A stretch of DNA of 64,000 bases from Medicago truncatula. Lineage: Eukaryota; Streptophyta; Magnoliopsida; Fabales; Fabaceae. A program made the translations under genes and the position numbers. Shown one piece after another: positions 1 through 64,000 of this stretch (the first letter of the stretch is position 1; every line of letters starts with the position of its first letter). The notes under the pieces are model-generated. The model saw only the letters and a list, made by a program, of their open reading frames with translations, searched no databases and was not told the origin of the DNA. The stretch covers positions 38,292,576-38,356,575 of the forward strand of contig NC_053043.1 of the NCBI RefSeq assembly GCF_003473485.1, written 5' to 3'.

Positions 1-149
1 TGTTGGCCATTTTGGTCGTATTTTCATTATGCAGGACAACGGTTATTAGTACATCCAATGGTGGTAAAAGGGGACAAAACATGAGTGGTATTTTGGAGTG
101 ATTTGGAGGAGTGGGTTAAGAATAGGATTACTGATTTTGTGTGTGTATA

Positions 150-236
150 GGGTGAGGGTGGTGGTGTGGTGGTAGATTTGATGTGTTTGGGTGAGGGTGG
201 TGGTGTGGTGGTCGATTTGGTGTGATTGGGTGAGAA
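150..236. repeat. 39-bp minisatellite, just over two copies
   Basis: A G/T-rich unit beginning GGGTGAGGGTGG starts at 150, 189 and (partial) 228, a period of 39 bases. The two full copies differ by few bases. The reverse strand of this repeat gives a proline/threonine-rich open frame, which is a by-product of the repeat and not a gene. Confidence 0.8.
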
Positions 237-299
237 GGGCATGTCGTGTGGTGGTCGATAAGGTGCGATGAAATGAGAGGCAATTCAATTAGAGATGGT

Positions 300-1190
300 G
301 ATGAATAGTGTTTTCATCGCCAAAGTATTTCAATGTTTTTGTATATCTCTTTAATACATGTTATGATCAAATGAACTCTAAAAGTTTATAATGAGACTTT
401 TCTACATATCTCAAAATGACATATCTTTTTAACTTTTATTCCAATATTAATTACTTTTTTTTTTCCAATTATACCCCTATTTGATAAGAATAATTTAATA
501 AAAGTTATATTTTCTCTTTCATTTTTATAATTTTTTTCTTAGCATATGTAAAATGGTCCAATTAGAGTTCTCATTGTGGGAGGGAAGGAGTATCTCATAT
601 GTTTTCTGCAAATACGAACATAATATCTCATATATTTTCATAAATATAAACACATAAAAATATTTCAATCACCAATTGAGAATGCACAGATAAAATACAC
701 ATATAGACACTTTATTTTTGCATTGAAACTATTAGTATTCAAATTGCGTTGTATTCGTGTGTATGTGTGTGCGTGCACACTCCATCCGTTTTTAAATACA
801 TGTTGCAGTTTTACCATGTGCCTTATTCGCATAACTTATTTTATCCATATTGATTTAATTAATATAAAAACATAAATATTTTTTTAAGATAAAATACAAA
901 TATTAGCATATAAGATATTTGATTTGTCTCAATAAATATTATCAAATTATAAAATTTTTATTATAATAATTAAACATATTAATAATCAAAATTATCTATT
1001 GGATATGTACCGTAGGAGAAATTTTTTCTTGAGCACTTACCCAAATTAATATTATATGGGGACCTGATAGGAAATCAACAAAATTAAACACAAATAATTT
1101 AGTTACATAATTGATATCATTTAGTTTGCTTCTCTTTTTAATTTATTTTGAAGGACTCTTTTAATTTTGTTGATTTCATGTGAATGTACC
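300..1190. other. AT-rich intergenic stretch
   Basis: No coding signal was seen. A sequence ending GGAGGGAAGGAGTA near 580-593 and another starting ACTCCATCCG near 779 look like the outer edges of decayed MITEs, but no matching partner end could be paired with either. Confidence 0.5.
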
Positions 1191-1198
1191 TAAATATT

Positions 1199-1440
1199 CA
1201 ATCCGTTTTAAAATGAGTGTCATTTTAGCAAAATAAAATTGTTTCAAAATGAAGTCACTTTCAGTTTCCAATGAAATAATAATTTTTCCTATCCTTCAAT
1301 TAATATTATATACACTACTTACAAAGTATAGTATTTGATTAAGATAATTTGGTAACATAACATCTTTTGTTTTTAATTAATGTATTTTTTAACATGTATG
1401 AATTTTTTTTAAACGATATTCATTTTAAAACGGAACGAGT
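1199..1440. mobile_element. MITE-like element (Stowaway-type ends)
   Basis: The left end CCGTTTTAAAATGAGTGTC and the right end, read in reverse complement as CCGTTTTAAAATGAATATC, form imperfect terminal inverted repeats about 240 bp apart. The interior is AT-rich and non-coding. The ends resemble the TACTCCCTCCGT-type termini of plant Stowaway elements. The exact outer bases and the TA duplication are eroded. Confidence 0.6.
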
Positions 1441-1692
1441 AATATTGATTTGGAGATGTGTGTAAAAAAGACATTTTGGTAAAGTAGTTGACTGTAACAA
1501 ATATTTAAGAATTTAAGGAGTAAACTTTATCATCTTTCAGAGGATTAGATTATATCTGAGTATAAAATTGTTTTACAGATCAAAGCGATAAGTAATTTAT
1601 TAGTAAACATATGATTTAAAACTGAATCATTGTATTTATTTTCCACCAGTCAAAAAGACTGTGTGAAGATATACTTTGACAAGGTACTACAA

Positions 1693-2353
1693 TTATCTGA
1701 TGCAACAACATAAATCCTCTCTTACACATTTACCAATACCAGTGGAGAAGCCCCTTTCTTCACAATAATCAAGACACATTTGTATGTTACTTGGACATGA
1801 CATTCTGGGAATGCAATGAACGCTTGGAGGAGGTATTATATACCCTGCTGCTCCTCCTACAATCAATAGAATGATGTGAAAAATTACAAGCACAAATTTA
1901 AAATTCATAAATTTATATAAAATTTAACAATTATTATTATTTTATTTTTTGTATACAACAAGTTTGACTATGGATCATTCTACATATACCAACAATTTTT
2001 TATTTCTTTTTAGGAAATATACCAACAAATATTATATTAACATATCAGAAGAAGAATGATTTGAATCTAATAGAAGTGACTAATGCATACTAATGTTCAT
2101 TGAATATGACTTTTTTCAAGTACCTTTTAAACATGTCAAACATTGTACATATTTTTATGAAAAACATTATTCTCAATGTTAGAACATAATTTTAATTTCA
2201 TTTTTGTTGAGTAGAGATGATTGTATTAGAATTCTAAAGAAAAGTACATAAAAAAATAAATATAGAAAAACGAAATTTGCTACCTGAACACAAAACATAA
2301 ACAATGCATAGAACATAAATGAAAAACTGCACACGGTTTATGCCGGTTGCCAT
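1693..2353 (-). CDS. Defensin-like (cysteine-rich) secreted peptide, two exons
   Basis: Two exons on the minus strand. Exon 1 (2353 down to 2284) starts at ATG and encodes a hydrophobic signal peptide of about 23 residues, ending at a CAG|GTAGC donor. Exon 2 (1856 down to 1693) follows a TTGTAG acceptor in the same phase and ends in TAA; the intron is 427 bp. The spliced product is 77 residues with eight mature cysteines (38, 44, 51, 55, 67, 73, 74, 75). The spacing includes the C-x3-C element of defensin-like folds and an unusual C-C-C end. Split of signal peptide and mature domain by one intron is the usual layout of plant DEFL/LCR and nodule NCR genes. Expected to be secreted; antimicrobial, pollen or nodule roles are all possible and the sequence does not decide. 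No frame break is present. A TATA box lies about 45 bp before the ATG. Confidence 0.75.
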
Positions 2354-2397
2354 GTTCTCTTGAATGATGAATGAAAAAATACATTGACAACGATAAG

Positions 2398-2407
2398 CTA
2401 TTTATAG
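2398..2407 (-). promoter_or_regulatory. TATA box of the defensin-like gene
   Basis: On the minus strand the sequence reads CTATAAATAG, about 45 bp before the exon 1 ATG at 2353. That spacing implies a short 5' leader of roughly 10-20 bases. Confidence 0.6.
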
Positions 2408-2524
2408 AGTTTTTCTAGTCAAACATATTATTAAATTAGTTTTTCTAGTCAAATATATTAATTAGTATATTTTATATTATTTTTTCTTTGTGGTGGTCGG
2501 AGATTATTAATTAGTATATTTCAT

Positions 2525-2615
2525 ATTTATTTTTTGTGGTGGCTGGGATTTGAACCTTTGGCCTTGCATATATTAACTGTCCTTGTAAGTTTAACTCAGC
2601 TGGTAGGGATATGCA
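2525..2615. repeat. tRNA-like SINE fragments in both orientations
   Basis: The minus strand contains GGTTCAAATCCCAGCCACC, a tRNA B-box-like sequence. Just downstream the plus strand has GTAAGTTTAACTCAGCTGG, an A-box-like sequence. The two pieces face each other, so this looks like rearranged tRNA-derived SINE debris and not a tRNA gene. Confidence 0.45.
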
Positions 2616-2616
2616 A

Positions 2617-2685
2617 AATATAAATATAAATATAAATATAAATATAAATATAAATATAAATATAAATATAAATATAAATATAAAT
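2617..2685. repeat. ATAAAT microsatellite
   Basis: About eleven perfect tandem copies of the hexamer TATAAA follow the SINE-like fragment. Replication slippage is the likely origin. Confidence 0.9.
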
Positions 2686-2804
2686 GTTTTTGTAATAGTT
2701 TTGAAATAAATATTTTGATATTAAATAAATAAATATTAATGAGTGTATTTCATATTTCTTTGTATAAATAAATAAATATTATTAAAATTAATGATTGTTG
2801 CTCC

Positions 2805-2912
2805 CGTGAACATAGCTCAGTTGGCAGGGGTCGGGGTTCGAACTCCGGACATCCCACTTATTCACATTGAAAAAGTTGAATTATAGTCACTAGGCTACTT
2901 GACAAAAAAAAA
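2805..2912 (+). repeat. tRNA-derived SINE-like element
   Basis: The A-box-like CATAGCTCAGTTGG is followed closely by the B-box-like GGGGTTCGAACTCCGG, then a conserved tail ending in CTAGGCTACTTGAC and a poly(A) run. The arms are too close and do not fold into a complete tRNA, and the A-rich tail points to a SINE. An active tRNA gene is unlikely. Confidence 0.55.
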
Positions 2913-3618
2913 TAAAATTAATGATTGTTTTAGATAGATAAATATTTTGAGTGTTCTATTGTCATAACTTAAATAAATATTTCTTCGCATGAATAAATAA
3001 ATGTTATTGAGTGTTTTAGTTAAATAAATATATTGAAGTTAAGTTTTTCTATTTATATTAAATTATATTAGTGTGTACCCATTGACCACAATGAGAAAAA
3101 TTATTTTGAATTAAATTAAAAATAAAATATTTAATGCTTCATGTCAAATTATGTAAAATTTGATGTAAAAAAAAGATCACAAGAAAATAAGACAACTTTT
3201 AAGTTTTATGTTATATCTAAAATTTATAGATCGATATTAACTCAAGAATAATCATGTCCGATAACAAGAAGTATTTCAAACTTAATCTAATAATCATACT
3301 TAACCTTAGGCATATTAGTACCAAGCCTCAAAAGTACACACAAATCAAATAACAATATGAGTATTTAATGATAACTTAACAAGCTTTCAAATAGTAAGAA
3401 TCTGAAAACAAAATCAGCACTCAAGTAAGATAAAAATGCATAAAAACTTCGATGTGATAAAACAATCACTAACTCAATATGAGAATTTGAAGTAACTGGG
3501 TTTCTTTTTTTTTTTTTTTTTGTATTACTATATAAATAATAAAAGTAGGGAAATGTAATATACTCATATACACGTCGACCAGATTATGGCCCCTTTCAAC
3601 TGACCATTGTTTTCATGT

Positions 3619-5553
3619 TGATTGTGTCTTTGGGAACCCTTTTAGTGTATTGACCTATAAACAAACTCTGGAAACACATTTGGGCACTACGGGATCAAAA
3701 TTGGGGAATTTGAGTGAAAAAGGGTTGAAACCGGTAACATTTTTCTCCAGAATTATGAACGGTGGCTTAAGCGAACGCGTAAGCGAGCATTCATAAGCCA
3801 GGTCGCTTAAGCGAGCCGCAAGCGACCCATAAAGCAAACCTGATAGCTACTGGAACCCGTTCGCTTAAGCGAATTGCCTTTTTCCAGTACTTCTTGATTT
3901 TTGGTTTCGGGTCTTAGGAGGCCAATCCGAGCTTTGTAAAATGATTCTTTCAACTTGTTTAAAATCTGTTTGAACCCCTAATCCTATTGGAACATGTTTT
4001 GCTCATTCAAATTTGGAATTCTTCATTTTGGGTTGAAACTTGAAATTTTGGGAAATGTCGGATTTTGTCGAAACGAACTTTTGTGAACTAACTAAGGTTA
4101 CAAGTTGAGCCTACAGTTCCTATAGACTTAGACAAGGCTTGTAATGTTGGTTAATTGTCTTAATCATGTCAAACTTGAATTTCGGGTGGGAATGTGGAAA
4201 ATGTGAACTTGAGTTTTCTCATACGAACTTAAGCTATTCTTTGAACTAATGTCCAATAGTTTGTAAGTGGCTTAAGCTCATGACTACATGAGTGATTAAG
4301 AATATCTTGTGAGTTTTCAAACTTGAATAAATTATTTTATCTTGGAAATTATCAATGTTAGCCATTTGCTACTTGATATGAATTTTACCGGAAACTATTC
4401 TTTTTAGCCAATTGTCTTATGACCTTTCGTGACTAGCCTTATATGACTAATTGAAGGTGTGTGATGAATTATAGATGTTGGATATGATATTTATCATGAG
4501 GTGTTTTGTTTTCTCTTTACTTATAATATGAGAAATATTGGAATGGTGAAACTATATGATGTAGTTGATGTTGAATGATATTGAAGATCATTGATGTTTG
4601 GTGATAATGTGATGATGACTCTAAAATGAATTATGACTTGATTGTTGTGTGGACGTAAATACTTCATAATGCAAATGTTGTTGAGATGATCAATACAATT
4701 GGAAGTTATCCTTTACATTGTTGTGATTATTTGAGGTGATGTTGCATTGTCGAGTCTTTGCTTGTATGTCCATGCATCATAGTCATGCTGAGTCTTGTGG
4801 TTGTAAAAGGGACGTGCTCTTTTATTTCGGTGATAATGTAAGACGGGTAAGAAATCTTACATATGATGTGTTTGATACATCATGGGTGACGACCTTGAGG
4901 TGATTTGGTACCACATGCATATATGTGTCGGTTTAGGCGCATATCATTTGACATGAGTCTTTTTTGAGCATATGAATGATGAATGTTGGTGCTAAGTGTG
5001 TTTTTCAAATACTTGCCTTTGGGATTTGGAATTGTGATAAGAATGTATATATGGAAATTATTTATTCTTGATTAATGATATGATACTTGATTTAATTATT
5101 CATGTTTATCTGTTATGTGGATTATGATGATGTAATGCTAACCCCAGTGGTTTTGACCGCCTACCTGTCTGTATGGATGGGTAGACGTTGTACATGATTA
5201 GTTGTTTGGTGAGTTGGTCGTGGTTGCTTAATTGGATAGTGGGAGCTATCTCCGCCATCGTGTCTTAGAGTCTAGGATGGCTCTGATCTAGGTGTCTTTT
5301 GTGTTTACCCTAGATAGTCTGTTTGATTTTATTTATGTTGGAGATTTGTCCATTGTTGGGACTTGGAGAATTTTAGATTGATATATTTTTGATATCATGG
5401 CATGTATATTTTGAATTATATGATTTATAATCTGCTGCGACTGTTGAGATTTTTATACATGCATGTTGTTTTGGAATTTGTGTGATGACGTAGCGTCTAT
5501 TTCTTGAATATATGTATTATTCGCGTGTTTAATCGCTTTAATAGAAATAATCA
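3619..5553. repeat. 1935-bp non-coding segment, unit 1
   Basis: The segment begins TGATTGTG and ends AATAATCA, and is exactly 1935 bp in units 1, 2 and 4. The flanks are inverted copies of each other (CATTGTTTTCATGT on the left, ACATGAAAACAATG on the right). The interior has GCTTAAGCGA-type motifs but no long ORF. It could be a solo LTR (TG...CA ends) or an inverted-repeat element; no clear direct target duplication was found. Confidence 0.5.
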
Positions 5554-5936
5554 ACATGAAAACAATGGTCATTTGAACACAATTCATCAATCAACCCATT
5601 TCAACAACAATAACTCATTTATCATCATCAATTCATGAATTATGAATACCCAAATCATAAATCACCAACAACAATATCACTTAGCAACAACAACATCAAT
5701 TAAACATGGTTCTCTTCATAATTCAAAAACATCATAGCATAATTCAACCAATTGAGCATACAATGAACATGAGTTTGTATAGTTACACATAATAACCAAC
5801 AACACATTTTTGCAGAGAAATAATAATTTAAACATATACAGGTCAATTGTGCCAATAGAATTTTCACAACATTAAGTGGCTTTTATTTTATTTTTTATTT
5901 ACGATTAATGAATAAGTTGAATGATTGTTTAAACAA

Positions 5937-6728
5937 TCAATTATCATCAATCTTGTCCAAACCCAACTCATTGGCAAGCTTGTAACATTCCTCATCAATT
6001 GTCTTGGTCCTGAATGCAAGGGGTTTAACAACACGAACCACGCGAACGACACCCTCCATCTTGGTGGGGACAATGATGTTGTTCTCCATAAATGTTGTAC
6101 ATGTACCCTTTGTATTTACGGGTTTCACCATGCAAACCTCTTCCTCATGATAACCGTGTACTTTAATGTTGTAGAAACCATCTTTGTCGGTGGTACTCTC
6201 CTTCACAAATGTCACATTTTTCTCTCCCTTAGTGCACTCAAAAGTCACTTTAACACCTGCACATCATTTGATTAAGATTTTTTTTTTTGTCCGTCAAGAA
6301 TCCGAGCTAATTGAAATAACAACGAAAATTCAGAGACAAAAATAAAAAATAAAATTAAACTCATCTTTAATTTTGTCGTTAAATGTCAAAGATGCTAGTT
6401 TTGGCGATCAATTTTATGGTTGCCGTCTCTAATTTCTATATTCATTTCAAAAAAATTGAAGCATTAATGATATATTAATAGTATATACATATATATGATG
6501 ATAAATTATGGGTTAGAAAATATATGTTGTGTGATAATATTGTTGTTATTTACCTTTTAGGGGTTTGCTCAGCCTTGACTGCAATTGGAAGGCGCATGGA
6601 TCACAGTAGATCTGGCCATTAACAAAGAAAATTTGATCTTTTCTGGAAGCATCGTTTGGTGCAGCCAAGACAGATGCGAAGCAAAAGGCTGAGACAATGA
6701 GAGCAACGACAGTAAATAATCTTGCCAT
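5937..6728 (-). CDS. Ole e 1-like secreted protein, copy 1
   Basis: Exon 1 runs 6728 to 6554 and exon 2 runs 6256 to 5937, with a 297-bp intron. The donor is AAAAG|GTAAAT and the acceptor TGCAG|GTGTT, phase 1. The product is 164 residues with a signal peptide of about 22. Six mature cysteines (42, 45, 66, 100, 111, 149) and the motif VNGQIYCDPC match the pollen Ole e 1 / extensin-like family, which are extracellular proteins of pollen, pistil and other tissues whose biochemical role is unsettled. Residue 72 (N-V-T) is a potential N-glycosylation site. Start choice is fixed by the signal peptide and by a TATA box 95 bp upstream. The frame is intact. The antisense ORF over exon 2 is a shadow. 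Confidence 0.88.
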
Positions 6729-6822
6729 TTTATTTGTTTATTTATTGTTGTTTGTTGATGGTGGTTTATTGGTCTGATTTTTATTTCCCTTTGTGATGAA
6801 AAACAATGTGATACTACCAAGA

Positions 6823-6831
6823 CTTATATAG
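6823..6831 (-). promoter_or_regulatory. TATA box, Ole e 1-like copy 1
   Basis: The minus strand reads CTATATAAG. A CATGCA (RY-type) hexamer lies immediately upstream at 6835-6840 and a CCAAT sequence follows near 6852. The same arrangement is kept in the other copies and in the relic at 53.5 kb. Confidence 0.65.
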
Positions 6832-7149
6832 GAGCATGCAATAATCTTGGTCCAATCGTTTGTGTGTGGTAATTAACTAATTATGGAGTTTGTTATATTT
6901 GGAATGAGAAACACTTGCTCATATTTTGATTTTCCGCCATTGGTTTATTTGACTTAACAAATGAATGAGATAAAACTTTGGAGCCTCTTTCAAATTTGTA
7001 TTGCCTATTTGGAAAAATAAATATAACTAGACTTTTCACCCGATATACGATGTAAATATATTTTGGAAAAACAAAAATACATCGTATAATTCCAACTTAA
7101 TATTCAAATGTCATAACTTTAAATTTAAGAATAATAGAAGTTTCCGTGT

Positions 7150-7281
7150 CTACACATTTCTGAAAATTTCTTTAAACATTACATTCAAAGTATTATCAAT
7201 GCAAACACCTTCATCTGTTAGTAAAATTTTTAGTCCATTTCTTGAAGTAACCCTTGACATTGATACATAAAATTGACCATG
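7150..7281 (-). pseudogene. PIF1/Helitron-type helicase C-terminal relic, unit 1
   Basis: The minus frame reads HGQFYVSMSRVTSRNGLKI then, after a short stretch, NVMFKEIFRNV and a stop. HGQ-Y-V-SRV-S--GLK is the characteristic end of PIF1-like helicases, including the Helitron RepHel helicase. Only 43 codons are recognisable and upstream sequence is out of frame, so this is a fragment carried along in the array. Confidence 0.7.
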
Positions 7282-7972
7282 CAAGAACATTAGCAATAGA
7301 AGGTATATGCTGACTTGTTTTAGTGACTATCCTTGACAATGTTGCAATCAAAATCTTCCTAATACACCCTATAAGGAAACTTGGATCATAGAACTTTTTT
7401 GGTATAATGACATCATGAAAAATATTAACACATGTGAAAATGGTATATATATAAAAGCTAACAATGACACAAATTAAAAATATGACGGGTTGATGCCATC
7501 TCTATCTATCAAAACTTATGGTGACTTGACAAACTCTTCACAAATTGGAGGACTTAATTTTCCAATATTGTTGGCGAGCTCTTGACTTCTATTCCATTGT
7601 CTTCTAAATAAGCATCTCCAAAGGACCACCTCCAAATATTAATTAGGATATGTATATAGTCATCATCACAAAAAGTTGTATATTGATTTCATATCCCAAT
7701 GAGACACTTCTTTCAGATGGGATCAAATCGGAAAACATTGTTCTCCCACTTTAGATCTTTGACCAGTGCGTCGAACATATTGTATTTTTTTTTTTTTGAA
7801 AGGAGGTTGTATTTACTATAATATATAAGAATAAGAATAAAGTATACTACATTATAGATCTAATGTTAAATATGTTGTATAATACAATTGAATTTACATT
7901 AATACATTTAAAGTTACATTAGTCAATGTAATTTAAAGACTAAGAATAAAGTATCGATCTAATGTTTCAACC

Positions 7973-8340
7973 CTTAATAAGATACTGAGGCCTGCCACGT
8001 TTTCCATGGCCAAGCACCAAAATGATCTGCAGGTCCATCAACATAATGAACAAAAGGCAGAACATGCTTAGAAAAATTATAAATTTAAGTGTGTGGTTCC
8101 CATGTACAAATTCAACCACCTTGTAACTTTTACTCCATTTTCTCCACTGTAAACATGACCTTTTTCAGTTATATTCCTTGCCAAAATTGTAGACATAAGA
8201 GTGATAGTAGTGATTGATATGGAGAAAAATAAAACCAACACAAATACATTTCCTTGACCAAAAAAATTGTAGACATAAGAGTGATAGCAGTGATTGATAT
8301 GGAGAATAATAAAACCAACAGAAATACATTTCCTTGACAA
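7973..8340 (-). other. Hydrophobic small ORFs with an 80-bp direct repeat, unit 1
   Basis: Two overlapping minus frames encode hydrophobic, signal-like stretches: one contains NVFVLVLFFSISITT, the other FIIFLSMFCLLFIMLM followed by GHGKRGRPQYL. An 80-bp sequence (TTGTAGACATAAGAGTGATAG...) occurs twice at about 8188 and 8266. The same region occurs in every unit. A small secreted peptide gene is possible, but no start or family is convincing. Confidence 0.25.
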
Positions 8341-8674
8341 AAAAAAACAGCAAAATTGAAAATTGGAATTGAAAGAGAGTTAGAGAGGGAAGAAATTGAA
8401 AATTTTATTTTAACAGCAAAAATTGAAATGATACTACAAAGGATTGAAATGCTTTAACTGGATTAATAAGAGTAGAAATCTTACATTTGAGGCATTATTT
8501 ATAGTAAAAGCATGATTAAAGAACAACTCAAAAGTTGTTGTTGCTAAGTGATATTGTTGTTGGTGATTCATGGCTTGGGTATTCATAATTCATGAATTGA
8601 TGATGATAAATGAGTTGTTGTTGTTGAAATGGGTTGATTGATGAATTAGGTTCAACTGACCATTGTTTTCATGT

Positions 8675-10609
8675 TGATTGTGTCTTTGGGAACCCTTTTA
8701 GTGTATTGACCTATAAACAAACTCTAGAAACACATTTGGGCACTAGGGGATCAAAATTGGGGAATTTGAGTGAAAAAGGGTTGAAACCGGTAACATTTTT
8801 CTCCAGAATTATGAACGGTGGCTTAAGCGAATGCGTAAGCGAGCGTTCATAAGCCAGGTCGCTTAAGCGAGCCGCAAGCGACCCATAAAGCAAACCTGAT
8901 AGCTACTGGAACCCGTTCGCTTAAGCGAATTGCCTTTTTCCAGTACTTCTTGATTTTTGGTTTCGGGTCTTAGGAGGCCAATCCGAGCTTTGTAAAATGA
9001 TTCTTTCAACTTGTTTAAAATCTGTTTGAACCCCTAATCCTATTGGAACATGTTTTGCTCATTCAAATTTGGAATTCTTCATTTTGGGTTGAAACTTGAA
9101 ATTTTGGGAAATGTCGGATTTTGTCGAAACGAACTTTTGTGAACTAACTAAGGTTACAAGTTGAGCCTACAGTTCCTATAGACTTAGACAAGGCTTGTAA
9201 TGTTGGTTAATTGTCTTAATCATGTCAAACTTGAATTTCGGGTGGGAATGTGGAAAATGTGAACTTGAGTTTTCTCATACGAACTTAAGCTATTCTTTGA
9301 ACTAATGTCCAATAGTTTGTAAGTGGCTTAAGCTCATGACTACATGAGTGATTAAGAATATCTTGTGAGTTTTCAAACTTGAATAAATTATTTTATCTTG
9401 GAAATTATCAATGTTAGCCATTTGCTACTTGATATGAATTTTACCGGAAACTATTCTTTTTAGCCAATTGTCTTATGACCTTTTGTGACTAGCCTTATAT
9501 GACTAATTGAAGGTGTGTGATGAATTATAGATGTTGGATATGATATTTATCATGAGGTGTTTTGTTTTCTCTTTACTTATAATATGAGAAATATTGGAAT
9601 GGTGAAACTATATGATGTAGTTGATGTTGAATGATATTGAAGATCATTGATGTTTGGTGATAATGTGATGATGACTCTTAAATGAATTATGACTTGATTG
9701 TTGTGTGGACGTAAATACTTCATAATGCAAATGTTGTTGAGATGATCAATACAATTGGAAGTTATCCTTTACATTGTTGTGATTATTTGAGGTGATGTTG
9801 CATTGTCGAGTCTTTGCTTGTATGTCCATGCATCATAGTCATGCTGAGTCTTGTGGTTGTAAAAGGGACGTGCTCTTTTACTTCGGTGATAATGTAAGAC
9901 GGGTGTGAAATCTTACATATGATGTGTTTGTTACATCATGGGTGACGACCTTGAGGTGATTTGGTACCACATGCATATATGTGTCGGTTTAGGCACATAT
10001 CATTTGACATGAGTCTTTTTTGAGCATATGAATGATGAATGTTGGTGCTAAGTGTGTTTTTCAAATACTTGCCTTTGGGATTTGGAATTGTGATAAGAAT
10101 GTATATATGGAAATTATTTATTCTTGATTAATGATATGATACTTGATTTAATTATTCATGTTTATCTGTTATGTGGATTATGATGATGTAATGCTAACCC
10201 CAGTGGTTTTGACCGCCTACCTGTCTGTATGGATGGGTAGACGTTGTACATGATTAGTTGTTTGGTCAGTTGGTCGTGGTTGCTTAATTGGATAGTGGGA
10301 GCTATCTCCGCCATCGTGTCTTAGAGTCTAGGATGGCTCTGATCTAGGTGTCTTTTGTGTTTACCCTAGATAGTCTGTTGGATTTTATTTATGTTGGAGA
10401 TTTGTCCATTGTTGGGACTTGGAGAATTTTAGATTGATATATTTTTGATATCATGGCATGTATATTTTGAATTATATGATTTATAATCTGCTGCGACTGT
10501 TGAGATTTTTATACATGCATGTTGTTTTGGAATTTGTGTGATGACGTAGCGTCTATTTCTTGAATATATGTATTATTCGCGTGTTTAATCGCTTTAATAG
10601 AAATAATCA
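8675..10609. repeat. 1935-bp non-coding segment, unit 2
   Basis: Same length and ends as the segment at 3619-5553. Here both inverted flanks are complete: about 150 bp on the left (8535-8680) reappears reversed on the right (10604-10755). The pair could fold into a long stem with the segment as the loop. Confidence 0.5.
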
Positions 10610-10992
10610 ACATGAAAACAATGGTCATTTGAACACAATTCATCAATCAACCCATTTCAACAACAATAACTCATTTATCATCATCAATTCATGAATTATG
10701 AATACCCAAATCATAAATCACCAACAACAATATCACTTAGCAACAACAACATCAATTAAACATGGTTCTCTTCATAATTCAAAAACATCATAGCATAATT
10801 CAACCAATTGAGCATACAATGAACATGAGTTTGTATAGTTACACATAATAACCAACAACACATTTTTGCAGAGAAATAATAATTTAAACATATACAGGTC
10901 AATTGTGCCAATAGAATTTTCACAACATTAAGTAGCTTTTATTTTATTTTTTGTTTACGATTAATGAATAAGTTGAATGATTGTTTAAACAA

Positions 10993-11783
10993 TCAATTAT
11001 CATCAATCTTGTCCAAACCCAACTCATTGGCAAGCTTGTAACATTCCTCATCAATTGTCTTGGTCCCGAATGCAAGGGGTTTAACAACACGAACCACGCG
11101 AACGACACCCTCCATCTTGGTGGGGACAATGATGTTGTTCTCCATAAATGTTGTACATGTACCCTTTGTATTTACGGGTTTCACCATGCAAACCTCTTCC
11201 TCATGATAACCGTGTACTTTAATGTTGTAGAAACCATCTTTGTCGGTGGTACTCTCCTTCACAAATGTCACATTTTTCTCTCCCTTAGTGCACTCAAAAG
11301 TCACTTTAACACCTGCACATCATTTGATTAAGATTTTTTTTTAGACCGTCAAGAATCCGAGCTAATTGAAATAACAACGAAAATTCAGAGACAAAAATAA
11401 AATATAAAATTAAACTCATCTTTAATTTTGTCGTTAAATGTCAAAGATGCTAGTTTTGGCGATCAATTTTATGGTTGCCGTCTCTAATTTCTATATTCAT
11501 TTCAAAAAAATTGAAGCATTAATGATATATTAATAGTATATACATATATGTGATGATAAATTATGGGTTAGAAAATATAAGTTGTGTGATAATATTGTTG
11601 TTATTTACCTTTTAGGGGTTTGCTCAGCCTTGACTGCAATTGGAAGGCGCATGGATCACAGTAGATCTGGCCATTAACAAAGAAAATTTGATCTTTTCTG
11701 GAAGCATCGTTTGGTGCAGCCAAGACAGATGCGAAGCAAAAGGCTGAGACAATGAGAGCAACGACAGTAAATAATCTTGACAT
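10993..11783 (-). CDS. Ole e 1-like secreted protein, copy 2
   Basis: Exon 1 is 11783-11609 and exon 2 is 11312-10993, with the same splice junctions as copy 1 and a 296-bp intron. The 164-residue product keeps the signal peptide and all six cysteines. It differs from copy 1 by A2S next to the start and R141G. The reading frame and both splice sites are intact, so it should encode a functional family member. Confidence 0.87.
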
Positions 11784-11877
11784 TTAATTTGTTTATTTAT
11801 TGTTGTTTGTTGATGGTGGTTTATTGGTCTGATTTTTATTTCCCTTTGTGATGAAAAACAATGTGATACTACCAAGA

Positions 11878-11886
11878 CTTATATAG
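11878..11886 (-). promoter_or_regulatory. TATA box, Ole e 1-like copy 2
   Basis: CTATATAAG on the minus strand, about 95 bp before the ATG at 11783, with the CATGCA hexamer just upstream. Confidence 0.65.
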
Positions 11887-12204
11887 GAGCATGCAATAAT
11901 CTTGGTCCAATCGTTTGTGTGTGGTAATTAACTAATTATGGAGTTTGTTATATTTGGAATGAGAAACACTTGCTCATATTTTGATTTTCCGCCATTGGTT
12001 TATTTGACTTAACAAATGAATGAGATAAAACTTTGGAGCCTCTTTCAAATTTGTATTGCCTATTTGGAAAAATAAATATAACTAGACTTTTCACCCGATA
12101 TACGATGTAAATATATTTTGGAAAAACAAAAATACATCGTATAATTCCAACTTAATATTCAAATGTCATAACTTTAAATTTAAGAATAATAGAAGTTTCC
12201 GTGT

Positions 12205-12336
12205 CTACACATTTCTGAAAATTTCTTTAAACATTACATTCAAAGTATTATCAATGCAAACACCTTCATCTGTTAGTAAAATTTTTAGTCCATTTCTTGA
12301 AGTAACCCTTGCCATTGATACATAAAATTGACCATG
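12205..12336 (-). pseudogene. PIF1/Helitron-type helicase relic, unit 2
   Basis: Same 43-codon fragment as at 7150-7281 with one substitution (SMSRV to SMARV). It ends in TAG. No upstream helicase motifs are in frame. Confidence 0.65.
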
Positions 12337-15300
12337 CAAGAACATTAGCAATAGAAGGTATATGCTGACTTGTTTTAGTGACTATCCTTGACAATGTTGC
12401 AATCAAAATCTTCCTAATACACCCTATAAGGAAACTTGGATCATAGAACTTTTTTGGTATAATGACATCATGAAAAATATTAACACATGTGAAAATGGTA
12501 TATATATAAAAGCTAACAATGACACAAATTAAAAATATGACGGGTTGATGCCATCTCTATCTATCAAAACTTATGGTGACTTGACAAACTCTTCACAAAT
12601 TGGAGGACTTAATTTTCCAATATTGTTGGCGAGCTCTTGACTTCTATTCCATTGTCTTTTAAATAAGCATCTCCAAAGGACCACCTCCAAAGATTAATTA
12701 GGATATGTATATAGTCATCATCACAAAAAGTTGTATATTGATTTCATATCCCAATGAGACACTTCTTTCAGATGGGATCAAATCGGAAAACATTGTTCTC
12801 CCACTTTAGATCTTTGACCAGTGCGTCGAACATATTGTATTTTTTTTTTTTGAAAGGAGGTTGTATTTACTATAATATATAAGAATAAGAATAAAGTATA
12901 CTACATTATAGATCTAATGTTAAATATGTTGTATAATACAATTGAATTTACATTAATACATTTAAAGTTACATTAGTCAATGTAACTTAAAGACTAAGAA
13001 TAAAGTATCGATCTAATGTTTCAACCCTTAATAAGATACTGAGGCCTGCCACGTTTTCCATGGCCAAGCACCAAAATGATCTGCAGGTCCATCAACATAA
13101 TGAACAAAAGGCAGAACATGCTTAGAAAAATTATAAATTTAAGTGTGTGGTTCCCATGTACAAATTCAACCACCTTGTAACTTTTACTCCATTTTCTCCA
13201 CTGTAAACATGACCTTTTTCAGTTATATTCCTTGCCAAAATTGTAGACATAAGAGTGATAGTAGTGATTGATATGGAGAAAAATAAAACCAACACAAATA
13301 CATTTCCTTGACCAAAAAAATTGTAGACATAAGAGTGATAGCAGTGATTGATATGGAGAATAATAAAACCAACAGAAATACATTTCCTTGACAAAAAAAA
13401 ACAGCAAAATTGAAAATTGGAATTGAAAGAGAGTTAGAGAGGGAAGAAATTGAAAATTTTATTTTAACAGCAAAAATTGAAATGATACTACAAAGGATTG
13501 AAATGCATTAACTGGATTAATAAGAGTAGAAATCTTACATTTGAGGCATTATTTATAGTAAAAGCATGATTAAAGAACAACTCAAAAGTTGTTGTTGCTA
13601 AGTGATATTGTTGTTGGTGATTCATGGCTTGGGTATTCATAATTCATGAATTGATGATGATAAATGAGTTGTTGTTGTTGAAATGGGTTGATTGATGAAT
13701 TAGGTTCAACTGACCATTGTTTTCATGTTGATTGTGTCTTTGGGAACCCTTTTAGTGTATTGACCTATAAACAAACTCTAGAAACACATTTGGGCACTAG
13801 GGGATCAAAATTGGGGAATTTGAGTGAAAAAGGGTTGAAACCGGTAACATTTTTCTCCAGAATTATGAACGGTGGCTTAAGCGAACGCGTAAGCGAGCGT
13901 TCATAAGCCAGGTCGCTTAAGCGAGCCGCAAGCGACCCATAAGAGAGCAAACCTGATAGCTACTGAAACCCGTTCGCTTAAGCGAATTGCCTTTTTCCAG
14001 CACTTCTTGATTTTTAGTTTCGGGTCTTAGGAGGCCAATCCGAGCTTTGTAAAATGATTCTTTCAACTTGTTTAAAATCTGTTTGAACCCCTAATCCTAT
14101 TGGAACATGTTTTGCTCATTCAAATTTGGAATTCTTCATTTTGGGTTGAAACTTGAAATTTTGGGAAATGTCGGATTTTGTCGAAACGAACTTTTGTGAA
14201 CTAACTAAGGTTACAAGTTGAGCCTACAGTTCCTATAGACTTAGACAAGGCTTGTAATGTTGGTTAATTGTCTTAATCATGTCAAACTTGAATTTCGGGT
14301 GGGAATCTGGAAAATGTGAACTTGAGTTTTCTCATACGAACTTAAGCTATTCTTTGAACTAATGTCCAATAGTTTGTAAGTGGCTTAAGCTCATGACTAC
14401 ATGAGTGATTAAGAATATCTTGTGAGTTTTCAAACTTGAATAAATTATTTTATCTTGGAAATTATCAATATTAGCCATTTGCTACTTGATATGAATTTTA
14501 CCGGAAACTATTCTTTTTAGCCAATTGTCTTATGACCTTTTGTGACTAGCCTTATATGACTAATTGAAGGTGTGTGATGAATTATAGATGTTGGATATGA
14601 TATTTATCATGAGGTGTTTTGTTTTCTCTTTACTTATAATATGAGAAATATTGGAATGGTGAAACTATATGATGTAGTTGAAGTTGAATGATATTGAAGA
14701 TCATTGATGTTTGGTGATAATGTGATGATGACTCTTAAATGAATTATGACTTGATTGTTGTGTGGACGTAAATACTTCATAATGCAAATGTTGTTGAGAT
14801 GATCAATACAATTGGAAGTTATCCTTTACATTGTTGTGATTATTTGAGGTGATGTTGCATTGTCGAGTCTTTGCTTGTATGTCCATGCATCATAGTCATG
14901 CTGAGTCTTGTGGTTGTAAAAGGGACGTGCTCTTTTACTTCGGTGATAATGTAAGACGGGTGTGAAATCTTACATATGATGTGTTTGTTACATCATGGGT
15001 GACGACCTTGAGGTGATTTGGTACCACATGCATATATGTGTCGGTTTAGGCACATATCATTTGACATGAGTCTTTTTTGAGCATATGAATGATGAATGTT
15101 GGTGCTAAGTGTGTTTTTCAAATACTTGCCTTTGGGATTTGGAATTGTGATAAGAATGTATATATGGAAATTATTTATTCTTGATTAATGATATGATACT
15201 TGATTTAATTATTCATGTTTATCTGTTATGTGGATTATGATGATGTAATGCTAACCCCAGTGGTTTTGACCGCCTACCTGTCTGTATGGATGGGTAGACG

Positions 15301-15508
15301 TTGTACATGATTAGTTGTTTGGTCAGTTGGTCGTGGTTGCTTAATTGGATAGTGGGAGCTATCTCCGCCATCGTGTCTTAGAGTCTAGGATGGCTCTGAT
15401 CTAGGTGTCTTTTGTGTTTACCCTAGATAGTCTGTTGGATTTTATTTATGTTGGAGATTTGTCCATTGTTGGGACTTGGAGAATTTTAGATTGATATATT
15501 TTTGATAT

Positions 15509-18500
15509 ATCAGGTTGAAGTGTTGGAATAAAGAAGTTTTTGGCAATATTCATGATTTAGTCAAAACCACCGAAGCCTCCCTTCAAACCGTCCATGCCCA
15601 AATCCAAACACTTGGCCACACAGAGTTACTTGTTCAAGAAGAAAAACAAGCACAACATGACCTTGACTTAGCCCTGAACAAAGAAGAACTATTTTGGTTG
15701 GAGAAATCTAAAGTTAGATGGCATTTAGAAGGTGACAGGAATACTGCATATTTCCATAGAGTCACAAAGATTAAAAATACCACTAAATTGATCACTAGAA
15801 TCAAAGATGGAGATAATTTGATCACTGAACCTGACCAGATTGCCTCTCATGCTGTTAATTATTTTCAAAATGTTTTTTGTACTAACTCTTTTTTGCAGGA
15901 TAATGCTTTGGTGGAAGATGCAATTCCTGAAATGATTACTGCAGAAGTCAACAACATTTTAACCATGATTCCAACACGTGAAGAGATTAAATGTGTTGTT
16001 TTCTCTCTAAACTCCGATAGTGCTCCAGGGCCAGATGGATTTGGAGCTAGTTTTTTTCAAACTTATTGGGATATTATCAATGAGGATGTCATCAATGCAG
16101 TCTTGCAATTTTTCAACACAGGTTGGATTCTTCCCAATTACAATGCCAACACAATGGTACTCATTCCAAAAACTACAAATGCAGACACTATGGATCAATT
16201 TAGACCTATAGCTATGGCAAACTTCAAGTTCAAGATCATTTCTAAAATTATAGCTGATAGGTTAGCTCAAATCATGCCAATTATCATTTCTGAGGAGCAA
16301 AGAGGGTTCATACAAGGAAGGAACATTAAAGATTGTGTCTGTTTAGCATCCGAAGCAATCAATCTGATGGATAAGAGAGCTTATGGTGGGAATCTCGCTT
16401 TAAAAGTGGACATCAATAAAGCTTTTGACACTTTGGAGTGGAGCTTTTTACTTAAAGTTCTCAGGAAATTTGGGTTCAGTGAAAAATTTTGTGATTGGAT
16501 CATAGCCATTCTTCACTCTGCAACCATCTCAATCAATATCAATGGCACACAACAAGGATATTTCAAATGTTCAAGGGGGGTCAGGCAGGGAGACCCTCCG
16601 TCTCCTCTTCTTTTCTGCATAGCAGAAGATGTTCTTAGCAGGAGTTTGAGCAAACTTGTGGAGCAAGGCAAGCTGGAACAAATGAATGGAACAAGAAGAT
16701 ATAAGGTACCTTCTCATGCTTTATATGCTGATGATATATGGTGTTTTGTAAAGGTAAAAGGTCTTGTGTGGAAGCTCTGGTAGATCTGTTTACTAAATAT
16801 GCACAAGAGTCAGGGCAAATGGTCAATCCAAACAAATCAACTGTTTTTGCTGGTTCAATTTCTGTTTCTAGATTGAATCAACTCATCAACATTATTGGAT
16901 TCAAACATGGTACTTTACCATTCACATATCTTGGTATCCCTATTTTCAAAGGCAAACCAAAAGTCAGACATTTGCAGCCAATAGTTGACAAGATTAGAGC
17001 AAAGCTATCAACCTGGAAAGCATCTTTGTTATCCATTGCAGGAAGAGTTCAAATGGTTAAATCAGTCATTCAAAGTATACTTACTCATTCCATTACTGTG
17101 TATAATTGGCCAACATCACTGCTCAAGGATTTGGAGAAAAGCATCAGGAACTTTATTTGGTCAGGGGATACTTCAAAAAGGAAACTGGTGACTGTGGCAT
17201 GGAAAAAGTTATGCAGGCCTTTTGATCAAGGAGGATTGGGGATTAGATCTCTTATCCAGCTAAACTCAGCATCAAACTTGAAGTTATGCTGGAACATGTT
17301 GCAATCTAAACAAAGTTGGGCCTCCCTTTTAACTAACAGAGTGATCAGAAATGGGAAAGTTATTAACCACCATATTTTTTCCTCTATTTGGTCAAGCATC
17401 AAAACAGAATATGGTGTTATTATGGAAAACTCTTCTTGGCTTCTTGGAAATGGTGAAGACATTAGGTTTTGGACTGATTCTTGGTGTGGGGAACCTTTTG
17501 TTAATCAAGTGCCTGCTGACAACATTGACATTAACACTAGAGTTTCAGAGTTCATTACTTATTCCCAATGGAATTTTAATCAAGATTTCATCAATAATTT
17601 TCCTCAATTGCCCCACATTATTCAACAAGTAACAATTGATGCTCAAGATAAACAAGATGAATTGGTGTGGAAGACAACAACCTTAGGCTCCTTATCCCTC
17701 AAAGAAGCATACCAGTTCAAAGCTCATCAATATCAGCCTTTAAATTGGGCAAAGATTATTTGGTCTCAACACATCCCCCCTCCAAGTCCCTTCTGGTTTG
17801 GAGAATAATGAATGACAAATTACCTTGTGATGGAAACCTTAAGCACAGAGGTTGTAGTTTGGCCTCCATCTGCAATCTTTGTGGCAAGCATGAAGACTCT
17901 ACTTCTCATTTATTCTTTCACTGCTCCTACTCAATGCAATTATGGAGATGGTTTGAATCTATCATTCAATTAACAATTCAGTTTTCTGATATTGAGGATG
18001 TCTGGAACCTATGCAATAGAGGTTGGTCTCCTCATTGTCAGTTGATTGTTAAAGCTGCTTTAATATTCATCTTCAATGCTATTTGGTTCTCCAGGAACTC
18101 TGCTAGATTCAACAACAAAATTATACCATGGAGAACTGCAGTATCAAACATTATCTTTGGTGTTTCCTTATCTACAAGCAAGTCAAGGTTATCTGGTAGT
18201 TCATCAATGATTGGGTTTTCAATTTTAAAAGCTCTCAATTGTAAGATCAATCCCCCTCCTTCTAGCATGGTCAAAGAAATATTTTGGAGTCCCCATTTTC
18301 TGAATTGGATTAAAGCTAATTGTGATGGTGCTGCCACTACAGTTGCATCCTCATGCGGTGGAATATTCAGAAATTGTAAAGGTCAGTTTCTTGGAGGATT
18401 TGCTGAGAATTTGCTCGGTGGTAACTCTCTTTTTGCTGAGCTTTGTGGCATAATGAGAACATTGGAAATAGCTCAACAGAGAAATTACAAATTTTTATGG

Positions 18501-18888
18501 TTGGAAACTGATTCTTTGATATCAGTTCTTGCTTTCAAAAACAAAGATATAGTTCCTTGGCATATAAGAAACAGGTGGTTTAACTGTTTGAAATATATTG
18601 AGAGTATTAATTTCATTGTGTCCCACATATATAGGGGGGGGGGGGGAATGTCTGTGCAGATAGGTTAGCTCATATAGGTTTATCTCCAACCTCTTTTCAG
18701 TATTTTTACACTTTGCCTTTGGAAGTTAGAGAAGCGTATGTACACAACAGACTAGGGTTACCTAGTTACAGATTTTCTTTTGGTTGAGAAGGTCAGGCAT
18801 GACCCCCCCTTCTCTTTTTGTAACAATCTTTTTTTGGTAAATATTTTGGTGAGTACCTGCACCTCACTAGTTTAAAAAAAAAAAAAAA
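15509..18888 (+). mobile_element. 5'-truncated LINE (L1-type non-LTR retrotransposon)
   Basis: The element begins abruptly at 15509 in sequence upstream of the reverse transcriptase and ends in a 15-base poly(A) tail (18874-18888). Its endonuclease region is missing. Comparison with the other units shows that about 15 bp of target was lost and no target duplication is visible. Truncation at the 5' end is usual for target-primed reverse transcription. Confidence 0.9.
15515..18668 (+). pseudogene. LINE ORF2: reverse transcriptase, zf-RVT and RNase H regions, frame-shifted
   Basis: The first open frame (15515-16783) contains plant L1 RT motifs: SAPGPDGFGASFF, FRPIAMANFKFKIISK, GFIQGRNI, VDINKAFDTLEW, GVRQGDPPSPLLF and the catalytic YADDI. 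A frameshift right after YADDI (about 16735) moves the reading to 16738-17808, which has the thumb region (FTYLGIPIF). A second shift near 17780 leads to the zf-RVT zinc finger (CNLCGKHEDSTSHLFFHC) and the RNase H-like domain beginning WIKANCDGA. A 13-base G run at 18634-18646 breaks the frame again before the final ADRLA motif. The element is inactive. Confidence 0.88.
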
Positions 18889-19414
18889 TTGAATTATATG
18901 ATTTATAATCCGCTGCGACTGTTGAGATTTTTATACATGTATGTTGTTTTGGAATTTGTGTGATGACGTAGCGTCTATTTCTTGAATATATGTTTTATTC
19001 GCGTGTTTAATCGCTTTAATAGAAATAATCAACATGAAAACAATGGTCATTTGAACACAATTCATCAATCAACCCATTTCAACAACAATAACTCATTTAT
19101 CATCATCAATTCATGAATTATGAATACCCAAGTCATAAATCACCAACAACAATATCACTTAGCAACAACAACATCAATTAAACATGGTTCTCTTCATAAT
19201 TCAAAAACATCATAGCATAATTCAACCAATTGAGCATACAATGAACATGAGTTTGTATAGTTACACATAATAACCAACAACACATTTTTGCAGAGAAATA
19301 ATAATTTAAACATATACAGGTCAATTGTGCCAATAGAATTTTCACAACATTAAGTGGCTTTTATTTTATTTTTCGTTTACGATTAATGAATAAGTTGAAT
19401 GATTGTTTAAACAA

Positions 19415-20206
19415 TCAATTATCATCAATCTTGTCCAAACCCAACTCATTGGCAAGCTTGTAACATTCCTCATCAATTGTCTTGGTCCTGAATGCAAGGG
19501 GTTTAACAACACGAACCACGCGAACGACACCCTCCATCTTGGTCGGGACAATGATGTTGTTCTCCATAAATGTTGTACATGTACCCTTTGTATTTACGGG
19601 TTTCACCATGCAAACCTCTTCCTCATGATAACCCTGTACTTTAATGTTGTAGAAACCATCTTTGTCGGTGGTACTCTCCTTCACAAATGTCACATTTTTA
19701 TCTCCCTTAGTGCACTCAAAAGTCACTTTAACACTTGCACATCATTTGATTAAGATTTTTTTTTTAGACCGTCAAGAATCCGAGCTAATTGAAATAACAA
19801 CGAAAATTCAGAGACAAAAATAAAAAATAAAATTAAACTCATCTTTAATTTTGTCGTTAAATGTCAAAGATGCTAGTTTTGGCGATCAATTTTATGGTTG
19901 CCGTCTCTAATTTCTATATTCATTTCAAAAAAATTGAAGCATTAATGATATATTAATAGTATATACATATATATGATGATAAATTATGGGTTAGAAAATA
20001 TAAGTTGTGTGATAATATTGTTGTTATTTACCTTTTAGGGGTTTGCTCAGCCTTGACTGCAATTGGAAGGCGCATGGATCACAGTAGATCTGGCCATTAA
20101 CAAAGAAAATTTGATCTTTTCTGGAAGCATCGTTTGGTGCAGCCAAGACAGATGCGAAGCAAAAGGCTGAGACAATGAGAGCAACGACAGTAAATAATCT
20201 TGCCAT
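19415..20206 (-). pseudogene. Ole e 1-like copy 3, splice acceptor mutated
   Basis: Exon 1 (20206-20032) and exon 2 (19734-19415) are both present. The intron's last base is changed: TGCAG|GTGTT in copies 1 and 2 is TGCAAGTGTT here. The only AG nearby is now one base further in, and using it shifts the frame and meets a TGA three codons later. Unless a different acceptor is used, the product is cut short after about 62 residues and lacks four of the six cysteines. The rest of exon 2 is intact, with E70D and H92Q changes. The TATA box is at 20301-20309. Confidence 0.75.
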
Positions 20207-20300
20207 TTTATTTTTTTATTTATTGTTGTTTGTTGATGGTGGTTTATTGGTCTGATTTTTATTTCCCTTTGTGATGAAAAACAATGTCATACTACCAAGA

Positions 20301-20309
20301 CTTATATAG
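20301..20309 (-). promoter_or_regulatory. TATA box, Ole e 1-like copy 3
   Basis: CTATATAAG on the minus strand, with the same spacing and flanking CATGCA hexamer as the other copies. Confidence 0.6.
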
Positions 20310-20620
20310 GAGCATGCAATAATCTTGGTCCAATCGTTTGTGTGTGGTAATTAACTAATTATGGATTTTGTTATATTTGGAATGAGAAACACTTGCTCAT
20401 ATTTTGATTTTCCGCCATTCGTTTATTTGACTTAACAAATGAATGAGATAAAACTTTGGAGCCTCTTTCAAATTTGTATTGCCTATTTGGAAAAATAAAT
20501 ATAATTAGACTTTTCACCCGATATACGATGTAAATATATTTTGGAAAAACAAAAATACATCGTATAATTCCAACTTAATATTCAAATGTCATAATTTAAG
20601 AATAATAGAAGTTTCCGTGT

Positions 20621-20752
20621 CTACACATTTCTGAAAATTTCTTTAAACATTACATTCAAAGTATTATCAATGCAAACACCTTCATCTATTAGTAAAATTT
20701 TTAGTCCATTTCTTGAAGTAACCCTTGACATTGATACATAAAATTGACCATG
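20621..20752 (-). pseudogene. PIF1/Helitron-type helicase relic, unit 3
   Basis: Same fragment as at 7150-7281, with HGQFYVSMSRVTSRNGLKI followed by the FKEIF ending. The Copia element begins about 190 bp downstream in plus coordinates. Confidence 0.65.
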
Positions 20753-20941
20753 CAAGAACATTAGCAATAGAAGGTATATGCTGACTTGTTTTAGTGACTA
20801 TCCTTGACAATGTTGCAATCAAAATCTTCCTAATACACCCTATAAGGAAACTTGGATCATAGAACTTTTTTGGTATAATGACATCATGAAAAATATTAAC
20901 ACATGTGAAAATGGTATATAAATAAAAGCTAACAATGACAC

Positions 20942-22407
20942 TGTTGGAATAAGCCCTAATAGCCAATCTATATTGATTGAGTTTGGTTTTGTATCATGAT
21001 ATTGATATAAATATATATTGTGAATATATAATAACAAGGCATTTCTTTATTGATTTTGTTTTGTTTCAAAATAATAAAGTCCCTACAATAGTTAGTCCGT
21101 TTAATGGAACATTAAGTATAACTTAACTGTGAGACCCCATTAAACATAAGGAAACTATTCTCAAAGTATCTGTAGTCAAGCTTTATTGAGAAGTGGGATA
21201 TCATTAAAGCATAAAGACTATTATGTAGGTAGACTGATGATCACATCTCACAGATCATGGATAAAGAGTTATCAAGTCTTCACAAAGATATAAATATTAG
21301 GAGTAATATTTATATTGGATTGATCCGCCATGAGAATACTACATAATAAAAGTTATGAAAAGTGTCATAAGATATTCTCATAGTGATAGTGGTGTATTCC
21401 ACCCTTCGACCTGAAACCACTATGTACCCTAGATGTTGGAGTCGAGTGCTTTGTCACCATTCAAACGTTGTCCGTAACAGGATGACTATAAAGTTGGTTG
21501 ATGGTTACTCCATGAATCATGTTGAGGGACATGAGTGACCTAGATGGAATTTGTCCCTCCTACATAACAGGAGAAATGTCTACGGGCCCAATATTGAACA
21601 AGACAAGGATGACACGGTCTATGCCTTGTGTTCAATATAGACATGAGGGCAAAAGGGTAATTATACACATGATCATTATCACAGAAAGGTTTCGTCAGAT
21701 CACATGACATTCTCGTCACTTGGGTAGCAGTGATGTGTTGCTAGATACCGCTCACTGTTTATAATATTAAATATGTGATTTAATATTATTGTCAACGTTA
21801 CGGGAACCTATAGGGTCACACACAAAGGACAGATAGATGAGAGAAATAAATAAGTAAGACTTATTTATAAAATAATAAGTGAGACTTATTTATAAAATAA
21901 TAAGTGAGACTTATTATTAATTAAATAATTAAATATGATTTTATTATTTAATTTACCAAAAATAGAGAAACGCGGTTCACCGTAAGGTACGGTGTATTTA
22001 AGTGTTGTCTTGTTGTCCACACAAGTGATTCTATAAATAGAACCCTTGTGTTGAAGCATTACTAACTTTTTGTGAGTGCTTAACCTAATTCACAACAGTT
22101 GTGAAACCCTAGCCGCCGCTCTCTAAACCTTGTTCTCTCTGAATCTTCGTTGGAATTGGCTAGCACCGGTCATCGGAGAAGTTCTGTTCGTGTGGACTGA
22201 GTAGAGGCATCGCTGCTTTGCTTTGCTCGTGATGAGAAAGATTTCTGCTACAAAGGTTCTGCTCTTCAAGAGGTAAACACATGAATCTTAAAGTGTTTAA
22301 GTTTCTGTTTGATTTGTGATTAATGATTTAATCAAGATCCGTTTTAATGGGATTTCTTCCGCAAAGAGGATTAAAATTTTTGAAAAACCTCTCTCAAAAT
22401 CCCTACA
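20942..22407 (+). repeat. 5' LTR of the Copia-type element
   Basis: It starts TGTTGGAATAAG and ends CCCTACA directly before the primer-binding site, 1466 bp long. A TATA-like CTATAAATAG at about 22031 could serve as the LTR promoter. The TG...CA boundaries are typical. Confidence 0.9.
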
Positions 22408-22408
22408 G

Positions 22409-22420
22409 TGGTATCAGAGC
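22409..22420 (+). other. Primer-binding site of the Copia-type element
   Basis: TGGTATCAGAGC is complementary to the 3' end of initiator tRNA-Met. It lies one base after the 5' LTR. Confidence 0.85.
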
Positions 22421-23041
22421 TTTTGGTTATGATTAAATCATTAGTTCAAATTACTTTGCCATATTGGATTGCACGATTTAAGAGTTCCTGAATATGTGAT
22501 TCAAATATTGTGTTATCCTTTCGTGTTAATGTTGTGAACTTGATTAATTAATCCGTGCACGATTCCAAGTAACCGTAATTGTGATTTATTCAAAAATATG
22601 TTACTAGCGTGTGAATTTGATTCAAAATCTAGTAGCTGTCAAAGTGTTGACATCACGGGTAGCCATATGCATATGTTTGAATGGCTTGAATTTGATTCAA
22701 ATCAAAATAATAATATTTTTAGCAAATCAAAAGGTCATGTTTGTGGGACAAATAAGAAACCGTGATTTTACTAATCAAATATTTAAGTGGATATGGTTTT
22801 ATTCTTTCAAATAAGAGAAATCCATTTAACTAGCATATTGATGGAATGCAAATCCGGTAATAACGATAAGAATATTAAGTGTTGATATTTTATTATTTAA
22901 ATAATAAGAATTAATTAAAATTGATTGATCAATATCATATATGTGATATATGATTCTAATACAACATCATTATATGTAATATATTGATGATGCCATTCGT
23001 TCAATAGGTTTTATGAAATTGATTGTGAATTTGTAGACAAT

Positions 23042-23330
23042 TCGTGAGATTGAGCTTCGATATCCGAATATCCGATTCTGGTGAAGCATCAAAGATCCGG
23101 TTGTCCATACTGAACAAACAATTGTTAAAACTATTGATGTTTGATTGTCGTATTAGGGTACCTAACTATACAAGAGTTGTATTATTATGGTTGATCAATT
23201 GTTTTCAAGAAGATTGTTGTGACTTTGAACAATTCGTGAGATTGAGCTTCGATATCCGAATCTGGTAAAGCATCAAAGATCCGGTTGTTCATGCTAAACA
23301 AACAATCCTAGAAACTATTTATGTTTAATT
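23042..23330 (+). repeat. Direct repeat inside the Copia-type element
   Basis: A sequence of about 95 bp beginning GAGATTGAGCTTCGATATCC at about 23046 recurs at about 23237, with one small deletion. No function is evident. Confidence 0.7.
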
Positions 23331-24440
23331 AATTTATTCAATTGGAGAAAGGTAGTAAATTTAAAATATGATGATTTTGAAAGAGTTTCAATATCATATA
23401 TGATTTTGAATTTAGTAATAAAATATTTGCTTAATTTTGGCACCATAATTTGTTTTGGAAACAAATTGGTCACCCAAATAATGCATATTTAATTATAATA
23501 ATTATTGAGTGTCAATGTTACTATAATTAAGTAAATAAAAATTCTACCTTTTGATTGTTTTTCAAAAGTTGTTTGAAAAAGGTAATAAATGATCCCAATG
23601 TGATATTGAATTTAGAAGATCATGATTTGAAATAGTTTCAATATCATATTTGATCTTTTGAATTTATTTAAAAGATTTGCATGATATTAATATAATTTAT
23701 TTCTATTTTAAAAGTATCATGATTTTGAAAAAGTATCAAAATCAGATATGATCTTTTAGATTTGGTCCTAAAATTTGCATATTTCAATTTTATTTGGATA
23801 TGACCCGATTGACTTTGAAAATAGTTTCAAAAGGAGATATATACGAATCAATTTTATATGAAATATATCGCGGTCAAAATATTGTTTCCAAATCTTGATT
23901 GATTCTAAAATTGTTTTAAATAATTATAAATAGTTATTATTATTTATTTCATGGTATATGGTTATGACCTTAGTTTTCGGCGTTTGTTGATTTATTTAAA
24001 TACGGCCTGCGTGTCGTGATTTATTTTATTTAAATACGACCTGCGTGTCATGATTTGCTTTTATTTATTTTATTTAAATGTTAAATAATGTAAATGCTCA
24101 AATTGAAGAGAAGAGAACGCCAAAAGATGATTTCGATGGAGAAACTTTTGAAGTTTGCTCGTGGGTTAAAGAATTGTAATAAAGTAGTTTATTTAATTCT
24201 TACGCGTTAGGAGGTCATAACCATACTACCTAGTTTATTATTTTATGTATGTGATGCATGAAATGTGTGTTTAGATTAGTGCATGTATATTTTAAATATT
24301 TTATATATACTTGCTATCTATGAACATGAATGTCATGTATAATATTAGATGTGTGTATAAGATACACATGTCAGTAAGATCAACTTAATTAAAATCCTTC
24401 AAATAGAATATGAAGTAAATTATTTTCAAAGTATAACACA

Positions 24441-24573
24441 CTTCAAGACTAATATCGAAATGTGTAGGTTTCACCACCGCGAGGTGCACTTTCTATTCTA
24501 GTAAGTTGTGGTGCGGTAATTTTATTTACCGACTGTTATTTTGGATCTAACTTAACTATATTATTTTAATAAG

Positions 24574-24628
<55 letters not shown>

Positions 24629-24770
24629 CTTCAAAAGAATATTAAGTTAATTGCTTTCCAAAGGATGACACCCTTCAAGACTAATATCGAAATGTGTAGG
24701 TTTCGCCTCCGCGAGGTGCACTTTCTATACTAGTAAGTTGCGGTGCGGTAATTCCATTTACCCGACTGTT
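24441..24770 (+). repeat. Duplicated 95-bp sequence flanking a (TA)n tract
   Basis: The sequence around AATGTGTAGGTTTC...GAGGTGCACTTTCTAT occurs at about 24449 and 24690. Between the copies is a perfect TA run of about 49 bases (24578-24626), which can form cruciforms and is length-unstable. Confidence 0.75.
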
Positions 24771-27104
24771 ATTCTTTGGGTCCAACTTAACTAAATTATT
24801 TTAATATGATTAAAATAAATTTAGAAGCAATGTTTGGGAACATCTATATGATAGATTAGAGTAAAGAGTTATTCACTCAAATGATTTGAAAGTTGTATGA
24901 GATACAATTGGAAGGAGTTCCTACCTAAATAACTGAGTTTTGAGTACAGCCCCCGTTGACTTAAAGCAAGTTGAAATATGGATTTCAATCCACTAGAAAA
25001 TCTTCCCATAAAATTTTCCGATTCAAATGTTGAAGGTCATTTGTTTTGAGTAAAATAGTGGGAGCATATTTAATTAAAGACCTAATTAATTATGTTCTTA
25101 AATTATGATACATTTATTTTATTTATTTTCTGTATTTAGAATTTCTTTAGCATATGCATTTTATTATACTGTTAAATGTTCTTATGAAGAACAAAATCTT
25201 CAAGAAAGAGTTTCTTAATTGGTATTAAGAATTGTTCTTAAGAATGAGAAAAACTGTTAATGTTATGAAAGAGTCAAAATAGAAGTAAGACTTCTTATTT
25301 TCCCATATAGTTATAGAAAGTTAAATTTCTACTTCTGCATCATAAGTATATGATACTTGATGGTTAATCTCATATTTGTTGAAAGATAGAGAGTTTTAAA
25401 GAAGCGGGACATTAACTATAAGCGAAGTCCACTTACGTCTAGAATGAGACAAATTGTTTCATTGACATAGGAGCTAATGCTTGGACTTAAACTTAACTTG
25501 ATATGGAACCAAATAATTGTTATTAAATTCCATATAAAATAGAAGCATTAAATCATAAATCTTGTATTGAGAAGAGAATGATTGTGTAGTTGAATAATAG
25601 ACAAACGTTGTCCTATTATGCAAATTATGTTTTCTATATAAGTATGCTAATCAAGTAATGGATTTGAGTTTCATGATCTTGATAAGCTGGTCTATAACTT
25701 ATGAGAAAAGGATCAAATGAGATTAGAACCTTTTATATATCATTGGCATTAGTGTTTAGTACAAACAAGTGTGATTCACATTTCCAAAATCCATGGATAT
25801 GGACTATTGGACTCATTTGATTTTATATCATTTGAAGGATGTGAGTCCCACCTTTCAAAATAGATTAGTATACCGGTCACCAACAAAGGTGAAAGGACAC
25901 GTAATTTATTTGAGTTTATATACATATGAGATGTATACGGAGAACTAAACATATTTGCTAGATATTGTTTCTATTACTTCATCTGACATTACTAAATCAT
26001 TTAGTAGATAAGAAAAGTGTATTTGACACGATTCATGAAAAACTTTGAAATTGTTCAAAGATTTCAACAATGAAGTAAAAGGAATAAGTTTGAAAAGTAT
26101 AAATACTATACGAGTAAGTTGTGATGGTAAATGCTTGATAAATGAGTACAAATAATGATTATTTATATCGTTTCATTTTTGACATGACTCGATCTAAAAT
26201 AGTTTGATTATAACTCAAAGACTCTTGAAATTAATTAAATTACAGTTATTCTTCACCCACAACAAGTTCTAATTGAGTAATCATAAATGCACCATATTAG
26301 ATATGCAGGTAAGAGTACCTATTTTTGACTTTATGATAATTTGAGGTTATATGGTTTACTAGATAAACTAAACTTCAAATTAAATGAATGTATACTTGTG
26401 GAGGTTCCCTTAGGAAACTAAAGGATACTATTTCTACATCTTCTTCCTAGACAAAAGTTGTTTGTCGCTAGTACTGGAGTATTCCTTTTCAAGGAGTATA
26501 ACTTTGCAAGAGCTAGTGGGAGTGATGTAGAACTTGAATTAAGTCAAGTACCACAAAATACATGTTTCTCAATGGAACATGAACTGATTCAACAAAGGGT
26601 TGTTGGTAAATCGGTAGTTCTAGTAGCACATGATCTAGATGAGTCTGATATGTCATAACACTAGGATGAGAAACATGATTTTTTCATGACTCAACAAGGT
26701 GATATGATGCTCATGGAAGATGAGCACCTGACTTACTAGAAGGTCGCAAATGACCTGATTTTTGAGAAGTGGCTAGTTGCCATGGGATCTTATAAAGAAT
26801 CCATGCACACAAACCATATATGGATATTGGTTATATCATCCAAATGAGTATGACTCATAAGATGAATGTGAGTTTTCTTGTAGAAAACTGACATGGATGG
26901 TATTATGAATACCTTTAAGATGTGATTGATTGTAGAAAGTTTCATGCAACTCATGATGCAAATCATGACGAAACTATTACATCATCGTAATACTTAAATC
27001 TAACGATCCCAATTTGCCATTGTTGTATAATACGAATTCTAGGAGATGGATGACGATGTTGCATTCTTTAATTAGAATGACCTTATATATGTATTTGACA
27101 TATA

Positions 27105-27330
27105 TGTAGGGTTTCGTTAATCCAAAGGATACTAGAAAGGTAAATGTATTACAAAATTTATTTATTAGAGAAATCTTCTCGAAGTTAAATTGTTTATTTT
27201 ATTAACAAAGTTTTATGAAAACTTTGATTAATAAAGAAATCTTGTGCACATAAGGAGATTAGTGGGAGCATTGAAATTAGTTTGGTAGAGTATGTAGATG
27301 ACATACTAGTCACCAAAATAATTTATCTAC
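27105..27330 (+). pseudogene. Copia reverse transcriptase relic
   Basis: Short in-frame pieces NPKDTRK and, about 170 bp later, SGSIEISLVEYVDDILVTK match the Copia RT order, where the YVDD box is the catalytic site. The sequence between them contains stops and large deletions relative to a normal Copia RT. Confidence 0.65.
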
Positions 27331-27945
27331 ACATGTAAGACATGGTTAGAAAATTATTTTCAATATGTACCAAAATTGATTATAGTGTTCGACACTATAA
27401 TACCTTCAAGAATATCCTTGGATGTCTTAAAGGACTATAGATTGTTTCTTGAACACAGATGAAAGAAACATTGTAAATTAGTTACAATGATGTTGACTTT
27501 CATATCAGTGTATATTATATCCAGATCGTAATTTGGAATAAATGTTCTGCTAGGATATCAACTATGAAATTTGTAAAAGTACAAGCTTCAAATAGTTGTT
27601 GTTTCTATTACAGATGTCAAATATATATGATTTGGATTGTTTAGCTCATAACTGAGTTAAAACATGTGTTTCTTTCGTTGCGGATTCCATTGATCTCGTA
27701 TGAGGTAAAATTGGTTTAAATCTTGCGAGCAATGAAAACTTGATATCACCAATGATCCAAATGTACACTTTGATACTTCAATTTCTTTTCGATAGAAGAT
27801 CGAAAGTGGAATTTGAAAGAAGTATAGCCTACCAACATAGGAAAGAGTTCCTTATCTGCTAGTATAGTATCTTGTCAAGAGTGTGCTTGATGCTAACACT
27901 TGACCAATAGATATTGAGTTAATATTTGATTGGCTTTTAGTGCTA

Positions 27946-27954
27946 GTGGGAGAT
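27946..27954 (+). other. Polypurine tract of the Copia-type element
   Basis: GTGGGAGAT directly precedes the 3' LTR start, as expected for the plus-strand primer in Copia elements. Confidence 0.75.
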
Positions 27955-29377
27955 TGTTGGAATAAGCCCTAATAGCCAATCTATATTGATTGAGTTTGGT
28001 TTTGTATCATGATATTGATATAAATATATATTGTGAATATATAATAACAAGGCATTTCTTTATTGATTTTGTTTTGTTTCAAAATAATAAAGTCCCTAGA
28101 ATAGTTAGTCCGTTTAATGGAACATTAAGTATAACTTAACTGTGAGACCCTATTAAACATAAGGAAACTATTCTCAAAGTATCCGTAGTCAAGCTTTATT
28201 GAGAAGTGGGATATCATTAAAGCATAGAGACTATTATGTAGGTAGACTGATGATCACATCTCACAGATCATGGATAAAGAGTTATCAAGTCTTCACATAG
28301 ATATAAATATTAGGAGTAATATTTATATTGGATTGATCCGCCATGAGAATACTACATAGTAAAAGTTATGAAAAGTGTCATAAGATATTCTCATAGTGAT
28401 AGTGGTGTATTCCACCCTTCGACCTGAAACCACTATGTACCCTAGATGTTGGAGTCGAGTGCTTTGTCACCATTCAAACGTTGTCCATAACAGGATGACT
28501 ATAAAGTTGGTTGATGGGTACTCCATGAATCATGCTGAGGGACATGAGTGACCTAGATGGAATTTGTCCCTCCTACATAACAGGAGAAATGTCTATGGGC
28601 CCAATATTGAACTAGACAAGGATGACACGGTCTATGCCTTGTGTTCAATATAGACATGAGGGCAAAAGGGTAATTATACACATGATCATTATCACAGAAA
28701 GGTTTCGTCAGATCACATGACATTCTCGTCACTTGGGTAGCAGTGATGTGTTGCTAGATACCGCTCACTGTTTATAATATTAAATATGTGATTTAATATT
28801 ATTGCCAACGTTACGGGAACCTATAGGGTCACACACAAAGGACAGATAGATGAGAGAAATAAATAAGTAAGACTTATTTATAAAATAATAAGTGAGACTT
28901 ATTTATAAAATAATAAGTGAGACTTATTATTAATTAAATAATTAAATATGATTTTATTATTTAATTTACCAAAAATAGAGAAACGCGGTTCACCGTAAGG
29001 TACGGTGTATTTAAGTGTTGTCTTGTTGTCCATACAAGTGATTCTATAAATAGAACCCTTGTGTTGAAGCATTACTAACTTTTTGTGAGTGCTTAACCTA
29101 ATTCACAAAAGTTGTGAAACCCTAGCCGCCGCTCTCTAAACCTTGTTCTCTCTGAATCTTCGTTGGAATTGGCTAGCACCGGTCATCGGAGAAGTTCTGT
29201 TCGTGTGGACTGAGTAGAGGCATCGCTGCTTTGCTTTGCTCGTGATCAGAAAGATTTCTGCTACAAAGGTTCTGCTCTTCAGGAGGTAAACACATGAATC
29301 TTAAAGTGTTTAAGTTTCTGTTTGATTTGTGATTAATAATTTAATCAAGATCCGTTTTAATGGGATTTCTTCCGCAA
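27955..29377 (+). repeat. 3' LTR of the Copia-type element, right end deleted
   Basis: It matches 20942-22364 without gaps and then jumps to tandem-unit sequence (AATAAGATACTGAGG). The last 43 bp of the LTR are absent. The break continues into the host unit, so one deletion removed both the LTR end and about 500 bp of unit 3. Confidence 0.9.
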
Positions 29378-30077
29378 CAATAAGATACTGAGGCCTGCCA
29401 CGTTTTCCATGGCCAAGCACCAAAATGATCTGCAGGTCCATCAACATAATGAACAAAAGGCAGAACATGCTTAGAAAAATTATAAATTTAAGTGTGTGGT
29501 TCCCATGTACAAATTCAACCACCTTGTAACTTTTACTCCATTTTCTCCACTGTAAACATGACCTTTTTCAGTTATATTCCTTGCCAAAATTGTAGACATA
29601 AGAGTGATAGTAGTGATTGATATGGAGAAAAATAAAACCAACACAAATACATTTCCTTGACCAAAAAAATTGTAGACATAAGAGTCATAGCAGTGATTGA
29701 TATGGAGAATAATAAAACCAACAGAAATACATTTCCTTGACCAAAAAAAACAGCAAAATTGAAAATTGGAATTGAAAGAGAGTTAGAGAGGGAAGAAATT
29801 GAAAATTTTATTTTAACAGCAAAAATTGAAATGATACTACAAAGGATTGAAATGCATTAACTGGATTAATAAGAGTAGAAATCTTACATTTGAGGCATTA
29901 TTTATAGTAAAAACATGATTAAAGAACAACTCAAAAGTTGTTGTTGCTATGTGATATTGTTGTTGGTGATTCATGGCTTGGGTATTCATAATTCATGAAT
30001 TGATGATGATAAATGAGTTGTTGTTGTTGAAATGGGTTGATTGATGAATTAGGTTCAACTGACCATTGTTTTCATGT

Positions 30078-32012
30078 TGATTGTGTCTTTGGGAACCCTT
30101 TTAGTGTATTGACCTATAAACAAACTCTGGAAACACATTTGGGCACTAGGGGATCAAAATTGGGGAATTTGAGTGAAAAAGGGTTGAAACCGGTAACATT
30201 TTTCTCCAAAATTATGAACGGTGGCTTAAGCGAACGCGTAAGCGAGCATTCATAAGCCAGGTCGCTTAAGCGAGCCGCAAGCGACCCATAAGAGAGCAAA
30301 CCTGATAGCTACTGAAACCCGTTCGTAGCGAATTGCCTTTTTCCAGCACTTCTTGATTTTTGGTTTCGGGTCTTAGGAGGCCAATCCGAGCTTTGTAAAA
30401 TGATTCTTTCAACTTGTTTAAAATCTGTTTGAACCCCTAATCCTATTGGAACATGTTTTGCTCATTCAAATTTGGAATTCTTCATTTTGGGTGGAAACTT
30501 GAAATTTTGGGAAATGTCGGATTTTGTCGAAACGAACTTTTGTGAACTAACTAAGGTTACAAGTTGAGCCTACAGTTCCTATAGACTTAGACAAGGCTTG
30601 TAATGTTGGTTAATTGTCTTAATCATGTCAAACTTGAATTTTGGGTGGGAATGTGGAAAATGTGAACTTGAGTTTTCTCATACGAACTTAAGCTATTCTT
30701 TGAACTAATGTCCAATAGTTTGTAAGTGGCTTAAGCTCATGACTACATGAGTGATTAAGAATATCTTGTGAGTTTTCAAACTTGAATAAATTATTTTATC
30801 TTGGAAATTATCAATGTTAGCCATTTGCTACTTGATATGAATTTTACCGGAAACTATTCTTTTTAGCCAATTGTCTTATGACCTTTTGTGACTAGCCTTA
30901 TATGACTAATTGAAGGTGTGTGATGAATTATAGATGTTGGATATGATATTTATCATGAGGTGTTTTGTTTTCTCTTTACTTATAATATGAGAAATATTGG
31001 AATGGTGAAACTATATGATGTAGTTGATGTTGAATGATATTGAAGATCATTGATGTTTGGTGATAATGTGATGATGACTCTTAAATGAATTATGACTTGA
31101 TTGTTGTGTGGACGTAAATACTTCATAATGCAAATGTTGTTGAGATGATCAATACAATTGGAAGTTATCCTTTACATTGTTGTGATTATTTGAGGTGATG
31201 TTGCATTGTCGAGTCTTTGCTTGTATGTCCATGCATCATAGTCATGGTGAGTCTTGTGGTTGTAAAAGGGATGTGCTCTTTTATTTCGGTGATAATGTAA
31301 GACGGGTGTGAAATCTTACATATGATGTGTTTGTTACATCATGGGTGACGACCTTGAGGTGATTTGGTACCACATGCATATATGTGTCGGTTTAGGCGCA
31401 TATCATTTGACATGAGTCTTTTTGGAGCATATGAATGATGAATGTTGGTGCTAAGTGTGTTTTTCAAATACTTGCCTTTGGGATTTGGAATTGTGATAAG
31501 AATGTATATATGGAAATTATTTATTCTTGATTAATGATATGATACTTGATTTAATTATTCATGTTTATCTGTTATGTGGATTATGATGATGTAATGCTAA
31601 CTCCAGTGGTTTTGACCGCCTACCTGTCTGTATGGATGGGTAGACGTTGTACATGATTAGTTGTTTGGTGAGTTGGTCGTGGTTGCTTAATTGGATAGTG
31701 GGAGCTATCTCCGCCATCGTGTCTTAGAGTCTAGGATGGCTCTGATCTAGGTGTCTTTTGTGTTTACCCTAGATAGTCTGTTGGATTTTATTTATGTTGG
31801 AGATTTGTCCATTGTTGGGACTTGGAGAATTTTAGATTGATATATTTTTGATATCATGGCATGTATATTTTGAATTATATGATTTATAATCCGCTGCGAC
31901 TGTTGAGATTTTTATACATGCATGTTGTTTTGGAATTTGTGTGATGACGAAGCGTCTATTTCTTGAATATATGTATTATTCGCGTGTTTAATCGCTTTAA
32001 TAGAAATAATCA
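30078..32012. repeat. 1935-bp non-coding segment, unit 4
   Basis: Exactly the same length as in units 1 and 2. A short deletion in a GCTTAAGCGA motif near 30325 is balanced by a small insertion near 30291. Confidence 0.5.
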
Positions 32013-32395
32013 ACATGAAAACAATGGTCATTTGAACACAATTCATTAATCAACCCATTTCAACAACAATAACTCATTTATCATCATCAATTCATGAATT
32101 ATGAATACCCATGTCATAAATCACCAACAACAATATCACTTAGCAACAACAACATCAATTAAACATGGTTCTCTTCATAATTCAAAAACATCATAGCATA
32201 ATTCAACCAATTGAGCATACAATGAACATGAGTTTGTATAGTTACACATAATAACCAACAACACATTTTTGCAGAGAAATAATAATTTAAACATATACAG
32301 GTCAATTGTGCCAATAGAATTTTCACAACATTAAGTGGCTTTTATTTTATTTTTCGTTTACGATTAATGAATAAGTTGAATGATTGTTTAAACAA

Positions 32396-33187
32396 TCAAT
32401 TATCATCAATCTTGTCCAAACCCAACTCATTGGCAAGCTTGTAACATTCCTCATCAATTGTCTTGGTCCTGAATGCAAGGGGTTTAACAACACGAACCAC
32501 GCGAACGACACCCTCCATCTTGGTGGGGACAATGATGTTGTTCTCCATAAATGTTGTACATGTACCCTTTGTATTTACGGGTTTCACCATGCAAACCTCT
32601 TCCTCATGATAACCCTGTACTTTAATGTTGTAGAAACCATCTTTGTCGGTGGTACTCTCCTTCACAAATGTCACATTTTTCTCTCCCTTAGTGCACTCAA
32701 AAGTCACTTTAACACCTACACATCATTTGATTAAGATTTTTTTTTTAGACCGTCAAGAATCCAAGCTAATTGAAATAACAACGAAAATTCAGAGACAAAA
32801 ATAAAAAATAAAATTAAACTCATCTTTAATTTTGTCGTTAAATGTCAAAGATGCTAGTTTTGGCGATCAATTTTATGGTTTCCGTCTCTAATTTCTATAT
32901 TCATTTCAAAAAAATTGAAGCATTAATGATATATTAATAGTATATACATATATATGATGATAAATTATGGGTTAGAAAATATAAGTTGTGTGATAATATT
33001 GTTGTTATTTACCTTCTAGGGGTTTGCTCAGCCTTGACTGCAATTGGAAGGCGCAAGGATCACAGTAGATCTGGCCATTAACAAAGAAAATTTGATCTTT
33101 TCTGGAAGCATCGTTTGGTGCAGCCAAGACAGATGCGAAGCAAAAGGCTGAGACAATGAGAGCAACGACAGTAAATAATCTTGCCAT
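32396..33187 (-). CDS. Ole e 1-like secreted protein, copy 4
   Basis: Exon 1 is 33187-33013 and exon 2 is 32715-32396. The acceptor is TGTAG|GTGTT, a changed but valid AG. The 164-residue product has the signal peptide and cysteines 42, 45, 66, 100, 111 and 149 of the Ole e 1 family. It differs from copy 1 by K58E and H92Q. H92Q is shared with copy 3, so copies 3 and 4 appear closer to each other than to copies 1 and 2. The gene is expected to be functional. Confidence 0.87.
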
Positions 33188-33281
33188 TTTATTTTTTTAT
33201 TTATTGTTGTTTGTTGATGGTGGTTTATTGGTCTGATTTTTATTTCCCTTTGTGATGAAAAACAATGTGATACTACCAAGA

Positions 33282-33290
33282 CTTATATAG
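33282..33290 (-). promoter_or_regulatory. TATA box, Ole e 1-like copy 4
   Basis: CTATATAAG on the minus strand, about 95 bp before the ATG at 33187, with CATGCA just upstream. Confidence 0.65.
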
Positions 33291-33608
33291 GAGCATGCAA
33301 TAATCTTGGTCCAATCGTTTGTGTGTGGTAATTAACTAATTATGGAGTTTGTTATATTTGGAATGAGAAACATTTGCTCATATTTTGATTTTCCGCCATT
33401 GGTTTATTTGACTTAACAAATGAATGAGATAAAACTTTGGAGCCTCTTTCAAATTTGTATTGCCTATTTGGAAAAATAAATATAACTAGACTTTTCACCC
33501 GATATACGATGTAAATATATTTTGGAAAAACAAAAATACATCGTATAATTCCAACTTAATATTCAAATGTCATAACTTTAAATTTAAGAATAATAGAAGT
33601 TTCCGTGT

Positions 33609-33740
33609 TTACACATTTCTGAAAATTTCTTTAAACATTACATTCAAAGTATTATCAATGCAAACACCTTCATCTATTAGTAAAATTTTTAGTCCATTTC
33701 TTGAAGTAACCCTTGACATTGATACATAAAATTGACCATG
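33609..33740 (-). pseudogene. PIF1/Helitron-type helicase relic, unit 4
   Basis: Same fragment as in the other units, ending in TAA instead of TAG. Confidence 0.65.
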
Positions 33741-34992
33741 CAAGAACATTAGCAATAGAAGGTATATGCTGACTTGTTTTAGTGACTATCCTTGACAATG
33801 TTGCAATCAAAATCTTCCTAATACACCCTATAAGGAAACTTGGATCATAGAACTTTTTTGGTATAATGACATCATGAAAAATATTAACACATGTGAAAAT
33901 GGTATATATATAAAAGCTAACAATGACACAAATTAAAAATATGACGGGTTGATGCCATCTCTATCTATCAAAACTTATGGTGACTTGACAAACTCTTCAC
34001 AAATTGGAGGACTTAATTTTCCAATATTGTTGGCGAGCTCTTGACTTCTATTCCATTTTCTTCTAAATAAGCATCTCCAAAGGACCACCTCCAAATATTA
34101 ATTAGGATATGTATATAGTCATCATCACAAAAAGTTGTATATTGATTTCATATCCCAAAGAGACACTTCTTTCAGATGGGATCAAATCGGCAAACATTGT
34201 TCTCCCACTTTAGATCTTTGACCAGTGCGTCGAACATATTGTATTTTTTTTTTTTGAAAGGAGGTTGTATTGACTATAATATATAAGAATAAGAATAAAG
34301 TATACTACATTATAGATCTAATGTTAAATATGTTGTATAATACAATTGAATTTACATTAATACATTTAAAGTTACATTAGTCAATGTAACTTAAAGAATA
34401 AGAATAAAGTATCGATCTAATGTTTCAACCCTTAATAAGATACTGAGGCCTGCCACGTTTTCCATGGCTAAGCACCAAAATGATCTGCAGGTCCATCAAC
34501 ATAATGAACAAAAGGCAGAACATGCTTAGAAAAATTATAAATTTAAGTGTGTGGTTCCCATGTACAAATTCAACCACCTTGTAACTTTTACTCCATTTTC
34601 TCCACTGTAAACATGACCTTTTTCAGTTATATTCCTTGCCAAAATTGTAGACATAAGAGTGATAGTAGTGATTGATATGGAGAAAAATAAAACCAACACA
34701 AATACATTTCCTTGACCAAAAAAATTGTAGACATAAGAGTCATAGCAGTGATTGATATGGAGAATAATAAAACCAACAGAAATACATTTCCTTGACCAAA
34801 AAAAACAGCAAAATTGAAAATTGGAATTGAAAGAGAGTTAGAGAGGGAAGAAATTGAAAATTTTATTTTAACAGCAAAAATTGAAATGATACTACAAAGG
34901 ATTGGAATGCATTAACTGGATTAATAAGAGTAGAAATCTTACATTTGAGGCATTATTTATAGTAAAAGCATGATTAAAGAACAACTCAAAAG

Positions 34993-35520
34993 CTTACAAT
35001 TGATACAAAGTTCAATACTGTAACAACCATACATATATTTCCTCTTCTATTTACTTTTTTCAACATAAAAAAGACATAGCTTAACCTCAAATAATGATAT
35101 GTGCCCTCCTTGATTTAAAACAAAGGTGAAGTAACTATACTTGACATGATTTCAAATTGGAATTGGTAAGTTCCAACGGGCTGCTTAACTACACAATGGA
35201 GAATGGTAATACTGAACTTGAACAATGGAGAATGACAGTTATTGAACTTGAATAATCAAAAAAATTAAAATAGCTCAAATATAAAGTAGGAGATAATCCA
35301 AAATGCAGTATAACTTCATGAATCAAAGCTAATATCATAGATTACCTCAGCGATTTTGGTATCTAAAAACGTAAACTCAGCAAGTTAACACTCGATTTAT
35401 GGATCATTGATTGGAACCTTTTTTTTTAGGACTTTAGAACGTTCATTTTTTATTTTTAAAAAGTCTTTTTGCAATGTTTGTGTGATTTTTTTTATAATTA
35501 ACACATTTAAAAAAATGATT
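34993..35520. other. Unique AT-rich DNA between the array and the CACTA element
   Basis: No ORF, RNA gene or repeat was recognised here. Confidence 0.5.
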
Positions 35521-35567
35521 AGACACTACTAGAAAAGAACCAATTAGCGACGACCTTTTTAAAAATA

Positions 35568-35969
35568 ATGACTTTATCCGAAGAAATAGAATTAATTTAT
35601 AAAGAAATAAACAATACCATGAATGAAGTAAATAATAATATCATTTTATTAATAGAAAAAACTAATAAAATTCTAGATCACACATTTAATAAAATTAAAA
35701 TTGAACGTAGTGAAATAAATAGTATATACGAAACCTTAGACAATATAAAAGGAATTAATGAAGATGAAAACATTTTTAAAATTAGAGAAGTTCTTCAACA
35801 ACTAGAAAATCATTTAGATTATGAAGAAAATAATAGAAGCATAACAATAAAAGATATAGAAGAATTATTAAATAAAACAAGAGAAGTAAAACAATTAGAT
35901 AAAATAGTTAAACAAGAACCATTAATACCATCTATGTTAATAAACCCAATATCTTCATGGAGGGGATAA
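35568..35969 (+). CDS. Virion-associated-protein-like coiled-coil protein (endogenous pararetrovirus)
   Basis: A 133-residue, highly charged protein with long predicted helices over most of its length and a proline-containing C-terminus (LIPSMLINPISSW). Its size, coiled coil and position directly before the coat protein match the virion-associated protein (ORF III) of caulimoviruses, which tetramerises and decorates the capsid. The stop overlaps the coat protein ORF by 13 bp, as is common for compact viral genes. The ATG lies about 44 bp from the transposon end. The function is inferred from position and shape, as sequence similarity is not recognisable by eye. Confidence 0.55.
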   Translation: MTLSEEIELIYKEINNTMNEVNNNIILLIEKTNKILDHTFNKIKIERSEINSIYETLDNIKGINEDENIFKIREVLQQLENHLDYEENNRSITIKDIEELLNKTREVKQLDKIVKQEPLIPSMLINPISSWRG

Positions 35970-37453
35970 AAACTGAATATATGGAATCAATTAGGAGATC
36001 AAATGATATCGAAGAAATTAAACAATTAATGGAACAATTAAAAATAGTTGAAGAAGAAAATAAACCAATAAGTCTAGAAAAAGTAGAAAAAATAGAAACT
36101 AAAGAAGAAAATGAAGAAGTAATATTAAATTATAATTCTTCAGATCTAGAATCTGAAATAGGATCTAATGTAGGATCTGATTCTGATTTTGATGAAATAT
36201 TTATGGAGAGAGGAGAGACAAGTAATTCAAAATCAAAAAGAAAAAGAGAAGATAATTGGAGCCCACATAGTTCTTGGGAAAACTATGAAAATGAAACAAT
36301 GAATCGTAGAGGATATGCTAGAGCTAACGGAAAATGGACAAAGGTTTCCGATGAATTTAAACCCCATTATGAAGAAGGAAAATCTAAAAAATTACTAAAC
36401 CTTGATTGCGTAAGAAATCCAGAAGAAATATTAGAAAGATGGTCTAATAATATGATTATGCTCCTAGCAACCGATGAGAGATTTAGTAAGGTAAATCTAA
36501 TGGATGTTAAGAATTTAATAGCTTATAGAACAACAGGGAATGTGCTAAAAATTTTAACAAGTATTGAGGATGAAACTTGGCAACAATATGCTAGAATGAT
36601 CGAAAATAATCAACAATTTGCCAAACTAATAATAGAATTAATATATAAGGAATTTATAGGGTTTAATATCCTTGAACACAAAACACAAGTAAATAAACGT
36701 TTAAGAGAGAGAGCAGAAGCTCATTTAAATAATATGCAAATATGCAATATGTGCGAAATAGATAGCTTTATTTGTGAATTTAAAAAATATTACTATGAAT
36801 TAGATAGGAAAACTCAATTAATATATATAAATATATTTATATCCAAATTACCTTATCCACTTAGTACAAGTATAAGAGAAAAATGGAAATCTCGACCAGA
36901 AGAATTAGGTGATACCTTAGCAGGAGTAATGCAAATTTTATATGAAGAAATAAGAAATCAGTGTCTAGAAAGAGAGAAAATTAAAAACTTAAATCTAGGT
37001 AGTACTTCACTTTGCTGTAATAAATTAGAATTAGACCTACCCGAAAATTATGGTTGTAGTAAAAGAAGTAGGAAAAATCCTAGAAGAAAACCAAGGTTAA
37101 GAAGAACCTATCCAAAGAAAAGAGCCTATAAAAATACTAAGAAAAAGTATTTTAGGAAAAAGAGACAAACACCTAGAAAATATTGCCCAAAAGGAAAAAA
37201 GAAATGTGTATGCTGGATATGTAATGTAGAGGGACATTATGCTAATGAATGTCCAAAGAAGAAAGAAAAGGATACTAAAGAGACTAAAGAAAAATCAAAA
37301 ATAATAAAGAACGTATATCAAATATATAATTTAGAACCCTTAGAGGATGAACTAAGTGATAGTGATTGTAGTGTATATGAATATTTAGGAGATAACCTAT
37401 CATCAGAAGAAATAGAGTATGAATTATCTTCAGAAGAAACAGAATTTGAATAG
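35957..37453 (+). CDS. Coat protein (endogenous pararetrovirus)
   Basis: 498 residues, uninterrupted. The N-terminal third is acidic (rich in E and D), the middle is a conserved helical capsid region, and residues of about 375-415 form a strongly basic RNA/DNA-binding stretch. A CCHC zinc knuckle (C419, C422, H427, C432) follows, and the C-terminus is acidic again. This order is diagnostic of Caulimoviridae capsid proteins, which are often trimmed at the acidic ends. It overlaps the next ORF by 35 bp. The intact frame is notable for an integrated copy. Confidence 0.88.
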   Translation: MEGIKTEYMESIRRSNDIEEIKQLMEQLKIVEEENKPISLEKVEKIETKEENEEVILNYNSSDLESEIGSNVGSDSDFDEIFMERGETSNSKSKRKREDNWSPHSSWENYENETMNRRGYARANGKWTKVSDEFKPHYEEGKSKKLLNLDCVRNPEEILERWSNNMIMLLATDERFSKVNLMDVKNLIAYRTTGNVLKILTSIEDETWQQYARMIENNQQFAKLIIELIYKEFIGFNILEHKTQVNKRLRERAEAHLNNMQICNMCEIDSFICEFKKYYYELDRKTQLIYINIFISKLPYPLSTSIREKWKSRPEELGDTLAGVMQILYEEIRNQCLEREKIKNLNLGSTSLCCNKLELDLPENYGCSKRSRKNPRRKPRLRRTYPKKRAYKNTKKKYFRKKRQTPRKYCPKGKKKCVCWICNVEGHYANECPKKKEKDTKETKEKSKIIKNVYQIYNLEPLEDELSDSDCSVYEYLGDNLSSEEIEYELSSEETEFE

Positions 37454-39380
37454 TACTTATATTAAAATAAAAATTGAAAAAGAAGATAAAGAAACTGAAG
37501 CTTATATAGATACAGGGGCAAATATTTGTATAGCAACAAAAGCATTATTTAGTAAATGGGAAAAATTAGAAAAACCATTAAAGATTCAAATAGCTGATGG
37601 ATCTATACATCCATTAAATTGGGTAGCTACTAGAATTACCTTAAATATTCAAAATAAATTATTTATGGTACCTACGGTATATCAACAAGAAACAGGGTTA
37701 GATATGATAATAGGAAATAATTTTCTAAGATTATATGCACCCTTTTGCCAATACTTAGAGTATATTTCAATTAAGGCTCCATATATTAGAGGAAAACAAT
37801 TAAAAGAAATGATTGATATCCCTATAATTCATTATACAGAGACAACTTATTCAAAAAAGCAATCAGAGTTACACAAGATAAAACGTGGTGAAATTATAGG
37901 ATTAATTTGTAGAAAAATGCGCCATGTATTAGTAAATTTAGAACCAGGAAGAAGAATACCCGCACATATAGAAGAATTACTAGAGAAAGTTTGTAGTGAA
38001 GACCCACTAGATCCAAAAATTAATAAAAATATGGAATTAGTTGAATTAAAATTAAAAGATCCCTCAAAAGAAATTAAGTGTAAACCAATGATATACACAA
38101 AACAAGATAGAGACGAATTTGCTGAAGATATTAAGCAAATGTGTGAAAGAGGATTAATAAAACCATCAAAAAGTAAACATTCTGCGCCTGCATTTTATGT
38201 TGAAAACCATAATGAAATAAAAAGAGGAAAAAGAAGGATGGTAATTAATTATAAACAAATAAATGATGCAATGGAAGGAGATGCATATTTTCTTCCAAGA
38301 AAGGATTTAATTATTGAAAGGGTTAGGAATATGAATTGGTTTACCACCTTTGATTGTAAATCTGGATTTTATCAAATAAGACTAACTGAAGAATCTAAGG
38401 CTCTAACAGCCTTTAGTTGTCCCCAAGGTCAATATGAATGGAATGTGCTTCCAATGGGAATGAAACAATCACCAGGTATTTTTCAACGAAGAATGGATAC
38501 AATACTAAAAGAATTTAAGGATTTTTGTCTAATTTATATTGATGATATATTAGTTTTTTCAAATAAAGATTTGAATGATCATTTTAAAAAGGTAGAATTA
38601 GTACTAATTAAGTGTTTTGAGCATGGAGTAGTATTAAGCAAGAAAAAAGCCGTTGTAGCTCAGAATAAAATTAATTATTTAGGACTAGAAATAGAAAAGG
38701 GAAAAATTTTAATGCAAAAGCATGTGTTGGAAAAACTTCAAAATTTTCCAACTAAACTAAAAGATAAAAAGGAATTACAAAGGTTTTTAGGACTACTAAC
38801 ATACATTTCAAATGAAGGTTTTATAAAAAATCTTGCAGCCGAAAGAAAGTTACTTCAGCAAAAACTTAAGAAGGATTCAATTTGGTCATGGACCGAAGAT
38901 GATGAAGTACTTATTACTAAATTAAAGAATTTATGTCAGGACCTTCCTGAATTATATCATCCATCTGATGATGATTTAATTATTATTGAGACTGATGCCT
39001 CTAACGAATATTGGGGAGGAGTTATGAAAGCAAAACCTCCTGGACAAAAGAAAGAACTATTATGCAGATACATGTCTGGAACTTTTTCAGACAGTGAAAT
39101 TAATTATCCTACTCACGAAAAAGAAACATTAGCACTAATTCGAATGTTAGAAAAACATCGAATATATGTGCTTGACAAAGAATTTATTGTAAGAACCAAT
39201 TCTACTTATGTTGCAGGATTCAAGAATATAAATCATAAAGGAACTTATAAACAAGGAAGACATATTCGATGGCAGATGAAATTAGCCGAATATAATTACT
39301 CAATTTCTCACATCAAAGGAGAAAAGAACGTACTCGCAGACATTCTATCAAGAGAATGGAACGAAGCGAAGAATTGTTAA
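37419..39380 (+). CDS. Protease / reverse transcriptase / RNase H polyprotein (endogenous pararetrovirus)
   Basis: 653 residues, open throughout. The aspartic protease motif YIDTGA is at residues 29-34 with catalytic D31. The reverse transcriptase occupies the centre, with FDCKSGFYQIRL, LPMGMKQSPGIFQ and the catalytic YIDD at 373-376. The RNase H domain follows with the first Asp (ETDAS) and Glu (HEKE) present. The third catalytic Asp position is Asn (VRTNS, N594, codon 39198-39200), which would be expected to impair RNase H. No integrase is present, which separates it from Ty3/Gypsy elements and fits Caulimoviridae. The start near 37419 overlaps the coat protein; a later start cannot be excluded. 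Confidence 0.9.
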   Translation: MNYLQKKQNLNSTYIKIKIEKEDKETEAYIDTGANICIATKALFSKWEKLEKPLKIQIADGSIHPLNWVATRITLNIQNKLFMVPTVYQQETGLDMIIGNNFLRLYAPFCQYLEYISIKAPYIRGKQLKEMIDIPIIHYTETTYSKKQSELHKIKRGEIIGLICRKMRHVLVNLEPGRRIPAHIEELLEKVCSEDPLDPKINKNMELVELKLKDPSKEIKCKPMIYTKQDRDEFAEDIKQMCERGLIKPSKSKHSAPAFYVENHNEIKRGKRRMVINYKQINDAMEGDAYFLPRKDLIIERVRNMNWFTTFDCKSGFYQIRLTEESKALTAFSCPQGQYEWNVLPMGMKQSPGIFQRRMDTILKEFKDFCLIYIDDILVFSNKDLNDHFKKVELVLIKCFEHGVVLSKKKAVVAQNKINYLGLEIEKGKILMQKHVLEKLQNFPTKLKDKKELQRFLGLLTYISNEGFIKNLAAERKLLQQKLKKDSIWSWTEDDEVLITKLKNLCQDLPELYHPSDDDLIIIETDASNEYWGGVMKAKPPGQKKELLCRYMSGTFSDSEINYPTHEKETLALIRMLEKHRIYVLDKEFIVRTNSTYVAGFKNINHKGTYKQGRHIRWQMKLAEYNYSISHIKGEKNVLADILSREWNEAKNC

Positions 39381-40561
39381 TCCAACAACTTGGAATCAAA
39401 GAAGCACTAAAAGCTCACAAATTAAAAGAACAAGAATTAATTGGAAAGGAAGTAGAATTAATTGAAAAAGAGATAGAACTAATAAGATCACAGATCAAAA
39501 GAAAGAGTCCAATTGACGAAATTATTGTAAGAGAACCAAAGAAATGGTATGTGGTCTTCAATGGACCATTTCCAGGAATCTACGATGACTGGACAAAGCA
39601 GCCCCACACTGTCAAAAGATCTCTGGAGTCACTCACCGAGCCTACGCAACAAAAGAAGAAGCGGAGAAAGCTTTGAAGGATCATAAAGAATTAGACAAAT
39701 CAAGAAATGAAATTTATTTGGGTCCAAGAACTTTTTCCGAGCCAACAAGAAATAAGGCACCAGAAAGAGCTCCGATGAAAATCTTAGGAAGAATTCCTTT
39801 TTCCTTAGATGATCTACCTATTATTTCCAGAAAAGAACATGAACTTCAAGTACAATTTTCAGAAGAAAAATTTCAAGAAAATTTTAACAGGCTTAAAAAT
39901 TGGACGAATGAAGAAAAAAAATAATTGTTTTTACATGGTAAGCAGAAATGGTTTTGGACTTAAAGCGGTAATTACTCCTGGAGCTTCACCAATACTAGCA
40001 TTCAACATGTTTCAATTTGGACTTGTTCAATGCATTTATCTAAGTGCAAATTCTGAAGAAATTAGCCTATTCCCGGTTACTCTCAAAGATGTAGTCCAAT
40101 CATACAAAAGAAATATTGCAAGAGAAAGATCTATCTACATCAAGTTTTACTCAGCATATCCCGATTTCTCTACTAATCAACCAGCTATGCATTTTGTTCA
40201 AGTTGGAATCAACAATCATCAGTATCCATTAATGGACGAAGCAAGAGAAGAAGTATTAAGTGAAGAACAAATTGATATGATTATTGCTAATCAATTAGCA
40301 AGTATATTTTCCCAATGTCAATCAATCACTAAAAACTCTCATATCAAGGTACTTAGCAAAACAAAGAATATGCTAATCTCAAGCAAAACAAGTGGCAAAA
40401 TAATCCAAGAAAAAGACATGCAACTACTAACAAGTTTTGAAGTACCATTCTACTCACTAAACAAGGAATTATTAAACTATAAACCAAGAATCTTAAAAGA
40501 ATTATGCTTAAGCATAAGAGGAAGCATTAATCATGCTTGTGAGTTGTACGTGCATGCATGA
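39356..40561 (+). pseudogene. Transactivator/viroplasmin (ORF VI) relic, frame-shifted (endogenous pararetrovirus)
   Basis: The region starts 25 bp inside the end of the polymerase ORF. The first frame (39356-39676) has a charged helical N-terminus and then WYVVFNGPFPGIYDDW, the core signature of the Caulimoviridae translational transactivator. Shortly after that motif (about 39590-39600) the family-like reading passes to another frame, which runs to 39924. A second shift falls at an eight-base A run (39914-39921), and the remainder is open in a third frame to 40561. In exogenous viruses this protein forms inclusion bodies and permits translation of the polycistronic RNA. The two breaks should disable it here. 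Sequencing error at the homopolymer is a lesser possibility. Confidence 0.8.
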
Positions 40562-40693
40562 GGAAAGGACTGAAGCAATTGCCAAGTGCACGGACATGTG
40601 TCTTGAAGAAGAAGAGAAAAAGCCATGCTGAAAATGTAGTTGCCTTCATGCATGGAGACAAGTAATAAAGCAGTGTCATAAAAATGTGTAAGG

Positions 40694-40774
40694 GTGAATA
40701 GTGTTAGAGTGAATAGTGCTATGAATAGTACTATGATGAATAGTGCTATGAATAGTGTTATGTATGAATAGTAG
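40694..40774 (+). repeat. Six TGAATAGT repeats upstream of the viral promoter
   Basis: TGAATAGT starts at 40695, 40710, 40722, 40737, 40749 and 40765, with spacings of 12-16 bp. The cluster ends about 15 bp before the TATA box at 40788, a position where enhancer elements would sit. Confidence 0.75.
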
Positions 40775-40787
40775 TAGAGCCTTTTGG

Positions 40788-40800
40788 CTTATAAATAAAG
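40788..40800 (+). promoter_or_regulatory. Pregenomic (35S-like) promoter TATA box of the endogenous pararetrovirus
   Basis: CTTATAAATAAAG lies in the large intergenic region between the transactivator and the movement protein, where Caulimoviridae start the pregenomic RNA. The gap downstream to the movement protein start is about 430 bp. Confidence 0.65.
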
Positions 40801-40934
40801 GCTTGTAACGAGAGTAAGGGAAGCTGTAGTAGAAAGCTCTATGCTTGTAAAGTTTCTCTAAGAAACTTAACTAAGTCTTAGGATTTAGTTGTTGGCACTT
40901 TAGTGCTTTTCTTTTCTGGTAATCAATTTTCATA

Positions 40935-40940
40935 AATAAA
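40935..40940 (+). terminator. Candidate viral polyadenylation signal
   Basis: AATAAA lies about 140 bp downstream of the TATA box. In this family the poly(A) signal lies just downstream of the promoter, so that the terminally redundant RNA ends there after one round. Confidence 0.5.
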
Positions 40941-41228
40941 ATTCATCCTTCACTTACTTAATTCCATTCATTATCTACTTATTATCTACTTATTACTACA
41001 AATATATATACCACTAATTCTATTTAAGACTACCTAAAGCTACGGAAGCAGCGGTGGACCGATCACTAATTCATGAAAATCATGAGCAGGTATAACTACT
41101 TAACTTTGTTTAATTTAAATTAAGCTTTTATTATATAATGTTAGCACTTATGTTCTATGTATTATTATCTAATATTAAGTTTAAGTATTTTCATTTTAAG
41201 AACTAGTTAATATAATTATCTATTAATT

Positions 41229-42137
41229 ATGGGGGATATAGAACATTTAAATATAACTGAAGAAGATGGAAATTATGAAGGAAGTATTTTAATTGATCCT
41301 ACTTTGTTTCAAAAAATACAAAAAGAAGATCTAGACCTAACTAACGATGCTAATATGAAAGGAAAAGAAAAAATTGGAGGAAAAATGAAAAGATTTAACC
41401 AAAAAGAAAACATTATATACTATGGAAAGTTAATTAATGAGTCTCCTACAGATATTGCGGATGCTCAAGGACACACCTATATTAAGTTGTTAGACAAGAA
41501 GAAACTTATGGAATTAAAAAGAAACATAAAGAAAGAAGAACATAGGAATAGAATAGGATATATTCATATAGGAGCTATACAAGTATTAATTAAATCTACT
41601 TTTCAAGAAGGAATTAATTCTCCGTTAGAACTAATATTAAAAGATGATAGAATTACAGATTCAGTTGATAAAATACTAGGAGTTGTTGAAGGAAACCTAG
41701 CGTACGTCAAATTAAAATTCGAAATACATCCTAACATAGGAATCCCATTAGACACTCAAAGACTAGATCAAGCACTTACTCTAGAGCATAAATTCTTAAG
41801 AGGAAATTTAATGAAACCCGGAGATAAAATATTTTCTATTACTTATTGCGTTAATTATGCATTAACGAATTCACATCATAGCATTACTTTCAGAAATAAT
41901 AATAGAATAGATGTCCCTAGTCTATTCGAAGACATAGGAAAAATTTACTATCCAAAAAGAAATGAAATAACGGAATTAGAAACTTTTATAAATAGATCAA
42001 AGATTTTAGAATTAAAAGGAACAAGGATACCTAGACCAATTAGATTTCACGAACCAGAAAAAGTTGAAGAAAGTAACATTGATAAATTATCTAATCAAGT
42101 AAAAGAATTAACCACATATTTAAAAAATAGGTTATAA
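41229..42137 (+). CDS. Movement protein (endogenous pararetrovirus)
   Basis: 302 residues, uninterrupted. It belongs to the 30K-type movement protein superfamily by the central beta-rich region (YIHIGAIQVLIKSTF, then LAYVKLKFEIHPNIG) and the motif YALTNSHHSI, a hallmark of Caulimoviridae movement proteins. The C-terminus is predicted to be a coiled coil (SNIDKLSNQVKELTTYL), as in CaMV P1, where it binds the virion-associated protein. These proteins form tubules through plasmodesmata. It follows the promoter and leader and is the first ORF on the pregenomic RNA. Confidence 0.85.
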   Translation: MGDIEHLNITEEDGNYEGSILIDPTLFQKIQKEDLDLTNDANMKGKEKIGGKMKRFNQKENIIYYGKLINESPTDIADAQGHTYIKLLDKKKLMELKRNIKKEEHRNRIGYIHIGAIQVLIKSTFQEGINSPLELILKDDRITDSVDKILGVVEGNLAYVKLKFEIHPNIGIPLDTQRLDQALTLEHKFLRGNLMKPGDKIFSITYCVNYALTNSHHSITFRNNNRIDVPSLFEDIGKIYYPKRNEITELETFINRSKILELKGTRIPRPIRFHEPEKVEESNIDKLSNQVKELTTYLKNRL

Positions 42138-42175
42138 AATATTTAGCTAGACTATCAATTTGGTATAAAATAAAT

Positions 42176-42529
42176 ATGGCAGAATTTAGTATTAATGAGA
42201 AAGAAAAAATAATACATATAAGATTAAAAGATTGGGATATAGCTTATGAAGATAGTATTGAAATCAAAGAAAAAGATTTTTATGAAAAATTAAAATGTAT
42301 ATGGAAACTGAATTTACCGAAAGAAATAAGGTCAAAAATTTGTGAAGAATATGGTAAATTATGCGGACAAGCAATACTTTACGAAAGTGAGATAGATTAT
42401 GCATTAGGAAATATGATGGATGACATTTTAATGGACGAATATATAGTTTCTACGTATTATGAAGGAAATCCATTAGATTTTGCCTTAGTAGAAAACAATG
42501 AAATATGGGATTATTTAGATGATGACTAA
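42176..42529 (+). CDS. 117-aa acidic ORF of unknown function (endogenous pararetrovirus)
   Basis: An open, acidic ORF 38 bp after the movement protein, ending in WDYLDDD. It matches no family I can name. Its place between the movement protein and the primer-binding site corresponds to ORF Ib of soymoviruses, so it may be a lineage-specific accessory protein. Confidence 0.6.
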   Translation: MAEFSINEKEKIIHIRLKDWDIAYEDSIEIKEKDFYEKLKCIWKLNLPKEIRSKICEEYGKLCGQAILYESEIDYALGNMMDDILMDEYIVSTYYEGNPLDFALVENNEIWDYLDDD

Positions 42530-42582
42530 AATTATTAAAAGAATTCCGAAAAAATTTCTGAATTATCTAAGCATCAATTATT

Positions 42583-42594
42583 TGGTATCAGAGC
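42583..42594 (+). other. tRNA-Met primer-binding site of the endogenous pararetrovirus
   Basis: TGGTATCAGAGC is complementary to the 3' end of plant initiator tRNA-Met and primes minus-strand DNA synthesis. It is intact and lies after the movement protein and the 117-aa ORF, not directly upstream of the movement protein as in CaMV. Confidence 0.85.
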
Positions 42595-42618
42595 ACTAAA
42601 GATTCAAAAATAACTAAA

Positions 42619-42783
42619 ATGGAAAATTTAGAAAATTCTAAGATTTCAGATGAGAAATCTAGAAAACTAAAATTACAACAAATTTTAAGTAAAATACAAA
42701 GAGAAAAATTAGAACTAGAGAATAAAATAAATATTTTACAAAAGAAAATTAGGAAATTAGAAAATGAGTATAAGCAGAACTAA
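42619..42783 (+). CDS. 54-aa leucine-rich coiled-coil ORF (endogenous pararetrovirus)
   Basis: A short ORF 25 bp after the primer site. Its sequence is almost entirely charged residues with regular leucine/isoleucine spacing (LELENKINILQKKIRKLENE), giving a clear coiled coil. It overlaps the next ORF by 20 bp. It is too short for a confident family assignment; a small structural or transmission-related protein is possible. Confidence 0.45.
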   Translation: MENLENSKISDEKSRKLKLQQILSKIQREKLELENKINILQKKIRKLENEYKQN

Positions 42784-42967
42784 AGATATAATAAAAATAT
42801 TATACATTAAATTAGATTATAATATTAAAATAGGAAATGATGATGAAATAGGTAGGACTTCAAAATACCTTTTAGAATATGAAAATAAATTAAAATTATA
42901 TGAAGATTTATTAAAAAGTATAAACGAATTTAATTCCGTCACCAATGATCAGCGACGAGGAAATTAG
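42764..42967 (+). CDS. 67-aa ORF running from virus into transposon sequence
   Basis: The ORF starts inside the preceding coiled-coil ORF and is helical and charged. Its last ten or so codons (from about 42936) fall in the CACTA subterminal sequence, so the natural end of the viral ORF has been lost or replaced by the integration. It is therefore probably a truncated viral ORF II equivalent. Confidence 0.4.
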   Translation: MSISRTKDIIKILYIKLDYNIKIGNDDEIGRTSKYLLEYENKLKLYEDLLKSINEFNSVTNDQRRGN

Positions 42968-43027
42968 AGACAGATTTATTAAATCCGTCATTAAAATTCG
43001 TCACTATTTCAACATATTTTAGTAGTG
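42936..43027 (-). repeat. Right terminal region of the CACTA element
   Basis: Read inward on the minus strand it starts CACTACTAAAATATG and contains repeated GTGACG, ATGACGG and CGTCGCT motifs, the usual subterminal repeats of CACTA elements. The matching left end is 35524-35567. Confidence 0.7.
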
Positions 43028-43030
43028 AGA

Positions 43031-44590
43031 CACTAACAATAGATAAGTTCAAGTGGTTAGATATTCTCTTATGTAAGAAAAAAAAATCAATTGAAAAGAG
43101 AGAATTCACCTTACCCCTCACAAGTTAATCGCAAGACCACTACAACATATATGAGATTTAGTAACAGTTCAAAATTGTAACTAAATAAATAAATAAATGT
43201 TAGGTAAAGACCATATTACTAAATGATTTCAGTAACACTTGAGAGTATTATTTGTAACACTTAAAAAATGTTCTTTTTAACTAGCTAATCTGTAGCCAAT
43301 CTATAGCTAAAAGTTTTAGAAGCAATTGTAGCAAATATTGTTTCAGTAATGTTGCTAAATAGTAAAGACTAGGTAGATCACTGAATACATATTGAAACGG
43401 ATTTCAAGGAAGATACTCACGCACATCTGATGCCTTAAGAATTGGTTCCCTTTACCTTAATTAATTTATATTATCATCAATCAAGCTAAAGAACCAGAAA
43501 CAATACAAAACCTTCCCAGCATCAGTATGAATACAAAACTTTCTAGAAATCACATAACAAGTGTCTTTACATGATCTAAGCAAATCACAACACTATATTT
43601 GGATCAACATGTTGAACCACAATTTTGGATAACATTACAATGAAATAAGATATTCCAAGGACAATAATGCAACCAAGCATATACTCCCCCATTATTAACT
43701 AATTTATCCTCCCTCTCTTTTGGTAATATAGAAAAGAGAAACTATAAAAGATTTTATAAAATTATCCTTCGTTAAAAACATGGGAAAAAGAAGTTAATCA
43801 GTAGACTGGTATTGAGCAAAATTCAAGCTAATCATGACGGTTTAATGATTTGGTGGATAACATAAATTTCACCAAATAATGGTGAAAAGCAATGGGGCAC
43901 AACCATGTGAGCGTAGTATAACTATCAAACAGGAACAGAAAAAATTCTCCAAAAAGTAATTTGGAAAATCTTTCTTTATCAAATAGTAAAAATCAATCTG
44001 CACATCATAAGAATTTCAGAGAGAAAAGAAAACTGAAAGTTGGTTAATTCATTCATTGGTTCCATAGAAAACGAATTGCCAAGCACCTTATCTACATTAA
44101 ATAGGAACATTAGTTTGTGAATTCACCCTTCAATTCTTTTAGAAAATGGATTGTTGATTTTAACAGTAAAGCTTTGAGCTATTTAAAAATCTCTACTACC
44201 TAAATAATACATATAATAGCTGAGTACTTGAGAAACTAGGTGAGATTACAGTAAATTAATAGCTAATACAAATTATTAGGTTAGAACTAAATTAATATAA
44301 AGCAACATCTACCTCAGCTGAGTACTGCAGAGAAATTTTTATATGATATATACTCCCCCATTATTATCGAAATTATATTCCCTCCATTTCTTTTATTATA
44401 TGACATTTTTACAAATATTAAGAATTGTGGTTAATTTTATATGAGAAAAATAAACTAAGAAATATTTTAATTATTTAATAAGCGTCTGGAATTATTTAGT
44501 GGGGATGGTTGTACTCTTTTATTTATTTTTTGGTTACAAGGCTAAAAAGAAGAACAAAAAGCAACAAAAACAACAAAAAGAAGTAGCGCT
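43031..44590. other. Intergenic DNA with decayed repeat edges
   Basis: No gene was recognised. CACTACAACA at about 43138 and TATTCCCTCCATTTCTTTTA at about 44379 look like single ends of degraded DNA transposons or MITEs without detectable partners. Confidence 0.45.
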
Positions 44591-44596
44591 AACGCC

Positions 44597-44752
44597 TTAA
44601 GAAAAGCGTTCATAATTCATCCGATTGCAGCAAAGGAAGAAGGCCCTCTGGATGGTGTGGGAGTGATTAGTCAGATCATCATCATTTGAAGCTCCTAGTT
44701 TGGCTACAAAGTATGCACACCGGTTTAATTTGAGATTGAATATGTCTTGCAT
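44597..44752 (-). pseudogene. RNase H-like retroelement C-terminal fragment
   Basis: A 51-codon minus frame contains NLKLNRCAYFVAKLGA, resembling the end of the RNase H-like domain of plant LINE ORF2 and related proteins (usually ...NRCADFLAKLGA). It ends in TAA. The upstream part of such a protein is not present. The assignment rests on this motif alone. Confidence 0.4.
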
Positions 44753-44848
44753 TCTTCTTAATAAAGTGGTTTCTTATATTAAAAAAAAAACGATCACACC
44801 TTTGTTAGGTACCAACCAAATGACATCCAATAAATGACACATCAAATT

Positions 44849-46362
44849 TTAGGACTGAAATTTTACCATGACCCAACGTTTCAATGTACTATCAAAACTG
44901 CCGAATTTTAGAACCCACGGTAGGAAAAATAAAAAATAAAAAATTCTTTACATCCACCGAATATGTAATGATAAAAATATGTCTACCGTAATTTATCTTG
45001 CTACACTCTACATATATGAACACTTTTATCCATTCTCCAAAACTATTCATGAAGAATCATATTTGTAAGGAAATCACTAAACACGATAAATAATTGTAAG
45101 AAAGTGTTATGATATTGTTCGAATTAGTAGAGAAAGTTTTATGATATATAGTTTCCTTCAACCTGTACATAAATATTGAACAAATCATTCATGTATTTAA
45201 ATTCAAGTTCAATCAAGCAACATTTTTCAAAAAATTACACGGATGGGATTCGTACTACATGAATTTGGCAGTACAACACGATAAGCCTTTGACCCAACAA
45301 ACAGAAATATACTTAAGGAATATTAATCATTTGGTCCTACTGAAATATACACAAACAAAGTATATTATTTGGAGTATCACATACTAGGAACCAATAAACA
45401 AAGGTAAATCAAATGTGTTGAGCTGCTATCCACTTTGGAATATCCATTCAGGCTTTTTAGCATGTTTTCATCTTAATGTTAACATCATATCTGAAAAACG
45501 GTGTTGAGCTCGGTAATGAAAATTCTTCTTAACCTGAGCATCATAGTGAGACTCCCAAACACATTTTGTCTGCACCATCTTCAACCCTCTTCTTTCTCCT
45601 TGCAGGGTTAGTATTTAAGCATGTGTCATTTCCATGTAAAACGAGAAGCCGAGTACACTTGCATATATCCTCTCAAGGATGTTGTTTCCAAACAAGCTTG
45701 TCCAATCCATCACATATTCAAGTATAGGATAATTTGGATTACAAAAGAAACATAGTTTAGAAACAAAAATAATAGTACAATGAGCTACTTAAAATGAGTC
45801 TTGATTTGGATTTCAAGTGTTGAACGGAAATATTAATTGTTATACATGTTTCGCATGATTAATGAGTTAAACAACTTGCTGCTCCTGACAAAAATAAAAA
45901 AATAAAAAAAATAACTTGCTGCTAGCACTGACTTATACTATATCTTTGATACTCATCAAGGATTAAAATATGTGTAATTGTCCTTTATTTTTCTTTTTTC
46001 TTTTTTTACATTCAGTATCTGGCCTAAGGATCGATTAATCTTAGGGTTTCAATCTTAATGTTAATTCTCTCCATTAAGTTTCAGTTTAGTATTAGTCAGC
46101 AAAATGATGTAACATCATTATTTCATCTAAAGTTTATCAAGGAAAAGATAGGGTGAAAAAAATGTATGCAATAAAGAGGAGCTAGAAAACCATATAGCAA
46201 GTTAATAAGAGAAAGCAAGAGCAAGTGATGAACAAAATGCATAAATAGATTCACTACCTGTTTACCGATTCCACCCATGCCCAAGGTTGCAACCTTGACG
46301 GTCATTGCACACTTGCCTCCAACGGTGTTGTGTTCTCTTTGTCGTGAGGCTCCTCCATACTT
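44849..46362. repeat. Diverged duplicate block A
   Basis: Sequence beginning AGGACTGAAATTTTACCATG and running to about 45417 matches 48968-49630. Then 45420-45690 matches parts of 51560-52015, and 46136-46362 matches 52440-52676. Block A is shorter than block B because it lacks the segment equivalent to 49770-51480. It includes a transposase-like exon with frame breaks on the minus strand (about 45430-45600). Confidence 0.75.
46258..46358 (-). pseudogene. Exon-like module, copy A (frame-shifted)
   Basis: On the minus strand it starts ATGGAGGAGCCTCACGAC and ends GGTAAACAG|GTAGTG, an apparent splice donor. A one-base loss relative to the copy at 52566-52667 shifts the frame. The encoded end would be LGMGGIGKQ. 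The gene it came from was not recognised. Confidence 0.4.
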
Positions 46363-48022
46363 GAGAAAAAAGGTTTAAGAAAAATACCACATGGGTATAA
46401 ATTTGTAAGACTGGTGAGAGGGAGATAAATGATAGATGAAGTTGAATATGATAGAGTTGAAAGAGTCGATGAGAAATAATTGAGTAAAATAAATGAAGAA
46501 AAAACAATTACGGTTTTGTTTGTGAGTAAGGGAATGAGTGAAAGAAAATTGGAAGTGAGTGCAAGGTTACAAGTTTGAGATGAAAGAAGTGGAATATATA
46601 AGTGAAATTTATGGGTTTTGTTTAAATAACATTGAATGTCACCACCAAACAAAATAACATTGAATGCATAAAATTAAGAAAGTTAAAGATTGCATTGCTT
46701 ACCAACAATGATTGGTCCAAGTGGTAAGAAATTTAGACTAATTAAATATATGATCAGTGTTTAATTCATAGCTTATGCGTATGAAAAAATTTGATACGAA
46801 GGGAGAACCTACCTTATACGCCCTACATGTTTTTCAATGCAGATTAATCATTGTTAAGCAACGGTTGATACTTTATACTAATATTATGGAGAGAAAAAAA
46901 ATGAACTACTTTATGCAGCAAACAGCAAACGGAACAACACATGCCCCTCAAAAAAATCTAACAACACTATAACTCCAAAGCACATGACATTTGCAGTAGA
47001 CCACATTCCATGATTACAAATTATATCCCCATATGAAATCTCCACACTCAATCACACTGATCCAACGGCCAAAATCTCACTAAAATCACAAAACAATATG
47101 AAGCAATGCAAATGCTTATGATCTATAACAACTATAAAATAGCAATGGTAGTTATACTAAAGTTCTAAATAACATGCTTTTAAAAGATAAAGTAGAATTA
47201 AACTAACCGCCTAAAATTATTCCATCATAATTTATTTTAAAATTAATTCCAACGTGTTATTACTCTAAAAAAAAAAAACTAATCTCTAATTATAATATAT
47301 CCATCAATACTCCTTATTTTACTTTTTTTGAGGGAACTCCTTATTTTACTTATTTTAAGTATCGTATCACATATATGGTTCAAAAATCAAAATAAATAAA
47401 TAAACTAATCAAGAAGGAGTCCCACCTCCTTTCGGTTTCAATCAGCCCTATTAGAAAATTAATCAAGTCCGGTAGTAAAAAGGAAGAAAGATATGTGTGA
47501 CTTTTTCAATATAAGTCGTCCTTTCTCCTATGCTACTACTACAAGTACAAATTTGCCTTCTTTTTTATTTTCAATAAAGCATAACATTGACAAAGTAGGC
47601 ACAAATTAAAAAAGACCATCCTTTTATGCGATTATGGTCCATCCTTGAAAGAAATAATCAAAAGTGTTACATAATTGAGTTCAGCAGATTAAATTGAGTT
47701 CGGCAGGTTATTGAATCAAGACAGACATAACTATTCAATAATTAAAAGCAAAGGATTGAAAAAGAAGAAGTACTTGATCTTGAATGATTAAAAAAGAAGT
47801 TTCAACACAAAGGGACAACTTTAAGAAGTGGAAAGAGTCTCATAACACTTTATCTTTGTTTCTTTGCATATTTGCTCTTTCAAAATCATACAGCTCACAA
47901 GGGACCTCTCATATACGGCTACCTCCTGCAGCATAATTACAATAAGATGTTTGATATACGCCTATCTGAGTGTATATACACCTAAAAAGATTAATAGATA
48001 AGAGAGAATGATATGATAGATG
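46363..48022. other. Intergenic DNA
   Basis: AT-rich. No coding, RNA or repeat feature could be supported. Confidence 0.5.
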
Positions 48023-48034
48023 TTATAGATAAGT

Positions 48035-48564
48035 ATTTTATTTTTTTGAAGAAACAAAAACGGTGTATATTAACACAGTTAGAGACGCCTCTTTAACATA
48101 AGGTGTGCCAAAAAGATCGCTCAAATTACAAAGTGTCTGTCAAATGATTACATAAAAGTCCGATAGCTGATACCCAAACAAGACCACCATTGCTGACTAC
48201 CATATACGAAAGTGGCATTTTTAGCCTTCAACCATTAGTAAGAATGAAATTTTACCTTATCTATGAACTATCTAACGGAAGTGTGAAAGTTATTAAATAT
48301 TCTATTATTACGTTCTTTCCACACTAAACAAACACAAAGGAGCCAAAGTAACTGGAGAAACGATCGACGAGTCCTCAAGCCTTCGAGATAATTAGTAAAC
48401 TGGAAAAAATGAGCTTGGAGATTTTGATGATCAACTCCTGAAACACCAATCCGAACCTTCTGCCAAATGGAGCCATAAATGTCGCAGTGAATAAACAGAA
48501 GTTGTTCGCTTTCAACCTGGCCACATCCTGCCGAACAAGAGATGTCCTCGGTAGAGAATATTTT
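48035..48564 (-). pseudogene. LINE ORF2 3' fragment (zf-RVT region)
   Basis: The frame contains [18 protein letters not shown], the zinc-finger region found after plant LINE reverse transcriptases, then LCVCLVWKERNNRIFNN and, after an in-frame stop, WWLKAKNATFVYG, typical of the ORF2 C-terminus. It belongs to a different LINE lineage from the one at 15509, which continues into an RNase H-like domain. Confidence 0.8.
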
Positions 48565-48642
48565 TTTGACCATTTCTCGATTTGTGCGTGTCATCCTTGC
48601 GCAGGGGCCATGATAATCTTCTTTGTATCGTTCCAATTTTAT
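48565..48642 (-). pseudogene. U6: U6 snRNA pseudogene, 5'-truncated
   Basis: The minus strand matches plant U6 from about nucleotide 20 to near the 3' end, including the ACACGCACAAAT and GGAACGATAC segments. Two substitutions were noted in the GATACAGAGAAGATTAGC region. The 5' stem-loop and any upstream promoter (USE, TATA) are missing, so it is not an active gene. Confidence 0.9.
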
Positions 48643-49790
48643 AGATAAGTTATGTGGTAGGAAGAGAAAGATAAAGAGAAAATAAGATGTTGAATATGTA
48701 CATAGAATTATAAAGTGTTTAGATATAATGGTGGATGAACGCATGACAAACGTATAACAAACGGTCAATAAAGCAAATTCAATGTAGATATTATTATGGC
48801 CTCAAAATATAAAATAAATAAATAAAAGTTGAACAAAGTTATTGTATTCCATTAAAAAATTTAACCAAATATATCAATTTTGTTTAACATTTTTTTCTTA
48901 TATTTATAATGAGAATGGAGTATAGTTTAGCATGGATTTGGATTTTAAAATGAGGTCATTAGTAAGGACTGAAATTTTACCATGGCCCAACGTTTGAATG
49001 TATCAAAAGTGCCGAATTTTAGAACCCACGGTGGGGAAAAACAATGCTTAAAATCATACATCCACCGAATATGTAGATAAAAATATGTATACAATAATTT
49101 ATCTTGCTACACTCAATACATAAATGAACCCTTTTATCCATTCTCCAAAATATTCATGAATCATATCTATAGAAACTTGAAGAAATCACTAAATAGTAGT
49201 TCCAAAATGACACAACAAATAATTGTAAGAAAGTGTTATGATATTGTTCGAATTAGTAGAAAAAGTGATTTGATTTGATATATATAGTTTCCTTAGTCAG
49301 CTGATTCTAAGGCTAATTCGTAAACATTTGAGAGTGGTTCCTTCAACCCTGTACATAACTATTGAACAAATCATTTCAGCATTTAGATTCAAGTATTTTA
49401 AATTCAAGTTCAATCAAGCAATATTTTTCAATAGTTTACACAGATAGGATTCTTACTAGATGAATTTGGCAGTACAATACGATAAGCTTTTTTCCTAACA
49501 AACAGAAATATACTACTCAAATACTTACAGAATATTAATAATTTCTTCCTACGGAAATATACACAAACAAAGTTATATTATTGGAGTATCACATACTAGG
49601 AACCAATAAACACAGGTAAATAAAAGGTGTAGAATTTATATTATATTAAACTAATAATCGAAGGTGTTTATAACAAAAAAGAAAACAACGAACAAACACA
49701 AGGTATTGAGCTCCTTAAGCTGACAATGCGTAACAAAAAGTAATTACAACAAGGTATGCCGACTACCTTGTTTACCGATTCCACCCATGC

Positions 49791-51920
49791 TCAAAGTGGC
49801 AGCATTGCACACCTTGCCTTCAAGGACGGTGTTGAGAGGCTCCTCCATACTTGAGTCCTCATCTCTTCAAGCTCTTTTCGACTCTGAGTCCTCGCTTGTT
49901 CAAGCTCCACTTGATTTTGAGTCTGCATCTGCTGACTCAATTGTTGTATTAGTGTCACCATTTCAGGGGTCATCTCCACGTTACGAGAACCGCCTTCTCC
50001 ATCAATAGATCGTTCATAAATACATCTATTGTGTATCAAGTTGGAGGACATGGTTTCAGCACCACAATATTTGTCACTTCTTTCATGTTCGACTGTTTCC
50101 TTCCAAATGGTTTGTGTAGTAGAATGATCAAGTAAATGCTTTGTACCCGTTAGAGATGAGCCATCTGATTGAGATAATACCTCTTTAGTTCTCTCATCAA
50201 ACCTCTTCTATATACGTAGATAATAACACTTGTTAATTCAAATTACAATTGATAAGAAAAATAACTTCTTAGTATATGTTTGGTTGGCCGTTTGAATGGC
50301 CAAACGCACGTCAAAATCCTTTGAACTCTATCAAACTCAATTTTCAGTTTTTCACCAATATCAAAGTGTACTCAGTGTTCTTAATTTTTACCCAAGGTTA
50401 GATAAAAAGTAACATAAAAGTTGGAAACTAAACAAATATGTAATATTGATGTCGAATTTTGTGTTAAAGAATATGTACCAAGCAAACAACTTTTTTTTAC
50501 TTAATCAAACCATATTATTTCGAGAAAAACAAAGGAAATTATAAGGCTTCAAATATATAATTACTAAATGTCTCATATAATAATAATGAGAATAGTATGA
50601 ACCTAACTACAACAGATTAACATAAAGTAAGTATTTTCTTTCACTATACCAAACTGTAATAGCCCGGTGGCAGCTGGTCAATAAGTGAGTAAAATTAGCC
50701 AGTTGAATATATAGTTATGAAAATGTATATATGTTACTTCATGCTCATTTGCTCACCTAACATCAAACGGAATACTCCCTCTGTCCCAAATTATAAACAA
50801 AAAAAAACTCAATTTCTTTGTCCTAAATTATAAGCAAAAAAGACCAACTTTTATCATATTTAATTATGTTTTTTCAAAAAATTATATTTTCCAAAGGAAA
50901 ATTAAATGTAAAGTGCATTCAATTTGCTCTCTTTTTCATTTTCTCTATAATCAACTACCAATGAAAATTGTTTTTATATCTTCCTATAAAACTTATTTCA
51001 AAGATAACACAAAAAACTATGTTACAAATTGACTACTATGTTTTAGTTTTCTTAATAAGTGTATTTTTTATGTATTTTTTGCTTATAATATGGGATGGAT
51101 GGAGGGCACTGCCTAATGCCATAAATTCAGCTAAAAGAATAAATCAAACAATTAAAAAATATTAAAGTGTAAATTTAACTGAGTGGTTTTAGCACAAGAA
51201 TCAACATATTCACAAGTGCATTTTTTTCTTGTGCCGTTTTTTGTGCAATTCATTAATAAATGCAAGTCGTCCGAGGGTGTGTTTCTAATTTAGCACAACA
51301 TAAAATTAATTATAAGTGGTAAAAAATAAAGTTAGTTAGAATTTGTGAGTAACTAAATATATACAAATATATAAAAATTAAGAATTAAATGTATGTTTAC
51401 CATGCGTTGACTGGTTGTATAACAACTTACAGAACCACCTGACTGCAGGCAACCTCCCTTCTCTGAAGCTCGGTTAACTTTTCCAATCTGTGAATGTTTT
51501 TGAAATGTTGGATCTGTAGCCCAATGATCTAATAAGCGAGGCCAACCATCTACTCCTATCCACTTTGGAATCCATTCAGGCTTTTTAACATGTTTTCGTC
51601 TTAATGTTGACATCATATATGATAAACGGTGTTGAGCTCGGTAATGAAAATTCTTCTTAACCTGAGCATCGTAGTGAGACTCCCAAACACATTTCGTCTG
51701 CACCAAAGAAACATATTATTTTTTAAGCAAGAAATAGTATTAAAACTAACAAAATATAATTAAATATACTAGACAATAAAACATAATTAATAAATTGAAA
51801 AAAAGTAATTTATTAAATTTAATGCTTCAATAAAATATATCTATTTAACTTGTAAAGGAGATTATATATACTACCTGCCCATCTGCAACCCTCTTCTATA
51901 TCTCCTTGCAGGGTTAGTAT
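49791..51920 (-). pseudogene. Plant En/Spm-type (Transposase_24-like) transposase relic
   Basis: Minus strand. Exon at about 51697-51400 follows a TTGGTGCAG acceptor and encodes TKCVWESHYDAQVKKNFHYR..., RLSYMMSTLRRKHVKKPEWI and NRASEKGGCLQSGGSVSCY, which resemble the conserved core of plant Ptta/En/Spm-type transposase proteins. A later exon (about 50217-49791) encodes RFDERTKEVLSQ and a glutamine-rich coiled coil (EMVTLIQQLSQQMQTQNQ), the usual C-terminal part. A MITE sits in the intervening intron. No upstream catalytic region was found, so the gene is incomplete. Confidence 0.6.
50775..51106. mobile_element. Stowaway-type MITE
   Basis: The left end CTCCCTCTGTCCCAAATTAT and the right end, in reverse complement CCCTCCATCCATCCCATATT, form terminal inverted repeats about 330 bp apart. 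A TA directly precedes the left end. The conserved CTCCCTC...CCCAAATTATAAGC start is that of Stowaway (Tc1/mariner-type) MITEs. It is non-coding. Confidence 0.8.
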
Positions 51921-52565
51921 TTAAGCATGTGTCATTTCCATGTAAAACGAGATGCCGAGAACACTTGCATATATCCTCTCAAGGATGTTGTTTTCAAACA
52001 AGCTTGTGCAATTCCATCACATTTAGAAACAAAAATAATAGTGTTGAACGGAACGATTAATTGTTATACATGTTTCGCATATGTATTGATTTGGATTTCA
52101 AGTGTTGAACGGAAGATTAATTGTTATACATGTTTCGCATGATTAATATGAGTTAAATAACTCGCTGCTACAACTGACATATACTATATGTTTGACACAT
52201 TTTGTATTGAATGTCTCTAAACGCAGAGAAGGGATTTCAGCTGAGATGCAATTAGTGAATTTTTAACAGGGCAAGAGATCAAAAAAGGTATATATGATGA
52301 TGTATAATGAGTGTATGTTGTTTCAGTTGCATAAACCATCATGGATGAAAGGTGGTTTCAATCTTAATTTTAATCAACAAAATGCTGTAACATTATTTCA
52401 TCTAAAGTATTAATTAAGGAGGAGGTCAAAACTAAAATTTATTAAGGAAAAGATAGGGTGAAAAAAAATGTATGCAATAAAGAGAAGAGAAAATTTTACA
52501 TATAGCAAGTTAAGAAGAGAAAGCAAGAGCAAGTGATGAATAAAATGCAGAGATAGATTCACTAC

Positions 52566-52667
52566 CTGTTTACCGATTCCACCCATGCCCAAGCTTGCAG
52601 CCTTGACGGTCATTGCACACCTTGCCTCCAACGGTGTTGGGTTCTCCTTGTCGTGAGGCTCCTCCAT
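52566..52667 (-). other. Exon-like module, copy B (open)
   Basis: A 34-codon open exon from ATG (52667) to a CAG|GTAGTG donor. It starts MEEPHDKENPTPLEA and ends KAASLGMGGIGKQ. GMGGIGK resembles a nucleotide-binding P-loop, but the following exon was not found and the resemblance may be chance. Copies exist at 46258 and about 49768. Confidence 0.35.
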
Positions 52668-52676
52668 ACTTGATTA

Positions 52677-53430
52677 AATCGCGCCATATTTGCTTGACCA
52701 CATACCCAATTAAGCAAATCATACCTATATTTCCAATTAACTTCTTCAGAAGAAAAAAAAAAATGAGCCGTGTCAATTTCTTCGGCATCAAGTGAGACGA
52801 CACCGGAGTCAACATATAATGAAGCTTCAACATGGACGGAAGCTCCATCAATATTCGGTTTGGCTTCAACCTTAGGCGGTTTGACATCTCCAGAATTTTC
52901 GACAAAAAATTGTTTGTCTCTTCTAGATCATCATATGCGTTCTCAAGCATTACTATAGTTACCGTGTTGGTTTGACATCATGGCATATATTTTGATGTTT
53001 TCATAGTGAATTGTTGGTGTTTGGACTCGTTACCCAGTTGGCTATTTTATATGTAGCTTGCTAACTTGCACCTTCGTGTTTTGGGGTGGGTGTAAGTTAG
53101 CAGCCCCATTTTATATTATAGGGTTTTTCTATATCACGCTTTTGAGTTGTTGTTTGTTTCAATTGCATTGGATTATGTTTTATGTGCTCCAAGTACTTTT
53201 TATTTTTATTTTAATCTATTTAGGGTGATGTAGCTCCTTCTACCCCCATTTTAACAATATATATCTACATATAGACACACAAAGGTGATTTTTTTGACAA
53301 ACAAAGGTGATGAAATAAAGTATAATGCTAATTTCATGCAAAGGCTAAATTTTTGGCAACACTTGCGATTGATTCCATTAGAGGTCGTTAAGGAACTGAC
53401 CAAGTCTTTCTCATTCCAAATATAGCAAAC
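52677..53430. other. Intergenic DNA with a possible MULE-like fragment
   Basis: A minus frame at about 52690-52760 reads FSSEEVNWKYRYDLLNWVC, which recalls the start of some plant transposon proteins, but it is too short to assign. Nothing else was recognised. Confidence 0.3.
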
Positions 53431-53463
53431 TCCAAACGATTGGATCAAGGCTCTTGCATGCTC

Positions 53464-53473
53464 CTATATAAAG
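53464..53473 (+). promoter_or_regulatory. TATA box of the Ole e 1-like relic
   Basis: CTATATAAAG preceded by GCATGCTC, matching the promoters of the four array genes, here on the plus strand. Confidence 0.65.
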
Positions 53474-53567
53474 ACTTGGTAGTATCACATTGTTTTTCAT
53501 CACAAGGGGAAATAAAAAGCAGAACAATAAACCACCTTCAACAAACAACAATAAATAAACAAATAAA

Positions 53568-53690
53568 ATGGCAAGATCATTTGTTGTCGTTGCTCTCATT
53601 GTCTCAGCTTTTTGCTTCTCATCTGTCTTCGCTGCACCAAAAGTTGCACCAAATGCTGCAGCAAATAAAGTAAAAAATTTTCGTTGTTGA
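53568..53690 (+). pseudogene. Ole e 1-like relic, first exon only (fifth copy)
   Basis: The ATG and signal peptide (MARSFVVVALIVSAFCFSSV) are clearly homologous to the array genes. After about 35 codons the frame shifts by one base just before the IFFVNG region, and the exon ends in TGA after 40 codons. Neither the YCDPC motif nor exon 2 is present downstream. It lies on the opposite strand from the array and is more diverged, so it predates the recent tandem expansion. Confidence 0.8.
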
Positions 53691-53699
53691 TAAACTTCG

Positions 53700-54260
53700 A
53701 AATTAAAGTTTGGAAAATAGTTGCACTAAAAGGACTCAAAACACCCATGGAGTTGAATGATTTAGAATAAACTTCAATTACAATGACTCGAATAAAAACA
53801 ATGCAAAATGTTCTTCAAACCATTGACATCTCCTTTAAATGACCTCTTATTTTCCTTCAAATGCAAAGAAAATAACTAAAAACATATCCAAAAGTACCAT
53901 ATGATGTTCCTTCATCACAACCCCAAACTTAAACGGTTTCTTGTCCTTACGCAACAAAATAACAAGAACTTAGGGTTTACATGAATTTAAGAATTGGAAC
54001 ATACCTTTTCGGATATGATGCTCAAATTGTTACTCTTCCCACTTCCAAACTTGATTAGCTTAACACTTCCATGCAAGTGGGAAAAATTTAGAGTAAATAC
54101 TCTTACTTTTAACCACTTAAAATTCCAAGATACACATAGAGGTCTTTTCAAGGTTATAACTGTTAGATAATTAGTATTGAGCTTAAGTTATTGGACCTTT
54201 ATATTAGTAAGTTAGAGTCCATTAGGTTTTATCTTATCTTATCTTACTTATCTTATCTTA
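53700..54260. other. Intergenic DNA
   Basis: No gene was seen. A degenerate TTATC repeat run (about 54230-54265) closes this stretch. Confidence 0.5.
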
Positions 54261-57200
54261 TCTTATTATTTCTAATACTAATAACAATGTTAAAAAAATG
54301 TGTCAACCCTAATCCTAATTATTTTGGCGCCAAACAATCCAGACCGTTGGATCTATGTCATTAGGCGCACTTAACATATCAGCCCTTGATCAAATTTTAG
54401 TGCTTTCTTGCACACATCACATTACATAATTCAAATTGAATGCATATCATTTCCCAAGGTATTCATCTTCAATTCATTCTCTTATTCGAAGAGACCCATG
54501 GCTCTTTATTTTCCTTTTTCATCTCCAAAATTCATGTTCAACCTCTTGCTATTCTCTCTCTCTCATTCGCTCTCTGCCAATGAAACCATAACCATACATG
54601 AAGGAAATTTTAATTTGTCCCATGTCTTTTCCACTTTCACCTTTGCCTTTTCTCCTCCCACTCCCCTTCACCGATTCTCTCGATTCCGACATCATCCTCG
54701 CCGTTGTCGACTTCCCCGCCCGCCACCATCTGCGGCATCGTATCAGCAAAAAGAACCGCACAATTTTTGCAGTGGTGCTGAAAGTCCGGTGTTGGTGTGG
54801 TTGTTGCGGTGGTTCGAGCTGTTGTGCACGTATGGTGGTTTCATCCGCTTCTTCCTTTTATTCTTCCTTCAATGTCGGAAAGTTAATGACATCTTACTCT
54901 TCTTCCATGTCTTCCCTTTTATCCTTAGTTTTTTTTTTGTTCTTGCTGATTTATAACTGAATCGTTTATTTTTCTCTGTTTTTTATCTGTTCTTTCTAAT
55001 TTGTATTTTTTTTCTTGGTTTCAGATCCTATAGATAACGTTTCTCCTTAGATTGAGAAATAGCCTGGGGTTGTCTTTGTAAAATCAGGTTCGTTTCTTCT
55101 TTTCAGATCTTAGAACTAATCATTTCGTGTTTTATTGTTTTCAATGGTCCTATTTCCATACCGTCGTTGTTTCTGCAAATTTTAACTCTGTCAATTTAGT
55201 AATCAACTTTGGTTCATGCTTAAAAGAGTTAAATGTACTCCATAAGAAGTAGTTGATGGACAAAAGAGTTAAGAGTAATCCATAATAATTTGTTTTGGGA
55301 AATTTGAGTTTCTTGAACAATACAAGTATCTTATTGATTTGATTTTTGGCTATAATGAAGTCATACGGTCAGGAAATTTTTTATTATTTCGGGTTTCTCA
55401 TTGTTTCATAATTTCGTTTTATTTGCTCATGGTTTGCTACTAATAATTAGTGCAGCCAAATTATTCAATGAATCTCTGATCTCATTGCTGACATGGTTTT
55501 GGAATATTGACTATTATGTCAATAATAACATTTTTATACCCAATGTTTGTATAGATGAATCACTTTATGAGGAATTCATTGAAGAAATTTTGTATTGGCT
55601 CTGTTGGAGCAGCATTATCATATTTGTTCTTGCAATTTTGAGTAATAAAACATCCTAAGCAGTTGTTTATTTTGCTTTTGAATTGTAGAATAGGAATTAG
55701 TTTATTTCTTTGATTAGTCCTCATTTTAGTCCTCATCTCTATGCTCGCTCACTCACAACATTGAACCATTTTTTTCATTTGTCTCTCTTTCATTTCGAAC
55801 CTTCTTCCTCGGATAATTTCGGCAACGCCGTTCTGTTCTATGGCTATCTTCGAATTGCAGTTCCGGTTTTTCTTCCTTTTTCCTTTAACGTCGATTGGGT
55901 TTCTTTCATTGCCATTTTGTCCTTTGAGTTTTAGTTCTTCTGAGTTCTATTTTGCATTGATTATATTGTATATCTCATATTCCTTTCCTTCATCCTCACA
56001 AGTTTTTTGTTTATTTTCCTTTGTTGTCATTACGCGGTTTGAGTTTTTGTTCTTCCGAGTTCTAATTATTTTTTATAATATTTTACATTTTTGATAATAA
56101 TTTTGATAGATTTGGTGGATTAACTTATATATTTTTTCCTTAAGCTTTTTGCTTTATCTCAATCATTTTCGAAAGAGATTTAAACTAGAAAAGGTCCGTA
56201 TTATGTTTTCATATCATTCATGGAACCTATTTGGACTTTCTTTGCATATGAAGCTTCTTTTATGGTTTCCACTAATAGTTATTAGTTAGATTTAGTCCTT
56301 GAGATTTTTCTCTTTCTCATGTAATGTATGTAATGCTACGCTGTTGAAATATTTATGTTAGAGATATGATTTAAGACAAAGATTAGGTGGCTTATAATGG
56401 AATAGAGGTGCTCATACATATATGAATCATCACTCATTCATCGATTGTTAGTTTCAAGGGCCAGTTTCTTTTGATTCATGTTAGTTTTGTTTCTTCTGTT
56501 TAACATCCTTTCATATGATATGAATATTTATAGATAAATATGTTAATTTAAATTTGTACTAATGTGATTTTGATTATTATTGTACAAATGGAATTGTATC
56601 CCAGTGATTACCATTTATATGTATGTGAGCTCAATCCAAACAATGTAAGTATTGGATATATTGAATATGTTTCCTATTGATTTCATAATAATCAAATTGT
56701 TTAAGTGTAAGATATACACATTATTTGTTAATCTGTAGTCTTATATCACTTCTATGATGTTCTGCCTAACAAAGTTGTGAATTGTTTGTTTTAGGTACGT
56801 GAATTGTTTGCTTTAGGTACACTTTTGCTTTGGTTTATTTATTCTAAACATCCCTCTCCCTTTGATGTCGTAATTGAGGCACCCAAGTTCAAGTGAGACA
56901 CATCAACATTGGGTTGAATGCCTTCATGTCAAGTTTAGAGACTTATGAGGTTCATTAAAACTTTTGGTTCTTTAAGGGCATGCCATTGGTTCACAACTTT
57001 GTGGCAACGGGATGGGATTGAATTATGAGGTTGCGGCTGCCATGGTACATGATGTATCAGTTTTAGGTACTCCCTTTCTCACTATTTTTTCTCTCATTTA
57101 AAATTCTCTACTACCACCTTATATTTTTGAAACATTTTGTTTTTAACTCAATTGAATTTTAAATTCCTCTTCTATTAGGTCATAATTTTTCTTACTCAAT

Positions 57201-58702
57201 GGTTCTATCAAATTGGATTCTAAATCTGAGCTTTTCTTTGGCAAGAAATGCTACTACTTGGTGAAGAATCAAAATATAGCAATTGGGTTTTCAAGGTAGT
57301 GGAGTTAATAAATTTGATATTATAAGTTAATAAAACAGTACCTGCTGCCATAGCCTCCAAGCGAGGATCATGCTTGGAAGGACACTCCAAATTTATGGAA
57401 TGATATATGGATGTCAGTTGTAATTGAATACCAATTCTAGATGCAAAGAGAATTGAAATAGCTTCTGTTAGAGGGAATCATTGTGACAATAATTTAAAAA
57501 CAATATGGATGTCTATAAGCTTCAACTTTTGACAGTGTTTGAAATCCATTTCGCATAGAGGGAATCATTGTTTTTTGTTGCACATTCAACTCACAATAGG
57601 TTCTCATCTCATTTGTCACCGGCAAGCTAAAGTGGAATTTCCACGAGAGAAGATAAAAAAGCGGCAAGACCTATGTGAGGTTTGAGTTCTTATTTAGTTA
57701 AGAATCTTAAGACTTATTTTCATTTTGTTGGGCATCCTTTTTTCTTTTTTTTATTCTATTGAGACTTACGTTTCATGTTCTTTTTGGGTTACAAATGTTG
57801 TTTTAGAATTAGGCTTTAAAATTGTCTCCACTCCTTTTACATTCTTCAATGAATTCTTTTATTTTCTTTGTGATTTAGGCATTGAAGTAATATACGAATT
57901 GCAGCAGAAACTGTCATAGAGTGATTATTTGTTACAAGGATGTTCTTCTTTTGCAGCAGAAATTCACGTTCCAGTTTATTCTTCTTTTGGTTCATTTCTA
58001 GCAGCAGTAGAGGAAAAGAAACTGGCAGAGGAGGGATACATAACATAGTAGTAAAATTGCTTTTGCCATTAAATTCTCTAACACATGTAGCATGTAACTG
58101 TATTGAAATTTGACAACTTTGAACCAGATCTTTCAACAGATTTCAAGTTACATGTGATTATATTTCACACAAAATAGTATAGTTTAACAAACTCGGAGAT
58201 AGTCCTTAGAAAGCAGGAGTAATTTATTGTTGTTAGACACTTTAATGGCAAAATAAGACAGTTCCTCTCAATAATTAGTTTTATTCCCACTGTTTAAAAA
58301 GTATATCTTTCTAAGTTTTGTAAATTTGATATCAAGTGATGTTAAAGTACCTAAAAATCATATTGTTATAGTTGCTAGGATTATTTAAAGACAACACTCT
58401 TCCTACGATCATCTAACCTTTGTAGCAAGGATACTATTGTTTATGTTTAGAAATGGAATGGAAAGGTTATAGATAGTAAGGATACTATTGTTTGTGTTTA
58501 GAAATGGAATGGAAAGGTTATAGATAGTATTTGGATTATATTTCCAATATTTTTGGAATATGTTTTATTATTGTTTGGTCTAACTGAAAAGTTGGCTTTT
58601 TTTCTTCAACATTTATCAACATGTACATATATTGTGTTATATTCTACTATGTTTAAATCCACATTGTAAATGCCCGTGCGTCAGCACGGGTGGGGGATCT
58701 AG
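54261..58702 (+). mobile_element. Candidate Helitron 1
   Basis: The 3' end is well supported: a stem CCCGTGC...GCACGGG (58673-58690) twelve bases before a terminal CTAG followed by T (58699-58703). The 5' end is a guess at the TC after the last A of the TTATC run (TCTTATTATTTCTAATACTAATAAC). The interior has no helicase or Rep motif and no convincing gene. A pyrimidine-rich stretch with open frames at 54408-54960 resembles a captured promoter/5' leader, but no protein family was recognised. Confidence 0.45.
58673..58702 (+). other. Helitron 3' terminus 1
   Basis: Hairpin CCCGTGCGTCAGCACGGG followed by TGGGGGATCTAG and then T, matching the plant Helitron rule (stem-loop about 10 bases before CTRR, insertion before T). 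Confidence 0.8.
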
Positions 58703-61430
58703 TTATATCTTTCTTACTAAAGTTTGTTTGGTCAAGCTATTAGTAACCCTAATTTTAACCTAGTATTTTCCCTCCATCCTACAAGCATTAAATTCTTCCA
58801 AGTGCTTATCCTAATCATCACTCTAATTTTAAATTCAAAATTTGCCTCCCACAGATCTTGAAGTCAGCCGATGCATGTACATATGGTTATCTTATTATGG
58901 CATTTAATAGCTTCCACCGTCAGCTCTTTCCCATGCCCATATCTGCATGTGCTATATATATATGTCTGTGTTTGAATTTGAAATTTCTCTCTCAAACTAC
59001 AACTAATTGCCCCACGTTTAAAAAAAAAAACTTTTCCATCTTCCATAGAATTAATGTTAAACCTACTTTCCATTAATCAAATTCCCATGCAGCCTATTCT
59101 CTACATCTTCAACTGAATATAGTGTGCGACTGTGTATTACCAAGGCTGATAGCACATTAAAATCAATATTCTCTCTTTCAACTTCAACTCTACCTTTACT
59201 ATTATCTTCTTCTTCCTCCTCCTTCCACTCATTTCCCCAAAAATGTCCCTCCACAATTTCTTTCATCTTTTTCGTTTTTTTATTGTGATTTATGAATTTT
59301 ATTAACTTTGACGGGTTTCATTTTTTATTTATGAAATATGTGTTATTGTTTTTTTCTTATTTTAGGGATTGTGGCATGTCGAGATTTGAGATCATATATT
59401 GAAGATGGTAGAGAGTGAGACTTTGATGAGAAGTGATACTTTGACATGTTTTTTCCCTCTTCAGGTATTTCACTTTTCACTCTTTTTCTTTTTTTTTTGC
59501 TGTTCTGGTTGTCGATTTTGAGAGTGAGAAATTTGAGAATCAAAATTTGTTTGAGCTCAAATCCATGTGTATGGTTGTATATATAGTTGTAAAACCATCT
59601 CTTTGTTTTCCTTTTTTTATTTGTATTTGATTCATTTGTTCATCAAATTAAATATATTTGACTCATTGGTTTCACTTTCAGATGAGAGTAAAGGAACCAG
59701 TTAGCATATTAAAGCTGGTAGCAAAGTAAGTTGAAAACTTTATCATGTATTCGAGGTTTATTTTAAATATATTTGACTCATTGGTCTCACTTTCAGATTT
59801 TACAATGTTTGATTCATATTTTTTAATATTTTGGTGAATCGTGCATTGTGAGCCAAATGCAACTGAGTTTATATCATCACTAGCTTCTGGAAACAATGAA
59901 AATACTTGGTTGCGGTGTGCAGAACGCAGCTACTTCGACCTCACAAGCTTTAGTTGTAATTGTTAATCAAGTTGATGGTAAGTCATTCCTATTGTCTCAA
60001 CCATGAAAATTTGATTGCCTTATAAATTGCAGATCATCAAGTCTAATTCTTGGTTTTGGAAAACTTTAGGAAGTATTATTGTTAGGTTTATTGAAAAGTA
60101 TTAAAGGTGGTTTGTATTGTTGGAGCGCTTCAACAACAATTCTACCAGACATGCTTTAATTGCATGATTGACAGTTAAGGCTATTCTCCCAACAGTTTCT
60201 TTGCTTTCCATATGAAAGCAAAAGCATAAAGAGATCTATCTATTAAGGAATATTTGGACGACCAAGTTCAAAACCACTTAAGTGAAGGAATTGGCTCATC
60301 AATATGCTTCTATTGCTACAATTTTTATATTTTTTTTGTTTACTCAAATGTTTTGTAATTGTTAAGTTTGTTATTTGACACAACAACGTCATTCTTTTTT
60401 GAATTTTTAATTCGTTGGAAGTTTTCATATGACATGTTCTAAGTCATATTTTGCTTCTTGAGGGTGATGAGTTCCTTGATATAAGAATACATGTGAAGTT
60501 GTGTCATCGAGTTTGACACAAATCTTATATTTGATTATGAAAGATCCTATGTTATCGAGATTATTCATTCAATTTTCTGTCTCTCCGTGCTATTGATTTG
60601 TGTGTAATATTTGTTTCTATATTTTGTACATTAATTTTAAGAAAAATAATTCATTATTTTTTTTTACCAAATAATTCATTATTATTACTTATACTGTTTA
60701 GTTTTTTCTTGACTCAGTTTTTTGGCTTTAATAGGTACATACTTTAATTTAGCATCTATGAATAGAAAATGACAATAAATAAGCTATTTATTATGCTGCA
60801 AGTCAGAAAAGATTGATCATTTGATGGCAAGAAAATAGTCTCATAATCATAGTCATATATTCAAGCTTCATGTAACTATTGTGACGGTAGTGGATGATGC
60901 ATTTTTATCTGAACATCATTATATATTTTGAGTATTATTATTACTGCAAAAATATAATTGTTCTGTGCATTGGACAGACAGTTCTTTGTTCTGATTTTAT
61001 TTTTTAAAATGATTGATTAAATAGAGTTTTCATGGGTAAATTAGTTAGATTTACATAATTGAGATTATGTTCTTTTAATAAAATAGCTGTCTCTTTCTTT
61101 GTTATATAACTTTTTCTTTAAAATTGTACTTTTAAGGAGTATATGCCTATAATTTGAAGAGTAGTGTTTTTAACAATTACTTTTATTCGTTAACGTACAC
61201 GTCCCAAATGAGAAAGTTTTGGTAAGAACCAAATGCAGGCCTTCATATTGTATATCTATTCAGTTTTTTAGACGTAATTTTAGCTAGGTCTTAGAGAAAT
61301 TTTTCATAATTAATGACTACTAATGTTGTCAACAATTGATTCCCACAAATTATTAGTGGTTATCGTATTATTTTCAATGGTAATATAAATTTGTTTCTAT
61401 CACCTATTTAACATCAATGAAATTATAGAA
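58703..61430 (+). other. Non-coding interior of candidate Helitron 2
   Basis: The second Helitron terminus at 61699 implies an element that may start just after the first one, near 58708 (TCTTTCTTACTAAAG). Within it, a short exon-like piece at about 59910-59977 ends in a GT donor (GATGGTAAGT) and may be a captured fragment. No full gene was found. Confidence 0.35.
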
Positions 61431-61632
61431 GAGTGTTATGGAAACTCTCTATTTAACACTTACTCTGACACAACACTCATTTTAACACCCACTATTTTAT
61501 TGAATGAAATTCATCCATATAGTATCACACTTTAGAAATAGATCACACTCAAAGTAGTGAGACTTACATGATTTTATTTTATGGGAAAATGAATGTTAGA
61601 TAAAGTGTTAAAAAAAGAGTGTTCTTAACATT
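61430..61632. mobile_element. MITE-like element with imperfect inverted ends
   Basis: The left end (GTGTTATGGAAACTCTCTAT then TTAACACTTACTCTGACA) pairs with the reverse complement of the right end (GTTAAGAACACTCTTTTTTT then AACACTTTATCTAACATT). The interior is short and non-coding. Confidence 0.5.
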
Positions 61633-61668
61633 TTTTTTATAATTTATTGGTCTCTATACGGTTGATAG

Positions 61669-61699
61669 GACCCGTGCGATGCACGGGTCAAAAGTCTAG
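61669..61699 (+). other. Helitron 3' terminus 2
   Basis: Perfect stem GACCCGTGC / GCACGGGTC with a three-base loop, then AAAAGTCTAG followed by T. This is a textbook plant Helitron 3' end. Confidence 0.85.
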
Positions 61700-63850
61700 T
61701 ATCCCTCCCTTATTCTAAATGCTTATTAGGTCTAACAACACTTTAATCTAATTTTTCCCTCTAATTCCATGCAATTAATGCTAATGCTAATCCCTAACAC
61801 CTTAATTTTTCCCTCCTAAAGCATGTGCAATTTGAAATTCAAATATTCCCTTGCTGGTTGTAAAAACCCACCCACATTGAACTTTCCGCCTTCCGGTGTG
61901 TGTCTCGAGCCACTCAAAAACAGGTTTTCCAAAAACAGTAATAGGCTACACTGTATGAGAACATATCTCAAAATACGCAAATGTTATTCTCTTCTTCATC
62001 TACCTCAGAACAACAATTGATGCTTTTCTCTCAAAATCATTCTTCATCTCATCTCTCTCCTTTTCACTTCATCTCTCTATCTATCTCTCTCGCTCTAATC
62101 GCCGGAAACTTGAGATAACGGTGGCGATAACATAATGAAGAGGAAGAGAAGTAGATTGAATGATGATTGACCAAAATATATGTCGAACTGGGGCGAAGAT
62201 GGTGGGGGTATCGTGAGAGTTTTTGTTGGTGGTGAATATGTGGAATGGTGAATAGGTGAAATAGTTTTGACAGTTGCATCAAGCGGGATAGCTGGAGAAT
62301 TTCAGATTGGGTAAACTTTTATCCCCCATTGTGTTGCTAACAATGGTGCAGTGTGTATGCATCTTTATGAGAGTATGAGGTCCAAGTATCGAAATTGGCA
62401 TATCAATGCTTTACGTTTATTTGTCAATTGGGTTTTCTTTTAATATTTCCGTAAATTGATAATATTGATAGGCTCATTGATGGAAGGATAAAAGTTTACA
62501 GAGAGGGAAATGAGAATGGGGGATAAAAACCTGTTGCTTTATAACTTTATCAACCAAATATTCTACTTTTATTGTTTAATTATTATCTAAACTTATTCTG
62601 AGCATGCTTCAGACTAACATCGTTTACACTTTCAAGTTTGATGGGCTCAATGCTTGCTTCTTAACTTCATCTTCCATATCTTATAGCATGAAAACTTACC
62701 TCACACAACCACCTATCATGGGAATGTGTAACTAATACATTTTATAATGCAGATCTATCTTTCTCCTCTATATACATGTGCTTTGTTTGAGGCAGATCAG
62801 ACAATTGGTATTTTTCCTAATCTCTCTACACTTCATTTGTATTTTTCTATCATTGCTTACTCTCTTTTTTCATTGAATCTTATTCTTTGTGTGAGGTTTC
62901 TGAAAAGTGCAGGTGAGGTAATGTGGGTTTGTGAGTTATTTTTTTAAAGACTTATTTTGCCAATCACACAAGATTTGGAGTTTATTTACGATTGGCAAAT
63001 CACATAGTAATGGTCTTCACTTATCAATTAATTTCGGATTGGATTCTATACTTTTTGGTTGAGTTCTTGATCTGTAGACAATGCTTCGGTTCCTGTTGGA
63101 TGCATCTCATTTGATTATGTGCGGTCTTTTTGCCTTGAGTTAGCCTGTCATTGAGTTGAAGTACCTCAGTCTGAGTGGTGTGTTCCAGTTTTAGCAGTGT
63201 TGAGATATGCATATTGTTTTCGGATTTTGGCTGCTGTATTTTGAGTGGGGAGTTGATGTATCCATCAGTAGAGATGTGAATTGCAAACTATCCATTTCAG
63301 GCTATTTTTCTGCTCAGCAAATTTGTTTGGACTGTTGCTGTATTTTGTGAGAGGTGTCTTATAATTATGCATCTCATGCTTCTTTTAGGCAGCAATTACC
63401 TCTGTTTGTTTTGTTTACGAAGTTTAGGTGATCAAGTTTCTTTCAACTTAAGCATAAGAATATGTGTTTTGATCAAGTTTTGAGTGGTTTTGGTGTTATA
63501 TCTCTCTTTTGTTTGGCACATTGTAAAGGTGTAATTTGGTTATGTGATCAACTTATTAGCGTTGAACACTTCTGTAAACTATAATTATGCTGAAATATTT
63601 TAATATATTTTTGTTACAAACTATATACGATAAATTTATCTTTTCTGAGGTTACGTCGAAATACAATTTTTCACATTGAATTTATACAACAAATTTTCCA
63701 CGTATCAGCCATACTTCATATATATGACATAGTTGACATAGTTTTTTTTTTTTTTTTGAGAGCATAGTTGACATAGTTATTGATGTGCTTATAGTTTTTT
63801 ATTGATAAAAAGGGTTATTAAGTTATGAAAACACATTGCATAAATAGATT
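61700..63850. other. Intergenic or untranslated DNA
   Basis: CT-rich sequence at 62040-62100 (TCTCTCTATCTATCTCTCTC) resembles a plant 5' leader, but no ORF follows. The start (TCCCTCCCTTATTC) is weakly similar to the sequence after the first Helitron terminus and might be another Helitron start. Confidence 0.35.
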
Positions 63851-63851
63851 G

Positions 63852-64000
63852 AATCATACTTGAAATAGTACAGCTTGGGCAATTGTATGTGGCTGTTTCC
63901 ACAGTTACATTCAGAGAATGATTGAAGATATTAACAAAGACGGCAAAGATACAGATGAGACCTCTAACGTAATCTATGAAGAAGATGAGACCTCTAACGT
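63852..64000 (+). CDS. Possible partial coding exon running off the right edge
   Basis: An open frame reads STAWAIVCGCFHSY then an ATG at 63918 and an acidic stretch with DETSNV repeated twice, still open at base 64000. The 18-base sequence AGATGAGACCTCTAACGT occurs at 63953 and 63983. It is too short to assign; a TTTCCACAG at about 63895-63903 could be a splice acceptor inside it, which would move the exon start. Confidence 0.3.

What the first reader, a model, noticed from the sequence alone, without database searches (positions are those of the whole stretch)
35521..43030. A full-length pararetrovirus genome sits inside a CACTA transposon
Seen: CACTACTA-type inverted ends at 35524 and 43027, GCGACG-type subterminal motifs, an identical AGA on both outer sides, and one genome length of Caulimoviridae between them with almost no other transposon sequence. 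Known: CACTA elements make 3-bp target duplications and often capture host DNA; pararetroviruses integrate by illegitimate recombination. Inference: viral DNA entered a small CACTA element, or was captured by one. If the composite later moved, the virus genome gained a transposase-driven route to copy itself in the genome, which I do not know to be described.
Basis: partly seen in the sequence, partly recalled or inferred. Interest (0 to 1): 0.92.

Follow-up and report, generated by a model that had tools for sequence, protein, structure and literature searches.

The report
Plant virus genome with transposon ends
In what is presumably a plant genome, a complete-length relative of soybean-type pararetroviruses is bounded by the ends of a CACTA "jumping gene"; relatives of one junction protein keep the virus-transposon join, which suggests an old hybrid that could use the transposon's machinery to enter chromosomes.

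Summary
At 35524 and 43027 lie CACTACTA/TAGTAGTG inverted ends, flanked by the same 3 bp (AGA), with CACTA-type subterminal motifs in the outer ~44 and ~107 bp. In between is one genome length (~7.35 kb) of a pararetrovirus on the stem of the Soymovirus clade: movement protein, coat protein, protease-RT-RNase H, a frame-broken transactivator region, a promoter-like region and a tRNA-Met primer site. No transposase was found, and the viral map is circularly permuted.

The new result is that the join is probably not a one-off. A small viral ORF runs into the CACTA right end and takes its last ten codons and its stop from it. Of 6 database relatives of this protein (68-97% aligned identity), 4 reach that point and all 4 have a matching tail (10, 6, 6 and 4 of 10 residues) ending at the same place. 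So the fusion seems to predate these lineages. Yet this copy still has long open CP, Pol and MP frames; neutral drift predicts about nine or more stops. I read it as an old virus-CACTA hybrid lineage, comparable with Teratorn, inserted here as a unit. A circular stage is inferred.

The host genome could not be searched (28 of 28 calls unanswered).

The parts
35521..35523 (.). left copy of the 3-bp target duplication (AGA)
35524..35567 (+). CACTA left end: terminal repeat CACTACTAGAAAA, subterminal GCGACGA at 35547-35553
35568..35969 (+). left-junction ORF, 133 aa, starts at the first ATG after the CACTA left end; position of the last small ORF before CP in soymoviruses
   Evidence: 10 database relatives; of the 10, 4 run from the same start to the same end
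35957..37453 (+). coat protein ORF, 498 aa, zinc knuckle, open
   Evidence: PF22909, PF00098
37419..39380 (+). protease - reverse transcriptase - RNase H ORF, 653 aa, open
39296..40561 (+). transactivator (TAV, ORF VI-like) region (its 5' part overlaps the end of Pol); appears broken by frame changes: open pieces 39296-39676, 39589-39924, 39809-40561
   Evidence: partial Cauli_VI, PF01693, at about 39542-39598
40562..41228 (+). large intergenic region; promoter-like, with GAATAGT-type repeats 40680-40772 and TATAAATA at 40790 (by eye; no promoter scan was run); points toward MP
   Evidence: promoter role inferred from soymovirus layout (PMC6482551 passage)
41229..42137 (+). movement protein ORF, 302 aa, open
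   Evidence: PF01107
42131..42529 (+). small open frame after MP (132 codons stop to stop), no domain above the curated cut-off
42583..42594 (+). tRNA-Met primer binding site TGGTATCAGAGC, exact
   Evidence: same 12-mer given for a soymovirus in PMC6482551. The count in the window is not above chance by itself (up to 2 mismatches: 3 found, 2.7 expected)
42571..42783 (+). small open frame (70 codons stop to stop), overlaps the next ORF
42764..42967 (+). right-junction ORF, 67 aa here (80-82 aa in the four relatives that reach the end; 15 residues fewer here); begins in virus, last ten codons and stop lie in the CACTA right end
42921..43027 (+). CACTA right end with subterminal motifs at 42933, 42952, 42982, 42995 and terminal TTTTAGTAGTG; inner boundary uncertain by ~15 bp
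43028..43030 (.). right copy of the 3-bp target duplication (AGA)

Best explanation
A soymovirus-like pararetrovirus genome became fused, between two small genes upstream of the coat protein gene, with the two ends of a CACTA transposon, so that the virus lies inside the element. The fused unit inserted at this site by CACTA transposition, using transposase supplied from elsewhere, and duplicated AGA (ends and duplication shown; transposition and transposase inferred). The fusion is old: diverged relatives keep the tail that the CACTA end adds to a viral ORF (shown at protein level only). Because viral genes stayed open after the fusion, and because in the linear copy the coat, polymerase and transactivator genes lie upstream of the only viral promoter-like region, the lineage probably also existed as a circle with the two CACTA ends joined between these genes (inferred). 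The CACTA ends would then serve as a borrowed integration and excision device.
For: Ends, 3-bp duplication and subterminal motifs coincide with the limits of the virus. One genome length, soymovirus gene order. No transposase domain in the 9 ORFs or open pieces of the element given to Pfam (the right-junction ORF was not given). Pol sister to the 10 sampled soymovirus-clade rows, 100/100. The CACTA-encoded tail of the right-junction ORF has a counterpart ending at the same place in P0133, P0134, P0135 and P0136 (97, 85, 83, 76% overall identity; 10, 6, 6 and 4 of the 10 tail residues identical), that is, in 4 of 6 relatives; the other 2 end before it, P0137 apparently by a frame change (its last six residues match another frame of the window) and P0138 at 49 aa. 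Expected stops on the window's branch in CP, Pol, MP and left-junction ORF under neutral drift: 8.9 to 14.8 for 15-24% protein divergence, P(0) 1.3e-4 to 3.7e-7; 2.9 stops and P(0) 0.057 at 5%. In the right-junction tree the stem of window plus P0133 is 0.094 changes per residue. Both junctions fall at gene boundaries: ATG of the next gene at 35568, the tail of the previous gene at 42935.
Against: No second genomic copy, empty site or circular junction was seen, because the host genome search did not complete. The relatives are protein records under labels such as jgi, ena and lgn without organism, so I did not see their DNA or their outer ends; sharing of the left junction was not tested. Outside P0133 the tail is less alike (4-6 of 10) than the rest of the protein. 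The terminal repeat is short (8 bp perfect). The TAV region is frame-broken and the right-junction ORF lacks 15 residues, so this copy is decayed in part. The drift estimate used four ORFs chosen because they are open, left out TAV and the other small ORFs, and assumes that half of the divergence fell on this line. None of the 120 polymerase hits listed (of 235) is above 51% identical, so no other copy with a long open polymerase of this lineage was found; other copies are presumably broken or partial.
Confidence: 0.66

Rival explanations
1. Passive cargo: a CACTA element captured the virus genome once (for instance as filler DNA during repair after transposon excision), and the composite then multiplied only by transposase as a non-autonomous element; the viral genes do nothing.
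For: Capture of host DNA by CACTA elements is known (recalled). Some relatives look broken (P0126 and P0137 apparently by frame changes, P0122 lacking the N terminus). No polymerase above 51% among the 120 listed hits of 235. TAV is broken here.
Against: After the divergence implied by 76-85% identity of tail-sharing relatives, 1586 codons of CP, Pol, MP and left-junction ORF should hold about 9-15 stops; they hold none (these ORFs were chosen because they are open). Four of 10 left-junction relatives run full length at 69-95% identity, though databases of ORFs favour open ones.
Confidence: 0.22
2. Virus first, transposon ends incidental: the tail of the right-junction ORF is really viral, and the virus integrated by ordinary illegitimate recombination inside a pre-existing short CACTA element at this one site.
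For: Filler-DNA integration is one of the usual proposals for endogenous caulimovirids (PMC10377300, section read). The inner boundary is uncertain by ~15 bp. The tail motifs were recognised after looking, and the tail is only 4-6 of 10 alike in three of the four relatives.
Against: The tail carries two of the CACTA subterminal motifs (42933 and 42952), whose only other occurrences in 64 kb are in the rest of the same two ends. Most neighbouring viral frames here overlap, leaving little room for an extra ~60-100 bp.
Confidence: 0.1
3. Chance: the CACTA-like ends and AGA repeats are coincidental and the element is an ordinary endogenous pararetrovirus.
For: CACTA and TAGTG are short words; 13 pairs with equal 3-bp flanks exist in the window.
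Against: None of 300 simulated windows gave an 8-bp pair with equal flanks, and here it coincides with both limits of the virus and with motif clusters.
Confidence: 0.02

Closest known systems
Teratorn (piggyBac-like transposon fused with an alloherpesvirus, medaka)
   Same: [quoted passage not shown] an excised circular form has been proposed (PMC5601938 abstract and outline, PMC10175614 passages)
   Different: Different virus (reverse-transcribing, ~7.4 kb), different transposon superfamily (CACTA), presumably plant host. Teratorn carries a transposase gene and retains transposition activity; here no transposase was found inside
Genus Soymovirus and endogenous soymoviruses
   Same: Gene order MP, small ORFs, CP, Pol, TAV, large intergenic region; tRNA-Met primer site; Pol sister to the clade
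   Different: Pol at most 49% identical to the named soymoviruses in the tree; CACTA ends between two small ORFs
Non-autonomous CACTA (En/Spm) elements carrying captured DNA (recalled kind)
   Same: CACTA/TAGTG ends, 3-bp duplication, subterminal repeats, no own transposase
   Different: Cargo is one complete-length virus genome, and the tail over the junction is kept in diverged relatives
Endogenous banana streak virus beside a Ty3/Gypsy element
   Same: A transposable element proposed to have carried a caulimovirid into the genome (PMC10377300 passage)
   Different: Retrotransposon flanking the virus, not DNA-transposon ends enclosing it

Membership tests
CACTA (En/Spm) transposons | terminal repeats beginning CACTA and ending TAGTG | tested here: met
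CACTA (En/Spm) transposons | 3-bp target site duplication (PMC4158355 passages) | tested here: met
   AGA on both sides
CACTA (En/Spm) transposons | subterminal repeats near both ends | tested here: met
   that this defines CACTA is recalled, motif list post hoc, word counts alone not above shuffles (6 and 8 of 100 reach them)
CACTA (En/Spm) transposons | own DDE transposase | tested here: not met
   no transposase domain in the 9 ORFs or open pieces of the element given to Pfam; so at most a non-autonomous member
CACTA (En/Spm) transposons | several copies at different sites with different duplications | not testable with these tools
   The genome search gave no answer in 28 of 28 tries
Caulimoviridae | Caulimovirid coat domain, A3 protease, RT-RNase H, viral movement protein | tested here: met
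Caulimoviridae | tRNA-Met primer binding site | tested here: met
   exact 12-mer at 42583
genus Soymovirus | polymerase inside the genus clade | tested here: inconclusive
   sister to the 10 sampled rows of the clade, 100/100: stem lineage or new genus
genus Soymovirus | small ORFs between MP and CP, large intergenic region after TAV | tested here: met
   compared with PMC6482551 passages
Teratorn-like transposon-virus fusions | complete virus genome between ends of a cut-and-paste transposon | tested here: met
   one gene region broken
Teratorn-like transposon-virus fusions | fusion shared by several lineages or copies | tested here: inconclusive
   junction tail in 4 of 6 relatives, the other 2 end before it; protein level only, right junction only
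Teratorn-like transposon-virus fusions | transposition activity | not testable with these tools
   needs an experiment

The most novel reading that the evidence does not exclude
A pararetrovirus lineage that carries the joined ends of a CACTA transposon in its circular genome and uses the host's CACTA transposase as a borrowed integrase: it can be cut out of, or put into, chromosomes as a provirus and returns to a circular, transcribable form by excision. This would be a retrovirus-like life cycle in plants built from a DNA transposon.
Probability: 0.42. Interest if true: 0.94.

Novelty: new variant of a known kind. Interest (0 to 1): 0.8.

Why it matters
How caulimovirids enter plant genomes is called speculative in the 2023 review (PMC10377300, section 11 part 1 read). 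It names break repair and LTR retrotransposon machinery, and mentions in one sentence a suggestion that a transposon-derived integrase could be hijacked; the words CACTA and TIR do not occur in it. PMC9794742 also mentions transposon-mediated integration as a proposal (passage). A virus genome bounded by CACTA ends, with the join apparently kept in diverged relatives, gives a concrete route that leaves a readable signature (CACTA ends, 3-bp duplications) and can be searched for in any plant genome. It would also be another case of fusion between a cut-and-paste transposon and a virus; the 2023 Teratorn review calls Teratorn the first (passage). Six of my seven literature searches addressed this. 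Among the papers they listed (30 of 86, 3 of 3, 20 of 548, 21 of 21, 15 of 15, 6 of 6; titles and abstract starts seen) none describes a CACTA-caulimovirid fusion. The library is open-access only.

Tried and rejected
Own-genome search for the left junction (genome search): tried 28 times, same request, always 'busy or cannot be reached'. Waits by sleeping scripts (parts of 66, 82, 87, 89, then 91, 92, 94-96, 102-105) did not help.

No relative was found in the viral or prokaryote contig collections: Pol, left-junction protein P0121, right-junction alignment and Pol alignment gave none in viral contigs; the right-junction alignment gave none in genome contigs. A degenerate junction pattern gave two viral-contig loci. 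Neither shows blastn similarity to the element. I listed the ORFs of L001 without identifying them and did not look further at L002; I took both as chance. Two further patterns gave none (genome contigs, viral contigs).

Considered and rejected: a CACTA element inserted into the virus in the ordinary way. In the circular viral order the right end's terminus comes first and the left end's second, the reverse of an ordinary insertion, so the virus is inside the element. Also rejected: that the virus was opened at its primer-site gap; the junction is ~340 bp from it.

No second copy of the element of 150 bp or more lies in the window (blastn E up to 1e-10; this would miss the short ends). The terminal 13-mer with up to 2 mismatches has 4 matches, 2 of them the ends, against 2.98 expected. 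Three protein searches are all used, so whether relatives' CP or MP exist was not tested.

Full report
Observation. The ends described are in the sequence. CACTACTAGAAAA begins at 35524, TTTTAGTAGTG ends at 43027, and AGA stands on both outer sides; 8 bp are perfect and 10 of the first 11 match. This is the only CACTACTA/TAGTAGTG pair 1-15 kb apart in the window, and 0 of 300 simulated windows gave a pair with equal 3-bp flanks. The outer ~44 and ~107 bp carry motifs of the CACTA subterminal kind. GCGACGA occurs only there (2 of 2 in the window), AWTYCGTCAY only in the right end (3 of 3), and GACG/CGTC is enriched there (5 in 151 bp against 6 in 7353 bp of virus). The counts of the first two words are not in themselves above chance (8 and 6 of 100 shuffles reach them); it is their placing that speaks. 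I chose these motifs after seeing the ends, and 'CACTA-like subterminal repeat' is from memory.

Interior. Pfam finds the caulimovirid coat domain with zinc knuckle (35957-37453), A3 protease, reverse transcriptase and RNase H (37419-39380), and the viral movement protein (41229-42137), with a partial transactivator domain at about 39542-39598. The primer site TGGTATCAGAGC is at 42583. In circular order the map is MP, small ORFs with the primer site, right-junction ORF, [CACTA ends], left-junction ORF, CP, Pol, TAV, large intergenic region. That is the soymovirus layout as described for water chestnut soymovirus 1, a 7535-bp genome with four small ORFs between MP and CP (PMC6482551, passages). 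The virus part here is about 7.35 kb, one genome length. In a tree of 33 polymerases the window's sequence is sister to the 10 sampled rows of the Soymovirus clade with 100/100 support; the best identity is 49%. No transposase domain was found in the 9 open frames or pieces of the element given to Pfam (the right-junction ORF was not given).

State of the genes. CP (498 aa), Pol (653 aa), MP (302 aa) and the left-junction ORF (133 aa) are open. The TAV region is split into open pieces in two frames. The right-junction ORF is 67 aa here and 80-82 aa in the four relatives that reach its end; 15 residues near its start are missing here.

The junction looks old and shared. The right-junction ORF begins in viral sequence at 42764. 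Its last ten residues and its stop (42935-42967) lie in the CACTA right end, over the motifs at 42933 and 42952. A search of 5.8 billion proteins found 6 relatives among 6 candidates. Four of the 6 (P0133, P0134, P0135, P0136; 97, 85, 83 and 76% identical in the alignment) have a matching tail that ends at the same column. In these ten residues P0133 matches the window at 10, P0134 at 6, P0135 at 6 and P0136 at 4, so outside P0133 the tail is less alike than the rest. The other two end before it: P0137, apparently after a frame change (its last six residues equal those of another frame of the window just before the boundary), and P0138 at 49 residues. The left-junction ORF has 10 relatives among 61 candidates. 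Four of the 10 run from the same start to the same end (P0121, P0123, P0124, P0125), one lacks the start, and the rest are partial or apparently frame-broken. Some of these proteins come from contigs of 13-27 kb, longer than the virus. Their DNA could not be fetched, so the sharing is shown at protein level and on the right side only.

Why the virus part seems to have stayed functional after the fusion. If relatives with 76-85% identity share the fusion, the window's line has had time to change by about half of the difference. Taking the observed divergence as if it were neutral, the four open ORFs (1586 codons) should have gained about 8.9 to 14.8 stops and have none (indels not counted). The chance is 1.3e-4 to 3.7e-7. 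With only 5% divergence it would be 0.057, so the argument leans on P0134-P0136. Left out of the count: TAV, which is broken, and the other small ORFs. The four ORFs were chosen because they are open. The protein tree gives a stem of 0.094 changes per residue on the window side, in line with the halved figure.

Mechanism. Insertion of the unit by transposition is the simplest reading of ends plus 3-bp duplication; the transposase must come from elsewhere. In this linear, permuted copy the only promoter-like region (40562-41228, judged by position and a TATA-like box, no promoter scan run) faces MP and the small ORFs and then runs out of the element at 43027, while CP, Pol and TAV lie upstream of it. 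Selection on those genes therefore needs a circular form, in which the CACTA ends would be joined between the two junction ORFs. That arrangement is what excision of the element with end joining would produce. Both junctions lie at gene boundaries, so neither junction ORF is cut off without a start or a stop. Shown: anatomy, duplication, shared tail. Inferred: transposase in trans, circular stage, selection.

Against this reading. No second locus, empty site or circle was seen; the host genome search did not complete (28 calls, listed in Tried and rejected). None of the 120 polymerase hits listed of 235 exceeds 51% identity, although junction-ORF relatives are close; probably the polymerase is broken in those copies, which fits a decaying, passive family too. 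I give passive cargo 0.22.

Comparison. Teratorn is the precedent: a piggyBac-like transposon and a herpesvirus fused into one mobile element that retains transposition activity (PMC5601938, abstract and outline only). Its review calls it the first fusion of a cut-and-paste transposon with a DNA virus and proposes an excised circular form (PMC10175614, passages). The element here would work like that, but is neither a member of that family nor an autonomous CACTA. For caulimovirids the 2023 review (PMC10377300, section 11 part 1 and passages) lists break repair and retrotransposon-linked routes and one sentence on hijacking a transposon-derived integrase. The word CACTA does not occur in PMC8256270, PMC13308828 or PMC9794742 (listing), of which I saw passages only (PMC9794742 passages). 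Six searches (two of the lists were capped) listed no paper describing such a fusion, within an open-access library.

Noticed in passing
window 3595-34992: Tandem array of units of about 5 kb, copies about 98-99% identical, interrupted by other elements; four 80-bp double repeats recur in it.
   Followed up: partly
window 15515-18668: LINE-like open frames (RVT_1, zf-RVT, RVT_3) inserted in the tandem array; frames still long.
   Followed up: partly
window 20942-29377: Likely LTR retrotransposon: direct repeats 20942-22364 and 27955-29377 98.8% identical, exact tRNA-Met primer site at 22409 just inside the left repeat.
   Followed up: no
window 43138: A second CACTA-like terminus (CACTACAAC) only 110 bp to the right of the element; no partner TTGTAGTG found downstream in the window.
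   Followed up: partly
window 40680-40772: Cluster of GAATAGTG(C/T)TA repeats just upstream of the TATA-like box of the viral intergenic region; possibly enhancer-like.
   Followed up: no
window 44851-52673: Diverged direct duplications (74-94%) of about 150-680 bases at about 4-6 kb spacing right of the element.
   Followed up: no
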